Positions 1 to 64,000 of a stretch of 64,000 bases of DNA are shown here, one piece after another. Numbering within the stretch: position 1 is the stretch's first letter; each line of letters begins with the position of its first letter. The position numbers and the translations under genes were made by a program. The notes under the pieces were generated by a model. The model was not told where the DNA came from, searched no databases, and worked only from the letters and a program-made list of their open reading frames with translations. Origin of the DNA: Globodera rostochiensis (taxonomy: Eukaryota > Nematoda > Chromadorea > Rhabditida > Heteroderidae); contig JAEVLN010000007.1 of the NCBI GenBank assembly GCA_018350325.1, forward strand, positions 2,533,856-2,597,855. Reading direction: 5' to 3'.

Positions 1-1288
1 AGGTCATTTTGGGGCGATATTTCGCATTGATGTTGGTTTAGTTGTTAGTGGTTGGGAGTTGAGGTATAGTTTGGTTGTAGTTCAGATCCCCGATGTTTAA
101 ATTATTTTTTCCGATTTTCTGTAACATCTATGCTGGAGGAGACAATTTTTAAAACTTTTTTTTGTCCCGATTGAAAATTTTTTTGATGATTTGGAAATTT
201 TTTTTTTGCCTTCGATTTTCTAAAATTATTTTGTTGAGCGGGGGCAGGGGGGTATCGGCGGTGCCGATAGGCGCCGCCGAGAAAAATTTTAAAAGATAGG
301 CCAATTTTGTTAAGAAAATTTTTCCGATTTCCAACTTCCGATTTCCGACTTTTTTGGGGTCGGAATTCCGATTTCCGAGTTCCGAAAAATTTTGAGACCC
401 CGGAATTCCGATTTCCGAAATTTTCTGAGGCCGTCGGCGCCAATCCCTGCTTGGCACTATTTTGCCAACTACTTTGTGAAAATTTTCTTATTTTTTGAGG
501 GAAAAATGAGGATTCCCGAAAATGTGGTTGCAAATCTCTTAACAAATATTAGTTGATCTGGCTGTTCAGTCTCTAGCTTGGAAGCGTGCAAGAAAGGCCA
601 TTTGAACATCGGTGGGCGGAAGTCGTCATTTCAAAAATGGCGCAATTTTGGCAAAGTGAATTTTCAAGCTCCGGTTGGGGTCAACTGGCGCCAGCGTTAT
701 TTAAAGTAGAGCCCGGCGGGAACGAGATTCCCGCGGGAAAAGTACGGGAATCCCGGTCCCGTTCCCGTCTTTTTCGCCGGGCGGGATTTTTTACGGGAAC
801 GGGAAAAAGACGGGATTCCCGTTCGGGATTCCCGTCCCGTTCTTTTTGAAAACCCCGTTCCCGTTCCCGTTCCCGGAAATTTTTTTTTACCGGGCTCTAA
901 TTTAAAGTGCCATAACTCTTCTTGGAACCATTCCAAACTAAATAAATTTGGTAGCAATCGAAAGCTGAATATGTTTAGAAGCTATTATCTAGCAGGAACT
1001 AACACTAAAAAGTATGGTGTAAAAAAAGCAAAAAACTAAATGTTTTTTGGTAATTTTCGATTATAACTTTTTGGAAAAGGATCTAATCACTTCGTTGATT
1101 TGAACACAAAATCTAACCAACAAAAGCTTTCGATTGGACCAAATTTTTGATGCAAGTTCGTTGGATTTGTTTTTCTTCAATTAATTGACACAAGTGAATT
1201 GATAAAATGCTTTGATCGACAAAAAAAAACAAAAAAAGACTGAAATCGTCAACAGCAAAATCCCTTAAATCCCCTCGTTTTTCACTTT
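1..1288. other. AT-rich non-coding flank
   Basis: No coding frame with recognisable protein character is seen on either strand. The stretch is AT-rich apart from a GGGAAC/GTTCCC-rich patch (716-892). Around 1050-1170 it has phrases such as 'gattataactttttgg' that resemble the satellite-like 'accaaaactgacaaagttatg' motif seen farther right. It lies downstream of the 3' end of the SPRY gene. Confidence 0.5.
716..892. repeat. Low-complexity GGGAAC/CCCGTT inverted simple repeat
   Basis: The block is built from variants of CGGGAATCCCG and GGGAACGGGAA in both orientations, so it can fold on itself many times. Its GC content stands out against the AT-rich flanks. No coding potential was recognised; apparent open frames are a by-product of the repeat. 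Confidence 0.75.
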
Positions 1289-2130
1289 CTAAATGCCATC
1301 GGCGGCAATGTTGAATTTGAAATTCGGGCCAAAATTCGCTTCCACTTTCATGCCAGGGTTGTGCAACTTAACGCATGGAAACAAATCGGCGCCAAAACCG
1401 ACAAACAATCCGGCAGTTTCTGTAAAAATTAAAAAAGATTTATTAAATCCAAAAATAATTGCCCATCGATTAGGTCTTTAAATTAAAGAAGCAATCCAAA
1501 AGTGGTTAAATGCCCTTAATATTTATTCTTTTTTTTCTCACCCAAACGCTGTCCATTTTTTGTGTAAATGATTTGGCGCGTTGCCAAATTGACGCCGCAG
1601 CCGATGACGTCGCCGACCCCGAATTTGGGCTTTCCATCGATGTAAGGACGTCCACCAAAGTGGGAACATCCCTTGAACACGTGACCCCAAAAAGTGCCTC
1701 CACTTTCGTATGCGTAAGTGACTTCGTACCATCCAACCCAGTCGTCCATTAATGGCATTTGTTTGGTCCCAAGTCCAATGTCAATAAATCTAAATAAATT
1801 TTTTTAAAGGATAATAAGCATTTCGAAGGTCAACTATTTATTTATTTAACTTACTCTCCTTTCTCCAATATTGCCACTTCGTAGTAGAAGTTTCCGGCGC
1901 CGGGAGGATTTTTTGGAATTGGCAGTTCGGCGAGGACAGAGCAACACCCTGAAAAGAAGTTAATGCAAAAAAATTTGTGAACTCATTTAATAAACTTTTT
2001 AATCAAATCCTGACGGAATAATATTTACCCGTATCCTCTCCAGTAAATTGGGCAATCAATCGATCGGGCTCAGAGAGTGTTAGTTTGCCATGACATGCAG
2101 CGGAATCCCATCGATTTTGAAGGGTTAGTC
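1289..2130 (-). CDS. SPRY-domain protein (RBP/SPRYSEC-like), 5' end not resolved
   Basis: Four exons on the minus strand join in frame: 2029-2130 (acceptor ATATAG), 1855-1948, 1542-1789 and 1289-1419, ending in TAG. All internal introns are GT-AG. The product has the SPRY/B30.2 fold landmarks: [13 protein letters not shown] at the start, [13 protein letters not shown], a [13 protein letters not shown] stretch, [20 protein letters not shown] in the third exon and an [15 protein letters not shown] ending. SPRY domains are protein-interaction modules. In cyst nematodes this subfamily includes RanBPM-like proteins and secreted SPRYSEC effectors. No signal peptide can be shown, because the exon(s) upstream of 2130 were not identified; two C-tracts (2171-2189, 2385-2402) lie there. 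Either a RanBPM-like paralogue or an effector is possible. The reading frame looks intact as far as it goes. Confidence 0.8.
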
Positions 2131-2578
2131 CTATATTGTTATTTTCAACATATAAAATACATGCACAAGGTCGACCCCCCCCCCCCCACCACGCCGCACT
2201 CGGGAACCTCCCCACTATACCACCACGCACCAAAATTCGCAAAATTTTGAAAAATAAAATTGTTTATCAGCGTAGGAAAGAAAGAGAGAAATAACATCGC
2301 AAATGTAACATTCTTGGACCAATTTTTCTTAACAAATTGAGTCAAAATGTCAAAAATTGGCAACCCCGCAACGCTCAAGCCGACCCCCCCCCCTCCCTCC
2401 CCATTGTACAAAATATCATTTCGCTTTTGTGCAGCTCATTGCATAAAAAGTGGCACTTTTTGATTTGGCTATGAAAAATTGTATCTTAAAAAGCGGATGC
2501 ATTTCTGATTTTTCTACACGCAATAAATACTCCTATATGAGTAGATGCACTTTGACAGGTAAACGGCAGGGTGACCAC
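2131..2578. other. Interval between SPRY and BTB genes, with C-tracts
   Basis: It contains two strong C-tracts (2171-2189 and 2385-2402). It probably holds missing 5' sequence of the SPRY gene, or the lost 3' end of the BTB gene, but no exon could be supported. Confidence 0.4.
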
Positions 2579-4022
2579 CTGTAACAGCACGCCCATTAGT
2601 TGGGAATTGCAGCGGGTACTGCTCGTGCAGAGCGCGGTCCGGACGAGAATAGTGCACGTGCAGCACAATGCTGAGCTTCTCGGCATCCGTCAACACTCCG
2701 AACGGAACTGTCAAAAGCGCAGGTGGTCGGTCAACCGTATTAAAATCCAAAAGAAATAAAAAGGTCCCCAAAAATGTTCCAACCAACCAATATTGTCAGA
2801 AAAGTCCTCTTGTGAAATGAGCGAAAAACGAATTTTGAAAAGTGCCGGGCCGAGCATTGCACGTCTATTCGCCGCAGAAGGCTCATTCCCATTTTGACGG
2901 CATTTTTCGTCCGCCCAGCGAAGTGCCTAATTTTAAAGGAAAATTTAAAAAAATTAAAATCATTTTAATTTGCTTTATTATTTTTTATAAGTAAGTTTAC
3001 GGCATTCCAAATTGCAATTTCTTCGCTGGTCATCAACTCGTCACGGTCCAAAATTTCACACAATAATTTTTGATCAATTTGCAAAAACTCTTCCGTTAAG
3101 ATCAAAGTGTCCGCATTCTGGTCGATGTAAGCCAAACAGCGGTGAACGAATTCCCAAAATTTAATTAATATAATTACAGTTAATTGATAGCGGAGAGCAA
3201 AGTCCCGAAATAATAAATAATTACCTAAAATTATAATTTGTTTAAAAAAGGCAACAAAATTTATTTAGGTTTAAAAATCAGTTATAATTTGCGGGAGCAT
3301 TTTGCGACCCCCTCCCCAAATTTGCTGGAAACATCATATATGGGGTTTTGAAAACAATGTTTAGGCTTAGGCCTAAGCCACCCTGAGATGAACCCGTAAG
3401 CTCTGGACGGCCTAGGCCTAAGGCTAACGAGTCCTAAGCGCAGTGTGGTTTAGGCCTAAGCCTAACGAACTTTTGACCAAAAAGGTCCCCTATGGTTTTT
3501 CAAAATTTAACTAGATCAAAAACCGGTCTAAAGGTCGAGCCCGCTAAAATTTTTGCTTGTTCCATCGTTTTCAACCCCTAAGCACAAAATCTTAGATATT
3601 GTCAGAACTTAAAAATATTGTCAAATTCGTGATCACTGATCAGCACCCTTTAAAACCCCATATATATGATGTTTTCAGCAAATGAGGGGGTCGCAAAATG
3701 CTAAAGTAGTCCCCCTCCCCCCACCTCTTCTCCAAGAAAGCGAGCATCGTCAAGCGCGAAAAAAACATTGTTCAGCTTCCATATGGGAAAGTTCAAACAT
3801 GAATCGACAAGTTCGGGAAGATTATATTTTTTAGCTTAAATTAAAAAATTTGAACGGAAAATGTAAAAATCCATAAAATTTTATGACCCGCGTAAAGCAC
3901 AGCGAACGCATTGTCCCCGTTCAGCCCGCTCACATCGTCCGCATAAATGAAGCTGAGCATCACCTTGAACGCCTCCACCCTCACGTCCGGCACCTCCACT
4001 GGTTTAGTTCCTTCCGAAGGGT
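2579..4022 (-). CDS. BTB-BACK domain protein, partial
   Basis: Four minus-strand exons are visible. 3888-4022 carries the second half of a BTB/POZ domain (VEVPDVRVEAFKVMLSFIYA, then DNAFAVLYA). About 3001-3163 and 2788-2926 carry the BACK domain (CLAYIDQNADTLILTEEFLQ, then ALRWADEKCRQNG). About 2579-2707 continues with PFGVLTDAEKLSIVLHVHYS and YPLQFPTN. The 2926/3001 and 2707/2788 junctions fit GT-AG introns in frame. BTB-BACK proteins commonly act as Cullin-3 adaptors or scaffolds. The first half of the BTB domain and any C-terminal domain (MATH or PHR in related proteins) are not found, so the gene is incomplete or decayed. The intron between BTB and BACK carries a foldback element (3296-3702). 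The exon near 3001-3163 has no clear acceptor. Confidence 0.7.
3296..3702. mobile_element. Foldback/MITE-like element with about 55-bp terminal inverted repeats
   Basis: The left arm (3296-3356) begins AGCATTTTGCGACCCCCTC and ends near ATATATGGGGTTTT. The right arm (3651-3702) is its reverse complement with a few mismatches and a 2-4 nt indel. The roughly 295-bp centre contains palindromic TTAGGC/GCCTAA motifs. There is no coding capacity, which fits a non-autonomous DNA element lying in an intron of the BTB gene. Target-site duplications were not identified with certainty. Confidence 0.7.
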
Positions 4023-4167
4023 CTAAAAAGACTCCGGACACAGATTAGAACAATTTTTTAAAAATTTAAATTTATTCCAAAAATCAATTTAGGGTTCAAA
4101 ATCATTCTAACACATGAATTCGACCATATTTTGCTTTTTTAGGTAATTATTTAGCTAGTTTCTATAG

Positions 4168-4465
4168 GGTTTTCTGGTCGTAGAATCCGAATCCGACCTC
4201 CGTTTCGACCAATTCTGAAGCCCGGACCGGAATTCAAATTAAAACAACTTGAAAAGAAAACGCACATTAAAGCGCTAATTATTAAAATGATTAGATAGTA
4301 GATTCGTGATCAATGGGGCGGGAAAATGCAAACGAGCAACTTTGAGCCAAAACTGCTGAATTTATGAAAAATGGCATTTTCAAACAAAAAAAGTTTGAAT
4401 TCCGGTCCGGGCTTCGGAATTGGTCGAAACGGAGGTCAGATTCGGATTCTAAGACCAGAAAAACC
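4168..4465. repeat. Long inverted repeat (72-bp arms)
   Basis: The arm at 4168-4239 (…CCTCCGTTTCGACCAATTCT…) is the reverse complement of the arm at 4394-4465 with only a few mismatches. The spacer is about 154 bp of AT-rich sequence. It could be another foldback element or a partial MITE; no gene is encoded. Confidence 0.75.
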
Positions 4466-4479
4466 TGCATATTGTTACG

Positions 4480-4985
4480 TAAAAAAGCCCAAAAAAACAT
4501 TTTCAGTCGGGCGGATTTGAACCCCAGGGGGCCCCAGGGGGGGCTAACGCACATCCAAGTCACCGGCAGTGTCATTTCAGGCATAAACCCTTCCTGGCAC
4601 CAAAGCACCGCTCCAACTTGTTCAAGCAGTTCAGGCATGTGAAGAGGAGTTGAAGCAAATTTTGCGCTCTATCCAGCGCACTTTATTTCATGCGTTTGCG
4701 CATGATTTGAAGCGATTTCGGCCCAGGAGGGGGGAAAAGTCGTTTTTGGCACTTTGGCTGGGGCCAACTCGGCTCATGGCATCGCGCTGTACATGGTTGA
4801 TGGCTCAAAAGATGCAGCACATCAAGCTATACGTTTCAATAACCAAACATGCACCACTACGGTGGATGGTGCGCACGCCATTGGGGGAAAAGCGAAAAAG
4901 TGCCATTGTGGGAGGGTTGGGGCGATTTGTGGCACGGGTGCCACAGAAGTGGGAGGGGGGTAGGACCGGCGCCATCGAGTGCGCA
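4480..4985 (-). repeat. Dispersed repeat, copy 1 (tRNA-derived SINE candidate)
   Basis: The same repeat recurs at 20680-20735 (core only), 23160-23680 and 28980-29500. On the minus strand the core has a perfect Pol III B-box-like motif GGTTCAAATCC (4513-4523). About 45 nt upstream, at a spacing possible for tRNA-derived promoters, is a weak A-box-like TGGC…GACTTGG. The extended part has shared phrases such as GGCTCATGGCATC. Open frames in it differ between copies and are not taken as genes. Confidence 0.5.
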
Positions 4986-5883
4986 ATTCCATGCGCTACG
5001 TAAACGTAACAAACGTCAAGTGGCTGGTGATTCACGCAAAGAAGTTGGGCGTGGTCAAAGGTCAAAGGTTGGCAAAAAAAATCGGGCAAAAAAAAGTTTT
5101 TGGCATTTTGCCAAAAATAAATGTCAATGGTCATTTTATTCGGCTCGGTTTAAAAGTTGCGCATTGAGCTCCTCTACCGGCATGCCAAAATTCAAGTCTC
5201 TATCTCAAGGATAAGCGATGGCGCTACTCGCTTTTAAGTTCGTCCGCCCCGTCTTTTTTATATACAGATAACTAGTCGGCACGCGGGCATGCCTGTGAAT
5301 AGAAGAGGGCTGTCTCTAGCAGTTTAAAAGACGGTTCGAACAAAAAAAAGTTTGCACGATTCGGACCAAAACTCGCGGAGTTATGCGTTTAACAAGGGTA
5401 GAGATTTTAGGCAAAACATTTTGTATTTTTTGCATTTAGGTACGCAAACTATATGTATTTCGAATCAGCTTTAAACGCTGATTGCAACAAAAAAAAGTTT
5501 GCTCGTTTTGGTTGAAAACTGATCAAGTTATGATTGGATTCATTTTTCGGGCCATCATTGGTGGGCATTGCGTTCATGCCAAACAGTGTTACTAAGGCAA
5601 TTGTTGTCCGATTGAAGCCAAATTTTGCACAAAGTTTCAAAACAATATGGCGCACAAAAGTATATTCTAGATATTTTTGTCCTTTTGTTTTGCGCAAATG
5701 GTGGCCGGTCAAGCATTTTCCCCCAGCCAAAATTGCCAGTTTTTTTACTAAAAACCTATTAATTTTGTCAGTTTTAGTCCGATTGTAGCCAAATTTAACA
5801 CAATGGTAGAAAACAATGTGTACTATCGAAATATCAAAAAGAGTTTGCATAATTTCGCTTAAATCGGCCCAAGTTATGCATAA
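4986..5883. repeat. Diverged satellite-like sequence, no gene
   Basis: From about 5340 the sequence repeats degenerate versions of a phrase meaning roughly 'gattcggaccaaaactcg…agttatg' (5350, 5490, 5600, 5770, 5860). The same phrase makes up the 159-bp satellite at 21.6-22.5 kb. No protein-like frame was found. Confidence 0.45.
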
Positions 5884-6237
5884 GTTAACTTTGAGCCAAA
5901 ATTTTGTTTTTGAAAAATGCAATCCAATTGATATTTTTTGTTCTAAATGTGTACTTGATTTATTATTATGTTTATTTGTAACTGGCTATACATTTTTTGA
6001 GACTTTTAGTTTCCTTATTCATTGACAGAATTAGTACTTACGCTTCGCACCACGTGAAGGTAGTCTCTTTAGCGAAGCACCCCCCCTCCCTCTTTTCAAA
6101 AATTTAAGTCACAATTTGTAAATTGATAGCCGCTTGGTCTGTGCATTGTTTTTGCAACAAATATAAATGATATATTGCAAGCAATTTTAAAACACTTTAA
6201 ACAAAGAAAATTTATAACAAACAAACAAAAAAAGGCA

Positions 6238-6351
6238 GGTTACTAAATCCTTTGGCTATAGACATATTTTTGAAACAACTATATAAAAAAAGGCCGGCTA
6301 CACTCTTGGGGATGCGAACACCACCCTAGAGTGTAGCCAGGATTAGTAACC
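6238..6351. other. Nested hairpin downstream of the Helitron gene
   Basis: An 11-bp perfect stem (GGCTACACTCT at 6296-6306 with its complement at 6328-6338) is enclosed by an imperfect outer pair (6238-6250 with 6340-6351, GGTTACTAAATCC/GGATTAGTAACC). It sits past the 3' end of the transposase gene, where Helitrons carry a terminator hairpin. It is absent from copies B and C, which lack this stretch, so its role is unproven. Confidence 0.5.
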
Positions 6352-6532
6352 GGACTTTAAACAATAATGAAAAATAACGCAACACAAATTTGACATATAA
6401 ACAAACAAACGGCAAAACATTATCTTAATTTTTACATCAATGATCAAACGCTGGTGGAATGGTTTCATCAAAATGCTCGATGAATACACTCCCTTCAGAA
6501 GATTGTGCGCCGCTTGGTGGCTTAACATTATT

Positions 6533-7409
6533 TTATTTGCCAGTCAACTGAATAAGCTTGTATACCAAGACAATTGTCTCAAAGTGGTTAAGCCCATTGT
6601 ACCACAGCACAATCGGGTTGGTCACTTGGCGTTGGAATTGCTGGCCCGCCCCGTTGTCACAGATCAGGGTGAACTGCTGCAGGTCTTCGAGCGGCATGTT
6701 GGTTTGACTTCGCTGCAAAAGTACGAGGTAAGATGTGAAGTTTGAAACTGACTATACCCGAGCTATTCCGTCAGGGAAATAGACGTCAATTATTTGCGGG
6801 TATTGTTTGCTATCATTCCATTGCGCTGCATGTGCTTGCAATTGGTCGCGTGTTGCGTTGGGGTGGACAATCGCAACAGTACGGCGGAGCAGAATTGCGA
6901 CCATATATGCATCGTCCAGTTGAGCCCATCCGCCATTTTTGCGGAATGGCATTGCAATGTAGTTGGCGTATGCCTCCAGGTTTTGGTCGAACCATTGCGG
7001 AGCCTCAACGTCCAGAAGTGCAAGTTGGAGATGTTCCAGGAATGCATTGTGGCTCGCATACTGCAGCCTGGGGAAGTAGTTGGCGTTTTGAAGAATCAAA
7101 GTAAGTTGTCTTGAAACGGCAACGCGGAGGAGGTCGGAGATCGCTTCACTGTCTGAGCCAAACAACGAAATGGTGATTGCGCTTAAAGAAGCAAGCATTG
7201 TTTGCGTAAAACATCCATATTCTTCACCGGTAGAAGCAGTCGCCTAGTCCAACGTTGTTGACGCAGCGGACGGCGTTTTGTTGCTGGGCAGAAGTGGATG
7301 GATAGCAGAGCGGCATATTGCAGTCTGAGGCAATTGGCAAGGAATTGCGTTGAGTGGTTTGGCTGCTACGAGGCGTAGAGGTCCGTGATCCAACAATTTG
7401 TCGTTGTGT
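6533..7409 (-). other. OTU-type cysteine protease domain of the Helitron protein
   Basis: Exons: 7228-7409, 6758-7181, 6533-6712. NNVGLGDCFYR joined across an intron to AITISLFGS gives the Asp-x-Cys active-site loop. GGWAQLDDAYMVAILLRR is the central OTU segment, and IVLWYNGLNHFETIVL supplies the catalytic histidine near the C-terminus. OTU proteases usually remove ubiquitin; OTU domains are known in some Helentron/Helitron2 proteins. Copy A stops early after the histidine. Confidence 0.8.
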
Positions 7410-10400
7410 CTGTGGAATAAACGTTTGACACCTGTATGTTATTTGGTGCTTACTTTGTTCACAAGCTCTTTGTAAAGCAAATAGTCTTCGTTGGCGAACA
7501 TGACAAAATGAATTTCTGGAACTTCGGCAGCGCGTTCCAGGTCTTCTGCCAGCCAATTAAGAACAGATTCGAAAGCCAAATTCGCGGCGGTAGCACGGGA
7601 AAAGCCTTTGGCGCCAGTAGAGATGCACGGGAATGCCTCAAGTATTTTAACATTTAAAATCGTTTAGCGGACGTTTCATACAATGGTCCTAGGTTGAGGC
7701 CGTTCAGGTGGTATTTCGGTCGCAAGCAGGTGATCCAAAGCGTTTGAATAACAGTTCTTCAAAGCTGTTATGTCGTCAGTCGTTGGCGTTGAACCCAAGA
7801 CGACGGGAGCGACAGCGTGAGCAATGTCTTCAATTGGGATTTAACTGGACACCAATTTCTGTGTTATTACATTCGATGTGGTCACGCAAATCGCCGTATG
7901 CAGGAGTCACGACGACTGTGCCAGCAGGTAGTGCCCCATTGAACGCCTCCAGATGGTCTTGGAGTTCCAAGCGTAGCAGCGTAAGTTCAAAGCTGCATGC
8001 TCGGTGGATTGCGTCGTCTACACCACCGCCTTTTTCCAGTATGTTGTTAGCAGCGTTTACAATCATGAAGGCGTGCTGGTTTGTTATGTCGCCTTTCACA
8101 ACGACGAGTTTGCGCAGCAAATCCCTTGTCACTGCTTGGGCCAGGTTGAGAGTGACAGGCGATGCTGAAGACTGTCGAGATGTACGTGTTGCCGGTGTGG
8201 ACAAAGAGGGGGATGGTCTTGTTGTGTGTTCGTGGTTGATGGTAGGTTCGTTTTCCGCTGGAGGCTGGTGTGGAAACTAAACCGTTCTTGCGTAATAAAA
8301 GTACATTCTGTAGTTTATACAGGGTCGTCGGCAATTGTAGTGTCTGCTGGAGTTGGCGGTTCATGGTCAACGGGGTCAAGCAGGTCAGTCATGACGATAT
8401 TTTTGACGAGGCGATCTGGTCGTTTGGTGCAGACTTTGATGTTTTCTGCTTGGCGCACTCGAGAAAGAGCCACGTACAATTGACCGTGCGAGAAGCACTG
8501 TGACTGGTCGAGGAGTATGCCAACATGGCTTAGTGTTTGACCTGAACAACTTGGGGTTTATTAGCAAAACAGACACTCGTACCCTGCGCCTTGTTGATTG
8601 TCATAACACTGCCTGGGCGAAGAGGGAACTGGATGCGCTCGCATCGCAGTAAACCTTCATGGGGCGCCCTTGGGTCACCGCCGAACATAAAGCGAGCAAC
8701 ATGGAGGTCGTGGGCGTTGCCTCGGTGTGTTCCGGTCAAAATTCGGCAGCGTATGATGTGCGTGAACAGTTCCACTACTTGAACTCGCGTCCCATTGCAC
8801 AAGCCTTCTTCCAGCGAAATATTCGTGATAATCATCATCACGGCTCCAACTTTGACGCGAAGATGGTGTTCGGGAAGACCTGGCGGCGTAAGTCTCGATA
8901 AATTTTCATAGTTGACGTCCGCCGCATTGTTTTGGAGACCAACATCAACAGTTGTTTCGTCGCTGACAGGTGTGGTAAAGCCAGTGTACAGTCTCTCGCG
9001 TGTCGGCAATCGGTCCTACAACAAATAATTGTATTGACAATAATAATTCCTGAGGACCATAATGATGTTGTTTAGCTCCAGCGTCTCTCGGTTAAGTGGA
9101 CACAAAATGGCTCTGCCTTCCAGTTCAGCCCAATGCGCGATTGGATCTTTGAGAATTTCAGGTGGGAACACAAAGTTGATCAATGCGTCTCGGTCAGGTT
9201 CAACCTAAATTCACGTTGCTTTTAGTAGGGAAGGTTGTATGCTGTGACCATGCATGCTGGCAGTTTTATGCGTAGGTTTGCATTGTTTAGCAAGCCGGAG
9301 CCGACGCGCATCAAGAAGTTGCGGTAATGCCCCTGCCCAGCTTGAAGACGATGATTGGCAGTTAGACGAATTGTTGTGAAGTGTTTGAACAGGGTAGAGC
9401 TCTTTACCGAGGCATTTTTTTGATCAAGATGGCCGCCTCCAGGGATTACTGGTGCGAGTTGTTTCCAATCGCCACCAAGAACAACGACCTTTAATAAAAT
9501 GTGCTTAAAATTTAAACACAGGGATTTAACCTTTCCAGCAAAAGGAATGTTTGCCAGCCGTTTAGGTGCGACTGAACGAAGGAGGCGGTCCACATATTCC
9601 AATACGTCGCGGTGTTGCATCGATATTTCATCAATGATCATGCCATGGATGCTTCGCAACATGTGGGCAAAGTTGCTTTCGTAGTCGACATTCAGCGCAG
9701 TTGAAGAGTCCACGTGCTTGGCACGACAAAGCCGCTTGTGGACAGTTTGGCCTTCGTAGAGCAGGTCCGCAGCAATTCCGGTTGTTGCCATTGGAAGGAA
9801 ATTAAGCCCTGAGGCTTTTGCTCGAGCGATAATTTTCTACAAATACAGGATTGGGGAAGCCATCAAATTGAACCCCTACATTGTAACTGAAGGTCTTTCC
9901 AGCACCGCCTTCGCCTGTGACCATGAAGAGTCGGGAAAGGCCAGGCGTGAATGATGCTTGTTGACCACTGATGACTTGCTGAGCGTCCACACAACCTTTG
10001 TAAACGTCTTCGATGAGTTGATGTTGCTCGGTGTTCGGCTGCGGATCTTCAAAATATTTGATGCGATAGTAGTCTTCGACGCGTTGGCGACAGTCGAGCT
10101 GATCGGGCAAGAGTTCGGGGTCGATATTGTCAATGATGACATTGTTGCGGAAAAACGTTAGCTAAAACTTGTGTACCAAAGGCCAATCTGTTTCTGTATG
10201 CACCTGTATTAGTTGATCCGCTGTCATGTGAATGCCTTCCGGTCGTGGCAGTCCAATGTGTTCGCATGCTGTCTCGTAAGTACCATCTTCTCTGCATTCG
10301 GTGTCCGGGCGAATACCATTAGCAAGCAAGAACCATTCAAGCGCGCGCAGGACATATTGCAGTTGTTGTTCAGGCGGTGCTTTGCCAACTTTGGTGCTCA

Positions 10401-13400
10401 CAAGCCACTTGTTGGCGTCCTTCATTATTTCTTCCAAAAGCGCAGCTCCGTTGGTCAAGTTTGCGGTGGCGAGGAACACAGCTAGCCAACGTATCCGTTG
10501 TTTTATCGATTTTTTGGTGTTGAAGGCTTCTTTGATTGTGTTCAGCCAAATGGTCATGTCGGACATTAGATTGCGCGCACGGGCGGCATCCACAAACGTC
10601 GGAAAGATGGTGCCGTCAACCGTTCGGAGGTGAACCCAGCTGGTTGGGTCTTGGACGTGGAGCAACAGTTGGCGTATTGCCCTAAAATCCCAAGCTTCTT
10701 CTTTCTAAGAGCGTGTGTGTACAGTACCAAAAGTTCAAGATTTGATGGCGAGACTGTCTTTAAGCGGCAAAGTTTGTGGCCAGCGCGATTTTCCTGCACG
10801 TACAGCTTCCACTCCTTTTTCGCCGCATCGTACCAGAGTTTTTTGAATGCCGTTGCATAGGTCAAATGCAGCGCATCGTCCTGACATTGTTCGTTGAATG
10901 CAAAATAAGCAGTCAGCTGTGTGACACGTTCTTCGCCAGCGTTGCGTCGTTCTTCTTCTGCCTGAGCTGCTTCACAAAAGGCATTCCGCTGCTCTTCCTC
11001 ATCTTCAAATCCTTGTTGCACTGCGATCCGGTGGCCTTGTGGTCCATGGACGTCCAATTCATCGACCTTATTAGGGTGAAAGATTGCTATATTGCCTGAC
11101 GAGCGCTTACTTGATGGGATCTTCGTATGAGAGGTGTTCCCAGCTGTTGAAGATAAGCTTCCATTGAGGAAATGTATCGGGCAAGGCGAATTTGATGCAT
11201 TTCGTCGTAGTTGAGGGCACTTTGGCCGGTGTTGCCATCCGTGACTTGGACGAAAGCCATGTCAGCTCCTTTCATCATGTACTTGCATAAGTACTTAATG
11301 CAACCATCTCCTGCGACGAACTCGACGTTGATGCTGCAAAGATTACAGAAATTTTGTCAAAAAATATGAATCTTACTGAGCGACATATTTGCTCGACAGG
11401 AATGGGCTGAAAGCCACGACGTGCGAGTTGTCCTTTCGAATAGTTTTGCCTCGCTGGTCCTTGTATTGTATTTCGCGCCCATACAGTTCGGGATTCATCT
11501 GTGCTTCCTGAAGAGATGGCGGAGGTGGACGGCGCCTGTAGCGAGGGTAGGCGTTTTCGGAGTGCACATTGTCGTACTCAAACGGTTTCTACAGGGAATT
11601 AACTGTAGGTCAGATTGAAGTATAACTCTAATGCACCGGAAAGTGTTTCCTGCACTTGCCATCCTGCAGACAATGCTTTGTTGAACATGTGTGGATGTTC
11701 TTTGTTGTGATCGTTTTGTGTAAGGCACGTTGTTGCGCCGCTTCTTTGGTCCGCCCCGTCGGATTTGGCGGGATTTCAGCACAGATGTACTCATCTATGT
11801 AGTCTGCGGGCGTTTGGATTTTGCCCATATTGCGCATTCGGTCCCAATCCAAAATAATGGCAGTGTGTACATGCGGCAAACCACTGTAAGCATTTAGCAC
11901 TACTTAGCTTGTTCCACTTAAGTGTTTACCGAAATTGATGTTCCAATGCGCCAAACCAAGCACGAACGGGACCGAGAACGCCGCGTTCGGTGAGGTCTTT
12001 GTACAGTTCTTGGAGTTTGTCCACGAAGAGCCTGCACACAAGATCTGGGCGGTCAAACCACTGCTGTTGTTTTCCTCCCGCATCAGTGCCCAGCATAGCT
12101 TGAAGCTCTGGACAATCCGGGCTCATCGTAAACGTGACCAGAAGGTCGGGAGGTCCAAATTCGCGGCAGATGGTCATGCAGTTGGCATACTCACGCTGGT
12201 AGAACTGCCTTGACCCGCGGAAGTGCTCATCGGTCATGTACACCCGACCAATGGGGCCTTGCAAGCCTTAAACTCCGATATGTTTGCTTAAAGAATGTTT
12301 TAGTTATGCCTTGTTTATTTCTGAGAGCTTCGAGCCAGTTGATCAAAGAGTTTGGTAGTACAAGACGACGTTGGCCTTGTTTGCGCTTCATGTACTGGAC
12401 TTTTTGTGCCTCCGCTCTGTTGTTGAATGTCAACGTGTACAGTTGAGCAATGGTGCCCCAGTCCCAGAGCCAGTGAGGGTTGCGCCAGTTTGCGCCACGT
12501 ATTTGCGACATGTAGCGGAACCATTGTGCAAACGATACTTTGTCTCGTCGATTGTAAACGCGTTCATTTGTTGGCCCAAGAAACTCAGCCTCTTCTCCAA
12601 GTTCATCGGTTTCGGGAACAACATTTTGTTGGGCGTCCCTGAGCAACAGGTGTGAATCGACGTGTTCGCCTTCGCGGAGGCGTAGGGGTAGCCCACGCTC
12701 TATATATTGGTTTACAGGTTGACCATTGCATTTACTTTTACCGAATCCGCATTGGCCTCGACTGAACAACAGTGGAAACAGAGCTGGATCGATGTTCCTG
12801 TTAGACCACTTCATGTGTCTTTTGCCGCTTCCAAAACGTCCAGTCAACACAACGTCGTAGGGATTTGAGGGCACAACGTTCGAGCCATCGTCCAGGTAAA
12901 ACTTGAAAAAAGGAAATGAGGAAACAGCTGGCGTTATAAGAGCACCTGGGCCACAAGACGGCTACCGTCAACAGTTTGAACGCCGAGTCTGCCTGGGTGA
13001 ATTTGCTGCACATTTTGAAGATCAGCAGGTGCAATAATTGGAGCAGGACGAACAACATCGTCCGAAAAGACTCGCTCTTCCCCATGGGGCGTTGAGTCAA
13101 CCAAAAGCATGCGAAGGTTGACTTGTTCCTGCTGGGGAAGTTGTCGGAACGTTTCAGCTGCAGTCTGATACAAATCGGCGTAAGGGTGGTAGCGCCGCAA
13201 AACGTCGAACAAAAATTGCATAAGTTCCGGCTATAATAATTGGTCGGTAATGGGTAATAATTCTGAACAAACTGAAAGGTTGTGATCAGTCGAAATTTCC
13301 GATAGCCGTGTTTGCGCGTCAACCGGTGGGATGGTGAAAAGTTGGCCATGCAATGCGGGCAAAGATGACGAAGGCGGATTGAAATCCCAAACAGCAAACT

Positions 13401-16400
13401 GCATCATGTTGTTGCATTTGATGATGCGCTTGTCGTAGGCGCGCTTGTCCGTGCTGAGTTGAAGCTGGATTTGGCCGAAGGACAAGTGGCTATTGTAAGC
13501 CAGAGCATTTTTGAACAGGGCGTCGCGCATTCGGACAATGCCAGTGTCGTGGTTGTAGAGCAAGGCCATCAGTTCACCAGGGCGATTTTGAAGGTCGTTG
13601 AAACGGAACAGCAGATCAACGCGGCCCTTAGCGCAACATTTGGAAAAGGCGGTTGGTCCAGTGCCTTCAGAGTGCAAGCACAACGCGCCACAGAATGGGC
13701 AGGTACACGGTTCCTGTTTTGGGCAAATTTAAAAAACAGCTTATGTTATTGTTGGTACCGCAAGGGAGTCGTAATACACCGGAAGGTGTTTTGCAGAGCA
13801 GGCACCGCATCCAACGCCAAAATGTTTGGAATGTGGAGTTGCGCATTGATTCGTTATTGGCTCGAAGACTTCATGCTGGGACGACCACATTTCCGAACTG
13901 AAGCGAGAAGTTGATCGGCTTTCTCGTTGGCTGCGCCTTGGTGCCAAAGATGGTGGAGGCATGAGAACTGAGTCCAATGTCGACTGGCTGAACATCCCAG
14001 AAACTGCCGAAGAGGGAGGAATTCGTTGGTTAGGGCGGACTGCTCGGCCGCCAAAGCATCCCCGGGGCTTTGCAATCCGCCGTTGTTGAGCAGGCTCTTT
14101 GACGTCGCATGCGGGGCTATATATAAAGGGATGTTAAGATAATTTGTCTCTTCTAGTCACATGTAATTGATGTCTTGAACGCCCTTCCACGGGCTACCAC
14201 ATAAGCGGGGGCAGCTCTGTCTTGGTTCGGGTTCGTACCTTAGTAATAAAACACTGGTTTTGGTGGAGTTAATTGGCCTAATGAATACCAGCAGTGGTGG
14301 TGGCAATAAGTCGAACAGCAAGGCAGGAAAACTTTGTCAGGTGGAAATCCATCATCGGTCAAACAAAACAGTTTTTTGCAAAGGTTGCAAAATCCAGGGT
14401 GCGGGGCAGAACATTGCAAACACAGGCCACCATTTGAACAAAGTCTGAGCAAATTTTGGGAATTTAAGATTTAAAGTTAAGCCATGTACTTTTCCTCAAG
14501 CTCATCCGCATGCAAATCCTTGGCACAGAGGGCTTCGGAGCAATAGCAGCTGGTTTCAAAGCAACCAATGCCCAACTTTTGCTTGCATTGGAAACATTGC
14601 ATTGAAGGTGTGGCTTTTGAGCATTTTTTTCCAACCTTGCAATTTTTAATTGCGTCGTTTGAAAGCCTAAAAATAGAAGAAGTAAAGGTATTTGGTACTT
14701 AAAATAGCACCATTCTTTAAAAGCCTTTTCCCAATGAAATTTGTGGCCGCATTCAAAAGAACCATAGCCCTGCATTGGGTCCACAGGAAGGTGACAAAAA
14801 ACGCATCTCATTTGTTTTGCAAAACGGCCAGTCGCCCCTCTTGGTGTTGCACATAATTCTTTTTGCAACCCTGGATTGGATTATATTAGCAGTATCTTAT
14901 ATATTGTACAGACCACTTGTTTCAATGCCGAGATCGTGCAACATGTCTTGCTGGCCTGGTCCGATAAAGTCTGAGACTGCTGTCACATCTTCATAGACCT
15001 GTGCCTCATTTACTTCTGGCTGGAGAGCATCATGTTGTATAATATTTAGGTCGAAAGACTCTTCTGAAAATACAGAATGAGCAACTCAAACATAAAAGAC
15101 ACAAAAATTTGAAAAAATCAAGTACCAGAAAGTATGCGTAATTTCTCAAGCGGGAGATCTGGATCAGCAGAAGTTGATTGCAGCGAATCTGTGTTAGACA
15201 TTTCGCGCTGTTTGGCAGTTCGTTTGTTGGCAAAACGATGGGTGGAGCGTGAGGAAACAGGAGTTGACATGATGTCGCAAGAGTCTGATGATAAACTTGT
15301 TACACAAATACAAGAAAGCTCAATGTATACTTCCACGCGTTCTGTAGACGAAATCACCCATCGAAAACTGCTCCCACCATCTTGAATAAGCTCTGCGACT
15401 GACAACAGCGGTTCCAAACAATGTTGTAAGGGCGGCAAACGCGATTGGCCGATTCTCTTTTGAGTGAAAGCGCGAAAGAAGAAAATCATGTTGATTCTGT
15501 GCACTGCTGTCTTCTGGGGTCGCACCTCCGCGCAGTTTGTATGAGTTTGTGCAAAACTGGAGTGTTGAGTCGTCATTATAAAGCCATTTCTTGTAGCATA
15601 TGTCCCGGACAAGCTGCAGCAAGAGCCGCGTGGATGTTTTGTCTCCGTTTTGAATATGCGACAGCAACATGTCGCGTCGGACTAAATCGGCTGGCCAGCA
15701 TCGATGCTAAAGAACGTGTTCATAAAAAACTTGGATTATAGTCTTTATACCAAAACTGGGTGATGAAATATATCCATCTTCATTGGAAAAGGCACAAGAA
15801 GAATTCGCCGATTCTTGGGTTTGGACACGTTCAATGTTCGGCTACAAGTCTTTCCCGGCTTCTCAACGCTCAGGTAAAACATGTCGCGATAGACGACATC
15901 AGCAGGCGATGAACTCGGCTATTAATAGGTATATACAAATAAGCATGCTGCTTGGCACATATTCTACCGGGAACGGTTGATTGAAAACAACCATTTGTGT
16001 TACAGCTCCAGTAACAGGCAGATGGTTGAAAACAGATTTTTTGAGAAGTTTGGCTTCTGTTGACACAATCGAGTATGGCAAGGCGGAAACATGTCGTGGG
16101 GGCATGATATTCGTGTTGCGTAAAGGTGGAGATTGAGTCTCTTCTACTCTTGAGATTGGTTTAGGCTTCTTCTTTGGCTTAAGGGAAACGTTTAATGTCA
16201 GTTGGAATTGCAAAGGACGGACTCGGCGGCGGACAGTCAGAGTGTCCCAAACAGTCCGGAGGGTCGGAGTTGGAGTCGGCGGACAAGGCGAAACCAACGA
16301 AAGCGTTCGACGAGCCGGCACAGTTTTGCGGGTGATGACTTGCCACTCATGGTGTATAAGCGGCTTAACACGCCTATCATGACAATTCATTGGTTTGTCA

Positions 16401-17277
16401 GGGGGCAAAACTGCCGAGTTTCTGGCCGCAATTGGGGCATAGCCAACGGGCTTTGCTTCCTTTGTCTTCGGAATTGCCTAAGGAATAGCGAACAGCATTT
16501 TGAAGATAGAAATTTTAGTGTACCTTTTTCTCATTGGCATAATTGCGCAAAAAAATTTTGGCGCCACGGGTTTCGACGTGGTACGCCAGTTTATCCAGGC
16601 CACTGACGATAACATCGGGGCGCTGTTCCGGAACCGTTTTGGTGTTGGCAGCGATTGGCGCGTAGCCAACGGGGTGCGTGGTATTGCTATAATTTATTTA
16701 ATGGGTTTGTGGTTGTATTGTATAAATAAATGTGCAAAAAAATCGTACATGATGGGCTTTCGTTTTTCGAGCCATTTTTCGAAGGCCACTGGATCCTTCG
16801 CTGGCAATTCAATGCCCGCCCACGCATCCCCCTCCGTCCAACCATTGCGGGTGGCAGCCGGGATGGCGATGCCCTGGCCACGCTGGTGCATGGCTTCGCG
16901 GTCAGCTTCCCACTTGTAGACAAAGATGTCGCGCACCAAGTTGCGCAAGTGGGAGACATGGGTCTTGTTGCCCTTAGCGATCATGCCGAGCAAATCGTTG
17001 GCGCGATTGCAGTCGGCGCGCCAGTTGCGTCCCTATTTGGTATAAAACTCGCTGTACGCATTTGATGCTGATTATTAACATATTAATAAATAATTAAAAG
17101 GGCAGTCGATTTGCTTATTTGATAGTAAATAATTAAAATAAGTAGTAATAAATGTTATATAATTACAGGGATGGCCTTGTTGAAAACGGACAACTTTATG
17201 TCCGATGGCAGACAAGAAGGGATCGCTGTGGTCAGCGATGGTCGACGCTCCGGGGAGCAGTACATAAGACGCGGCAT
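6533..17277 (-). CDS. Helitron polyprotein: HTH/zinc N-terminus, Rep, PIF1-type helicase, macro, OTU
   Basis: One minus-strand gene reconstructed as 34 exons (coordinates under the five domain entries below). All junctions keep frame; 32 introns are GT-AG and one (12267-12309) is GC-AG; most are 40-65 nt. The summed exons give about 3,057 codons including stop. Rep nicks and joins DNA by HUH/tyrosine chemistry and the helicase unwinds it, the rolling-circle transposition machinery of Helitrons. The added macro (ADP-ribose-binding) and OTU (deubiquitinase-type) domains suggest interplay with host modification systems, an inference. The stop at 6533-6535 comes about 30 codons earlier than in copies B and C, which read on through the same position. 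The ATG at 17277 is the best visible start; a start farther upstream, or a separate gene for the first five exons, cannot be excluded. Confidence 0.75.
7454..8276 (-). other. Macro domain of the Helitron protein
   Basis: Exons: 7871-8276, 7682-7827, 7454-7636. Clear macro-fold signatures are visible: VVKGDITNQHAFMIVNAANN followed by GGGVDDAIHRA, and after two introns AFPCISTGAKGF, matching the two nucleotide-binding loops. Macro domains bind or hydrolyse ADP-ribose adducts. The domain is in frame between helicase and OTU. In copies B and C it is kept in part: the exon equivalent to 7454-7636 lacks about 105 bp. Confidence 0.8.
8321..10681 (-). other. PIF1-type superfamily 1 helicase region of the Helitron protein
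   Basis: Exons: 10204-10681, 9880-10161, 9531-9836, 9249-9488, 9058-9204, 8583-9015, 8321-8541. The motifs appear in the expected order: Walker A GEGGAGKTFSYN, Ia MATTGIAA, Walker B IIDEISM, III VVLGGDWKQLAPV, IV RLTANHR, then MTINKAQG joined across an intron to QTLSH, and LYVALSRVR (motif VI). An in-frame TAG near 10162 is removed if the 48-nt intron 10162-10203… is spliced, as frame and signals suggest. The function is 5'-3' DNA unwinding during rolling-circle transposition. Confidence 0.85.
10723..13713 (-). other. Rep (HUH endonuclease) region of the Helitron protein
   Basis: Exons: 13273-13713, 12946-13230, 12310-12901, 11930-12266, 11637-11883, 11377-11588, 11111-11333, 10723-11066. 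It starts with CPFCGALCLHSEG (zinc finger) and then a Helitron-like N domain (SFAQWFRYM; YANCMTICREFGPPDLLVTF). Next come the HUH motif GLPHVHTAIIL (exon 11637-11883) and the tyrosine motif KYLCKYMMKG (exon 11111-11333). These are the metal-binding histidines and the catalytic tyrosines of rolling-circle Rep proteins. The intron 12267-12309 uses a GC donor. No premature stop is seen in copy A. Confidence 0.85.
13759..17277 (-). other. N-terminal region of the Helitron protein (HTH_48-like, Cys/His clusters)
   Basis: Exons: 17167-17277, 16749-17032, 16524-16686, 15968-16477, 15751-15918, 15331-15706, 15126-15284, 14914-15063, 14699-14870, 14490-14666, 14289-14444, 14161-14238, 13759-14116. The first exons give an unrecognised sequence in which PVGYAPIAA occurs twice. 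Exon 15331-15706 has a Mos1-type helix-turn-helix pattern (AFAALTTLFGTAVVSRRAYS, then RWWEQF and MGDF). Exons 14699-14870 and 14490-14666 carry CVFC…CGHKFHW and CFQCKQ, a RING/FYVE-like Cys/His array; 14289-14444 adds CLQC, CNLC and CHHHCW. The last exon ends CGACSAKHLP, a zinc finger typical just before Helitron Rep domains. Sequence from about 15,530 leftward recurs in copies D-F with changes that often keep the amino acid, supporting that it is coding. The five upstream exons occur only in copy A. Confidence 0.6.
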
Positions 17278-18940
17278 TTTAGTCGGAGAATTTAGCCCTA
17301 AAGAGGGCTGTTTGGGATAAGGGGGGGAGGGACGGGAAATGGGAATGATGGGGTTGGAAAAAAGGAGAGAGAGGGAAAGGAGGAACGCTAAAGAGAAGGA
17401 AAGAGATATAAGGCAGGAGAAGGGTAGAGGGATTGAACTGAAAAAGATGAGCAGGCGATGGGATCTGAAAAAAGTCTCAATCAGTAAAGAAATATCAAAA
17501 AGATTTGCGTACCGAAAAAGCAAGCAGAGAGAAATTTGAGAGCAAGAAAGGAAGCTGTCAAATAAAAAATTATTAGAAGCAAATTGCAATTGGAATTATA
17601 CCTGGGCTAAAAAAAAGTGAAATTTAGGTTAATTAATTGCATGTAAATGGATAAAAGTGAATCAGTACATTAAACAATTTAAATGAACAGCGTAAAACAT
17701 AAAAAACATGTCGGAAAATATACACGAGGAAGGTTGGAGTAAAACATTTGGTGGCTTTAAATTGCAGTGTTGTGTAATATAGAGACGGATGTTGGAGTTT
17801 GCAGTTAAAATATGACGATTTGTAGCATAGTAGCATTTTGGGAGTCCTGTTTTTCACCATACTTGGCCTCATTCACTCAATTAGCATGCGCTAATGAGAA
17901 ATGAGTGGACGACACACGCGACGAGGACGCGTATGGGGGTTAAACAGGCAAACCCGTGTGTCATATACCTAAGGTGCCAGATGCCTGCCCCCTCTTCTGG
18001 GTTTTGCATCCGGGTATACAGAACGTCTAAAAACCGCTGCCGACACACGATAGTGACCTCCACACCGCCAGCCGGCAGCATGGACCCGTAGGCAAGGGTC
18101 AAAACCGAACGCGGGAGCAGATTAGAGTGTTCCGCACCGCCGGTAAACATACCTCGGGTGTGTTACTTGGGGGTGCCTGAGCATCAGGGGAGTATTGAAC
18201 ATCCTAATCGCTCGGCTACTGCAGCTATGGTATACACTCTATAAGCCTACGAGCAATACCCTAGACTGAGTTTCCCCTGCTGTGCCGGGGGCCACTCCAT
18301 CCTCAGGGTCGGAGTTCGACCCTCCCGGTTTTAGTGTACCACGTAGGAAGGATCCAGCCTACCCGGGCAGATCAAAGATCGCGTGGATAAAAGCTTTCGG
18401 GAGTTTTCTGCAGCAGTACTCCCTACTTGCTACGGCCAGACCGATCCAGGGGATTTCACAGCCAACACTCCCAAAGTAGGGACAGCCTCACCAACCTCTG
18501 CGTTAAAACGGTGCAATTAGTGAGTGGTTAAACTCATCACATGCGGTCTCAAACAACAGAGGCTGGGCCTACGTCTCACCGCTCTCCCGCGGAATCTTTA
18601 ACCAAAAAAGGTAGATTCCAGACCGGAAGCGGTCCACCAACGCTGAGCCGCCTGGGGGGTGTTCCGCTCCCATGGCCATCAGCAAGGCAGACCGGGGTGA
18701 TCCGCGTGACGGCCGTGCCCAGAGACCTTCAGCAGCCACAAGGGCCTCGGCCTTGCTGGGACTTCGGTGTTTTAAGGGTTTGCCACACCAAAACCATTTC
18801 AAAAATCAGTTTTTGAAGAACATGTTGATGAACGGAGTCGACGAAGCTGTGAGAACGGAGCTGTACGTGCGCGCGCCAGTGAACAGAGAGAAGGAACCGG
18901 GCAAGCAGTGCATGAAGGAGAGACAGTGCAGCATGGAAGG
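17278..18940. other. Gene-free stretch with a GC-rich block
   Basis: 17278-17880 is low complexity (a purine-rich patch at 17310-17540) and AT-rich. From 17880 to about 18790 composition changes to GC-rich, unlike both flanks. This block includes a B-box-like GAGTTCGACCC (about 18308-18318) but no protein domain was recognised in any frame. It may be an unrecognised repeat or a fragment of a non-coding RNA gene. Confidence 0.4.
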
Positions 18941-18941
18941 A

Positions 18942-19685
18942 ACAAAGGGGAATATTTATTGTCAGTAGAAAACAAACTACATATTTATTTAATAAATTAA
19001 TGCACATTTTTAGAAACAGAACAAAACCTACATATTGGTAAAGCCAAAATGTGCGTAGGAGTAAGGTAGCAATACTCGAACAGTTGGGGTAGAACGAAGT
19101 GTGGGCTTAAGCAAAAAATTGGATTAGAACAAACTCAAAAGAAAAAGATTGTTCAAAAAGCATTGTCATTTTAGTGTTAAAAAAAGTAACGCATCTTGCA
19201 TTAAAAAGCATGCGTTTGTGCCGCCAAGGACTGAAGAGGAGCTGAAGCAAGGCCGGGAGAGTTGTAGTAGTTAAGCCTTAAAGTGAAAACAAAACTGTGT
19301 GTGTCAAAAAGTACAAAGGAGAATATTTATTGTCAGTAGAAAACAAACTACATATTTATTTAATAAATTCAATGCACATTTTTAGAAACAGAACGAAACG
19401 TACATGCATTGGTAAAGCCAAAATGTGCGTGAAGCAGAGGAGCAAAAGCTCGAACAATTGCGGTAGAACGAAGTGAAGGGCTTAAGCAAAATTTGGTTTA
19501 GAACAAAACAAATGAAAACAGTTTGTTCAAAAAGTAATTGTCATTTTCAGTGTTAAAAAAAAGTACGCATCTTGCATGAAAAAGCATCATTGGCGCCAGA
19601 GGCGGAAGTGGGGCTGAAGCAGAGCTGAAGCGTGCCAGGGAGAGTCGTAGAACGGTTAAGCAACATAGGGAAACATCAAAGACAA
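18942..19685. repeat. Two direct copies of an about 370-bp unit
   Basis: The unit starting GGAGAATATTTATTGTCAG near 18947 recurs near 19318, continuing through AAACTACATATTTATTTAATAA, the CAAAATGTGCG phrase and the 'gaacaaa…ttgttcaaaaag' segment. Substitutions and small indels separate the copies. No gene was seen in either. Confidence 0.75.
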
Positions 19686-20100
19686 ATTACGCAATTAAAA
19701 CAGTTTCAAATTTGTAAGAACAAAAAGCAAGTAATATTGTTCAAAACATTGGTAAACCAACAATGAAGCCATGTTGGGTCCTCGTTCATACAGTGCCGTC
19801 CTGTCTGCTCACTACGGCTTTCGATGAACAGCTAAATAAACTCGAAAAATTAAAAAGGGTAATAAATAACACATAAAAAGCTTAAACTTGCGTGACGAAA
19901 GGATGAAAATGATGACGAAAAGGCGCGAAAATGAAAAAGACACTTTAAGTGAATCAGAGAAAGAGAATCTGTGAGCGGCGAGAGACAACGTTAGTTTGAG
20001 AGAAAAAGAGAGAAAGGAAAAAATGATGACAATTCCCTCTTGTTTGGTGGCGCACGCGTGACAAGAAGGGAAATGGCAGCTGAACGCGCACGCGTGTTTT
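19686..20100. other. AT-rich interval, nothing recognised
   Basis: No open frame with protein character, RNA gene or clear repeat was seen. It is bounded by the 370-bp duplication and the 139-bp satellite. Confidence 0.4.
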
Positions 20101-21420
20101 GAAGTTTTGTATTATTGGTCATTTTGACAATTCTGTATCTCCGTCAATTTTAAACCAATCTCAATAATTTTTTTTTGTTAGATTGCCCGTAAAAAACTGA
20201 ACAAATTTAACATTTAAAATTTTCAAAAAACACAAATTTGAAGTTTTGTATTTTTTGTCATTTTGACAATTCTGTAACTTCGTCAATTTTAAACCAATCT
20301 CAATAATTTTTTTTTTGTTAGATTGCCCGTAAAAAACTGAACAAATTTAGCATTTAAAATTTTAAAAAACACAAATTTGAAGTTTTGTATTTTTGGTCAT
20401 TTTGACAATTCTGTATCTCCGTCAATTTTAACCAATCTCAATAATTCTTTTTTTGTTAGATTGCCCGTAAAAAACTGAACAAATTTAGCATTTTAAAATT
20501 TCAAAAAACACAAATTTGAAGTTTTGTTAAATTTAATTGTATTTTTTAGATGTTTTATTTTTTAGTAATTCATATTTTGACTACACATAGATGAAATTAA
20601 TTTTAAAAGATGCAGAAAAATTTGTTATATTTCTTAAAAATATTTTCCTTTGCATATTGTTGCGCAAAAAAGCAAAAAAAAACATTTTCAGTCGGGCGGA
20701 TTTGAACCCCAGGGGGCCCCAGGGAGGGGGGGATGTTTGACACTTCTGTAACTCCGTGAGTTTAAGTCCAATCTGAATAATTTTTTTTTAATTGGATTCG
20801 CCGTAAAAAACTGAACCAATTTATCATTTTAAAATTTGAAAAAACACAGAAAAAGGCAAAGTTATGGTCGAAATAAAATTCAAAATTTGTCAATCGGACG
20901 CTAACAAAAATCAGCTATATCGAAAAAAAACCCGGAGGAGTAGAAAATACTCCTCCGGGGGGCCAACCGGGTTTCCGCGGGGCTCAGGCAGTGCTGGGGA
21001 GGCTCACCGTTGCGTAAGTCGCCGGGTCGGACGCTGAATCGCAACTCCCCTCGGCCAACACTGCAGCCATTTCCTTTGAATTAATTCCAAAGGATAATAT
21101 ACAGCATTTTTGGTAATTTGATATCTCGCCAGGTTTTGATGGGATTGGAATAATTTTTTTTTTGTTAGATTCTCCGTAAAAAACTGAACAAATTTAGCAT
21201 TTTAAAATTTCAAAAAACACAAAATTGGAATTTTGTATTTTTGGGTCATTTTTGACAATTCTGTAACTCCGTCAATTTTAAACCAATCTCAATAATTCTT
21301 TTTTTGTTGTATTCCCCGTAAAAAACTGAACAAATTTATCATTTTAAAATTTCAAAAAACACAAATTTGAAGTTTTGTATTTTTGGTCATTTTGACACTT
21401 TAAAGGATAATATACAGCAT
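20101..21420. repeat. 139-bp tandem satellite, interrupted
   Basis: Three adjacent units start with GAAGTTTTGTAT at about 20101, 20240 and 20380 (period 138-140 bp); each has TTAGATTGCCCGTAAAAAAC and ACAAATTTAGCATTT. Diverged units reappear at about 20730-20860, 21115-21230 and 21225-21400. The interruption holds a core of the SINE-like repeat (20680-20735) and a GC-rich insert (20931-21080). Confidence 0.85.
20931..20959. other. Strong 12-bp-stem hairpin in GC-rich insert
   Basis: CCCGGAGGAGTA at 20931-20942 pairs perfectly with 20948-20959 across a 5-nt A-rich loop. It opens a roughly 150-bp GC-rich insert that interrupts AT-rich satellite DNA, so it may mark one end of a small inserted element. 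Confidence 0.6.
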
Positions 21421-21599
21421 TTTTGGGAGCGTTTTTGGGTTTCAGTTGGTGTCTTAGTTCTCAGGAAGTTTTGAACTTAGCGCCAAGTTTTATATACCAT
21501 TCGATGCGTCTCATCGAGGGGAGTCATACAAACGTTGTTTGGAAGAAATCTGTTAAAAAATAAAAAAGTTAAAGAATTTTGAAAAAAATTTAAAAAAAA

Positions 21600-22460
21600 A
21601 TCCAGGCGGATTTTTTAAAAAATTTTATTTTTCACATTTGTCCAACATTCTTTATATGTAAAAAAAGAGAAAAAAAAGCTGGTTTTAACCAAAAAAAGTT
21701 TGAGTTGATGTTGATAAAATGGGCAAAGTTATGCTTTGGTCAAGTTTGAACAAAAAAGTTGGAAAATTAAAATTTTTCTTTTTCACATTTCCCCAACAAA
21801 GTTTATATGTGTTGAAAGAGCAAAAAAAGCTGAATCTAACAAAAAAAAGATTGATCGATTTGGAACAAAACTGACAAAGTTATGGTTTGAGCATTTTTGG
21901 TCAAAAAAATGCAAAAAGGCGGATTTTTTAAAATCTTTTTTTTTCACTTTTATTCAACAAACTTTATATGTAAAGAAAGAGGGGAAAAAGTTGATTCTAA
22001 CCAAAAAAAGTTTGATCGATTTGGACCAAAACTGACAAAGTTATGGTTTGAGCATTTTTGGTCAAAAATGCAAAAAGGCGGATTTTTTAAAATCTTTCCT
22101 TTTCACTTTTATTTAACAAACTTTATATGTAAAGAAAGAGGGGAAAAAGTTGATTCTAACCAAAAAAAGTTTGATCGATTTGGACCAAAACTGACAAAGT
22201 TATGGTTTGAGCATTTTTGGTCAAAAATGCAAAAAGGCGGATTTTTTAAAATCTTTTCTTTTCACTTTTATTCAACAAACTTTATATGTATAGAAAGAGC
22301 AAAAAAAGCTGGTTTTAACGAATGTAAAATTAAGTTGCTGGTGATCAAATTGGCAAAGTTATGGTTTAGTCAAGTTTGAACAAAAAAGTTGGAAAATTAA
22401 AATTTTTCTTTTTCACATTTCGCCAACAAACTCTACATGTTTTTAAAGAGCAAATAAACT
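21600..22460. repeat. 159-bp tandem satellite
   Basis: GCAAAAAGGCGGATTTTTTA recurs at 21911, 22070 and 22229 (period 159 bp), with more diverged units on both sides (from about 21600 and to about 22460). Because 159 is a multiple of three, one frame stays open across units (21897-22379), but the phrase is repeated with no change pattern typical of coding DNA, so it is called a satellite. Confidence 0.8.
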
Positions 22461-22954
22461 GAGTCTAACGAACTAAATTTTGAGAGGCTGGTGATAAAAT
22501 TGGCCAAGTTATGAATTTCAGAACTTCCGCATAAAACAACAAAAGGGTCCCCCCTTTGGTCAGGTAAACGAAAATCAGGTTTTTCACTATAACTCAACAT
22601 TGCGCAAAGATATCAATTTGAACCCAAGTAAACATTTGTAGCACGCAAAATTAGCTATTTTACTATCCAATTAGATTGAAAAAATCTTTAGCCAAAAAAA
22701 AGTTATGGATTTTTTAAGAAAATTTGCAAAAAATGCAAAAAATAGGCTCCATCTTTTTTGCAAATAAGCAAGCCTAAATTGTATTAGGCATATAAAATAA
22801 AGCATATTTTTCTCCATTTTATAAGATTTATTTGACGCGAATAGCATGAGTTTGAAGAGAGTTATGAATTTTGGAAGCTTTGTTCTAATTTGAGGGAGCG
22901 GAATTTTGACCAAATTTTGAAAAAAACTTTGATTTTTGTAAAATCATTTGCAAT
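22461..22954. other. AT-rich interval, nothing recognised
   Basis: Sequence resembles decayed satellite ('aagttatgaattt', 'gccaaaaaaaagttatgg'). No gene was supported. Confidence 0.4.
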
Positions 22955-23159
22955 TTGTTCCGGATGATGTATGAATATGTATTAAAAAATTTAGACATTT
23001 TTCTGAAGGCTTCGCATTGTTATACGAAATAAAAATGAATTTAAATGTATTTTTTGATGTTTTATTTTTTTTAGCAATTCATATTTCGCCTCCACACCGA
23101 CAGATTTAATTTTAAAAGATGCAGGAAAAATTTGTAATATTATCAAAAATATTTTCCCT

Positions 23160-23680
23160 AGCCATATTGTGCGCGTAAAAAAGTGAAAAAAAAACATTTC
23201 AGTCGGGCGGATTTGAACCTCAGGGGGGCCCAGGGGGGGCTAAGCGCACATCCAAGTACCGCCATTGTCATTTCAGCCATAAACCATTCCTGCCACCAAA
23301 TCACCATCTCCAACTTTTCGAGCAGTTCAGGGGTGTGAAGAAGAGTGGAAGCAAATTTTGCGGTCAATCCAGCGCCTTTGTTTCAGGCAGCTGCGGATGA
23401 AATGAAGCGAGTTATAGGCAGGAGAGTGGCAAAGCGTTTTTGGCACTTTGGCGGGGAAAGCTCGGCTCATGGCATCACGCTGAACATGCTTAACGGCTCA
23501 AAAGATGCATCTCGTCAAGCTGTACATTCTGGTAAGGGGGCTTGCGGCTCTATGGTGGATGGTGCGCACGGCATAGGGGAGGAAGTGAAAAAGTGCCATT
23601 GTGGAAAAAGGGTAGAGATTTTAGGCAAAGAGATTTTTTACAACAGAGATTTTAGTAGAGATTTTATCAGCGATTTTTAG
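23160..23680 (-). repeat. Dispersed repeat, copy 3 (SINE candidate)
   Basis: Same family as 4480-4985, with the B-box-like GGTTCAAATCC replaced here by GGTTCAAATCC read from GGATTTGAACC near 23207. It directly abuts the left end of Helitron copy B, as in copy C. Confidence 0.5.
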
Positions 23681-23684
23681 GTTA

Positions 23685-26600
23685 ACTTTGAGCCAAAATT
23701 TTGTTTTTGAAAAATGCTCTACTGTATACTTGATTTATTATTATAACGTTTATTTGTAACGCTCTATACATTTTTGAGACTTTTAGTTTCCTTATTCATT
23801 TGGCAGAATAAGTACTCACACCTTGCACCACGTGAAGGTAGTCTCTTTAGCGAAGCACCCCCCCCCCTCCCTCCTTTTCTTAAATTTAAGACACAATTTG
23901 TAAATTGTTGTTAGCGCCTTCGCAAGTATTGTATATGTCTTTGCATTGTTTTTAGCAACAAATGTAAATGATATATTGCAAGCAAATTTAAACACTTTAA
24001 CAAAGAAACATTCGAATAAGTTTATATCAAACAAACAAAAAAAGGCAGGTTACTAAATCCTTTGGCTATAGACATATTTTTGAAACAACTATATAAAAAA
24101 AGACCGGCTTGAAGACACTTCCTTCAGAAGCTTGTGGCCGCTTGGTGGCTTAACATATTTTAATTTATCAGTCAGCTGAATAAGCTCGTATACCAAGACA
24201 ATGGTCTCAAAATGGTTGAGCCCATTATACCAGAGCACAATTGGGTTGGACACTTGGCGTTGGAATTGCTGGCCCAATCCGTTGTCACAGATGAGGTTGA
24301 ACTGCTGCAGGTCTTCGAGCGGCATGTTGTTTTGAGCTCGCTGCAAAAGATAGAGCTACTTTGTGAAGAAGTATACTGAGCATACCCGAGCTATTCCATC
24401 AGGAAAGTAGACGTCAATGATTTGCGGGTATTGGTTGCTGTCATTCCATTGCGCTCCGTGTGCTTGTAACTGGTCACGTGTTGCGTTGGGGTGGACAATG
24501 GCAACAGGACGGCGGAGCAGAATTGCGACCATATAAGCATCGTCCAATTGAGCCCATCCACCATTTTTGCGGAATGGCATTGCAATGTAGTTTGCGCATG
24601 CCTCCAGGTTTTGGTCGAACCACTGCAGACGCTCAATGTCCAGGAGTGCAAGTTGCAGATGTTCCAGGAATGCGTTGTGGGTCGCATACTGCTGCCTGGG
24701 GAAGTATTTGGCGTTTTGAAGAATCGAGGAAAGTTGACGTGAAGTGGCAACGCGGAGCAGGTCGGAGATCACTTCGCTATCAGAGCCAAACAACGAAATG
24801 ACGATTGCGCTTAAATAAGCATTGTTTTGCGTAAAATATCATTGGTCTTCACCGGTAGAAGCAGTCGCCTAGTCCAACGTTGTTGGCGCAGCGGACGGTG
24901 TTTTGATGCTGGACAGAAGCGGATGGAGAGCAGAGTGCTATATTGCAGTCTGAGGCAATTGGCAAGAAATTGCGTTGAGTGGTTTGGCTGCTACGAGGTA
25001 AAGCAAATAGTCTTCGTTGGCGAACATGACGAAATAAATTTCTGGCACTTTGTCAGCGCGCTCAAGGTCTTCTGCCAGCCAGTTTAAGACTGCTTCAAAA
25101 GCCAAATTTGCGGCGGCAGCGCGAGGAAAACCTTTGGCTCCGGTAGAGATGCACGGGAATGCCTCAAGTATTTATAACATTTTAAAGGCCGTTTATTGCA
25201 CGTTTCATACGATGGTCCTAGGCTGCGGACGTTCTGATGGGATTTCGGTAGCCAGCAGATGGTCCAACGCGTTTGAATAACAGTTCTTCAAAGCTGCTAT
25301 GTCGTCAGTCGTTGGTGATGAGCCCAAGGCGACAGGAGCGACAGCGTGAGCAATGTCTTCAATAGAATATTAGTGTGGACACAACATTGCGTCTTTACAT
25401 TCGATGTGGTCACGCAAATCGCCGTAAGCAGGTGTCACGACGACTGTGCCAGCAGGTAGTGCTCCATTGAACGTCTCCAGATGGTCTTGGAGTTCCAAGC
25501 GTAGCAGCGTAAGTTCAAAGCTGCATGCTCGGTGGATTGCGTCGTCTACACCACCGCCTTTTTCCAGTATGTTGTTAGCCGCGTTCACAATCATGAAGGC
25601 GTGTTGGTTTGTTATGTCGCCTTTCACGACGACGAGTTTGCGCAGCAAATCCCTTGTCACTCCTTGGGCCAGGTTGAGAGTGACAGGCGATGCCGAAGAC
25701 TGTCGAGATGTACGTGTTGTTGGTGTGGACAAAGAGGGCGATGGTCTTGTTGTGTGTTCGTGGTTCATGGGCAGTTCGTTTTCCGCTGGTGGCTGGTGTG
25801 GAAACTAAACCGCTCTTGCACAACAAAAGAACTTTATGTAGTTTATACAGGGTCGTCGGCAACTGTAGTGTCTGATGCAGTTGGTGGTTCATGGTCAACC
25901 GGGTCCAGGAGGTCTGTCATGACGATGTTTTTGACGAGGCGATCTGGTCGTTTGGTGCAGACTTTGATGTTTTCTGCTTGGCGCACTCGAGAAAGGGCCA
26001 CGTACAATTGACCGTGCGAGAAGCACTGTGACTGGTCGAGGAGGATGCCAACATGGCTTAGCGTTTGACCTGAACGACTTGGGGGTTATCAGCAAAACAG
26101 ACATTCGTACCCTGTGCCTTGTTGATTGTCATAACACTGCCTGGGCGAAGGGGAAATTGGATGCGTTCGCATCGCAGCAAACCCTCATGAGGCGCCCTTG
26201 GATCACCGCCGAACAAAAAGCGAGCAACATGAAGGTCGTGGGTGTTGCCTCGGTGTGTCCCGGTCAAGATTCGGCAGCGAATAATGTGCGTGAACAGTTC
26301 CACTATTTGGACGCGCGTCCCATTGCACAGGCCCTCTTCCAGCGAAATGTTCGTGATAATCATCATCACGGCTCCAACTTTGACGCGAAGATGGTGTTCG
26401 GGAAGACCTGGCGGCGTAAGTCTCGATAAATTTTCATAGTTGACGTCTGCTGCATTGTTTTGGAGACCAACATCAACAGTTGTTTCGTCGCTGACAGGTG
26501 TGGTAAAGCCAGTGTACAGTCTCTCACGTGTCGGCAATCGGTCCTACAACAAAAAATGTGTATTGACGATAATAATTCCTTAGGACCATAATGATGTTGT

Positions 26601-28249
26601 TCAACTCCAGCGTCTCTCGGTTGAGTGGACACAAAATGGCTCTGCCTTCCAGTTCAGCCCAATGTGCAATTGGATCTTTGAGAATTTCCGGTGAGGAAAA
26701 CAAAGTTGATCAACGCGTCTCGGTCCGGTTCAACCTAAATTCTCTGATTGCTTTAGAGGGAAGGCTGTATGCAGTAACCATGCATGCTGGCAGTTTTATG
26801 CGTAGGTTTGCGTTGTTCAGCAAGCCGGAGCCGACGCGCATCAAGAAGTTGCGATAGTGCCCCTGGCCAGCTTGGAGACGGTGGTTTGCAGTAAGGCGTA
26901 TTGTCTTGAAGTGTTTGAACAGGGAAGAGCTCTTTACCGAGGCATTTTTTTGATCAAGATGGCCGCCTCCAGGGATGACTGGTGCGAGTTGTTTCCAATC
27001 GCCACCAAGAACAACAACCTTTAATAAAATGTGCTTGAATATCTAAACATTGTTACAAGGATTTTAACCTTTCCAGCAAATGGAATATTCTCGAGCCGTT
27101 TCGGTGCGACTGAACGGAGGAGGCGGTCGACGTACTCCAACACATCACGATGTTGCATCGATATTTCATCGATAATCATGCCATGAATGCTGCGCAACAT
27201 GTGAGCGAAGTTGCTCTCGTAGTCGACATTCAGCGCAGTTGAAGAGTCGACGTGTTTGGCGCGACAAAGCCGCTTGTGGACAGTTTGGCCTTCGTAGAGC
27301 AGGTCCGCAGCAATTCCGGTTGTTGCCATTGGAAGGAAATCCGGGCTCATCGTAAACGTGACCAGAAGGTCGGGAGGTCCAAATTCGCGGCAGATGGTCA
27401 TGCAGTTGGCATACTCACGCTGGTAGAACTGCCTTGACCCGCGGAAGTGCTCATCGGTCATGTACACCCGACCAATGGGGCCTTGCAAGCCTTAAACTCC
27501 GATATGTTTGCTGAGAGATTGTTTTAGGGCTATGCCTTGTTTGTTCCGGAGAGCTTCAAGCCAGTTGATCAAAGAATTTGGCAGCACAAGTCGGCGTTGT
27601 CCTTGTTTGCGCTTCATGTATTGCACTTTTTGGGCTTCCGCTCTGTTGTTGAACGTCAATGTGTACAGCTGAGCAATGGTGCCCCAGTCCCAGAGCCAGT
27701 GAGGATTGCGCCAGTTCGCGCCACGTATCTGCGACATGTAGCGGAACCACTGAGCAAAAGAGACTTTGTCTCGGCGATTGTAGACGCGTTCATTCGTTGG
27801 CCCAAGAAACTCGGCTTCTTCTCCAAGTTCATCTGTTTCCGGAACAATATTTTGTTGGGCATCCCGGAGCAACAGGTGTGAGTCGACGTGTTCGCCTTCG
27901 CGGAGTCGGAGCGCTAGTCCACGTTCTATATATTGGTTAACAGGTTTCTACTATTTTTGGCGTTTACCAAAGCCGCATTGGCCTCGACTGAACAGTAGTG
28001 GGAAAAGTGCTGGGTCGATGTTCCTGTTGGACCACTTCATGTGTCGTTTTCCGCTTCCAAAACGTCCAGTCAGCACAACGTCGTAAGGAGTCGAAGGCAC
28101 AACGTTCGATCCATCGTCCAGGTAAAACTTGAAAAAAGCAATTTCAAAACATCTCGCATTATATATATTACTTGTGCCACAAGACGGCTGCCATCAACAG
28201 TTTGAACACCGAGTCTGCCTGGGTGAATCTGCTGAAATTTTGCAGATCC
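23685..28249 (-). pseudogene. Helitron copy B, internally deleted polyprotein
   Basis: Same exon order as copy A, shortened. The OTU region is at 24089-24890 and keeps the histidine segment and the Cys loop. The macro domain is at about 25000-25770, helicase motifs Ia to VI at about 25860-27340, and Rep N-terminal sequence at 27341-28249. At 27341 the helicase sequence FLPMATTGIAA follows LLVTFTMSPD in frame. This removes about 2.3 kb relative to copy A (about 9799-12117): Walker A, the HUH motif and the catalytic tyrosines. The exon matching 7454-7636 of copy A lacks about 105 bp. The protein cannot be an active Rep-helicase. The copy ends in a BEL LTR fragment at the same target site as in copy C. 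Confidence 0.8.
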
Positions 28250-28254
28250 GCAGG

Positions 28255-28766
28255 TGTCTCTGACAGAATTGTTACAACCATTTTTATTCTTTCCTTTTGA
28301 ATAAATCAACAAAAAAGAAGGACCAATCACCCATTTTGCCCGAGGGCATTTTCCATCCATTCCAAAAAATGGACTAATCCCAGCGAGGGCATTTCTCCCC
28401 CCTCTTTCCATGGGGTCAGTCCGATGATCAACAGCTCCCCTCCCGTTGGTCCATCCGAAGACGTCCACCCTTGATCGACGACCGGCCCGCCGCCAATCAC
28501 GATGTGCCGAAGGACGCTTTCTCATCGACTCGACGGATTCCACCCCCCTCTTTTTTGCTGTCATTTTTTTGCCCTCCCCCCGATCAACCCTCGATCCGCC
28601 CCCCCACCATCGATATAAACCCCCCCCCCCCCCTATGCCGTTCACTCAACATTTCTTCGCATTTTCATATCCGCATTCAATAAAACTTAAAAAGCAGCTC
28701 TCGAATTTGTCTACTAGGTCTTCACCGTCGCGACCCTTCGTCAGAACTCCTTGTTTTCCGACTCCC
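28255..28766. mobile_element. Truncated BEL/Pao LTR
   Basis: It begins TGTCTCTGACAG after GCAGG exactly as the intact left LTR at 34064 does. It breaks off after CCGACTCCC at the junction of the 5.8-kb duplication. Compared with the intact LTR it shows mostly one-base homopolymer losses. It is part of the duplicated unit, not an independent insertion. Confidence 0.85.
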
Positions 28767-29504
28767 AAACATTGTTCCGGATGATGTATGAATATGTATT
28801 AAAAAATTTAGACATTTTTCTGAAGGCTTCGCATTTTTATACGAAATAAAAATGAATTTAAATGTATTTTTTGATGTTTTATTTTTTTTAGCAATTCATA
28901 TTTTGCCTCCACACCGACAAATTTAATTTTAAAAGATGCAGAAAAATTTGTAATATTTATTCAAAATATTTCCCCAGCCATATTGTCGCGTAAAAAAGTG
29001 AAAAAAAACATTTTCAGTCGGGCGGATTTGAACCCCAGGGGGGCCCAGGGGGGGCTAACGCACATCCAAGTCACCGCCATTGTCATTTTCAGCCATAAAC
29101 CATTCCTGCCACCAAATCACCTCTCCAACTTGTTCGAGCAGTTCAGGGGTGTGAAGAAGAGTGGAAGCAAATTTTGCGGTCAATCCAGCGCACTTTGTTT
29201 CAGGCAGCTGCGGATGAAATGAAGCGAGTTATAGGCAGGAGAGTGGCAAAGGCGTTTTTGGCACTTTGGCTGGGGAAAGCTCGGCTCATGGCATCACGCT
29301 GAACATGCTTAACGGCTCAAAAGATGCATCTCGTCAAGCTGTACATTCTGGTAAGGGGGCTTGCGGCTCTATGGTGGATGGTGCGCACGGCATAGGGGAG
29401 GAAGTGAAAAAGTGCCATTGTGGAAAAAGGGTAGAGATTTTAGGCAAAGAGATTTTTTACAACAGAGATTTTAGTAGAGATTTTATCAGCGATTTTTAGG
29501 TTAA

Positions 29505-32500
29505 CTTTGAGCCAAAATTTTGTTTTTGAAAAATGCTCTACTGTGTACTCGATTTATTATTATAACGTTTTTTGTAACGCTCTATACATTTTTGAGACTT
29601 TTAGTTTCCTTATTCATTTGACAGAATAAGTACTCACACTTCGCACCACGTGAAGGTAGTCTCTTTAGCGAAGCACCCCCCCCCCCCCCACCCTCCTTTT
29701 CTTAAATTTAAGTCACAATTTTGCAAATGTTGTTAGCGCCATTGCATTTATTCTAATGTCTTTGCATTGTTTTTGCAACAAATGTATATGATATATTGCA
29801 AGCAAATTTAAAACACTTTAACAAAGAAACTTACGAATAAATATATCAAACAAACAAAAAAAGGCAGGTTACTAAATCCTTTGGCTATAGACATATTTTT
29901 GAAACAACTATATAAAAAAAGACCGGCTTGAAGACACTTCCTTCAGAAGCTTGTGGCCGCTTGGTGGCTTAACATATTTTAATTTATCAGTCAACTGAAT
30001 AAGCTTGTTTACCAAGACAATGGTCTCAAAGTGGTTGAGCCCATTATACCACACCACAATCGGGTTGGTCACTTGGCGTTCGAACAGCTGCCCTAAGCCG
30101 TTGTCACAGATCAGGGTGAACTGCTGCAGGTCTTCGAGCGGCATGTTGTTTTGAGCTCGCTGCAAAAGACAGAGCTACTTTGTGAAGAAGTATACTGAGC
30201 ATACCCGAGCTATTCCGTCAGGAAAGTAGACGTCAACGATTTGAGGGTACTGGTTGCTGTCATTCCATTGCGCTGCATGTGCTTGCAATTGGTCGCGTGT
30301 TGCGTTGGGGTGGACAATGGCAACAGTACGGCGGAGCAGAATTGCGACCATATAAGCATCGTCCAATTGAGCCCATCCACCATTTTTGCGGAATGGCATT
30401 GCAATGTAGTTTGCGCATGCCTCCAGGTTTTGGTCGAACCACTGCAGACGCTCAATGTCCAGGAGTGCAAGTTGCAGATGTTCCAGGAATGCGTTGTGGG
30501 TCGCATACTGCTGCCTGGGGAAGTATTTGGCGTTTTGAAGAATCGAGGAAAGTTGACGTGAAGTGGCAACGCGGAGCAGGTCGGAGATCACTTCGCTATC
30601 AGAGCCAAACAACGAAATGACGATTGCGCTTAAATAAGCATTGTTTTGCGTAAAATATCATTGGTCTTCACCGGTAGAAGCAGTCGCCTAGTCCAACGTT
30701 GTTGGCGCAGCGGACGGTGTTTTGATGCTGGACAGAAGCGGATGGAGAGCAGAGTGCTATATTGCAGTCTGAGGCAATTGGCAAGAAATTGCGTTGAGTG
30801 GTTTGGCTGCTACGAGGTAAAGCAAATAGTCTTCGTTGGCGAACATGACAAAATGAATTTCTGGAACTTCGGCAGCGCGTTCAAGGTCTTCTGCCAGCCA
30901 GTTAAGTACAGCCTCGAAAGCCAAATTTGCGGCGGTAGCACGATTAAAGCCTTTGGCGCCCGTAGAGATGCACGGGAATGCCTCAAGTATTTATAACATT
31001 TTAAAGTGGTTTAGAGCACGTTTCATACGATGGTCCTAGGTTGAGGCCGTTCAGGTGGTATTTCGGTCGCAAGCAGGTGGTCCAAAGCGTTTGAATAACA
31101 GTTCTTCAAAGCTGCTATGTCGTCAGTCGTTGGTGTTGAGCCCAAAGCGACGGGAGCGACAGCGTGAGCAATGTCTTCAATTGGGATTTAAGTGGACACC
31201 AATTTCTGTGTTCTTACATTCGATGTGGTCACGCAAATCGCCGTAAGCAGGAGTCACGACGACTGTGCCAGCAGGTAGTGCCCCATTGAACGCCTCCAGA
31301 TGGTCTTGGAGTTCCAAAGCGTAGCAGCGTAAGTTCAAAGCTGCATGCTCGGTGGATTGCGTCGTCTACACCCCCTCCTTTTTCCAGTTTGTTGTTAGCA
31401 GGGTTCACAATCATGAAGGCGTGCTGGTTTGTTATGTCGCCTTTTACGACGACGAGTTTGCGCAGCAAATCCCTTGTCACTCCTTGGGCCAGGTTGAGAG
31501 TAACAGGCGATGCTGAAGACTGTCGAGATGTACGTGTTGTCGGTGTGGACAAAGAGGGCGATGGTCTTGATGTGTGTTCGTGGTTGATGGGCAGTTCGTT
31601 TTCCTCTGGTGGCTGGTGTGGAAACTAAACCGCTCTTGCACAACAAAAGTACTTTCGTAGTTTATACTGGGTCGTCGGCAATTGTAGTGTCTGCTGCAGT
31701 TGGTGATGCATGGTCGACCGGGTCCAGGAGGTCTGTCATGACGATGTTTTTGACGAGGCGGTCTGGTCGTTTGGTGCACACTTTGATGTTTTCTGCTTGT
31801 CGCACACGAGAGAGGGCCACGTACAGTTGGCCGTGCGCGAAACACTGCGAACGGTCGAGCAGAATGCCAACATGGCTGAGGGTTTGGCCTGAACGCCTTG
31901 GGGTTTACCAGCAAAACAGACAATCCTACCCTGTGCCTTGTTGATTGTCATTACACTGCCTGGGCGAAGAGGAAATTGGATGCGTTCACATCGCAACAAT
32001 CCCTCATGAGGTGCCCTTGGATCACCGCCGAACAAAAAGCGAGCAACATGGAGGTCGTGCGTGTTGCCTCGGTGTGTCCCGGTCAAGATTCGGCAGCGAA
32101 TAATGTGCGTAAACAGTTCCACTATTTGAACGCGCGTCCCATTGCACAAGCCTTCTTCCAGCGAAATGTTCGTGATAATCATCATCACGGCTCCAACTTT
32201 GACGCGTAGATGGTGTTCGGGGATTCCGGGCGGTGTAAGGCGCGATAGGTTTTCATAGTTGACGTCCGCCACATTGTTTTGGAGACCAACGTCAACAGTT
32301 GTTTCGTCAGTGATGGGCGTTGTAAACCCAGTATAGGCTCTTTCGCGAGTCGGCAATCGGTCCTACAACAATAAATGTGTATTGACGATAGTAATTCCTT
32401 AGGACCATAATGATGTTGTTCAGCTCCAGCGTTTCTCGGTTGAGTGGACACAAAATGGCTCTGCCTTCCAGTTCAGCCCAATGCGCGATTGGATCTTTGA

Positions 32501-34063
32501 GAATTTCCGGTGGGAAAACAAAGTTGATCAACGCGTCTCGGTCAGGTTCAACCTAAATTTCAGATTGCTTTAGGAGGGAAAGCTGTATGCTGTAACCATG
32601 CATGTTGGAAGCTTTATGCGTAGGTTTGCATTGTTCAGCAAGCCGGAGCCGACGCGCATCAAGAAGTTGCGGTAATGCCCCTGGCCAGCTTGAAGACGGT
32701 GATTGGCAGTGAGACGAATTGTTGTGAAGTGTTTGAACAGGGTAGAGCTTTTTACCGAGGCATTTTTTTGATCAAGATGGCCGCCTCCAGGGATGACTGG
32801 TGCGAGCTGTTTCCAATCGCCACCAAGAACGACGACCTTTAATACAAAGTGCTTAAGATCTATACACAGGGATTTAACCTTTCCAGCAAATGGAATATTC
32901 TCGAGCCGTTTCGGTGCGACTGAGCGAAGGAGGCGGTCCACGTACTCCAGTACCTCCCGATGTTGCATCGATATTTCATCGATAATCATGCCATGAATGC
33001 TGCGCAACATGTGAGCGAAGTTGCTCTCGTAGTCGACATTCAGCGCAGTGGAAGAGTCAACGTGCTTGGCGCGACAAAGCCGCTTGTGGACAGTTTGGCC
33101 TTCGTAGAGCAGGTCCGCAGCAATTCCGGTTGTTGCCATTGGATGGAAATCCGGGCTCATCGTAAACGTGACCAGAAGGTCGGGAGGTCCAAATTCGCGA
33201 CAGATGGTCATGCAGTTGGCATACTCACGCTGGTAGAACTGCCTTGACCCGCGGAAGTGCTCATCGGTCATGTACACCCGACCAATGGGGCCTTGCAAGC
33301 CTTAAACTCCGATATGTTTGCTGAGAGATTGTTTTGTCTATGCCTTGTTTGTTCCGGAGAGCTTCAAGCCAGTTGATCAAAGAATTTGGCAGCACAAGTC
33401 GGCGTTGTCCTTGTTTTCGCTTCATGTATTGCACTTTTTGGGCTTCCGCTCTGTTGTTGAACGTCAATGTGTACAGCTGAGCAATGGTGCCCCAGTCCCA
33501 GAGCCAGTGAGGATTGCGCCAGTTCGCGCCACGTATCTGCGACATGTAGCGGAACCACTGAGCAAAAGAGACTTTGTCTCGGCGATTGTAGACGCGTTCA
33601 TTCGTCGGCCCAAGAAACTCGGCTTCTTCTCCAAGTTCATCTGTTTCCGGAACAATATTTTGTTGGGCATCCCGGAGCAACAGGTGTGAGTCGACGTGTT
33701 CGCCTTCGCGGAGCCGAAGCGCTAGTCCACGTTCTATATATTGTTTGCTAGGTTGACCATTGCGTTTAGTTTTACCGAATCCGCATTGGCCTCGACTGAA
33801 CAGTAGTGGGAACAAAACTGGATCGATGTTCCTGTTGGACCACTTCATGTGTATTTTGCCGCTTCCAAAACGTCCAGTGAGCACAACGTCGTAGGGGTTT
33901 GATGGCACAACGTTCGAGCCATCGTCCAGGTAAAACTTGAAAAAAACAATTTGAAAAACATCTCTGCGTTATATATTACTTGTGCCACAAGACGGCTACC
34001 ATCAACAGTTTGAACGCCGAGCCTTCCTGGATGAATCTGTTGAACATTTTGCAGATCCGCAGG
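29505..34063 (-). pseudogene. Helitron copy C, internally deleted polyprotein (left part)
   Basis: The OTU region is at 29908-30720, macro at about 30830-31560, helicase motifs Ia to VI at about 31670-33150, and Rep N-terminal exons at 33151-34063. It shares with copy B the in-frame fusion of LLVTFTMSPD to MATTGIAADLL (near 33150) and the loss of Walker A, HUH and catalytic tyrosines. The macro exon differs from copy A by small changes, including an altered GGGV loop codon region near 31375. The copy is interrupted by the BEL element and resumes at 44277-44655. Confidence 0.8.
34059..34063. repeat. Target-site duplication GCAGG, left
   Basis: GCAGG precedes the left LTR and recurs right after the right LTR (44272-44276). 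The uninterrupted site GATCCGCAGGTGC is visible in Helitron copies D, E and F (for example near 47810). Confidence 0.9.
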
Positions 34064-34755
34064 TGTCTCTGACAGAATTGTTACACCATTTTTATTCTTT
34101 CCTTTTTTGAATAAATCAACAAAAAAGAAGGACCAATCACCCATTTTGCCCGAGGGCATTTTCCCATCCATTCCAAAAAATGGACTAATCCCAGCGAGGG
34201 CATTTCTCCCCCCTCTTTCCAATGGGGGTCAGTCCGATGATCAACAGCTCCCCTCCCGTTGGTCCATCCGAAGACGTCCACCCTTTGATCGACGACCGGC
34301 CCGCCGCCAATCACGATGTGCCGAAGGACGCTTTCTCATCGACTCCGACGGATTCCACCCCCCTCTTTTTTGCTGTCATTTTTTGCCCTCCCCCCGATCA
34401 ACCCCTTCGATCCGCCCCCAACCATCGATATAAAACCCCCCCCCCCCCCTTATGCCGTTCACTCAACCATTTTCTTCGCATTTTCATATCCGCATTCAAT
34501 AAAACTTAAAAAGCAGCTCTTTCGAATTTGGTCTACTAGGTCTTCACCGTCGCGACCCTTCGTCAGAACTCCTTGTTTTCCGACTCCCCGTTTTCCTTCC
34601 TTCCTCGATCTCCGCAGAGATCCCCAACTTGCTCCCCACGTTCAATTCCCTTTTTTCCCATTTTTGGAAATCTGGGCTCCTCTTTCTCCAACTGCAGAAA
34701 AAGGAAAGACTTTGGTTGCCGTTGTTTTACCAGTCGTTCTTGGTGAACTCCGACA
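34064..34755 (+). repeat. BEL/Pao 5' LTR
   Basis: It begins TG and ends CA. It contains a TATA box (TATAAAA, 34429-34435) followed by a C-tract, and a polyadenylation signal AATAAA (34498-34503), as expected for U3-R-U5. Confidence 0.95.
34429..34435 (+). promoter_or_regulatory. TATA box in the 5' LTR
   Basis: TATAAAA in the LTR, 62 bp before AATAAA; the 3' LTR has the same box at 43946-43952. It probably drives the genomic transcript. Confidence 0.6.
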
Positions 34756-34758
34756 AGT

Positions 34759-34800
34759 GATTAAGAGTCTGGTGCTCTACCGACTGAGCCAAATCGGGCT
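34759..34800 (+). other. Primer-binding region complementary to a tRNA-Lys 5' half
   Basis: Three bases after the 5' LTR there are 42 nt whose reverse complement reads like the 5' half of a tRNA-Lys(CUU): acceptor strand GCCCGAT, D arm GCTCAGTCGGTAGAGC, and anticodon loop with ACTCTTAATC. The match stops just past the anticodon loop. Ordinary LTR elements pair with the tRNA 3' end, so this points to priming by a tRNA half or to capture of tRNA sequence. Confidence 0.65.
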
Positions 34801-34858
34801 ATCGTTTTCACGAACTCCGTAAATCAATTGAAAGAAAAAGGCCTAACGTCTTTTAAAA

Positions 34859-37800
34859 ATGTCCACCGCCCTCCGACAATCGTTGGGACCGACGATGGCG
34901 CGCACCCGCCGATATCTGACGGAAGCCGCGCAGCTCATTGCGAACCCGGAAGGGATGACTATCGCGGCTTTGGCCGACAAAAGCGAGCACCTGCAACGGT
35001 GCGCCGACAGCTTACGAGCAAAACTGGTCCAATGGGATCAGAATATTACGGCACTCCCCACAGAGGCAGCGCGCACGGCGGAAATCGCCGTTTTGGAAGC
35101 TTTTCGTTCCGGTGAGGGCGAAACGCCCGCCGCCCTTATGGACGCGGCATTGGAGACGGCGGTCACTTTGGACCTCCAGATTGACCAGCTCCGGGTTCGG
35201 CAAGTCCCCCAGGGTGCCCAACCGGTCCCGGGGAATCCGGGGAACGTTCATCCGGGGGGAGGGATCTTCATTCCGCTCCCGCCCACCGGGCTGCTAGACT
35301 TCGACGGGACCGCGTCCCGCTGGCCAGGGTTCTGGGCAAACTTCCGTGACCAGGTCGAAAACCGACCGAATTTGTCTAATGCCCAACGGTTGGGGTATTT
35401 GGTCGGACAAATGCGAGGTATCGCCCGAGATATGTTAGAGGGATACCCGCTCACCGATCAAAATTATGTCATCGCCGTCGACGCGCTTAAAGCGCGCTTC
35501 GGCGACGAAGTCCGCCGGGCTCACGAACTCCGCGCCGAAATCCTCCGTCTGCAGCCGGCCAACAGCAGCGCCAATTCACTGCGCACTCTCTCCGAAGCCG
35601 TTGAGCGCTTGTGCCGACAGCTTCCGGGACTGAACGGGAATGGAGAGGACAGTGGATTCCTCATCACCACCCTCAGAGAAAAATTGCCCCGGGAGGTAAA
35701 AATCAATCTTTTGGAAAAGGAAGCCAACAGTGGCCATGTCTGGACGTCCGAAGAATGGCGCCAGGGACTCGCCACGCTGGTCCGGATCCGGGAGTCCGCT
35801 CAGGCGGACGGGGGGGCAGGAGAACACCACCAAAATCTTCCCAACAAAAATTTCGGGCCTAATCGGACGCCGAGAGTTGGGAATGGATTCCGGGGGGGCA
35901 ACCAGCACCCGCCTCGTTTCGGGGACCGCTTCCCGCCCCCCGCACCGACCAATTTTATGCCACGGCGTGCCTTCCCGGTTGTCGAAGCCGCTGCATCGAG
36001 ACGCCCGGAGCCAAACCTCCGAGCTCCAGCCAAATGTTCGCTTTGTTCTGAAATGGGGCACGTTCCATCGGGTTGCCCTCGGTTCAACACCGCCGGGAAA
36101 AGGCAACGGCAACTCACCGATCAGCGCCGGTGCCACCTGTGTCTTCGCGAAGGGCACCAAATCGAGCAGTGCACTTCACCACACCGATGCTCACGTTGTC
36201 AGGGGCGCCACCACGTGATGGTGTGCTCCAAAACCGGTCCGCCTAAAAATGGGGGTAACCGGTTCAACTCGCCTCCCGTTATGGCCCACCCCGTAGTAGA
36301 AAGTGGCGAAGGCACGACCATTTCCGCTCCAGTTCACGCCGAACAGCCCGAAAAAACACCCCCCGCTTATCTTATGGTGAGAGAGGTCAATGTTTACAAC
36401 CACCGGAACCCAACGGCCCCGGTGAAGGTCCCCGTGTTTTTAGACACCGGAGGGCAAATGAGTTTTATCACGGGAAACTTGGTTTCGGAAATCAACCCCC
36501 GAAAAGTCGCAACCAACCACCTGGAAGTGGTCGGTTTTGTCGGAGATGGGAAACAAACACCCAGCCGATTTGAGTCCCCCCGGTATTCCGTCCTTTTGGA
36601 AAAAGAAGACGGTGGATGGGAAGAATTGATTTTGAACCGGACGAATCAGATCACGCCTCCGATCGATTGTTTGGTCGGGGGCGATTCGTCGTTCACCACC
36701 CAAGGGATGCCGGTCGCCCAACGGTTGGAACCCCGAATTATGATCGGGATTCGAGAATTTTGGAGACTGATCACGAATCAGTCCGAAATCCAGCCCGGCT
36801 TATTCCGCGTGGACACCGCTTTTGGCCCCTTCTTCGGAGGGGAAGACCGGAAAGAAGGGGTTCTTTCGGCCCTGAGCACTCCCGTATGCTGTGTTCCGGC
36901 CCTTGCGCACTCGAACACACCGAATCCGCTGCTGACGGATGAAGTGTCTAAGTTTTGGTCATTGGAGGCGCTAGGCATCACTGACCGTCCCGAGCAGGAC
37001 GATGATCAGCTGGCGGTCGATCTGTTTAAAAAAGAGATTAGAACTGATGAGGAAGGCCGTTTTCAGGTCACCTGGCCTTGGAAAATTCCCGGGGAATACC
37101 CCCTTGACAATTTCGGGATAGCCTACTCCCGACTGTGCACCCAAATGCGTAAGCTTAAGGAAGCCCCTCCGTCATTTGAGGGGTGCCAGCAAATTTTGGA
37201 AGAGCAACTGGCTAAAGGAATCATTGAACCGGCAAAACGAACGGGAAATTCCGAGCACTTCCTTCCCCATCACTTAGTGATCGGGAAAAAGCCGCGGATG
37301 GTGTTCGACGGTTCCGCAAAAGGAAAAAATGGTCGTTCGTTGAACGACCACTTGTTGGCCGGGCCAAATCTCATGCCCGATCTGGCAGGGTCCCTTCTGA
37401 AATTCCGAGCCACCCCGTTTCCGGTGTGTGCCGATATCGAAAAGGCATTCTTGATGATTGCCCTAGCCGAGAATGACCGCGAATTCTCGAAATTCCTGTG
37501 GGTAAGGGACCCCAGCCTCCCACTGACCGGGACTAATCTGCTGATTTACCGATTTCGGCGAATTGCCTTCGGGGTTGTGTCTAGCCCTTTTTTGCTAGCC
37601 GCAACCCTCCAGCATATGTTGGAGAAAGCCGGAACCCCGTTAGCGGAGGAAATCCGGGAGAATCGTCTGCTTTACGTAGACAATCTCCTCCTCCTGGCCT
37701 CCTCTCGTGAGGAGGCCCGCCAAAAGTCCTCAGAGGCAAAAGCCCTTTTCCAAACGGCAAAAATGAACTTAAGAGAGTTCATTGCAAGCGATCCGGCCTC

Positions 37801-40800
37801 CATCGAACATCTCCCTCCTGAGGCGCGCCTGGAGGATGAGGAGCCGGCAGTCCTCGGGATAAGATGGAACCTGAAAAAGGACGAAATTATCTTCAAATTT
37901 CCTGAGGCGCCGGGAAACGCCAAAATCACGAGGAGACTGGTGCTTAGCCACTTGGCGTCGTTTTTCGACCCTATTGGCCTCTGTGCCCCATGCCTGATCA
38001 CTCCCAAAATCCTTTTTCAGGATCTTTGGAAATCATCAATCGGGTGGGACCATCCCATCCCCGAATCGGAATTGCCCCGATGGGAATCCTGGATCTCAGA
38101 ATGGGAGGGAAAAATCATTAAGATTCCCCGGTTTACCCCCACGGGATCCAAGAGTGTGCAATTGCACGCGTTCACGGACGCTTCCCCGAAGGCATTTTCG
38201 GCCGCCATATTTCTGCGCGCTGAAACGGCTTCGGGCATCCAGACCAATTTGGTCTTTGCCAAAACCCGGCTCAGACCGAAGAAAATGAGTCCTTCAGAAG
38301 ACAGTCTTACAATTCCCAAATTGGAACTACTCGGACTCCTTACGGGGGTCCGGGCAGCGAAATTTGTAACCGAGCATTTGCGCCAAAAAATCGACTCCAC
38401 CTTTGTGTGGTGCGATTCGCAAATCGTGCTCGCCTGGCTCGTTTCCACCGAGCCTAAGCCGATTTTCGTTTCAAACCGGCTAAATGAGATCCGAAAATTC
38501 CGGGATTGGACATTCCGTTATATCCGGTCCCAGGATAACCCCGCTGATTTGGGGACTCGACCAACCTCCCCTAAAGAACTAGAAAAATCCCAGTTATGGT
38601 GGAGCGGTCCGAAATGGCTTAAGAGCTCTCCTCCGGAGTGGCCCAACGATTATGCGGTAAATTGGCCGCCCCCACCGAACGACGAACCTGAAATCGTCGC
38701 TTTCGCCACGGCTTCCGCGACACTGTCCTGGACGGAGAAGTTCAGCGACTGGCGGAAACTGCTGCGTGTCACCGCGGTAGTGTGCCGGTTCCTGGCAAAA
38801 AGTAGCCAAAAATTATTCCCGGGGATGTCTCTAAACGGTCCCCTAACCAAATTTGAGTTGGAAATTGCTAAGGAAAAACTGATTCTTATAGCACAAAGGG
38901 AGTTGGAAGGCCCCACCACCCCGGAGACTTATCTGGACGATAAGCAAATCCGTCGGCTGCACTCCCGCTTGAAGGGCAGCCGAGACGATGGGTTCTCCCA
39001 TCCGGTGCTTCTACCGCACCACTCGTGGACGACTCGGCTGATCATTTTGGAGTTGCATCGCCAACTCCTTCACGCCGGCGTTGACTCGACCTTAAATGAG
39101 TTCCTGAGCCATTATTGGTGCAGAACCGCTCGAAGAACGGTTAAAGCGGTTCTGAACGGTTGCCTCAATTGCAATAAGGACCGAGCCCTGAAATTCCGGC
39201 TCCCGAGAATGCCGAACTTACCCGACGTTCGGACCCAGCCGTCGCTGCCCTTTGCGCATACAGGGGTGGATTATTCGGGGCCCACTCTTTTCAAAGGCCC
39301 CGGTCCGGGAAACCCCCAAAAGGCGTGGGTTCTGCTGTTCACCTGTCTCGCCAGCCGAGCCGTCCATCTCGAAGTAACCGCCTCCCTCACCGCAGAGGAC
39401 TTCATTTTTTCGTTCCGGCGGTTTGCCGCGCGTCGAGGCGTGCCCAAATCATTGTTGTCAGACCACGGCACCCAATTTGTGCTCGCTAAAAATATGTTTG
39501 ATCAACAGACAGATTTGCCCTTAAATTGGAAAATGATCCCCGCTTTTAGCCCATGGGCGGGAGGGGTTTACGAAAGGTTAAACGCCCTTATAAAAAATTG
39601 TTTCCGCCGGGTTTTGGGGAGAAAAATCCTCCGGTGGGAGGAACTCACCACGTTCCTCACGGAGGTCGAGGCCTCGATCAACTCGAGACCCCTGACCTTT
39701 GTGTCTGATCGGACGGATGGCACTTCCGCCATCCGCCCCATTGATCTGCTTATCCCCGGCGCCAAAATCACTTTGGAAGCCCCAGACGGACAGGACTCAG
39801 CCTACAAACCCACCCCCGCGGAGAAATTAGCGGAAAGGTGGTGGGCCACTCAAACCGCAGTCCAAGGATTCTGGGACAAATGGTCCCGAGAATATTTGCT
39901 CCTCCTCCGCGGAAGGAGACAGTTTTATCACAAAGGACCCCGGTCCGCCTCCTGTCAGAACCCGCAGACCGGGCAAATTGTTTTGATCGAAATGGACAAC
40001 ATTCCCAAAAACGACTGGCCCTTAGCCAAAATTCTGGAGTTAGAAGGCCCCCCCGGACAGGCCCGGAGTGCCGTCCTTCTCCTCCCCACTGGTCGAACGT
40101 GGAACCGGCCAATAAACCGGTTAGTACCGCTGGAGGTCGCCCCCGAACCTGAGCCAACACCAAACGAACCCGGGATCGCCCCTCTGGAGGGATTGACCCC
40201 TCCCAATGTCCCCCCAGACACCGGAAGCGTTCGAATAGCGCGCAAATCCCGTGGAAAGCGAACCAGACCCTTCAAATGGGCCCTGCAACCCCCCGGGGCC
40301 ACTCTGATCACCTTGGCCATGACCCTGTTGCTCATGGCGTCGCCGTCGGTGAGCAGCCAGCTCACGTGCAGCCAGCGAGGCCTGATGGTCGCTGCACCGC
40401 CTGAAACTGCAAATTTAGATATTTGTTGCGAAGGAACCTGCGGAAGCAGACCCTATAAGGTCCCCTTCCTTTTTTCCCTCCCAATCGAAAACCTAATCAC
40501 CGGATACGATTGCACAGGGTCTTATTGGCTAAGCCAAAACTTGTCCACCCCTCTTTTTGTCCAATGCCCCGCTATAGACGGGTGTCTATTAATGGACTGC
40601 ATTTTTTGCTGGGAGCGGATTCTTAACATCCAATGTGCCCCCTGGATTTCCGCCGCTCTGATCGGACTGTTTGGACTGATTTTGGCCGCCTTACTCACCA
40701 TTTGCTGCTGCTGTATCAGCACATGCCGCCGCACCATCCGGAATGGACGTTGGCTCTGCAGTTGGTGTTGTGGAGGCCGTCGGTCCTTAAAAGGACTGAA

Positions 40801-42682
40801 TTATAACTTTCTACCCCATGGGGAGGAGGAAGGACTCGGGACCCCGGAGAGCTATTATTACGCCCGCAACCGGCGATTCCGGCCCCTGACCAAATTAGGC
40901 TATGCTTTAGCCATTATTCTCCTTACTCTCCCCGCCACCCACGGCGGAGCGGAAACCGTCTCCTTAACCGCCTCATCGGAGGAATGCTTCAAAAATGAAA
41001 ATGGCACAGCATGCCTATTCAATTCTGTAAGCCTTTTAACCCTCCTCCCGGCCGGACAACCGGTCCGACTGATCGCCCGGGGACCAGACACCACCCCCTA
41101 CGGTACATTTTCATTTAAAATGGCCAGTCTAATCATCGAATGCCAACCGGAAGTGGAAAGCCACATCCGGTCTTACAAAATCGAGACTTTGTCATCGAAA
41201 AGATGTCCCGGGATGGGCTCCTGTAAAAGCAAGGTTTGCTCCCGAGTTCTCGTCAACGAGACCATAGAGGAATTAGAATCCTCCAACAAATACCCAGGCA
41301 ATCTCTATTGCTTGGACAGTTCATCATTTTGGTTCAATTTATGTGGTGGAACGAGCGATTCATGCTTGTTCTACCGAAATTACGCGGTCCCCACCACCAC
41401 TGGGAATGACCGAATTTATGAAATTTTCTCCTGTCCCATCTGGGAATACAAGATCCGGATGGAAGTGGCATTTGAGTCCCCGGACTCAAATCCAATCACC
41501 GACACCTTTGACACGTTCCCCGGGAGAACGTTTCATTGGCAACCCGCCAATATTTCCATTACCCCGTCAGCATTGGGCCAAGCCCCTGCGCCCGTACTTT
41601 CCGGGAAATTCTTAGGCGGATGGAGGAAGGGAGCCCTGATTCCCACCTCCCCGATAGACTTACATTGCGCCAGTGAATGGGATGCCATTTCTCTCAACTG
41701 CCGACTCGGACTCGAGGCATGCACCGCATGCCGCGCCGATCACAATGACGGAATTGTCCGCTGCCATTGTCGAGACTTCGATGCTGAGCAATTGCTAGAG
41801 AATGAAGAATTTAAGCTCCCAAAATCCATGGGCCAATTGACCCTAAACTACAAGGAAGGAGCCGTCTGGGCCTCCACGAATTATGTGCCTATCCAAATGG
41901 CCATAAAAATGGATAACCTACGATTGGCCGTCCAGCACGACCTTTCCAAATGCCAGATAACCCCCATCTCCTTAGCCGGTTGCTATAAGTGCGCAACCGG
42001 AGGGAATTTTCGGTTTTCATGCCAAACCACCTCCGGGGAACCTTTGGCCGAAATCCAGTGCACTGATGGCACGAATTTCATTTCACCCTGCTCCCCCAAC
42101 GGGACGGAAAGTCAGGTTACCTTGAAATGGTCCCAAGCAGACGTTAAAACCGCGTGTGCGGTGGAATGCCCGGGGGGGAAGACCACATTTTCCCTCGAAG
42201 GTACCCTAATGTATATCACCCGCCAAAGACGGGAATTCGGAATCTCCGGAAGAAAAGTAGAGATTCCGGGAGAATTCCGTACCCCGAGCACCCGGGAATT
42301 GATGCACGTATTTTCAGGTTTAATGGGATTCCCCCAGATGGGAATCCTCCTGTTAGTATTGACCACCGGTTTGGTAATGCTATGGCTTTTCATCAAATTT
42401 AACCCGGTCTTACGAGGATACCGAACCCTCGCCCGTATCGTTGTAATCCTACTGGTTTTTACCCCCCTCACCCATGGGGAAGTGTTAAACCCAACCCAGG
42501 AAGAACCATTCAGCCTCAATAGATTAACCCAATCGCAAAGAAAAATCATTGGTTTCACTTGCCTGGGACTCTCTGTCCTCCTACTGTCGTGTGCAGCCCT
42601 CGGCACATTTGTTTCGATGATCAACGGGCGCAGCCGCCGCCGAATTCATCCCTCTGAGAACATCGTTCTTACTGCTCAATGA
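34859..42682 (+). CDS. BEL/Pao gag-pol-env polyprotein (2,607 aa)
   Basis: One uninterrupted frame. The gag-like part (about residues 145-330) has FDGTASRWPGFWANF, as in BEL DUF1759 regions. Three CCHC-type knuckles lie at about 393-457. Aspartic protease active site DTGG starts at residue 529. Reverse transcriptase spans about 811-977 with ADIEKAF and the catalytic box YVDN (939-942), where YVDD is usual. RNase H follows (D1107 in FTDAS). Integrase has an HHCC region and D1471, D1535, E1572. From about 1817 an envelope follows: a hydrophobic signal-like segment, a Cys-rich part, a membrane segment (about 1930-1955), a second signal-like segment (about 2014), a large Cys-rich ectodomain with GCYKC resembling phlebovirus G2, and membrane segments near 2487-2514 and 2560-2590. 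It provides all retrotransposition enzymes; an infectious ability is not shown. Confidence 0.93.
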   Translation: MSTALRQSLGPTMARTRRYLTEAAQLIANPEGMTIAALADKSEHLQRCADSLRAKLVQWDQNITALPTEAARTAEIAVLEAFRSGEGETPAALMDAALETAVTLDLQIDQLRVRQVPQGAQPVPGNPGNVHPGGGIFIPLPPTGLLDFDGTASRWPGFWANFRDQVENRPNLSNAQRLGYLVGQMRGIARDMLEGYPLTDQNYVIAVDALKARFGDEVRRAHELRAEILRLQPANSSANSLRTLSEAVERLCRQLPGLNGNGEDSGFLITTLREKLPREVKINLLEKEANSGHVWTSEEWRQGLATLVRIRESAQADGGAGEHHQNLPNKNFGPNRTPRVGNGFRGGNQHPPRFGDRFPPPAPTNFMPRRAFPVVEAAASRRPEPNLRAPAKCSLCSEMGHVPSGCPRFNTAGKRQRQLTDQRRCHLCLREGHQIEQCTSPHRCSRCQGRHHVMVCSKTGPPKNGGNRFNSPPVMAHPVVESGEGTTISAPVHAEQPEKTPPAYLMVREVNVYNHRNPTAPVKVPVFLDTGGQMSFITGNLVSEINPRKVATNHLEVVGFVGDGKQTPSRFESPRYSVLLEKEDGGWEELILNRTNQITPPIDCLVGGDSSFTTQGMPVAQRLEPRIMIGIREFWRLITNQSEIQPGLFRVDTAFGPFFGGEDRKEGVLSALSTPVCCVPALAHSNTPNPLLTDEVSKFWSLEALGITDRPEQDDDQLAVDLFKKEIRTDEEGRFQVTWPWKIPGEYPLDNFGIAYSRLCTQMRKLKEAPPSFEGCQQILEEQLAKGIIEPAKRTGNSEHFLPHHLVIGKKPRMVFDGSAKGKNGRSLNDHLLAGPNLMPDLAGSLLKFRATPFPVCADIEKAFLMIALAENDREFSKFLWVRDPSLPLTGTNLLIYRFRRIAFGVVSSPFLLAATLQHMLEKAGTPLAEEIRENRLLYVDNLLLLASSREEARQKSSEAKALFQTAKMNLREFIASDPASIEHLPPEARLEDEEPAVLGIRWNLKKDEIIFKFPEAPGNAKITRRLVLSHLASFFDPIGLCAPCLITPKILFQDLWKSSIGWDHPIPESELPRWESWISEWEGKIIKIPRFTPTGSKSVQLHAFTDASPKAFSAAIFLRAETASGIQTNLVFAKTRLRPKKMSPSEDSLTIPKLELLGLLTGVRAAKFVTEHLRQKIDSTFVWCDSQIVLAWLVSTEPKPIFVSNRLNEIRKFRDWTFRYIRSQDNPADLGTRPTSPKELEKSQLWWSGPKWLKSSPPEWPNDYAVNWPPPPNDEPEIVAFATASATLSWTEKFSDWRKLLRVTAVVCRFLAKSSQKLFPGMSLNGPLTKFELEIAKEKLILIAQRELEGPTTPETYLDDKQIRRLHSRLKGSRDDGFSHPVLLPHHSWTTRLIILELHRQLLHAGVDSTLNEFLSHYWCRTARRTVKAVLNGCLNCNKDRALKFRLPRMPNLPDVRTQPSLPFAHTGVDYSGPTLFKGPGPGNPQKAWVLLFTCLASRAVHLEVTASLTAEDFIFSFRRFAARRGVPKSLLSDHGTQFVLAKNMFDQQTDLPLNWKMIPAFSPWAGGVYERLNALIKNCFRRVLGRKILRWEELTTFLTEVEASINSRPLTFVSDRTDGTSAIRPIDLLIPGAKITLEAPDGQDSAYKPTPAEKLAERWWATQTAVQGFWDKWSREYLLLLRGRRQFYHKGPRSASCQNPQTGQIVLIEMDNIPKNDWPLAKILELEGPPGQARSAVLLLPTGRTWNRPINRLVPLEVAPEPEPTPNEPGIAPLEGLTPPNVPPDTGSVRIARKSRGKRTRPFKWALQPPGATLITLAMTLLLMASPSVSSQLTCSQRGLMVAAPPETANLDICCEGTCGSRPYKVPFLFSLPIENLITGYDCTGSYWLSQNLSTPLFVQCPAIDGCLLMDCIFCWERILNIQCAPWISAALIGLFGLILAALLTICCCCISTCRRTIRNGRWLCSWCCGGRRSLKGLNYNFLPHGEEEGLGTPESYYYARNRRFRPLTKLGYALAIILLTLPATHGGAETVSLTASSEECFKNENGTACLFNSVSLLTLLPAGQPVRLIARGPDTTPYGTFSFKMASLIIECQPEVESHIRSYKIETLSSKRCPGMGSCKSKVCSRVLVNETIEELESSNKYPGNLYCLDSSSFWFNLCGGTSDSCLFYRNYAVPTTTGNDRIYEIFSCPIWEYKIRMEVAFESPDSNPITDTFDTFPGRTFHWQPANISITPSALGQAPAPVLSGKFLGGWRKGALIPTSPIDLHCASEWDAISLNCRLGLEACTACRADHNDGIVRCHCRDFDAEQLLENEEFKLPKSMGQLTLNYKEGAVWASTNYVPIQMAIKMDNLRLAVQHDLSKCQITPISLAGCYKCATGGNFRFSCQTTSGEPLAEIQCTDGTNFISPCSPNGTESQVTLKWSQADVKTACAVECPGGKTTFSLEGTLMYITRQRREFGISGRKVEIPGEFRTPSTRELMHVFSGLMGFPQMGILLLVLTTGLVMLWLFIKFNPVLRGYRTLARIVVILLVFTPLTHGEVLNPTQEEPFSLNRLTQSQRKIIGFTCLGLSVLLLSCAALGTFVSMINGRSRRRIHPSENIVLTAQ

Positions 42683-43019
42683 GGCGAAGCATCTTCCTTC
42701 CCTTCATCTCCAAACAGCTTAAAAACAATCACCAATTGATCACAGATCACAAAATGTAAAGGGAAAATTGAAATGAATAAGATAATACAAATCAAATGGA
42801 TGCCTCTCCACGGCACTCCCGTAGTATTTAAAGGAGGGTAATGCCATCCCTCCTCATTCCCCAACCGTTCTCAACAATATGCCGTCCTTTTTGTAATTTC
42901 GGAATCCCTCCAATATTCCGGGGTTCGACCCTTTTCACCTTGGACAATAAAGGGTCTTGAATCCCTGTTCGTCCGCCCCAATTCGGATCTTTTAGCTTCA
43001 AAAATCACATTCATTCAAA
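42683..43019. other. Spacer between env and the 3' ORF
   Basis: AT-rich non-coding spacer inside the BEL element. It holds AATAAAGGG-type sequence near 42945 but no convincing polypurine tract. Confidence 0.4.
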
Positions 43020-43448
43020 ATGTCTAACGCCCAATCCAACTCGGCTAACTCTCCGCACGTCCAATACGTCCCGGCCTCCCAAGCGATGGCCCCCCAGTAC
43101 ATCCAGTACATTCCTGTGCCCCAACCCAACCCCTATCACGGGAACCGCCGCCGATCCGCTCCATACGAGCCACAGGCAACCGTCGGGCCCCACCGCCGCC
43201 CGCCCCGTCAATTTCGTTCGCCTCAACGAACGATCGCCGCCCCCCAGCCCGGCGAGCCAATCGCACCCGGAGGCGAGGGTAAACCACCCCCGTCTCTCTC
43301 CGTCACCGCCCACCATTTAATCCCCCAAAAAAGGCGGACCGACGATGCGCGAGATGACCGGACAGCTCCTCCAAACTGCCCGCGACATCAAGGGCCTGCT
43401 CGAGCAGCTCCTGCTCCTCGCAAGCGACCCCGAGCCGACCAACGATGA
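43020..43448 (+). CDS. Small Pro/Gln/Arg-rich ORF at the 3' end of the BEL element
   Basis: A 142-codon frame starting ATG with the same GC-rich codon style as the polyprotein. The first 100 residues are rich in Pro, Gln, Tyr and Arg (QYIQYIPVPQPNPYHGNRRR), which suggests an RNA-binding or assembly role; no family was recognised. After the run CCCCCAAAAAAGG (43322-43334) this frame turns into low-quality Arg/Pro sequence. The +1 frame (see 43345-43521) instead continues with a helix-like, protein-like sequence. Position between env and LTR recalls accessory genes of complex retroviruses, but that is only an analogy. Confidence 0.5.
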   Translation: MSNAQSNSANSPHVQYVPASQAMAPQYIQYIPVPQPNPYHGNRRRSAPYEPQATVGPHRRPPRQFRSPQRTIAAPQPGEPIAPGGEGKPPPSLSVTAHHLIPQKRRTDDARDDRTAPPNCPRHQGPARAAPAPRKRPRADQR

Positions 43449-43521
43449 GCCCGCAGCGAAGATGGCCAAATTGGCCATTGACCCAACTTCCAAGGACCCG
43501 CTGGGCCTGAACACGAAGTAG
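43345..43521 (+). CDS. Overlapping +1-frame ORF with leucine-rich helix (58 aa)
   Basis: ATG at 43345 to TAG at 43521. GQLLQTARDIKGLLEQLLLL looks like an amphipathic, coiled-coil-prone helix, followed by an acidic/Lys tail. It is open upstream to the A6 run at about 43326. The simplest reading is that it is the true C-terminal half of the 43020 ORF, reached by a +1 shift, slippage in the A-run, or a one-base indel in the sequence. Its own start is also possible. Confidence 0.45.
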   Translation: MREMTGQLLQTARDIKGLLEQLLLLASDPEPTNDEPAAKMAKLAIDPTSKDPLGLNTK

Positions 43522-43580
43522 AGATCACGGCTACTGTCCGTTTTTCTCCTGTTTTTCGCCCCGCCTTTGCCGGGAGCTTC

Positions 43581-44271
43581 TGTCTCTGACAGAATTGTTA
43601 CACCATTTTTATTCTTTCCTTTTTTGAATAAATCAACAAAAAAGAAGGACCAATCACCCATTTTGCCCGAGGGCATTTTCCCATCCATTCCAAAAAATGG
43701 ACTAATCCCAGCGAGGGCATTTCTCCCCCCTCTTTCCAATGGGGGTCAGTCCGATGATCAACAGCTCCCCTCCCGTTGGTCCCTCCGAAGACGTCCACCC
43801 TTTGATCGACGACCGGCCCGCCGCCAATCACGATGTGCCGAAGGACGCTTTCTCATCGACTCCGACGGATTCCACCCCCCTCTTTTTTGCTGTCATTTTT
43901 TGCCCTCCCCCCGATCAACCCCTTCGATCCGCCCCCAACCATCGATATAAAAACCCCCCCCCCCCTTATGCCGTTCACTCAACCATTTTCTTCGCATTTT
44001 CATATCCGCATTCAATAAAACTTAAAAAGCAGCTCTTTCGAATTTGGTCTACTAGGTCTTCACCGTCGCGACCCTTCGTCAGAACTCCTTGTTTTCCGAC
44101 TCCCCGTTTTCCTTCCTTCCTCGATCTCCGCAGAGATCCCCAACTTGCTCCCCACGTTCAATTCCCTTTTTTCCCATTTTTGGAAATCTGGGCTCCTCTT
44201 TCTCCAACTGCAGAAAAAGGAAAGACTTTGGTTGCCGTTGTTTTACCAGTCGTTCTTGGTGAACTCCGACA
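43581..44271 (+). repeat. BEL/Pao 3' LTR
   Basis: A 691-bp copy of the 5' LTR. TATA box at 43946-43952, AATAAA at 44014-44019. It is followed by the GCAGG target duplication (44272-44276). Confidence 0.95.
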
Positions 44272-44276
44272 GCAGG

Positions 44277-44655
44277 TGCGATAATTGGAGCAGGTCGAAC
44301 AACATCATCCGAAAAGACTCGCTCTTCGCCATGTGGTGTTGAGTCAACAAAAAGCATGCGAAGGTTGACTTGTTCCTGCTGGGGAAGTTGTCGGAACATT
44401 TCAGCTGCAGTCTGATACAAAGCTGCGTAAGGATGGTAGCGCCGTAAAACGTCGAACAAAAATTCCATCAGTTCCGGCTATAATAAATTGGTAGGTAATG
44501 TGTAATAATTCTGAACGAACTGAAAGGTTGTGATCAGTCGAAATTTCTGATAGCCGTGTTTGCGCGTCAGCCGGTGGTATGGTGAAAAGTTGGCCATGCA
44601 ATGCGGGCAAAGATGACGAAGGCGGATTGAAATCCCAGACAGCAAACTGCATCAA
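44277..44655 (-). pseudogene. Helitron copy C, right remnant after the BEL insertion
   Basis: It continues the Rep N-terminal exons broken at 34063: FDVLRRYHPYA… (to about 44468), an intron, then LHGQLFTIPPADAQTRLSEI. At 44655 the sequence jumps from GCATCA into helicase sequence AATTCCGGTTGTTGCC, so the N-terminal zinc-finger exons of copy C are missing. Confidence 0.8.
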
Positions 44656-47600
44656 ATTCCGGTTGTTGCCATTGGAAGGAAATTAAGCCCTGAGGCTTTT
44701 GCTCGTGCGATAATTTTCGATAAATATAGGACTGGGAAAGCCTTCAAATTGAAACCCCTACATTGTAGCTGAACGTCTTTCCAGCGCCACCTTCGCCTGT
44801 GACCATGAAGAGTCGGGAAACACCCGGCGTGAAGGATGTTTGTTGGCCACTGATAACTTGCTGCGCGTCAACACATCCTTTGTAAACGTCCTCGATCAGT
44901 TGTTGTTGTTCGGTATTCGGCTGCGGATCTTCAAAATATTTGATGCGATAATAGTCTTCGACGCGTTGGCGACAGTCGAGCTGATCGGGCAAGAGTTCGG
45001 GGTCGATATTGTCAATGATGACATTGTTGCGGAAAAACGTTAGCTAAAACTTGTGTACCAAAGACCAATCTGTTTCGGCATGCACCTGTATTAGTTGATC
45101 CGCTGTCATGTGAACGCCTTCCGGTCGTGGCAATCCAATGTGTTCACATGCCGTCTCGTAAGTGCCATCTTCCCTGCATTCGGTGTCCGGACGAATACCG
45201 TTTGCAAGCAAGAACCATTCAAGCGCGCGCAGGACATATTGCAGTTGTTGTTCAGGCGGTGCTTTGCCAACTTTGGTGCTCACAAGCCATTTGTTGGCGT
45301 CCTTCATTATTTCTTCCAAAAGCGCAGCTCCGTTTGTCAAATTTGCGGTGGCGAGGAACACGGCAAGCCAACGCAAACGCTGTTTTATCGATTTTTTGGT
45401 GTTGAAGGCTTCTTTGATTGTGTTCAGCCAAATGGTCATGTCGGACATGAGATTGCGCGCACGGGCGGCATCCACAAACGTCGGAAAGATGGTGGTGTCA
45501 ACCGTTCGGAGGTGAATCCAGCTGGTCGGGTCTTGGACGTGGAGCAACAGTTGGCGTATTGCCTTAAAATCCCAAGCTTGTTATTGCTAAGAGCATGTTT
45601 CCACTCCTTTTTCGCCGCATCGTACCAGAGTTTTTTGAATGCCGTTGCATAGGTCAAATGCAGCGCATCGTCCTGACATTGTTCGTTGAATGCAAAGTAA
45701 GCAGTCAGCTGTGTGACACGTTCTTCGCCAGCGTTGCGTCGTTCTTCTTCTGCCTGAGCTGCTTCACAAAAGGCATTCCGCTGCTCTTCCTCATCTTCAA
45801 ATCCTTGTTGCACTGCGATCCGGTGGCCTTGTGGTCCATGGACGTCCAATTCATCGACCTTATTGGGGTGACAGATTGCTATATAGCCTGACGAGCGCTT
45901 ACTTGATGGGATCTTCGTATGAGAGGTGTTCCCAGCTGTTGAAGATAAGCTTCCATTGAGGAAATGTATCGGGCAAGGCGAATTTGATGCATTTCGTCGT
46001 AGTTGAGGGCACTTTGGCCGGTGTTGCCATCCGTGACTTGGACGAAAGCCATGTCAGCTCCTTTCATCATATACTTGCATAAGTACTTAATGCAACCATC
46101 TCCTGCGACGAACTCGACGTTAATGCTGCAAAGAAACAGCAATTTTGTCAAAAAAATATGAATCATACTGAGCGACATATTTGCTCGACAGGAATGGGCT
46201 GAAAGCCACGACGTGCGAGTTGTCCTTTCGAATAGTTTTGCCTCGCTGGTCCTTGTATTGTATTTCGCGCCCATACAGTTCGGGATTCTGCTGCGCTTCC
46301 TGGATTGAAGGCGGAGGTGGACGGCGCTTGTAACGAGGGTAGGCGTTCTCGGAGTGCACATTGTCGTACTCAAACGGTTTCTACAGGGAAATAACTGTAG
46401 GTCAGATTGAATTATGACTCTATTGCACCGGAAAGTGTTTCCTGCACTTGCCATCCTGCAGACAATGCTTTGTTGAACATGTGTGGATGTTCTTTGTGGT
46501 GATCGTTTTGTGTAGAGCACGTTGCTGCGCCGCTTCTTTGGTCCGCCCCGTCGGATTTGGTGGGATTTCAGCACAGATGTACTCATCTATGTAGTCTGCG
46601 GGCGTTTGGATTTTGCCCATATTGCGCATTCGGTCCCAATCCAAAATAATGGCAGTGTGTACATGCGGCAAACCACTGTAAGGATTCAGCACTACTTCAA
46701 CTTCTACACACTTAAATGTTTACCGAAACTGATGTTCTAATGCACCAAACCAAGCACGAACAGGACCGAGAACGCCGCGTTCGGTGAGGTCTTTGTACAG
46801 TTCTTGGAGTTTGTCCACGAAGAGCCTGCACACAAGATCTGGGCGGTCAAACCACTGCTGTTGTTTTCCTCCCGCATCAGTGCCCAGCATAGCTTGAAGC
46901 TCTGGACAATCCGGGCTCATCGTAAACGTGACCAGAAGGTCGGGAGGTCCAAATTCGCGGCAGATGGTCATGCAGTTGGCATACTCACGCTGGTAGAACT
47001 GCCTTGACCCGCGGAAGTGCTCATCGGTCATGTACACCCGACCAATGGGGCCTTGCAAGCCTTAAACTCCGATATGTTTGCTTAGAGATTTTTCAGTTAT
47101 GCCTTGTTTGTTCCGCAGAGCTTCAAGCCAGTTGATCAAAGAATTTGGCAGCACAAGTCGGCGTTGTCCTTGCTTGCGCTTCATGTATTGGACTTTTTGG
47201 GCTTCCGCTCTGTTGTTGAACGTCAACGTGTACAGCTGAGCAATGGTGCCCCAGTCCCAAAGCCAGTGAGGGTTGCGCCAGTTTGCGCCACGTATCTGCG
47301 ACATGTACCGGAACCACTGTGCAAAAGAGACTTTATCTCGGCGATTGTAGACGCGTTCATTCGTTGGGCCAAGAAACTCGGCTTCTTCTCCAAGTTCATC
47401 AGTTTCCGGGACAACATTTTGTTGGGCATCCCGTAGCAACAGGTGTGAGTCGACGTGTTCGCCTTCGCGGAGGCGGAGCGCTAGTCCACGTTCTATGTTT
47501 GCTAGGTTGACCATTGCGTTTAGTTTTACCAAAGCCGCATTGGCCTCGACTGAACAACAGTGGAAACAGAGCTGGATCGATGTTCCTGTTGGACCATTTC

Positions 47601-50220
47601 ATGTGTCTTTTGCCGCTTCCAAAACGTCCAGTGAGCACAACGTCGTAGGGGTTTGATGGCACAACATTCGAGCCATCGTCCAGGTAAAACTTGAAAAAAG
47701 CAATTTGAAAAACATCTCGCGTTATATATTACTTGTGCCACAAGACGGCTACCATCAACAGTTTGAACGCCGAGCCTTCCTGGATGAATCTGTTGAACAT
47801 TTTGCAGATCCGCAGGTGCAATGATTGGAGCAGGGCGAACAACATCATCCGAAAAGACTCGCTCTTCGCCATGTGGTGTTGAGTCAACCAAAAGCATGCG
47901 AAGGTTGACTTGTTCCTGCTGGGGAAGTTGTCGGAACGTTTCAGCTGCAGTCTGATACAAATCGGCGTAAGGATGGTAGCGCCGTAAAACGTCGAACAAA
48001 AATTGCATCAGTTCCGGCTATAATAAATTGGTAGGTAATGTGTAATAATTCTGAACGAACTGAAAGGTTGTGATCAGTCGAAATTTCCGATAGCCGTGTT
48101 TGCGCGTCAACCGGTGGGATGGTGAAAAGTTGGCCATGCAATGCGGGCAAAGCTGACGAAGGCGGATTGAAATCCCAAACAGCAAACTGCATCATGTTGT
48201 TGCATTTGATGATGCGTTTGTCGTAGGCGCGCTTGTCATTACTGAGTTGAAGTTGGATCTGGCCGAAAGACAGGTGGCTATTGTAAGCCAGCGCATTCTT
48301 GAACAGTGAGTCGCGCATTCGGACAATGGCGGTGTCCTGGTTGTACAACAGGGCCATGAGTTCACCAGGGCGCTTTTGAAGATCATTGAAACGGGTCAGA
48401 AGATCAACTCGACCCTTCGCGCAACATTTAGAAAAGGCTGTTGGTCCAATGCCTTCAGAGCGCAGGCACAAGGCACCGCAGAATGGGCATGTACAGGTTT
48501 CCTTTTTAAGGGAAACTTAAAAACAGCTTTGTTGAAGTTGATACCGCAAGAGAGTCGTAGTAGCCCGGAAGATGTTTTGCAGAGCAAGCACCGCATCCAA
48601 CGCCAAAATGTTTTGAATGTGGAGTGCCGCATTGATTTGTTATTAGTTCGAAGACTTCTTGCTGAGAGGACCACACGTCCGAACTGAAGCGAGAAGTTGA
48701 TCGGCTTTCTCGTTGGCTGCGCCTTGGTGCCAAAGATGGTGGAGGCATGAGCACTGAGTCCAAGGTTGACTGGCTGAACATGCCAGAAAGAGCCGAAGAT
48801 GGGCGCGTTCGTTGTTCGGGGCGTACAGCTCTGCCACCAAAGCATCCACGCGCCTTAGCGATCTGCCTTTGCTGAGCCGGTTCAATGACATGGCATGCGG
48901 GACTATATAAGAAGTTTTTCAATATATTTTATTTTATCAATCATAATCACATGTAATCAATGTCTTGTACGCCTTTCCACGGGCTACCACATGAGCGGGG
49001 ACACGTCTGGTTTGGTTCGGGCTCGTACCTTAGGAATAGAGCAATTGTTTTGTATGGTGTAACCTATAAATACCAGCAGTTCTGGTGACAATAAGTCAAA
49101 CAGCAAGGCAAGAAAACTTTAGTAGGCGGAAGTCCTTCATCGGTCAAAGAAAAAAGCATGTTGCAGATGTTGCAAAAGCCAGGATGGGGAGTGGAGCATT
49201 GTAAACACAGCCCACCATTTGAACAAAGTCTAAGAAATGTTTGGGTGTCTCATGTTTAATGTTAACAGATTTACTTTTCCTCAAGCTCATCCGCATGCAA
49301 GTCCGTGGCACGGAGGGTTTCCGAGCAGTAACAACCGGTCTCAAAATAACCAACGCCAAGCTGTTGTTTGCATTGCGGACACCTCATTGAAGGTCGCGAC
49401 TTTGGACATTTGGTTCCGTGCTTACAGCGTTTAGTCGCCTCATTAGATAGCCTAAAACTTGAAGCAATTAATGTGGGTCCCCTGGGTTATTGCCAGTACC
49501 ATTCTTTAAATTGCGTTTCCCAATGATATTTGTGCCCGCATTCAAATGATCCATAGCCTTGCATTGAATCAACAGGAAAGGAACAAAAAACGCATGACAT
49601 TGACTTGGCAAAACGACCACGCGCTGCTCTTGGTTTTGGACAACATTCTTTTTGCAACTCTGGATTGGTGTTTATTAAAAGCTAATATATAGAGTACTCA
49701 CCACAAGGTTCAATGCCAAGGTCGTGCAACATTTCTTGTTGTCCCGGCCCGATGAAGTCGGAAGCTGCTGTTACATTTTCATAGGCTTGTAACTCGCTCG
49801 CAGCAGACGGGAGAGTATCTTCATGCAAGGTGTTCAGGCCAATACCATGGTCTACCGTTGCTGAGTGATCAACTCAAACACAAAGTCATAAAAGGGTGAA
49901 TAAGTTTAGAGTACCAGATAGAATGCGCAATTTCTCTATCGGGAGCTCGTCATCTTCTGATTGATCTGCGCAAGCAGAAGGTCCTAAGAAAAAAGGCGGC
50001 TTAAGTAAAAATGCATCAATGTGTACTTCCACGTTTTCTGAAGACGGAATCAAAACTGTTCCCACCAGCGGGAATATGCTTGACGACTGACAACAACGGG
50101 GCCGAAATGAGTTGTAAGCGCTTCAAATGCTGTTTGCCGATTCTGGGCTGAGTTAAAACATGCAAGAAGAAAAGCATGTTGACTCTGTGCTGTGCTGTGT
50201 TCAGGTGTGCCACCTCCGCG
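44656..50220 (-). pseudogene. Helitron copy D: start of helicase, Rep and N-terminal region only
   Basis: It matches copy A from about 9772 to about 15,530. Walker A GEGGAGKTFSYN is at about 44750-44830, pre-helicase exon at 45085-45547, Rep C-terminal exon at 45590-45866, catalytic tyrosine and HUH exons at 45911-46692, Helitron N domain at 46720-47662, zinc-finger exons at 47750-48900, and upstream Cys/His and helix-turn-helix exons at 48962-50220. Helicase motifs Ia-VI, macro and OTU are absent. About 105 bp spanning an exon end and its splice donor is lost near 45595. The helix-turn-helix exon has an 8-nt deletion giving a stop after WWEQF. Rep motifs themselves are intact. Confidence 0.8.
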
Positions 50221-50873
50221 GCTACCACAACTGTCCATCCCTAGCAAGATCGCTTGAAGCATTGGTTAGAAGAAATCGCGCTTCTGTTTTGCTGTCCAGG
50301 CGACACAAAACAGTTCAACCACGCGCAACCCACTGGTTAGTAAGCTAGGCGCTGCTAACAAAGTGGTGAACGACAAAAAACGAGTATTCCCCAGGAGGGA
50401 AGAAAGTCCACTTGGTGTGGTTCATTCTACAAAATCGGAGTCGGATTTGAATCGCGATGACAGACGCGATCATGCAGCAGCTGACTCAAGTTCTTCAGCA
50501 AATGTTGACGAACCAACAGCAAAATGTTCCACCCATTGCATCGGTTCAACCGCTACCATCGCTTCCAAACGTTGAATGCTTTGAGCCAGCCGAAGACAGA
50601 AGTATTGCCGACTGGCTAGAACGCTTCAATTTCGCGCTCGATTGTGCCGCACCGCAATTGGCTGATGACAAAAAGGTCAAACTGCTAATGACAAAGCTGA
50701 GCGAAGCCGCCTTCGGGCAGTACAGCAAATCGTGCTTGCCGAAAAAAGTGACGGAGTTCACCTTCGCAAAGACCGAAGAGCATCTCAAGGCTGCATTCGG
50801 CAGGCCTCAATCAATTTGGATTGACCGATATGAATGCCTTCGCGCATCGCGAAACGAAGACGAGAATTTCCGT
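45490..50873. repeat. 5.38-kb tandem duplication, unit 1
   Basis: From TGGTGGTGTCAACC in a Helitron exon through the Helitron N-terminal region and gypsy gag to GAATTTCCGT. It is followed directly by unit 2 (50874-56256) with the same start and end. The units are nearly identical by eye. Confidence 0.85.
50221..50873 (+). pseudogene. Ty3/gypsy gag fragment, copy 1
   Basis: Gypsy-derived sequence begins where similarity to Helitron copy A ends (about 50220). The gag frame starts at 50457 (MTDAIMQQLTQVLQQMLTNQ) and runs to residue 139, where it is cut at GAATTTCCGT and joined to Helitron Rep sequence. The chimeric frame runs on to 50951 but the tail is meaningless. Confidence 0.85.
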
Positions 50874-53800
50874 TGGTGGTGTCAACCGTTCGGAGGTGAA
50901 TCCAGCTGGTCGGGTCTTGGACGTGGAGCAACAGTTGGCGTATTGCCTTAAAATCCCAAGCTTGTTATTGCTAAGAGCATGTTTCCACTCCTTTTTCGCC
51001 GCATCGTACCAGAGTTTTTTGAATGCCGTTGCATAGGTCAAATGCAGCGCATCGTCCTGACATTGTTCGTTGAATGCAAAATAAGCAGTCAGCTGTGTGA
51101 CACGTTCTTCGCCAGCGTTGCGTCGTTCTTCTTCTGCCTGAGCTGCTTCACAAAAGGCATTCCGCTGCTCTTCCTCATCTTCAAATCCTTGTTGCACTGC
51201 GATCCGATGGCCTTGTGGTCCATGGACGTCCAATTCATCGACCTTATTAAGGTGACAGATTGCTATATAGCCTGATGAGCGCTTACTTGATGGGATCTTC
51301 GTATGAGAGGTGTTCCCAGCTGTTGAAGATAAGCTTCCATTGAGGAAATGTATCGGGCAAGGCGAATTTGATGCATTTCGTCGTAGTTGAGGGCACTTTG
51401 GCCGGTGTTGCCATCCGTGACTTGGACGAAAGCCATGTCAGCTCCTTTCATCATGTACTTGCATAAGTACTTAATGCAACCATCTCCTGCGACGAACTCG
51501 ACGTTAATGCTGCAAAGAAACAGCTATTTTGTCAAAAAAATATGAATCTTACTGAGCGACATATTTGCTCGACAGGAATGGGCTGAAAGCCACGACGTGC
51601 GAGTTGTCTTTGCGAATAGTTTTGCCTCGCTGGTCTTTGTATTGTATTTCGCGCCCATACAGTTGGGGATTCTGCTGCGCTTCCTGGATTGAAGGCGGAG
51701 GTGGACGGCGCTTGTAGCGAGGGTAGGCGTTCTCGGAGTGCACATTGTCGTACTCAAACGGTTTCTACAGGGAAATAACTGTAGGTCAGATTGAACTATG
51801 ACTCTATTGCACCGGAAAGTGTTTCCTGCACTTGCCATCCTGCAGACAATGCTTTGTTGAACATGTGTGGATGTTCTTTGTGGTGATCGTTTTGTGTAGA
51901 GCACGTTGCTGCGCCGCTTCTTTGGTCCGCCCCGTCGGATTTGGTGGGATTTCAGCACAGATGTACTCATCTATGTAGTCTGCGGGCGTTTGGATTTTGC
52001 CCATATTGCGCATTCGGTCCCAGTCCAAAATAATGGCAGTGTGTACATGCGGCAAACCACTGTAAGGATTCAGCACTACTTCAACTTCTACACACTTAAA
52101 TGTTTACCGAAACTGATGTTCTAATGCACCAAACCAAGCACGAACAGGACCGAGAACGCCGCGTTCGGTGAGGTCTTTGTAAAGTTCTTGGAGTTTGTCC
52201 ACGAAGAGCCTGCACACAAGATCTGGGCGGTCAAACCACTGCTGTTGTTTTCCTCCCGCATGCCCAGCATAGCTTGAAGCTCTGGACAATCCGGGCTCAT
52301 CGTAAACGTGACCAGAAGGTCGGGAGGTCCAAATTCGCGACAGATGGTCATGCAGTTGGCATACTCACGCTGGTAGAACTGCCTTGACCCGCGGAAGTGC
52401 TCATCGGTCATGTACACCCGACCAATGGGGCCTTGCAAGCCTTAAACTCCGATATGTTTGCTGAGAGATTGTTTTGTCTATGCCTTGTTTGTTCCGGAGA
52501 GCTTCAAGCCAGTTGATCAAAGAATTTGGCAGCACAAGTCGGCGTTGTCCTTGTTTTCGCTTCATGTATTGCACTTTTTGGGCTTCCGCTCTGTTGTTGA
52601 ACGTCAATGTGTACAGCTGAGCAATGGTGCCCCAGTCCCAGAGCCAGTGAGGATTGCGCCAGTTCGCGCCACGTATCTGCGACATGTAGCGGAACCACTG
52701 AGCAAAAGAGACTTTGTCTCGGCGATTGTAGACGCGTTCATTCGTCGGCCCAAGAAACTCGGCTTCTTCTCCAAGTTCATCTGTTTCCGGAACAATATTT
52801 TGTTGGGCATCCCGGAGCAACAGGTGTGAGTCGACGTGTTCGCCTTCGCGGAGCCGAAGCGCTAGTCCACGTTCTATGTTTGCTAGGTTGACCATTGCGT
52901 TTAGTTTTACCGAATCCGCATTGGCCTCGACTGAACAGTAGTGGGAACAAAACTGGATCGATGTTCCTGTTGGACCACTTCATGTGTATTTTGCCGCTTC
53001 CAAAACGTCCAGTGAGCACAACGTCGTAGGGGTTTGATGGCACAACGTTCGAGCCATCGTCCAGGTAAAACTTGAAAAAAACAATTTGAAAAACATCTCT
53101 GCGTTATATATTACTTGTGCCACAAGACGGCTACCATCAACAGTTTGAACGCCGAGCCTTCCTGGATGAATCTGTTGAACATTTTGCAGATCCGCAGGTG
53201 CGATAATTGGAGCAGGTCGAACAACATCATCCGAAAAGACTCGCTCTTCGCCATGTGGTGTTGAGTCAACAAAAAGCATGCGAAGGTTGACTTGTTCCTG
53301 CTGGGGAAGTTGTCGGAACATTTCAGCTGCAGTCTGATACAAAGCTGCGTAAGGATGGTAGCGCCGTAAAACGTCGAACAAAAATTCCATCAGTTCCGGC
53401 TATAATAAATTGGTAGGTAATGTGTAATAATTCTGAACGAACTGAAAGGTTGTGATCAGTCGAAATTTCTGATAGCCGTGTTTGCGCGTCAGCCGGTGGT
53501 ATGGTGAAAAGTTGGCCATGCAATGCGGGCAAAGATGACGAAGGCGGATTGAAATCCCAGACAGCAAACTGCATCATGTTGTTGCATTTGATGATGCGCT
53601 TGTCGTAGGCGCGCTTGTCCGTGCTGAGTTGAAGCTGGATTTGGCCAAAGGACAAGTGGCTATTGTAAGCCAGCGCATTCTTGAACAGAGCGTCGCGCAT
53701 TCGGACAATGCCAGTGTCGTGGTTGTAGAGCAAGGCCATCAGTTCACCAGGGCGATTTTGAAGGTCGTTGAAACGGACCAGCAGATCAACGCGGCCCTTA

Positions 53801-55603
53801 GCGCAGCATTTGGCGAAGGCTGTTGGGCCAGTGCCTTCAGAGTGCAAGCACAGCGCCCCACAGAATGGGCATGTACACGGCTCCTGTTTGGGACGAATTC
53901 AAAAAAGAGCTATGTTGTTGTTGGTACCGCAAGGGAGTCGTAGTAGTCTGGAAGATGTTTGGCAGAGCAGGCACCGCATCCAACACCAAAATGTTTAGAA
54001 TGAGGAGTTGCGCATTGATTCGTTATGGGCTCGAAGACTGCATGCTGAGGGGACCACATTTCCGAGCTGAAGCGTGAGGTAGATCTGCTTTCTCGTTGAC
54101 TGCGTCTTGGTGCCAAAGATGGTGGTGGCATGAGCACTGAGTCCAAGGTTGACTGGCTGAACATGCCAGAAAGAGCCGAAGATGGGCGCGTTCGTTGTTC
54201 GGGGCGTACAGGTCTGCCACCAAAGCATCCACGCGCCTTAGCGATCTGCCTTTGCTGAGCCGGTTCAATGACATGGCATGCGGGACTATATAAGAAGTTT
54301 TTCAATATATATTATTTTATCAATCATAATCACATGTAATCAATGTCTTGTACGCCTTTCCACGGGCTACCACATGAGCGGGGACACGTCTGGTTTGGTT
54401 CGGGCTCGTACCTTAGGAATAGAGCAATTGTTTTGTATGGTGTAACCTATGAATACCAGCAGTTCTGGTGACAATAAGTCAAACAGCAAGGCAAGAAAAC
54501 TTTAGTAGGCGGAAGTCCTTCATCGGTCAAAGAAAAAAGCATGTTGCAGATGTTGCAAAAGCCAGGATGGGGAGTGGAGCATTGTAAACACAGCCCACCA
54601 TTTGAACAAAGTCTAAGAAATGTTTGGGTGTCTCATGTTTAATGTTAACAGATTTACTTTTCCTCAAGCTCATCCGCATGCAAGTCCGTGGCACGGAGGG
54701 TTTCCGAGCAGTAACAACCGGTCTCAAAATAACCAACGCCAAGCTGTTGTTTGCATTGCGGACACCTCATTGAAGGTCGCGACTTTGGACATTTGGTTCC
54801 GTGCTTACAGCGTTTAGTCGCCTCATTAGATAGCCTAAAACTTGAAGCAATTAATGTGGGTCCCCTGGGTTATTGCCAGTACCATTCTTTAAATTGCGTT
54901 TCCCAATGATATTTGTGCCCGCATTCAAATGATCCATAGCCTTGCATTGAATCAACAGGAAAGGAACAAAAAACGCATGACATTGACTTGGCAAAACGAC
55001 CACGCGCTGCTCTTGGTTTTGGACAACATTCTTTTTGCAACTCTGGATTGGTGTTTATTAAAAGCTAATATATAGAGTACTCACCACAAGGTTCAATGCC
55101 AAGGTCGTGCAACATTTCTTGTTGTCCCGGCCCGATGAAGTCGGAAGCTGCTGTTACATTTTCATAGGCTTGTAACTCGCTCGCAGCAGACGGGAGAGTA
55201 TCTTCATGCAAGGTGTTCAGGCCAATACCATGGTCTACCGTTGCTGAGTGATCAACTCAAACACAAAGTCATAAAAGGGTGAATAAGTTTAGAGTACCAG
55301 ATAGAATGCGCAATTTCTCTATCGGGAGCTCGTCATCTTCTGATTGATCTGCGCAAGCAGAAGGTCCTAAGAAAAAAGGCGGCTTAAGTAAAAATGCATC
55401 AATGTGTACTTCCACGTTTTCTGAAGACGGAATCAAAACTGTTCCCACCAGCGGGAATATGCTTGACGACTGACAACAACGGGGCCGAAATGAGTTGTAA
55501 GCGCTTCAAATGCTGTTTGCCGATTCTGGGCTGAGTTAAAACATGCAAGAAGAAAAGCATGTTGACTCTGTGCTGTGCTGTGTTCAGGTGTGCCACCTCC
55601 GCG
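50874..55603 (-). pseudogene. Helitron copy E: Rep and N-terminal region only
   Basis: It starts inside the Rep C-terminal exon at the gypsy junction. Catalytic tyrosine and HUH exons are at 51295-52076, the Helitron N domain at 52100-53043, zinc-finger exons at 53150-54290, and Cys/His and helix-turn-helix exons at 54345-55603. A 4-nt deletion near 52260 (CGCATGCCCAG where copy D has CGCATCAGTGCCCAG) shifts the frame just after LLVTFTMSPDCPELQ. No helicase, macro or OTU part is present. Confidence 0.8.
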
Positions 55604-56256
55604 GCTACCACAACTGTCCATCCCTAGCAAGATCGCTTGAAGCATTGGTTAGAAGAAATCGCGCTTCTGTTTTGCTGTCCAGGCGACACAAAACAGTTCA
55701 ACCACGCGCAACCCACTGGTTAGTAAGCTAGGCGCTGCTAACAAAGTGGTGAACGACAAAAAACGAGTATTCCCCAGGAGGGAAGAAAGTCCACTTGGTG
55801 TGGTTCATTCTACAAAATCGGAGTCGGATTTGAATCGCGATGACAGACGCGATCATGCAGCAGCTGACTCAAGTTCTTCAGCAAATGTTGACGAACCAAC
55901 AGCAAAATGTTCCACCCATTGCATCGGTTCAACCGCTACCATCGCTTCCAAACGTTGAATGCTTTGAGCCAGCCGAAGACAGAAGTATTGCCGACTGGCT
56001 AGAACGCTTCAATTTCGCGCTCGATTGTGCCGCACCGCAATTGGCTGATGACAAAAAGGTCAAACTGCTAATGACAAAGCTGAGCGAAGCCGCCTTCGGG
56101 CAGTACAGCAAATCGTGCTTGCCGAAAAAAGTGACGGAGTTCACCTTCGCAAAGACCGAAGAGCATCTCAAGGCTGCATTCGGCAGGCCTCAATCAATTT
56201 GGATTGACCGATATGAATGCCTTCGCGCATCGCGAAACGAAGACGAGAATTTCCGT
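50874..56256. repeat. 5.38-kb tandem duplication, unit 2
   Basis: Same content and order as 45490-50873; after it the gypsy element runs on normally (GTGCTTTCATC…), so this unit keeps the original gypsy context. Confidence 0.85.
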
Positions 56257-57345
56257 GCTTTCATCAACCGGCACAAACGACTGCTGCGGGACTTCGAGTT
56301 CCGAAAGCTCAACGAGGAACAGTTCTTGTGCTTAATGCTGCTGACGGCATTGAAAGCACCGAAGGAGGCTGAGCTACGAAAGCGAATTTTGTCGAAATTA
56401 GCCGCAGACGGTGACCGGGTCAAATACGATGGAGTTGTCGAGGACCTCCAAATGTATCAATCGACCATTGCAGAAGCAAAGGTAATCGAGCAGCCTTCAT
56501 CTTCGAAAAATCTTTTTGCGGTGAAGCGAAAGCCGTTCCCCATGCAAAAAGGAAGTGCAACTCTGAGTCCGACTCAACGTGTCTGCTGGCGCTGTGGAAA
56601 GACTTCCCACCCTCCCATCGAATGTCCGCACAGCAAAACCGTTTGCCGAAAGTGCAATAAAGTTGGACATGTGGAGGCGCAATGCGCACGACACCAGGAG
56701 TGGCTCAACCGAAACAAAGGGAGCAAGAACACGGGAAAGCGAGCTTGTACTCTCCGGATGGGAGGAGTACTCGTGAACGTGGTGAACCAACCGACGAAGC
56801 TCATTGAAGTCCCGGTGTCTGTGAATGGAAGTGCAGTCAATTTTCTGCTTGACTCAGGCGCCGAGGTTACAGTGCTCAACGAAGAGACGCACTGTCTGAT
56901 TGGAGCCCCCCGGTTAAGCCGCTGTAATGAGCAGGCAAAATACCATGATGGAACCAGCTGCAGGCTTCTCGGAAGAGGAGAGGCAACTTTCAAGTTTGGC
57001 GGAATTGCAAAAATGGGACAATTCTATGTTTCCAAGAAGGGATCATTGAATTTGTTAGGGATTGAAATGCTGGATGCGTTTGGACTGTTGGATGACGCGC
57101 GGAAGAAGGTGGCAACGGCACTACAGCTGAACACGATCAAAAGTGACGCTTCGGACGAGAAAAGTCTGACGGGACTAAAGGCAAAGTTCCCTGACGTTTT
57201 CTGCACCGGATTAGGCCATTGCACGAAGGCAAAGGCCACTCTTACACTGAAGGCTGATGCAACCCAGTATATTGCCGACCACGTCCCGCGCCATACAACA
57301 CAAAATTGGTTGTGGATGCGGAATTGGACCGACTCCAAGCCATGA
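55840..57345 (+). pseudogene. Gypsy gag-protease ORF, frameshifted at the end
   Basis: A 501-codon frame: capsid-like gag (residues about 40-200, ADWLERFNFAL), two CCHC knuckles (CWRCGKTSHPPIEC and CRKCNKVGHVEAQC, about residues 248-282) and a retropepsin site LLDSGAEVTVL near residue 338. A lost base near 57291 shifts the frame so the link into the polymerase is broken. Gag and protease themselves look intact. Confidence 0.85.
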
Positions 57346-59018
57346 ATGTCATCCGTCCGGTGGAACACTCACGTTAGGCCGCACCTATTGTGGTTGTCAA
57401 AAAGGCCAACGGATCAACACGCGTATGTGCTGATTTTTCCACCAGGTTGAACAACGCGTTGCTTCTGCACCAGCATCCCCTACCCATTCCGGAGGATATT
57501 TTTGCAACGCTGAATGGAGGACGCATATTTTCTCAAATCGATCTGCGCGATGCGTATCTACAAATCGATTTGGACGAAAGTTCCAAAGAAATGTGCACCA
57601 TTGCAACGCACCGCGGTAACTTTCAGTACCAGCGGTTGCCATTCGGAGTGAAGTCCGCTCCGGGAATCTTTCAATCCATCATGGATTCAATGTTAGCTGG
57701 ATGCACATTCGCTGTTGCATATCTGGATGATGTGATCGTTGTGAGCCGATCGCCAGAAGAGCACACGAAGCACCTGGAAATGGTCTTCGCGCGAATTGCC
57801 AATTTCGGATTCCGGGTTAAAGCTGAAAAATGCTCCTTCTTCCAGAAGCAGATCAAGTATCTGGGCTTCATAGTCGACAAGGACGGGAAAAGGCCGGATC
57901 CAGCAAAGGTCCAGGCGATCGCTGAGATGCCTGTTCCGACAAATTTGTCTACACTTCGTTCGTTTCTGGGGATGATCAACCACTATCAGCAGTTCGTGAA
58001 GAACATGCGATTCATCCGCCAACCGTTGGACAACCTGCTCAAGCAAGAGTCGGTCTGGGAGTGGTCGAAAGAGTGCCAGGAGGCCTTCGAAAAGGTCATC
58101 CAAATTCTCCAATCGGACCGCTTGCTTACGCACTATGACCCATTGAAGGAAATCATAGTGTCCGCCGATGCGTCCGAGCACGGGATTGGCGCGGTGATTT
58201 CACACCGCTTTGAAGATGGCAGTCTGAGAGCCATCGCTCATGCATCGCATTCCTTGTCCCCAGCGCAGAAGAATTATGCGCAAATTGAAAAAGAGGGATT
58301 GGCTTTGGTGTTTGCCGTTCAGAAATTTCACAAGTATCTCTTCGGGAGACACTTCATTCTTCAGACGGACCACAAGCCATTGCTGACCATTTTCAGCAAC
58401 AAGAAAGGAATTAAGCCGTGCACTGCCAATCGTTTACAACGATGGGCAATCACTCTTCTGGGGTACGATTTTGAAATCGAGTACCAGCGGACGTTGGAGT
58501 TCGGACAAGCCGACGCGCTGTCACGACTAATTGCAAAGACTCCAACGCCAGAAGATGAATATATTGTGGCCACTATCGTTGAGAGTGCCGATCTGGAAAC
58601 ACTGAATGCTGTGATAAAGCAATTTCCAGTAACTTCAGAGGAATTGGTCAAGGCCGTAGAGCAGGACCAGACATTCCAAAATGTGATGAAGTTTATCCGG
58701 ACTCAATGGCCCAACACCAAGGAAATGTCGAAAGACATTGTCCCATTCCACCGAAGGCGAGTGGCGCTGTCCATCGATAACCGATGTTTAATGTATGCTG
58801 ATCGGGTCGTCATCCCCGCCGCGCTTCAGAAGGAAGTTTTGCAGCAATTGCATGACGGGCACCCGGGCATCAGGCGCTTGAAAAACCTCGCGCGGCAGTA
58901 CGTATACTGACCGGGAATGGACCAACAAATTGAGGATCTTGTCCGATCCTGTACTGCTTGTGCCTCAGAGGCAAAGGCACCGGTGAAAACACTTCTGAAA
59001 TCCTGGCCAAAGTCAGAA
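57346..59018 (+). pseudogene. Gypsy reverse transcriptase-RNase H-integrase, broken
   Basis: The polymerase frame carries IFSQIDLRDAYLQIDLDE, the catalytic YLDDV box, the RNase H segment VSADASEHGIGAVI and QTDHKPLL. Then comes the beginning of the integrase zinc domain (HPGIRRLKNLARQYVY, later CTACASEA). Breaks: a TAG at 57375-57377 before the reverse transcriptase, a TGA at 58908-58910, and truncation at 59018 with loss of the integrase core. It cannot be autonomous. Confidence 0.85.
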
Positions 59019-59784
59019 AAACTTGAAGCAATTAATGTGGGTCCCCTGGGTTATTGCCAGTACCATTCTTTAAATTGCGTTTCCCAATGATATTTGTGCC
59101 CGCATTCAAATGATCCATAGCCTTGCATTGAATCAACAGGAAAGGAACAAAAAACGCATGACATTGACTTGGCAAAACGACCACGCGCTGCTCTTGGTTT
59201 TGGACAACATTCTTTTTGCAACTCTGGATTGGTGTTTATTAAAAGCTAATATATAGAGTACTCACCACAAGGTTCAATGCCAAGGTCGTGCAACATTTCT
59301 TGTTGTCCCGGCCCGATGAAGTCGGAAGCTGCTGTTACATTTTCATAGGCTTGTAACTCGCTCGCAGCAGACGGGAGAGTATCTTCATGCAAGGTGTTCA
59401 GGCCAATACCATGGTCTACCGTTGCTGAGTGATCAACTCAAACACAAAGTCATAAAAGGGTGAATAAGTTTAGAGTACCAGATAGAATGCGCAATTTCTC
59501 TATCGGGAGCTCGTCATCTTCTGATTGATCTGCGCAAGCAGAAGGTCCTAAGAAAAAAGGCGGCTTAAGTAAAAATGCATCAATGTGTACTTCCACGTTT
59601 TCTGAAGACGGAATCAAAACTGTTCCCACCAGCGGGAATATGCTTGACGACTGACAACAACGGGGCCGAAATGAGTTGTAAGCGCTTCAAATGCTGTTTG
59701 CCGATTCTGGGCTGAGTTAAAACATGCAAGAAGAAAAGCATGTTGACTCTGTGCTGTGCTGTGTTCAGGTGTGCCACCTCCGCG
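59019..59784 (-). pseudogene. Helitron N-terminal fragment (copy F, outer part)
   Basis: It equals 54839-55603 of copy E: Cys/His exon (CGHKYHW) and helix-turn-helix exon with the same 8-nt deletion. It is a second copy created when the gypsy element was cut at 59018 and rejoined to the upstream unit. Confidence 0.85.
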
Positions 59785-60437
59785 GCTACCACAACTGTCC
59801 ATCCCTAGCAAGATCGCTTGAAGCATTGGTTAGAAGAAATCGCGCTTCTGTTTTGCTGTCCAGGCGACACAAAACAGTTCAACCACGCGCAACCCACTGG
59901 TTAGTAAGCTAGGCGCTGCTAACAAAGTGGTGAACGACAAAAAACGAGTATTCCCCAGGAGGGAAGAAAGTCCACTTGGTGTGGTTCATTCTACAAAATC
60001 GGAGTCGGATTTGAATCGCGATGACAGACGCGATCATGCAGCAGCTGACTCAAGTTCTTCAGCAAATGTTGACGAACCAACAGCAAAATGTTCCACCCAT
60101 TGCATCGGTTCAACCGCTACCATCGCTTCCAAACGTTGAATGCTTTGAGCCAGCCGAAGACAGAAGTATTGCCGACTGGCTAGAACGCTTCAATTTCGCG
60201 CTCGATTGTGCCGCACCGCAATTGGCTGATGACAAAAAGGTCAAACTGCTAATGACAAAGCTGAGCGAAGCCGCCTTCGGGCAGTACAGCAAATCGTGCT
60301 TGCCGAAAAAAGTGACGGAGTTCACCTTCGCAAAGACCGAAGAGCATCTCAAGGCTGCATTCGGCAGGCCTCAATCAATTTGGATTGACCGATATGAATG
60401 CCTTCGCGCATCGCGAAACGAAGACGAGAATTTCCGT
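59785..60437 (+). pseudogene. Ty3/gypsy gag fragment, copy 3
   Basis: The same gag start (60021) and same cut at GAATTTCCGT (60437) as in the copy at 50221-50873, joined to the same Helitron base. The identical junction shows it descends from one rearrangement. Confidence 0.85.
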
Positions 60438-63400
60438 TGGTGGTGTCAACCGTTCGGAGGTGAATCCAGCTGGTCGGGTCTTGGACGTGGAGCAACAGTT
60501 GGCGTATTGCCTTAAAATCCCAAGCTTGTTATTGCTAAGAGCATGTTTCCACTCCTTTTTCGCCGCATCGTACCAGAGTTTTTTGAATGCCGTTGCATAG
60601 GTCAAATGCAGCGCATCGTCCTGACATTGTTCGTTGAATGCAAAGTAAGCAGTCAGCTGTGTGACACGTTCTTCGCCAGCGTTGCGTCGTTCTTCTTCTG
60701 CCTGAGCTGCTTCACAAAAGGCATTCCGCTGCTCTTCCTCATCTTCAAATCCTTGTTGCACTGCGATCCGGTGGCCTTGTGGTCCATGGACGTCCAATTC
60801 ATCGACCTTATTGGGGTGACAGATTGCTATATAGCCTGACGAGCGCTTACTTGATGGGATCTTCGTATGAGAGGTGTTCCCAGCTGTTGAAGATAAGCTT
60901 CCATTGAGGAAATGTATCGGGCAAGGCGAATTTGATGTATTTCGTCGTAGTTGAGGGCACTTTGGCCGGTGTTGCCATCCGTGACTTGGACGAAAGCCAT
61001 GTCAGCTCCTTTCATCATATACTTGCATAAGTACTTAATGCAACCATCTCCTGCGACGAACTCGACGTTAATGCTGCAAAGAAACAGCAATTTTGTCAAA
61101 AAAATATGAATCATACTGAGCGACATATTTGCTCGACAGGAATGGGCTGAAAGCCACGACGTGCGAGTTGTCCTTTCGAATAGTTTTGCCTCGCTGGTCC
61201 TTGTATTGTATTTCGCGCCCATACAGTTCGGGATTCTGCTGCGCTTCCTGGATTGAAGGCGGAGGTGGACGGCGCTTGTAACGAGGGTAGGCGTTCTCGG
61301 AGTGCATATTGTCGTACTCAAACGGTTTCTACAGGGAAATAACTGTAGGTCAGATTGAATTATGACTCTATTGCACCGGAAAGTGTTTCCTGCACTTGCC
61401 ATCCTGCAGACAATGCTTTGTTGAACATGTGTGGATGTTCTTTGTGGTGATCGTTTTGTGTAGAGCACGTTGCTGCGCCGCTTCTTTGGTCCGCCCCGTC
61501 GGATTTGGTGGGATTTCAGCACAGATGTACTCATCTATGTAGTCTGCGGGCGTTTGGATTTTGCCCATATTGCGCATTCGGTCCCAGTCCAAAATAATGG
61601 CAGTGTGTACATGCGGCAAACCACTGTAAGGATTCAGCACTACTTCAACTTCTACACACTTAAATGTTTACCGAAACTGATGTTCTAATGCACCAAACCA
61701 AGCACGAACAGGACCGAGAACGCCGCGTTCGGTGAGGTCTTTGTAAAGTTCTTGGAGTTTGTCCACGAAGAGCCTGCACACAAGATCTGGGCGGTCAAAC
61801 CACTGCTGTTGTTTTCCTCCCGCATGCCCAGCATAGCTTGAAGCTCTGGACAATCCGGGCTCATCGTAAACGTGACCAGAAGGTCGGGAGGTCCAAATTC
61901 GCGACAGATGGTCATGCAGTTGGCATACTCACGCTGGTAGAACTGCCTTGACCCGCGGAAGTGCTCATCGGTCATGTACACCCGACCAATGGGGCCTTGC
62001 AAGCCTTAAACTCCGATATGTTTGCTGAGAGATTGTTTTGTCTATGCCTTGTTTGTTCCGGAGAGCTTCAAGCCAGTTGATCAAAGAATTTGGCAGCACA
62101 AGTCGGCGTTGTCCTTGTTTTCGCTTCATGTATTGCACTTTTTGGGCTTCCGCTCTGTTGTTGAACGTCAATGTGTACAGCTGAGCAATGGTGCCCCAGT
62201 CCCAGAGCCAGTGAGGATTGCGCCAGTTCGCGCCACGTATCTGCGACATGTAGCGGAACCACTGAGCAAAAGAGACTTTGTCTCGGCGATTGTAGACGCG
62301 TTCATTCGTCGGCCCAAGAAACTCGGCTTCTTCTCCAAGTTCATCTGTTTCCGGAACAATATTTTGTTGGGCATCCCGGAGCAACAGGTGTGAGTCGACG
62401 TGTTCGCCTTCGCGGAGCCGAAGCGCTAGTCCACGTTCTATGTTTGCTAGGTTGACCATTGCGTTTAGTTTTACCGAATCCGCATTGGCCTCGACTGAAC
62501 AGTAGTGGGAACAAAACTGGATCGATGTTCCTGTTGGACCACTTCATGTGTATTTTGCCGCTTCCAAAACGTCCAGTGAGCACAACGTCGTAGGGGTTTG
62601 ATGGCACAACGTTCGAGCCATCGTCCAGGTAAAACTTGAAAAAAACAATTTGAAAAACATCTCTGCGTTATATATTACTTGTGCCACAAGACGGCTACCA
62701 TCAACAGTTTGAACGCCGAGCCTTCCTGGATGAATCTGTTGAACATTTTGCAGATCCGCAGGTGCAATAATTGGAGCAGGACGAACAACATCGTCCGAAA
62801 AGACTCGCTCTTCCCCATGGGGCGTTGAGTCAACCAAAAGCATGCGAAGGTTGACTTGTTCCTGCTGGGGAAGTTGTCGGAACATTTCAGCCGCAGTTTG
62901 GTACAAGGCGGCGTACGGATGATACCGGCGCAAAACATCGAACAAAAATTCCATCAGTTCCGGCTATAATAAATTGGTAGGTAATGTGTAATAATTCTGA
63001 ACGAACTGAAAGGTTGTGATCAGTCGAAATTTCTGATAGCCGTGTTTGCGCGTCAGCCGGTGGTATGGTGAAAAGTTGGCCATGCAATGCGGGCAAAGTT
63101 GACGAAGGCGGATTGAAATCCCAGACAGCAAACTGCATCATGTTGTTACATTTGATGATGCGCTTGTCGTAGGCGCGCTTGTCCGTGCTGAGTTGAAGCT
63201 GGATTTGGCCGAAGGACAAGTGGCTATTGTAAGCCAGCGCATTCTTGAACAGGGCGTCGCGCATTCGGACAATGCCAGTGTCGTGGTTGTAGAGCAAGGC
63301 CATCAGTTCACCAGGGCGATTTTGAAGGTCGTTGAAACGGACCAGCAGATCAACGCGGCCCTTAGCGCAACATTTGGAAAAGGCTGTTGGGCCAGTGCCT

Positions 63401-64000
63401 TCAGAGTGCAAGCACAGCGCGCCACAGAATGGGCATGTACACGGTTCCTATTTTAGGTAAATTCAAAAAAGTAAGCCAATTGTTGAGGGTACCGCAAGGG
63501 AATCATAGTACACCGGAAGGTGTTTGGCAGAGCAGGCACCGCATCCAACACCAAAATGTTTAGAATGAGGAGTTGCGCATTGATTCGTTATGGGCTCGAA
63601 GACTGCATGCTGAGGGGACCACATTTCCGAGCTGAAGCGTGAGGTAGATCTGCTTTCTCGTTGACTGCGTCTTGGTGCCAAAGATGGTGGTGGCATGAGC
63701 ACTGAGTCCAAGGTTGACTGGCTGAACATGCCAGAAAGAGCCGAAGATGGGCGCGTTCGTTGTTCGGGGCGTACAGGTCTGCCACCAAAGCATCCACGCG
63801 CCTTAGCGATCTGCCTTTGCTGAGCCGGTTCAATGACATGGCATGCGGGACTATATAAGAAGTTTTTCAATATATATTATTTTATCAATCATAATCACAT
63901 GTAATCAATGTCTTGTACGCCTTTCCACGGGCTACCACATGAGCGGGGACACGTCTGGTTTGGTTCGGGCTCGTACCTTAGGAATAGAGCAATTGTTTTG
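60438..64000 (-). pseudogene. Helitron copy F: Rep and N-terminal region, runs off the window
   Basis: It parallels copy E: tyrosine/HUH exons at 60859-61640, the Helitron N domain with the same 4-nt frameshift near 61825, and zinc-finger exons to about 63850. The stretch 62764-62945 does not follow copy E. Its left part matches copy A (CCATGGGGCGTTGAG) and its right part matches neither, which indicates gene conversion. Confidence 0.8.

Follow-up and report, generated by a model that had tools for sequence, protein, structure and literature searches.

The central question raised by this locus is whether the minus strand at 6533..17277 of the window, i.e. of the whole 64,000-nucleotide stretch of the Globodera rostochiensis genome analysed here, holds one Helitron gene whose product runs on beyond the helicase into a macro domain and an OTU domain, and what such a tail could do for a transposon. 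Our favoured reading, which we consider fairly probable, is a RepHel gene from a Helitron lineage of cyst nematodes, whose tail of a MacroD-type macro domain and an OTU domain protects the transposition complex by removing marks from it. What the sequence shows for this reading is the order of the domains, an open coding chain, conservation in Globodera and Heterodera, MacroD and OTU motifs that are intact, and constraint by purifying selection; that the tail strips ADP-ribose and ubiquitin marks set by the host is what we infer. The gene and its parts lie as follows in the window:

6533..17277, minus strand: the window gene (Helitron RepHel), 35 exons, 3,037 aa, ATG at 17277, stop ending at 6533
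15751..17277, minus strand: N-terminal extension, exons 1-5 (aa 1-412), from protein alignment
15331..15706, minus strand: exon 6 (aa 413-537) with an HTH_48-like stretch, VSRRAYSRWWEQF, at 15403-15365, from Pfam scores below cut-off
14161..14870, minus strand: Cys/His-rich zinc-like array, exons 9-12 (aa 640-829), its pattern kept in L024 and P0093
13273..13713, minus strand: exon 14, Helitron N-terminal zinc-like motif CTCPFC...CCAKG (CTCPFC at 13707-13690)
11111..12699, minus strand: Helitron_like_N (aa 1304-1494) and HUH Rep motifs, exons 17-21, from Pfam and motifs
8321..10161, minus strand: PIF1-like helicase (aa 2061-2235) and Pif1_2B, exons 24-29, from Pfam and motifs
7454..8276, minus strand: MacroD-type macro domain, exons 30-32, from Pfam and motifs
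6533..7409, minus strand: OTU-like domain, exons 33-35, from family profile and motifs

The chain that the first-pass annotation had followed from 17277 to 6533 does stay in frame, with 0 internal stops over the 3,037 codons of the hand-corrected final model; its 34 exons and about 3,056 residues were close and are now replaced by 35 exons and 3,037 residues. Thirty-three of the 34 introns are GT-AG and one is GC-AG, 31 of them are 40-50 nt long, and GC content is 0.507 in exons versus 0.325 in introns. An exon-intron model without homology gave the minus strand a coding score of 496.7 (9,216 coding nt), against 55.9 for the opposite strand and 7.6-12.9 for three shuffles, a control that is partly circular because the codon table derives from eight long ORFs on the gene's own strand. 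The first automatic model (36 exons, 2,979 aa) misread exons 6-8 and put a false intron across the HTH-like stretch, a re-run (34 exons, 2,970 aa) misread the same exons, and a free-ended prediction overran the gene at both ends and was discarded. In the final model exons 6-8 follow the proteins P0093 and P0097, with which the frame of the exons after exon 6 agrees, and the GC-AG intron follows the reading of L024, a related locus on another contig. An Rfam search of the 64-kb window gave 0 matches.

The core of the product pairs a two-tyrosine HUH Rep with a PIF1-like helicase, the combination that marks a Helitron RepHel protein. Helitron_like_N scores 111.1 bits (cut-off 28.9) and is accompanied by GLPHVHTA (11882-11859, aa 1488) and YLCKYMMKG (11293-11267, aa 1654), which we take to be the HUH and two-tyrosine motifs of Rep; PIF1 (134.6 bits) and Pif1_2B (49.1 bits) both exceed their Pfam cut-offs, and the helicase motifs extend from a Walker A, GEGGAGKT (9915-9892), to the last motif, VALSRV (8473-8456). 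The previously proposed order of Rep, helicase, macro and OTU was borne out, the first three by Pfam and the OTU by its family profile and motifs. Among the Pfam families that had been named, however, only Helitron_like_N, PIF1 and Macro stand above cut-off in the spliced product, and OTU and HTH_48 do not.

Upstream of Rep the picture is more modest. Three G. pallida proteins, P0083, P0092 and P0097, align with residues 54-117 and 96-385, the second stretch with 48% identity to part of P0097; none of the protein matches gives collinear support for residues 1-37 or for exon 1, and residues 2-78 show only a resemblance (34%) to a repeat-like part of P0097 that lies further on. The Mos1-like helix-turn-helix of the first-pass annotation did not hold up by name, with HTH_48 at 17.1 and 14.8 bits on pieces of the gene against a cut-off of 24.1 and not listed for the whole model at E up to 1. 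Nor did its RING-like arrays, for which Pfam returned no RING match on the piece (E up to 5) or on the whole model; the Cys/His pattern itself is kept in L024 (48% identical). The CTCPFC motif is also present in L024 and reads CPHC in P0079 of Aphelenchoides avenae.

The macro domain, at 74.3 bits, is above its Pfam cut-off and carries GDIT, NAAN (8057-8046), GGGVDDAIHRAC (8030-7995) and ISTGAKGF (7624-7601), i.e. a macro fold together with the NAAN, GGGVD and ISTG-loop motifs that are presumably catalytic in MacroD-type enzymes. NAAN and GGGVDDAIHRAC are kept in P0077, P0086, P0087 and P0078, as is the ISTG loop in the first three of these, with IATG in P0078. The motifs are altered in L024 (GAGVDD, IAIG) and L025 (RGGVGD), and P0083 and P0091 are without NAAN and GGGVDDAIHRAC and retain the OTU region.

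The OTU assignment comes from a family profile and from catalytic motifs shared by the window gene and its family. The Cys motif is GLGDCFYR (aa 2830-2837) and the His motif LWYNGLNHFE (6607-6578, His at aa 3021); the Cys column is invariant in all ten rows and the His in all nine rows that reach it. Against PDB the profile's best match is 4.3e-4, and all 37 matches belong to the OTU family by name or by their usual classification; HHalign places the profile at 94.9% with the OTUs of Helentrons. Pfam OTU has no match in the window-gene product and reaches at best 22.4 bits in relatives (cut-off 23.3), phmmer against PDB gave no support for an OTU, and Foldseek of the OTU exon model returned nothing at E <= 0.001. 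The predicted structure of P0001 (907 residues, mean pLDDT 57) is poor overall and better over the macro domain, and fold searches with it are mute on the OTU because macro domains filled the matches.

Does all this belong to one product? Single alignments to the final model join residues 986-3037 to G. pallida P0077 (77%), 791-3027 to G. rostochiensis P0084 (53%), 833-3027 to Heterodera schachtii P0086 (51%) and 978-3020 to G. pallida P0083 (51%), and the model of L024 aligned in one piece with residues 404-2917 of the first window model (50.5%). Homologues from two genera thus run across the helicase-macro-OTU junctions, which supports the claim of one Helitron gene with a macro-OTU tail, and the same domain order, for which the first-pass annotation had proposed to search other nematode Helitrons, is found in proteins of Globodera and Heterodera. 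A search with the Rep-helicase part returned 55 proteins, eight of them with a precomputed Macro and all eight from Globodera or Heterodera, counts that are no census because about 8,000 candidates sharing most words, within the length range, were scored. The macro match of P0084 is sub-threshold (18.9 bits), and P0092 and P0094, more remote relatives from G. pallida, show no macro at all; a weak OTU match (15.5 bits) and a sub-threshold C-terminal RING occur in P0092, and a C-terminal RING above cut-off in P0094. As a separate observation, RING_2 is above cut-off in the long C-terminal tails of P0078, P0091, P0094 and P0095, so that P0078 and P0091 unite a ubiquitin-ligase-type RING module and an OTU in one predicted protein.

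That gene finding fused two or more neighbours, i.e. a RepHel gene and a separate macro-OTU gene, is conceivable insofar as free-standing macro-OTU genes with signal-peptide-like starts do exist (P0003, P0004, L026 and L038, see below). Yet helicase, macro and OTU occur in one annotated protein in G. pallida P0077, H. schachtii P0086 and H. trifolii P0078 (all predictions, with the OTU sub-threshold in each), the helicase-macro linker DPFPHQPPAENE can be recognised in two H. trifolii proteins, P0078 and P0087, as well as in G. pallida P0085, and introns of 41-46 nt connect the parts of the window gene in frame from exon 21 onward, all of which makes such a fusion very improbable. From its sequence the window gene appears to encode one product.

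The rest of the window contains five partial copies of this gene, and there is a hairpin close to its 3' end:

24164..28234, minus strand: copy c2, 3' half comprising helicase, macro and OTU, with a deletion running from Rep to helicase; corresponds to UniRef A0A914H714 (P0001)
29983..34063, minus strand: copy c3, 3' half, tandem to c2 and with the same Rep-to-helicase deletion
44271..50220, minus strand: copy c4, 5' half (zinc array, Rep), without macro or OTU match
50875..55603, minus strand: copy c5, 5' half, duplicating c4 in tandem (97% over 5.4 kb)
59063..63975, minus strand: copy c6, 5' half fragments near the window edge, duplicate of c4/c5
6296..6338, no strand: 15-nt hairpin 3' of the window gene, in about 181 bp unmatched in c2 and c3

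Several pieces of the G. rostochiensis protein P0001 match c2 at 100% (tblastn). The tandem pair of 3' halves, c2 and c3 (22955-34588), is 94% identical over 5.85 kb, and 44271-63975 consists of tandem 5.4-kb blocks of 5' halves that are 95-100% identical; these blocks are the result of local amplification. An AT-rich stretch between Helitron copies contains satellite-like arrays, at 20098-20527 and 21767-22319, in which units of 139 bp and 159 bp are repeated in tandem. The hairpin is not established as an element end because the DNA around it is unmatched in c2 and c3; it is all that was seen of termini in the window, where neither TC / CTRR ends nor empty sites were found, the latter because the window copies are tandem duplicates. 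In the G. rostochiensis assembly (92.6 Mb, 80 contigs), a search with the tail gave 49 matches, grouped manually into 13 loci on six contigs; Helitron_like_N lies within 10 kb upstream in seven of the 13, and helicase sequence adjoins the tail at C3 (L025) and C41 (L039).

The macro-OTU tail is under purifying selection, as judged from its codons. By the Nei-Gojobori method, with exons of the first automatic model (36 exons), dN/dS between the window gene and c2 and c3 comes to 0.125 and 0.198 over 237 codons of the macro and to 0.273 and 0.327 over 246 codons of the OTU, with 0 stops in either. Seven zinc/Rep and helicase groups of at least 237 codons range from 0.014 to 0.069; two N-part groups (212 codons) give 0.206, a value that includes one wrong exon because first-model exons were used, and the c5 helicase group (110 codons) gives 0.43 on five differences. 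Some groups contain one or two frameshift-length gaps, among them the macro of c3.

These values bear on whether the tail matters to the transposon at all. Gene capture by Helitron-type elements is discussed in PMC4067079, the OTU has a dN/dS several times that of Rep and some relatives have lost the macro motifs, as would be expected if macro and OTU were passengers with no role in transposition, of the kind that Helitrons often capture; against this stand dN/dS values well under 1 in both domains and the presence of the tail in four tail-tree clades, among them two that span Globodera and Heterodera (one being a long-branch pair), and we regard the passenger reading as quite unlikely. We are hardly more inclined to see the locus as a tandemly amplified gene family that is maintained by the host and is no longer a transposon. 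The local blocks (94-99% over kilobases), the fact that five of the six window copies are halves and the failure to find termini or empty sites in the window would suit such a family, but tail relatives are spread over six contigs, the HUH and tyrosine motifs of Rep are intact and the Rep groups are strongly constrained, so that it, too, seems unlikely.

How, then, might the tail serve a Helitron in the protective role that we favour? HUH nucleases become covalently joined to DNA, and covalent protein-DNA joints receive ADP-ribose, ubiquitin and SUMO tags and are cleared by proteolysis. During transposition, the HUH tyrosines of Rep would form such a joint, which host repair would tag with ADP-ribose and ubiquitin. 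The macro-OTU tail could remove both tags in place, sparing the complex removal or degradation, and the intermediate might thereby persist until strand transfer is complete; in a variant bearing Ulp1, a sister mark would be erased. This proposal is compatible with the intact MacroD and OTU motifs of the window gene and with the deubiquitinase activity that PMC9741609 measured for other Helitron-borne proteases. If the tail works as predicted, the DNA-cutting protein of a transposon itself encodes erasers of two host marks, and a testable claim arises, i.e. that host signalling from DNA-protein crosslinks restrains rolling-circle transposition. Natural macro-protease fusions are also potential tools.

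The tail is also seen without a helicase. On contig C44, L026 (61800-68800, 7 kb), L037 and L038 (68600-72200; 3.4-3.6 kb for the latter two) have tail matches and no helicase or Rep match. L026 and L038 are macro-OTU genes with a possible, signal-peptide-like start, MKIFGFLAFCLVGTLFAG, in the open frame of the macro domain. P0004, a UniRef protein of G. rostochiensis, agrees with L026 at 100% (tblastn) in three pieces of 60, 62 and 78 residues; it starts 25 residues further up than MKIFGFLAFCLVGTLFAG and omits part of the macro. The start of G. pallida P0003, also examined for hydropathy, is related to that of the C44 genes. L026 has an altered macro motif (VTDAN, GDGIND), keeps the OTU motifs and shares intron places with the window gene, five by eye (after NVQ/HIE, QTI/RTI, LIES/LVNK, DCFYR, and FPDG plus three). 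In the tail tree, P0003 groups with P0004 (100/99); the sister group of these two is the Helitron pair L024/P0084 (100/99), and the H. schachtii Helitron P0086 falls outside both (96/95). This tree holds 14 of 18 rows (P0085, P0092, P0095 and P0005 were dropped as partial), the long-branch pair in it is P0083 and P0091, and its P0004, c2 and c3 rows contain gene-prediction gaps. Most simply, a Helitron tail would have turned into a gene of its own before G. rostochiensis and G. pallida diverged, and the C44 genes may represent exaptation into a secreted Globodera protein family. The passage of a transposon tail into a separate nematode gene would be traceable, and it has a precedent in deubiquitinases carried by transposons and later domesticated as genes of nematodes and insects (PMC9741609).

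How does this protein compare with known systems? Its macro shares fold and catalytic motifs with the MacroD-type ADP-ribosylhydrolases YmdB and MACROD1/2, which are small proteins and are not known to be fused to a transposase. With canonical Helitron RepHel proteins it has in common the zinc-like motif, the two-tyrosine HUH Rep and the PIF1-like helicase. Beyond the helicase it adds about 550 residues with macro and OTU, whereas in seven other Helitron regions of G. rostochiensis (L009-L015) the longest ORFs stop at or just past the last helicase motif, as judged by ORF ends only. The first-pass annotation had not recognised the domain combination, and the open-access literature, with subscription journals mostly outside it, indeed yielded no description of a Helitron with a macro domain or macrodomain, nor of a transposon with macro and OTU domains together; the text examined of PMC11118728 and PMC6367775 does not describe Helitron protein domains. 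Parts of the combination are nonetheless on record because the individual domains are already in UniProt and NCBI annotation.

Macro domains have met ubiquitin-family proteases elsewhere. P0079 of Aphelenchoides avenae, a partial record, resembles the window gene in combining a macro with a ubiquitin-type protease, yet its protease is Ulp1 (Peptidase_C48) and both modules are N-terminal, ahead of Helitron_like_N. P0081 has PIF1, a USP (UCH) and Macro and is not assignable to Helitrons because Helitron_like_N finds no match in it and its similarity to Helitron proteins is limited to the helicase part. Ulp1 accompanies a Helitron without macro match in Steinernema P0098, and in Steinernema P0127 a Helitron-type helicase, again without macro; a macro domain is also seen (precomputed Pfam) in P0080, a gag-pol-like protein with reverse transcriptase and integrase. 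A macro tree from a short search, weakly resolved with 35 of its 70 inner branches open, puts the seven cyst-nematode macros into a single group (SH-aLRT 100) and P0079 and P0081 elsewhere, which suggests separate macro capture in these two. Tentatively, Helitrons may even have joined a macro to a ubiquitin-family protease more than once, to an OTU in cyst nematodes, to Ulp1 in Aphelenchoides and perhaps to a USP in P0081, as an eraser of ADP-ribose and ubiquitin or SUMO on the Rep-DNA joint, with the Globodera tail then exapted as a signal-peptide-bearing, probably secreted family that predates the split of G. rostochiensis and G. pallida; we hold this extended scenario to be possible and still rather doubtful.

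Further parallels are offered by Helentrons, for which OTU and AP endonuclease domains are described in PMC4067079. An OTU-type cysteine protease is common to the window gene and the Helentrons P0128 and P0131. In these, however, the OTU precedes Rep and an endonuclease-type domain is C-terminal (just under cut-off in P0131), whereas in the window gene the OTU is C-terminal, a macro is present and, for E values up to 1, the spliced product shows no match to Exo_endo_phos, which does match P0128. According to PMC9741609, Helentrons also carry viral-tegument-like deubiquitinases with measured activity; the terms macro domain, macrodomain and ADP-ribos are absent from its main text. The protease class of these Helentrons differs from that of the window gene, but both place a deubiquitinase-type protease on the protein of a rolling-circle transposon.
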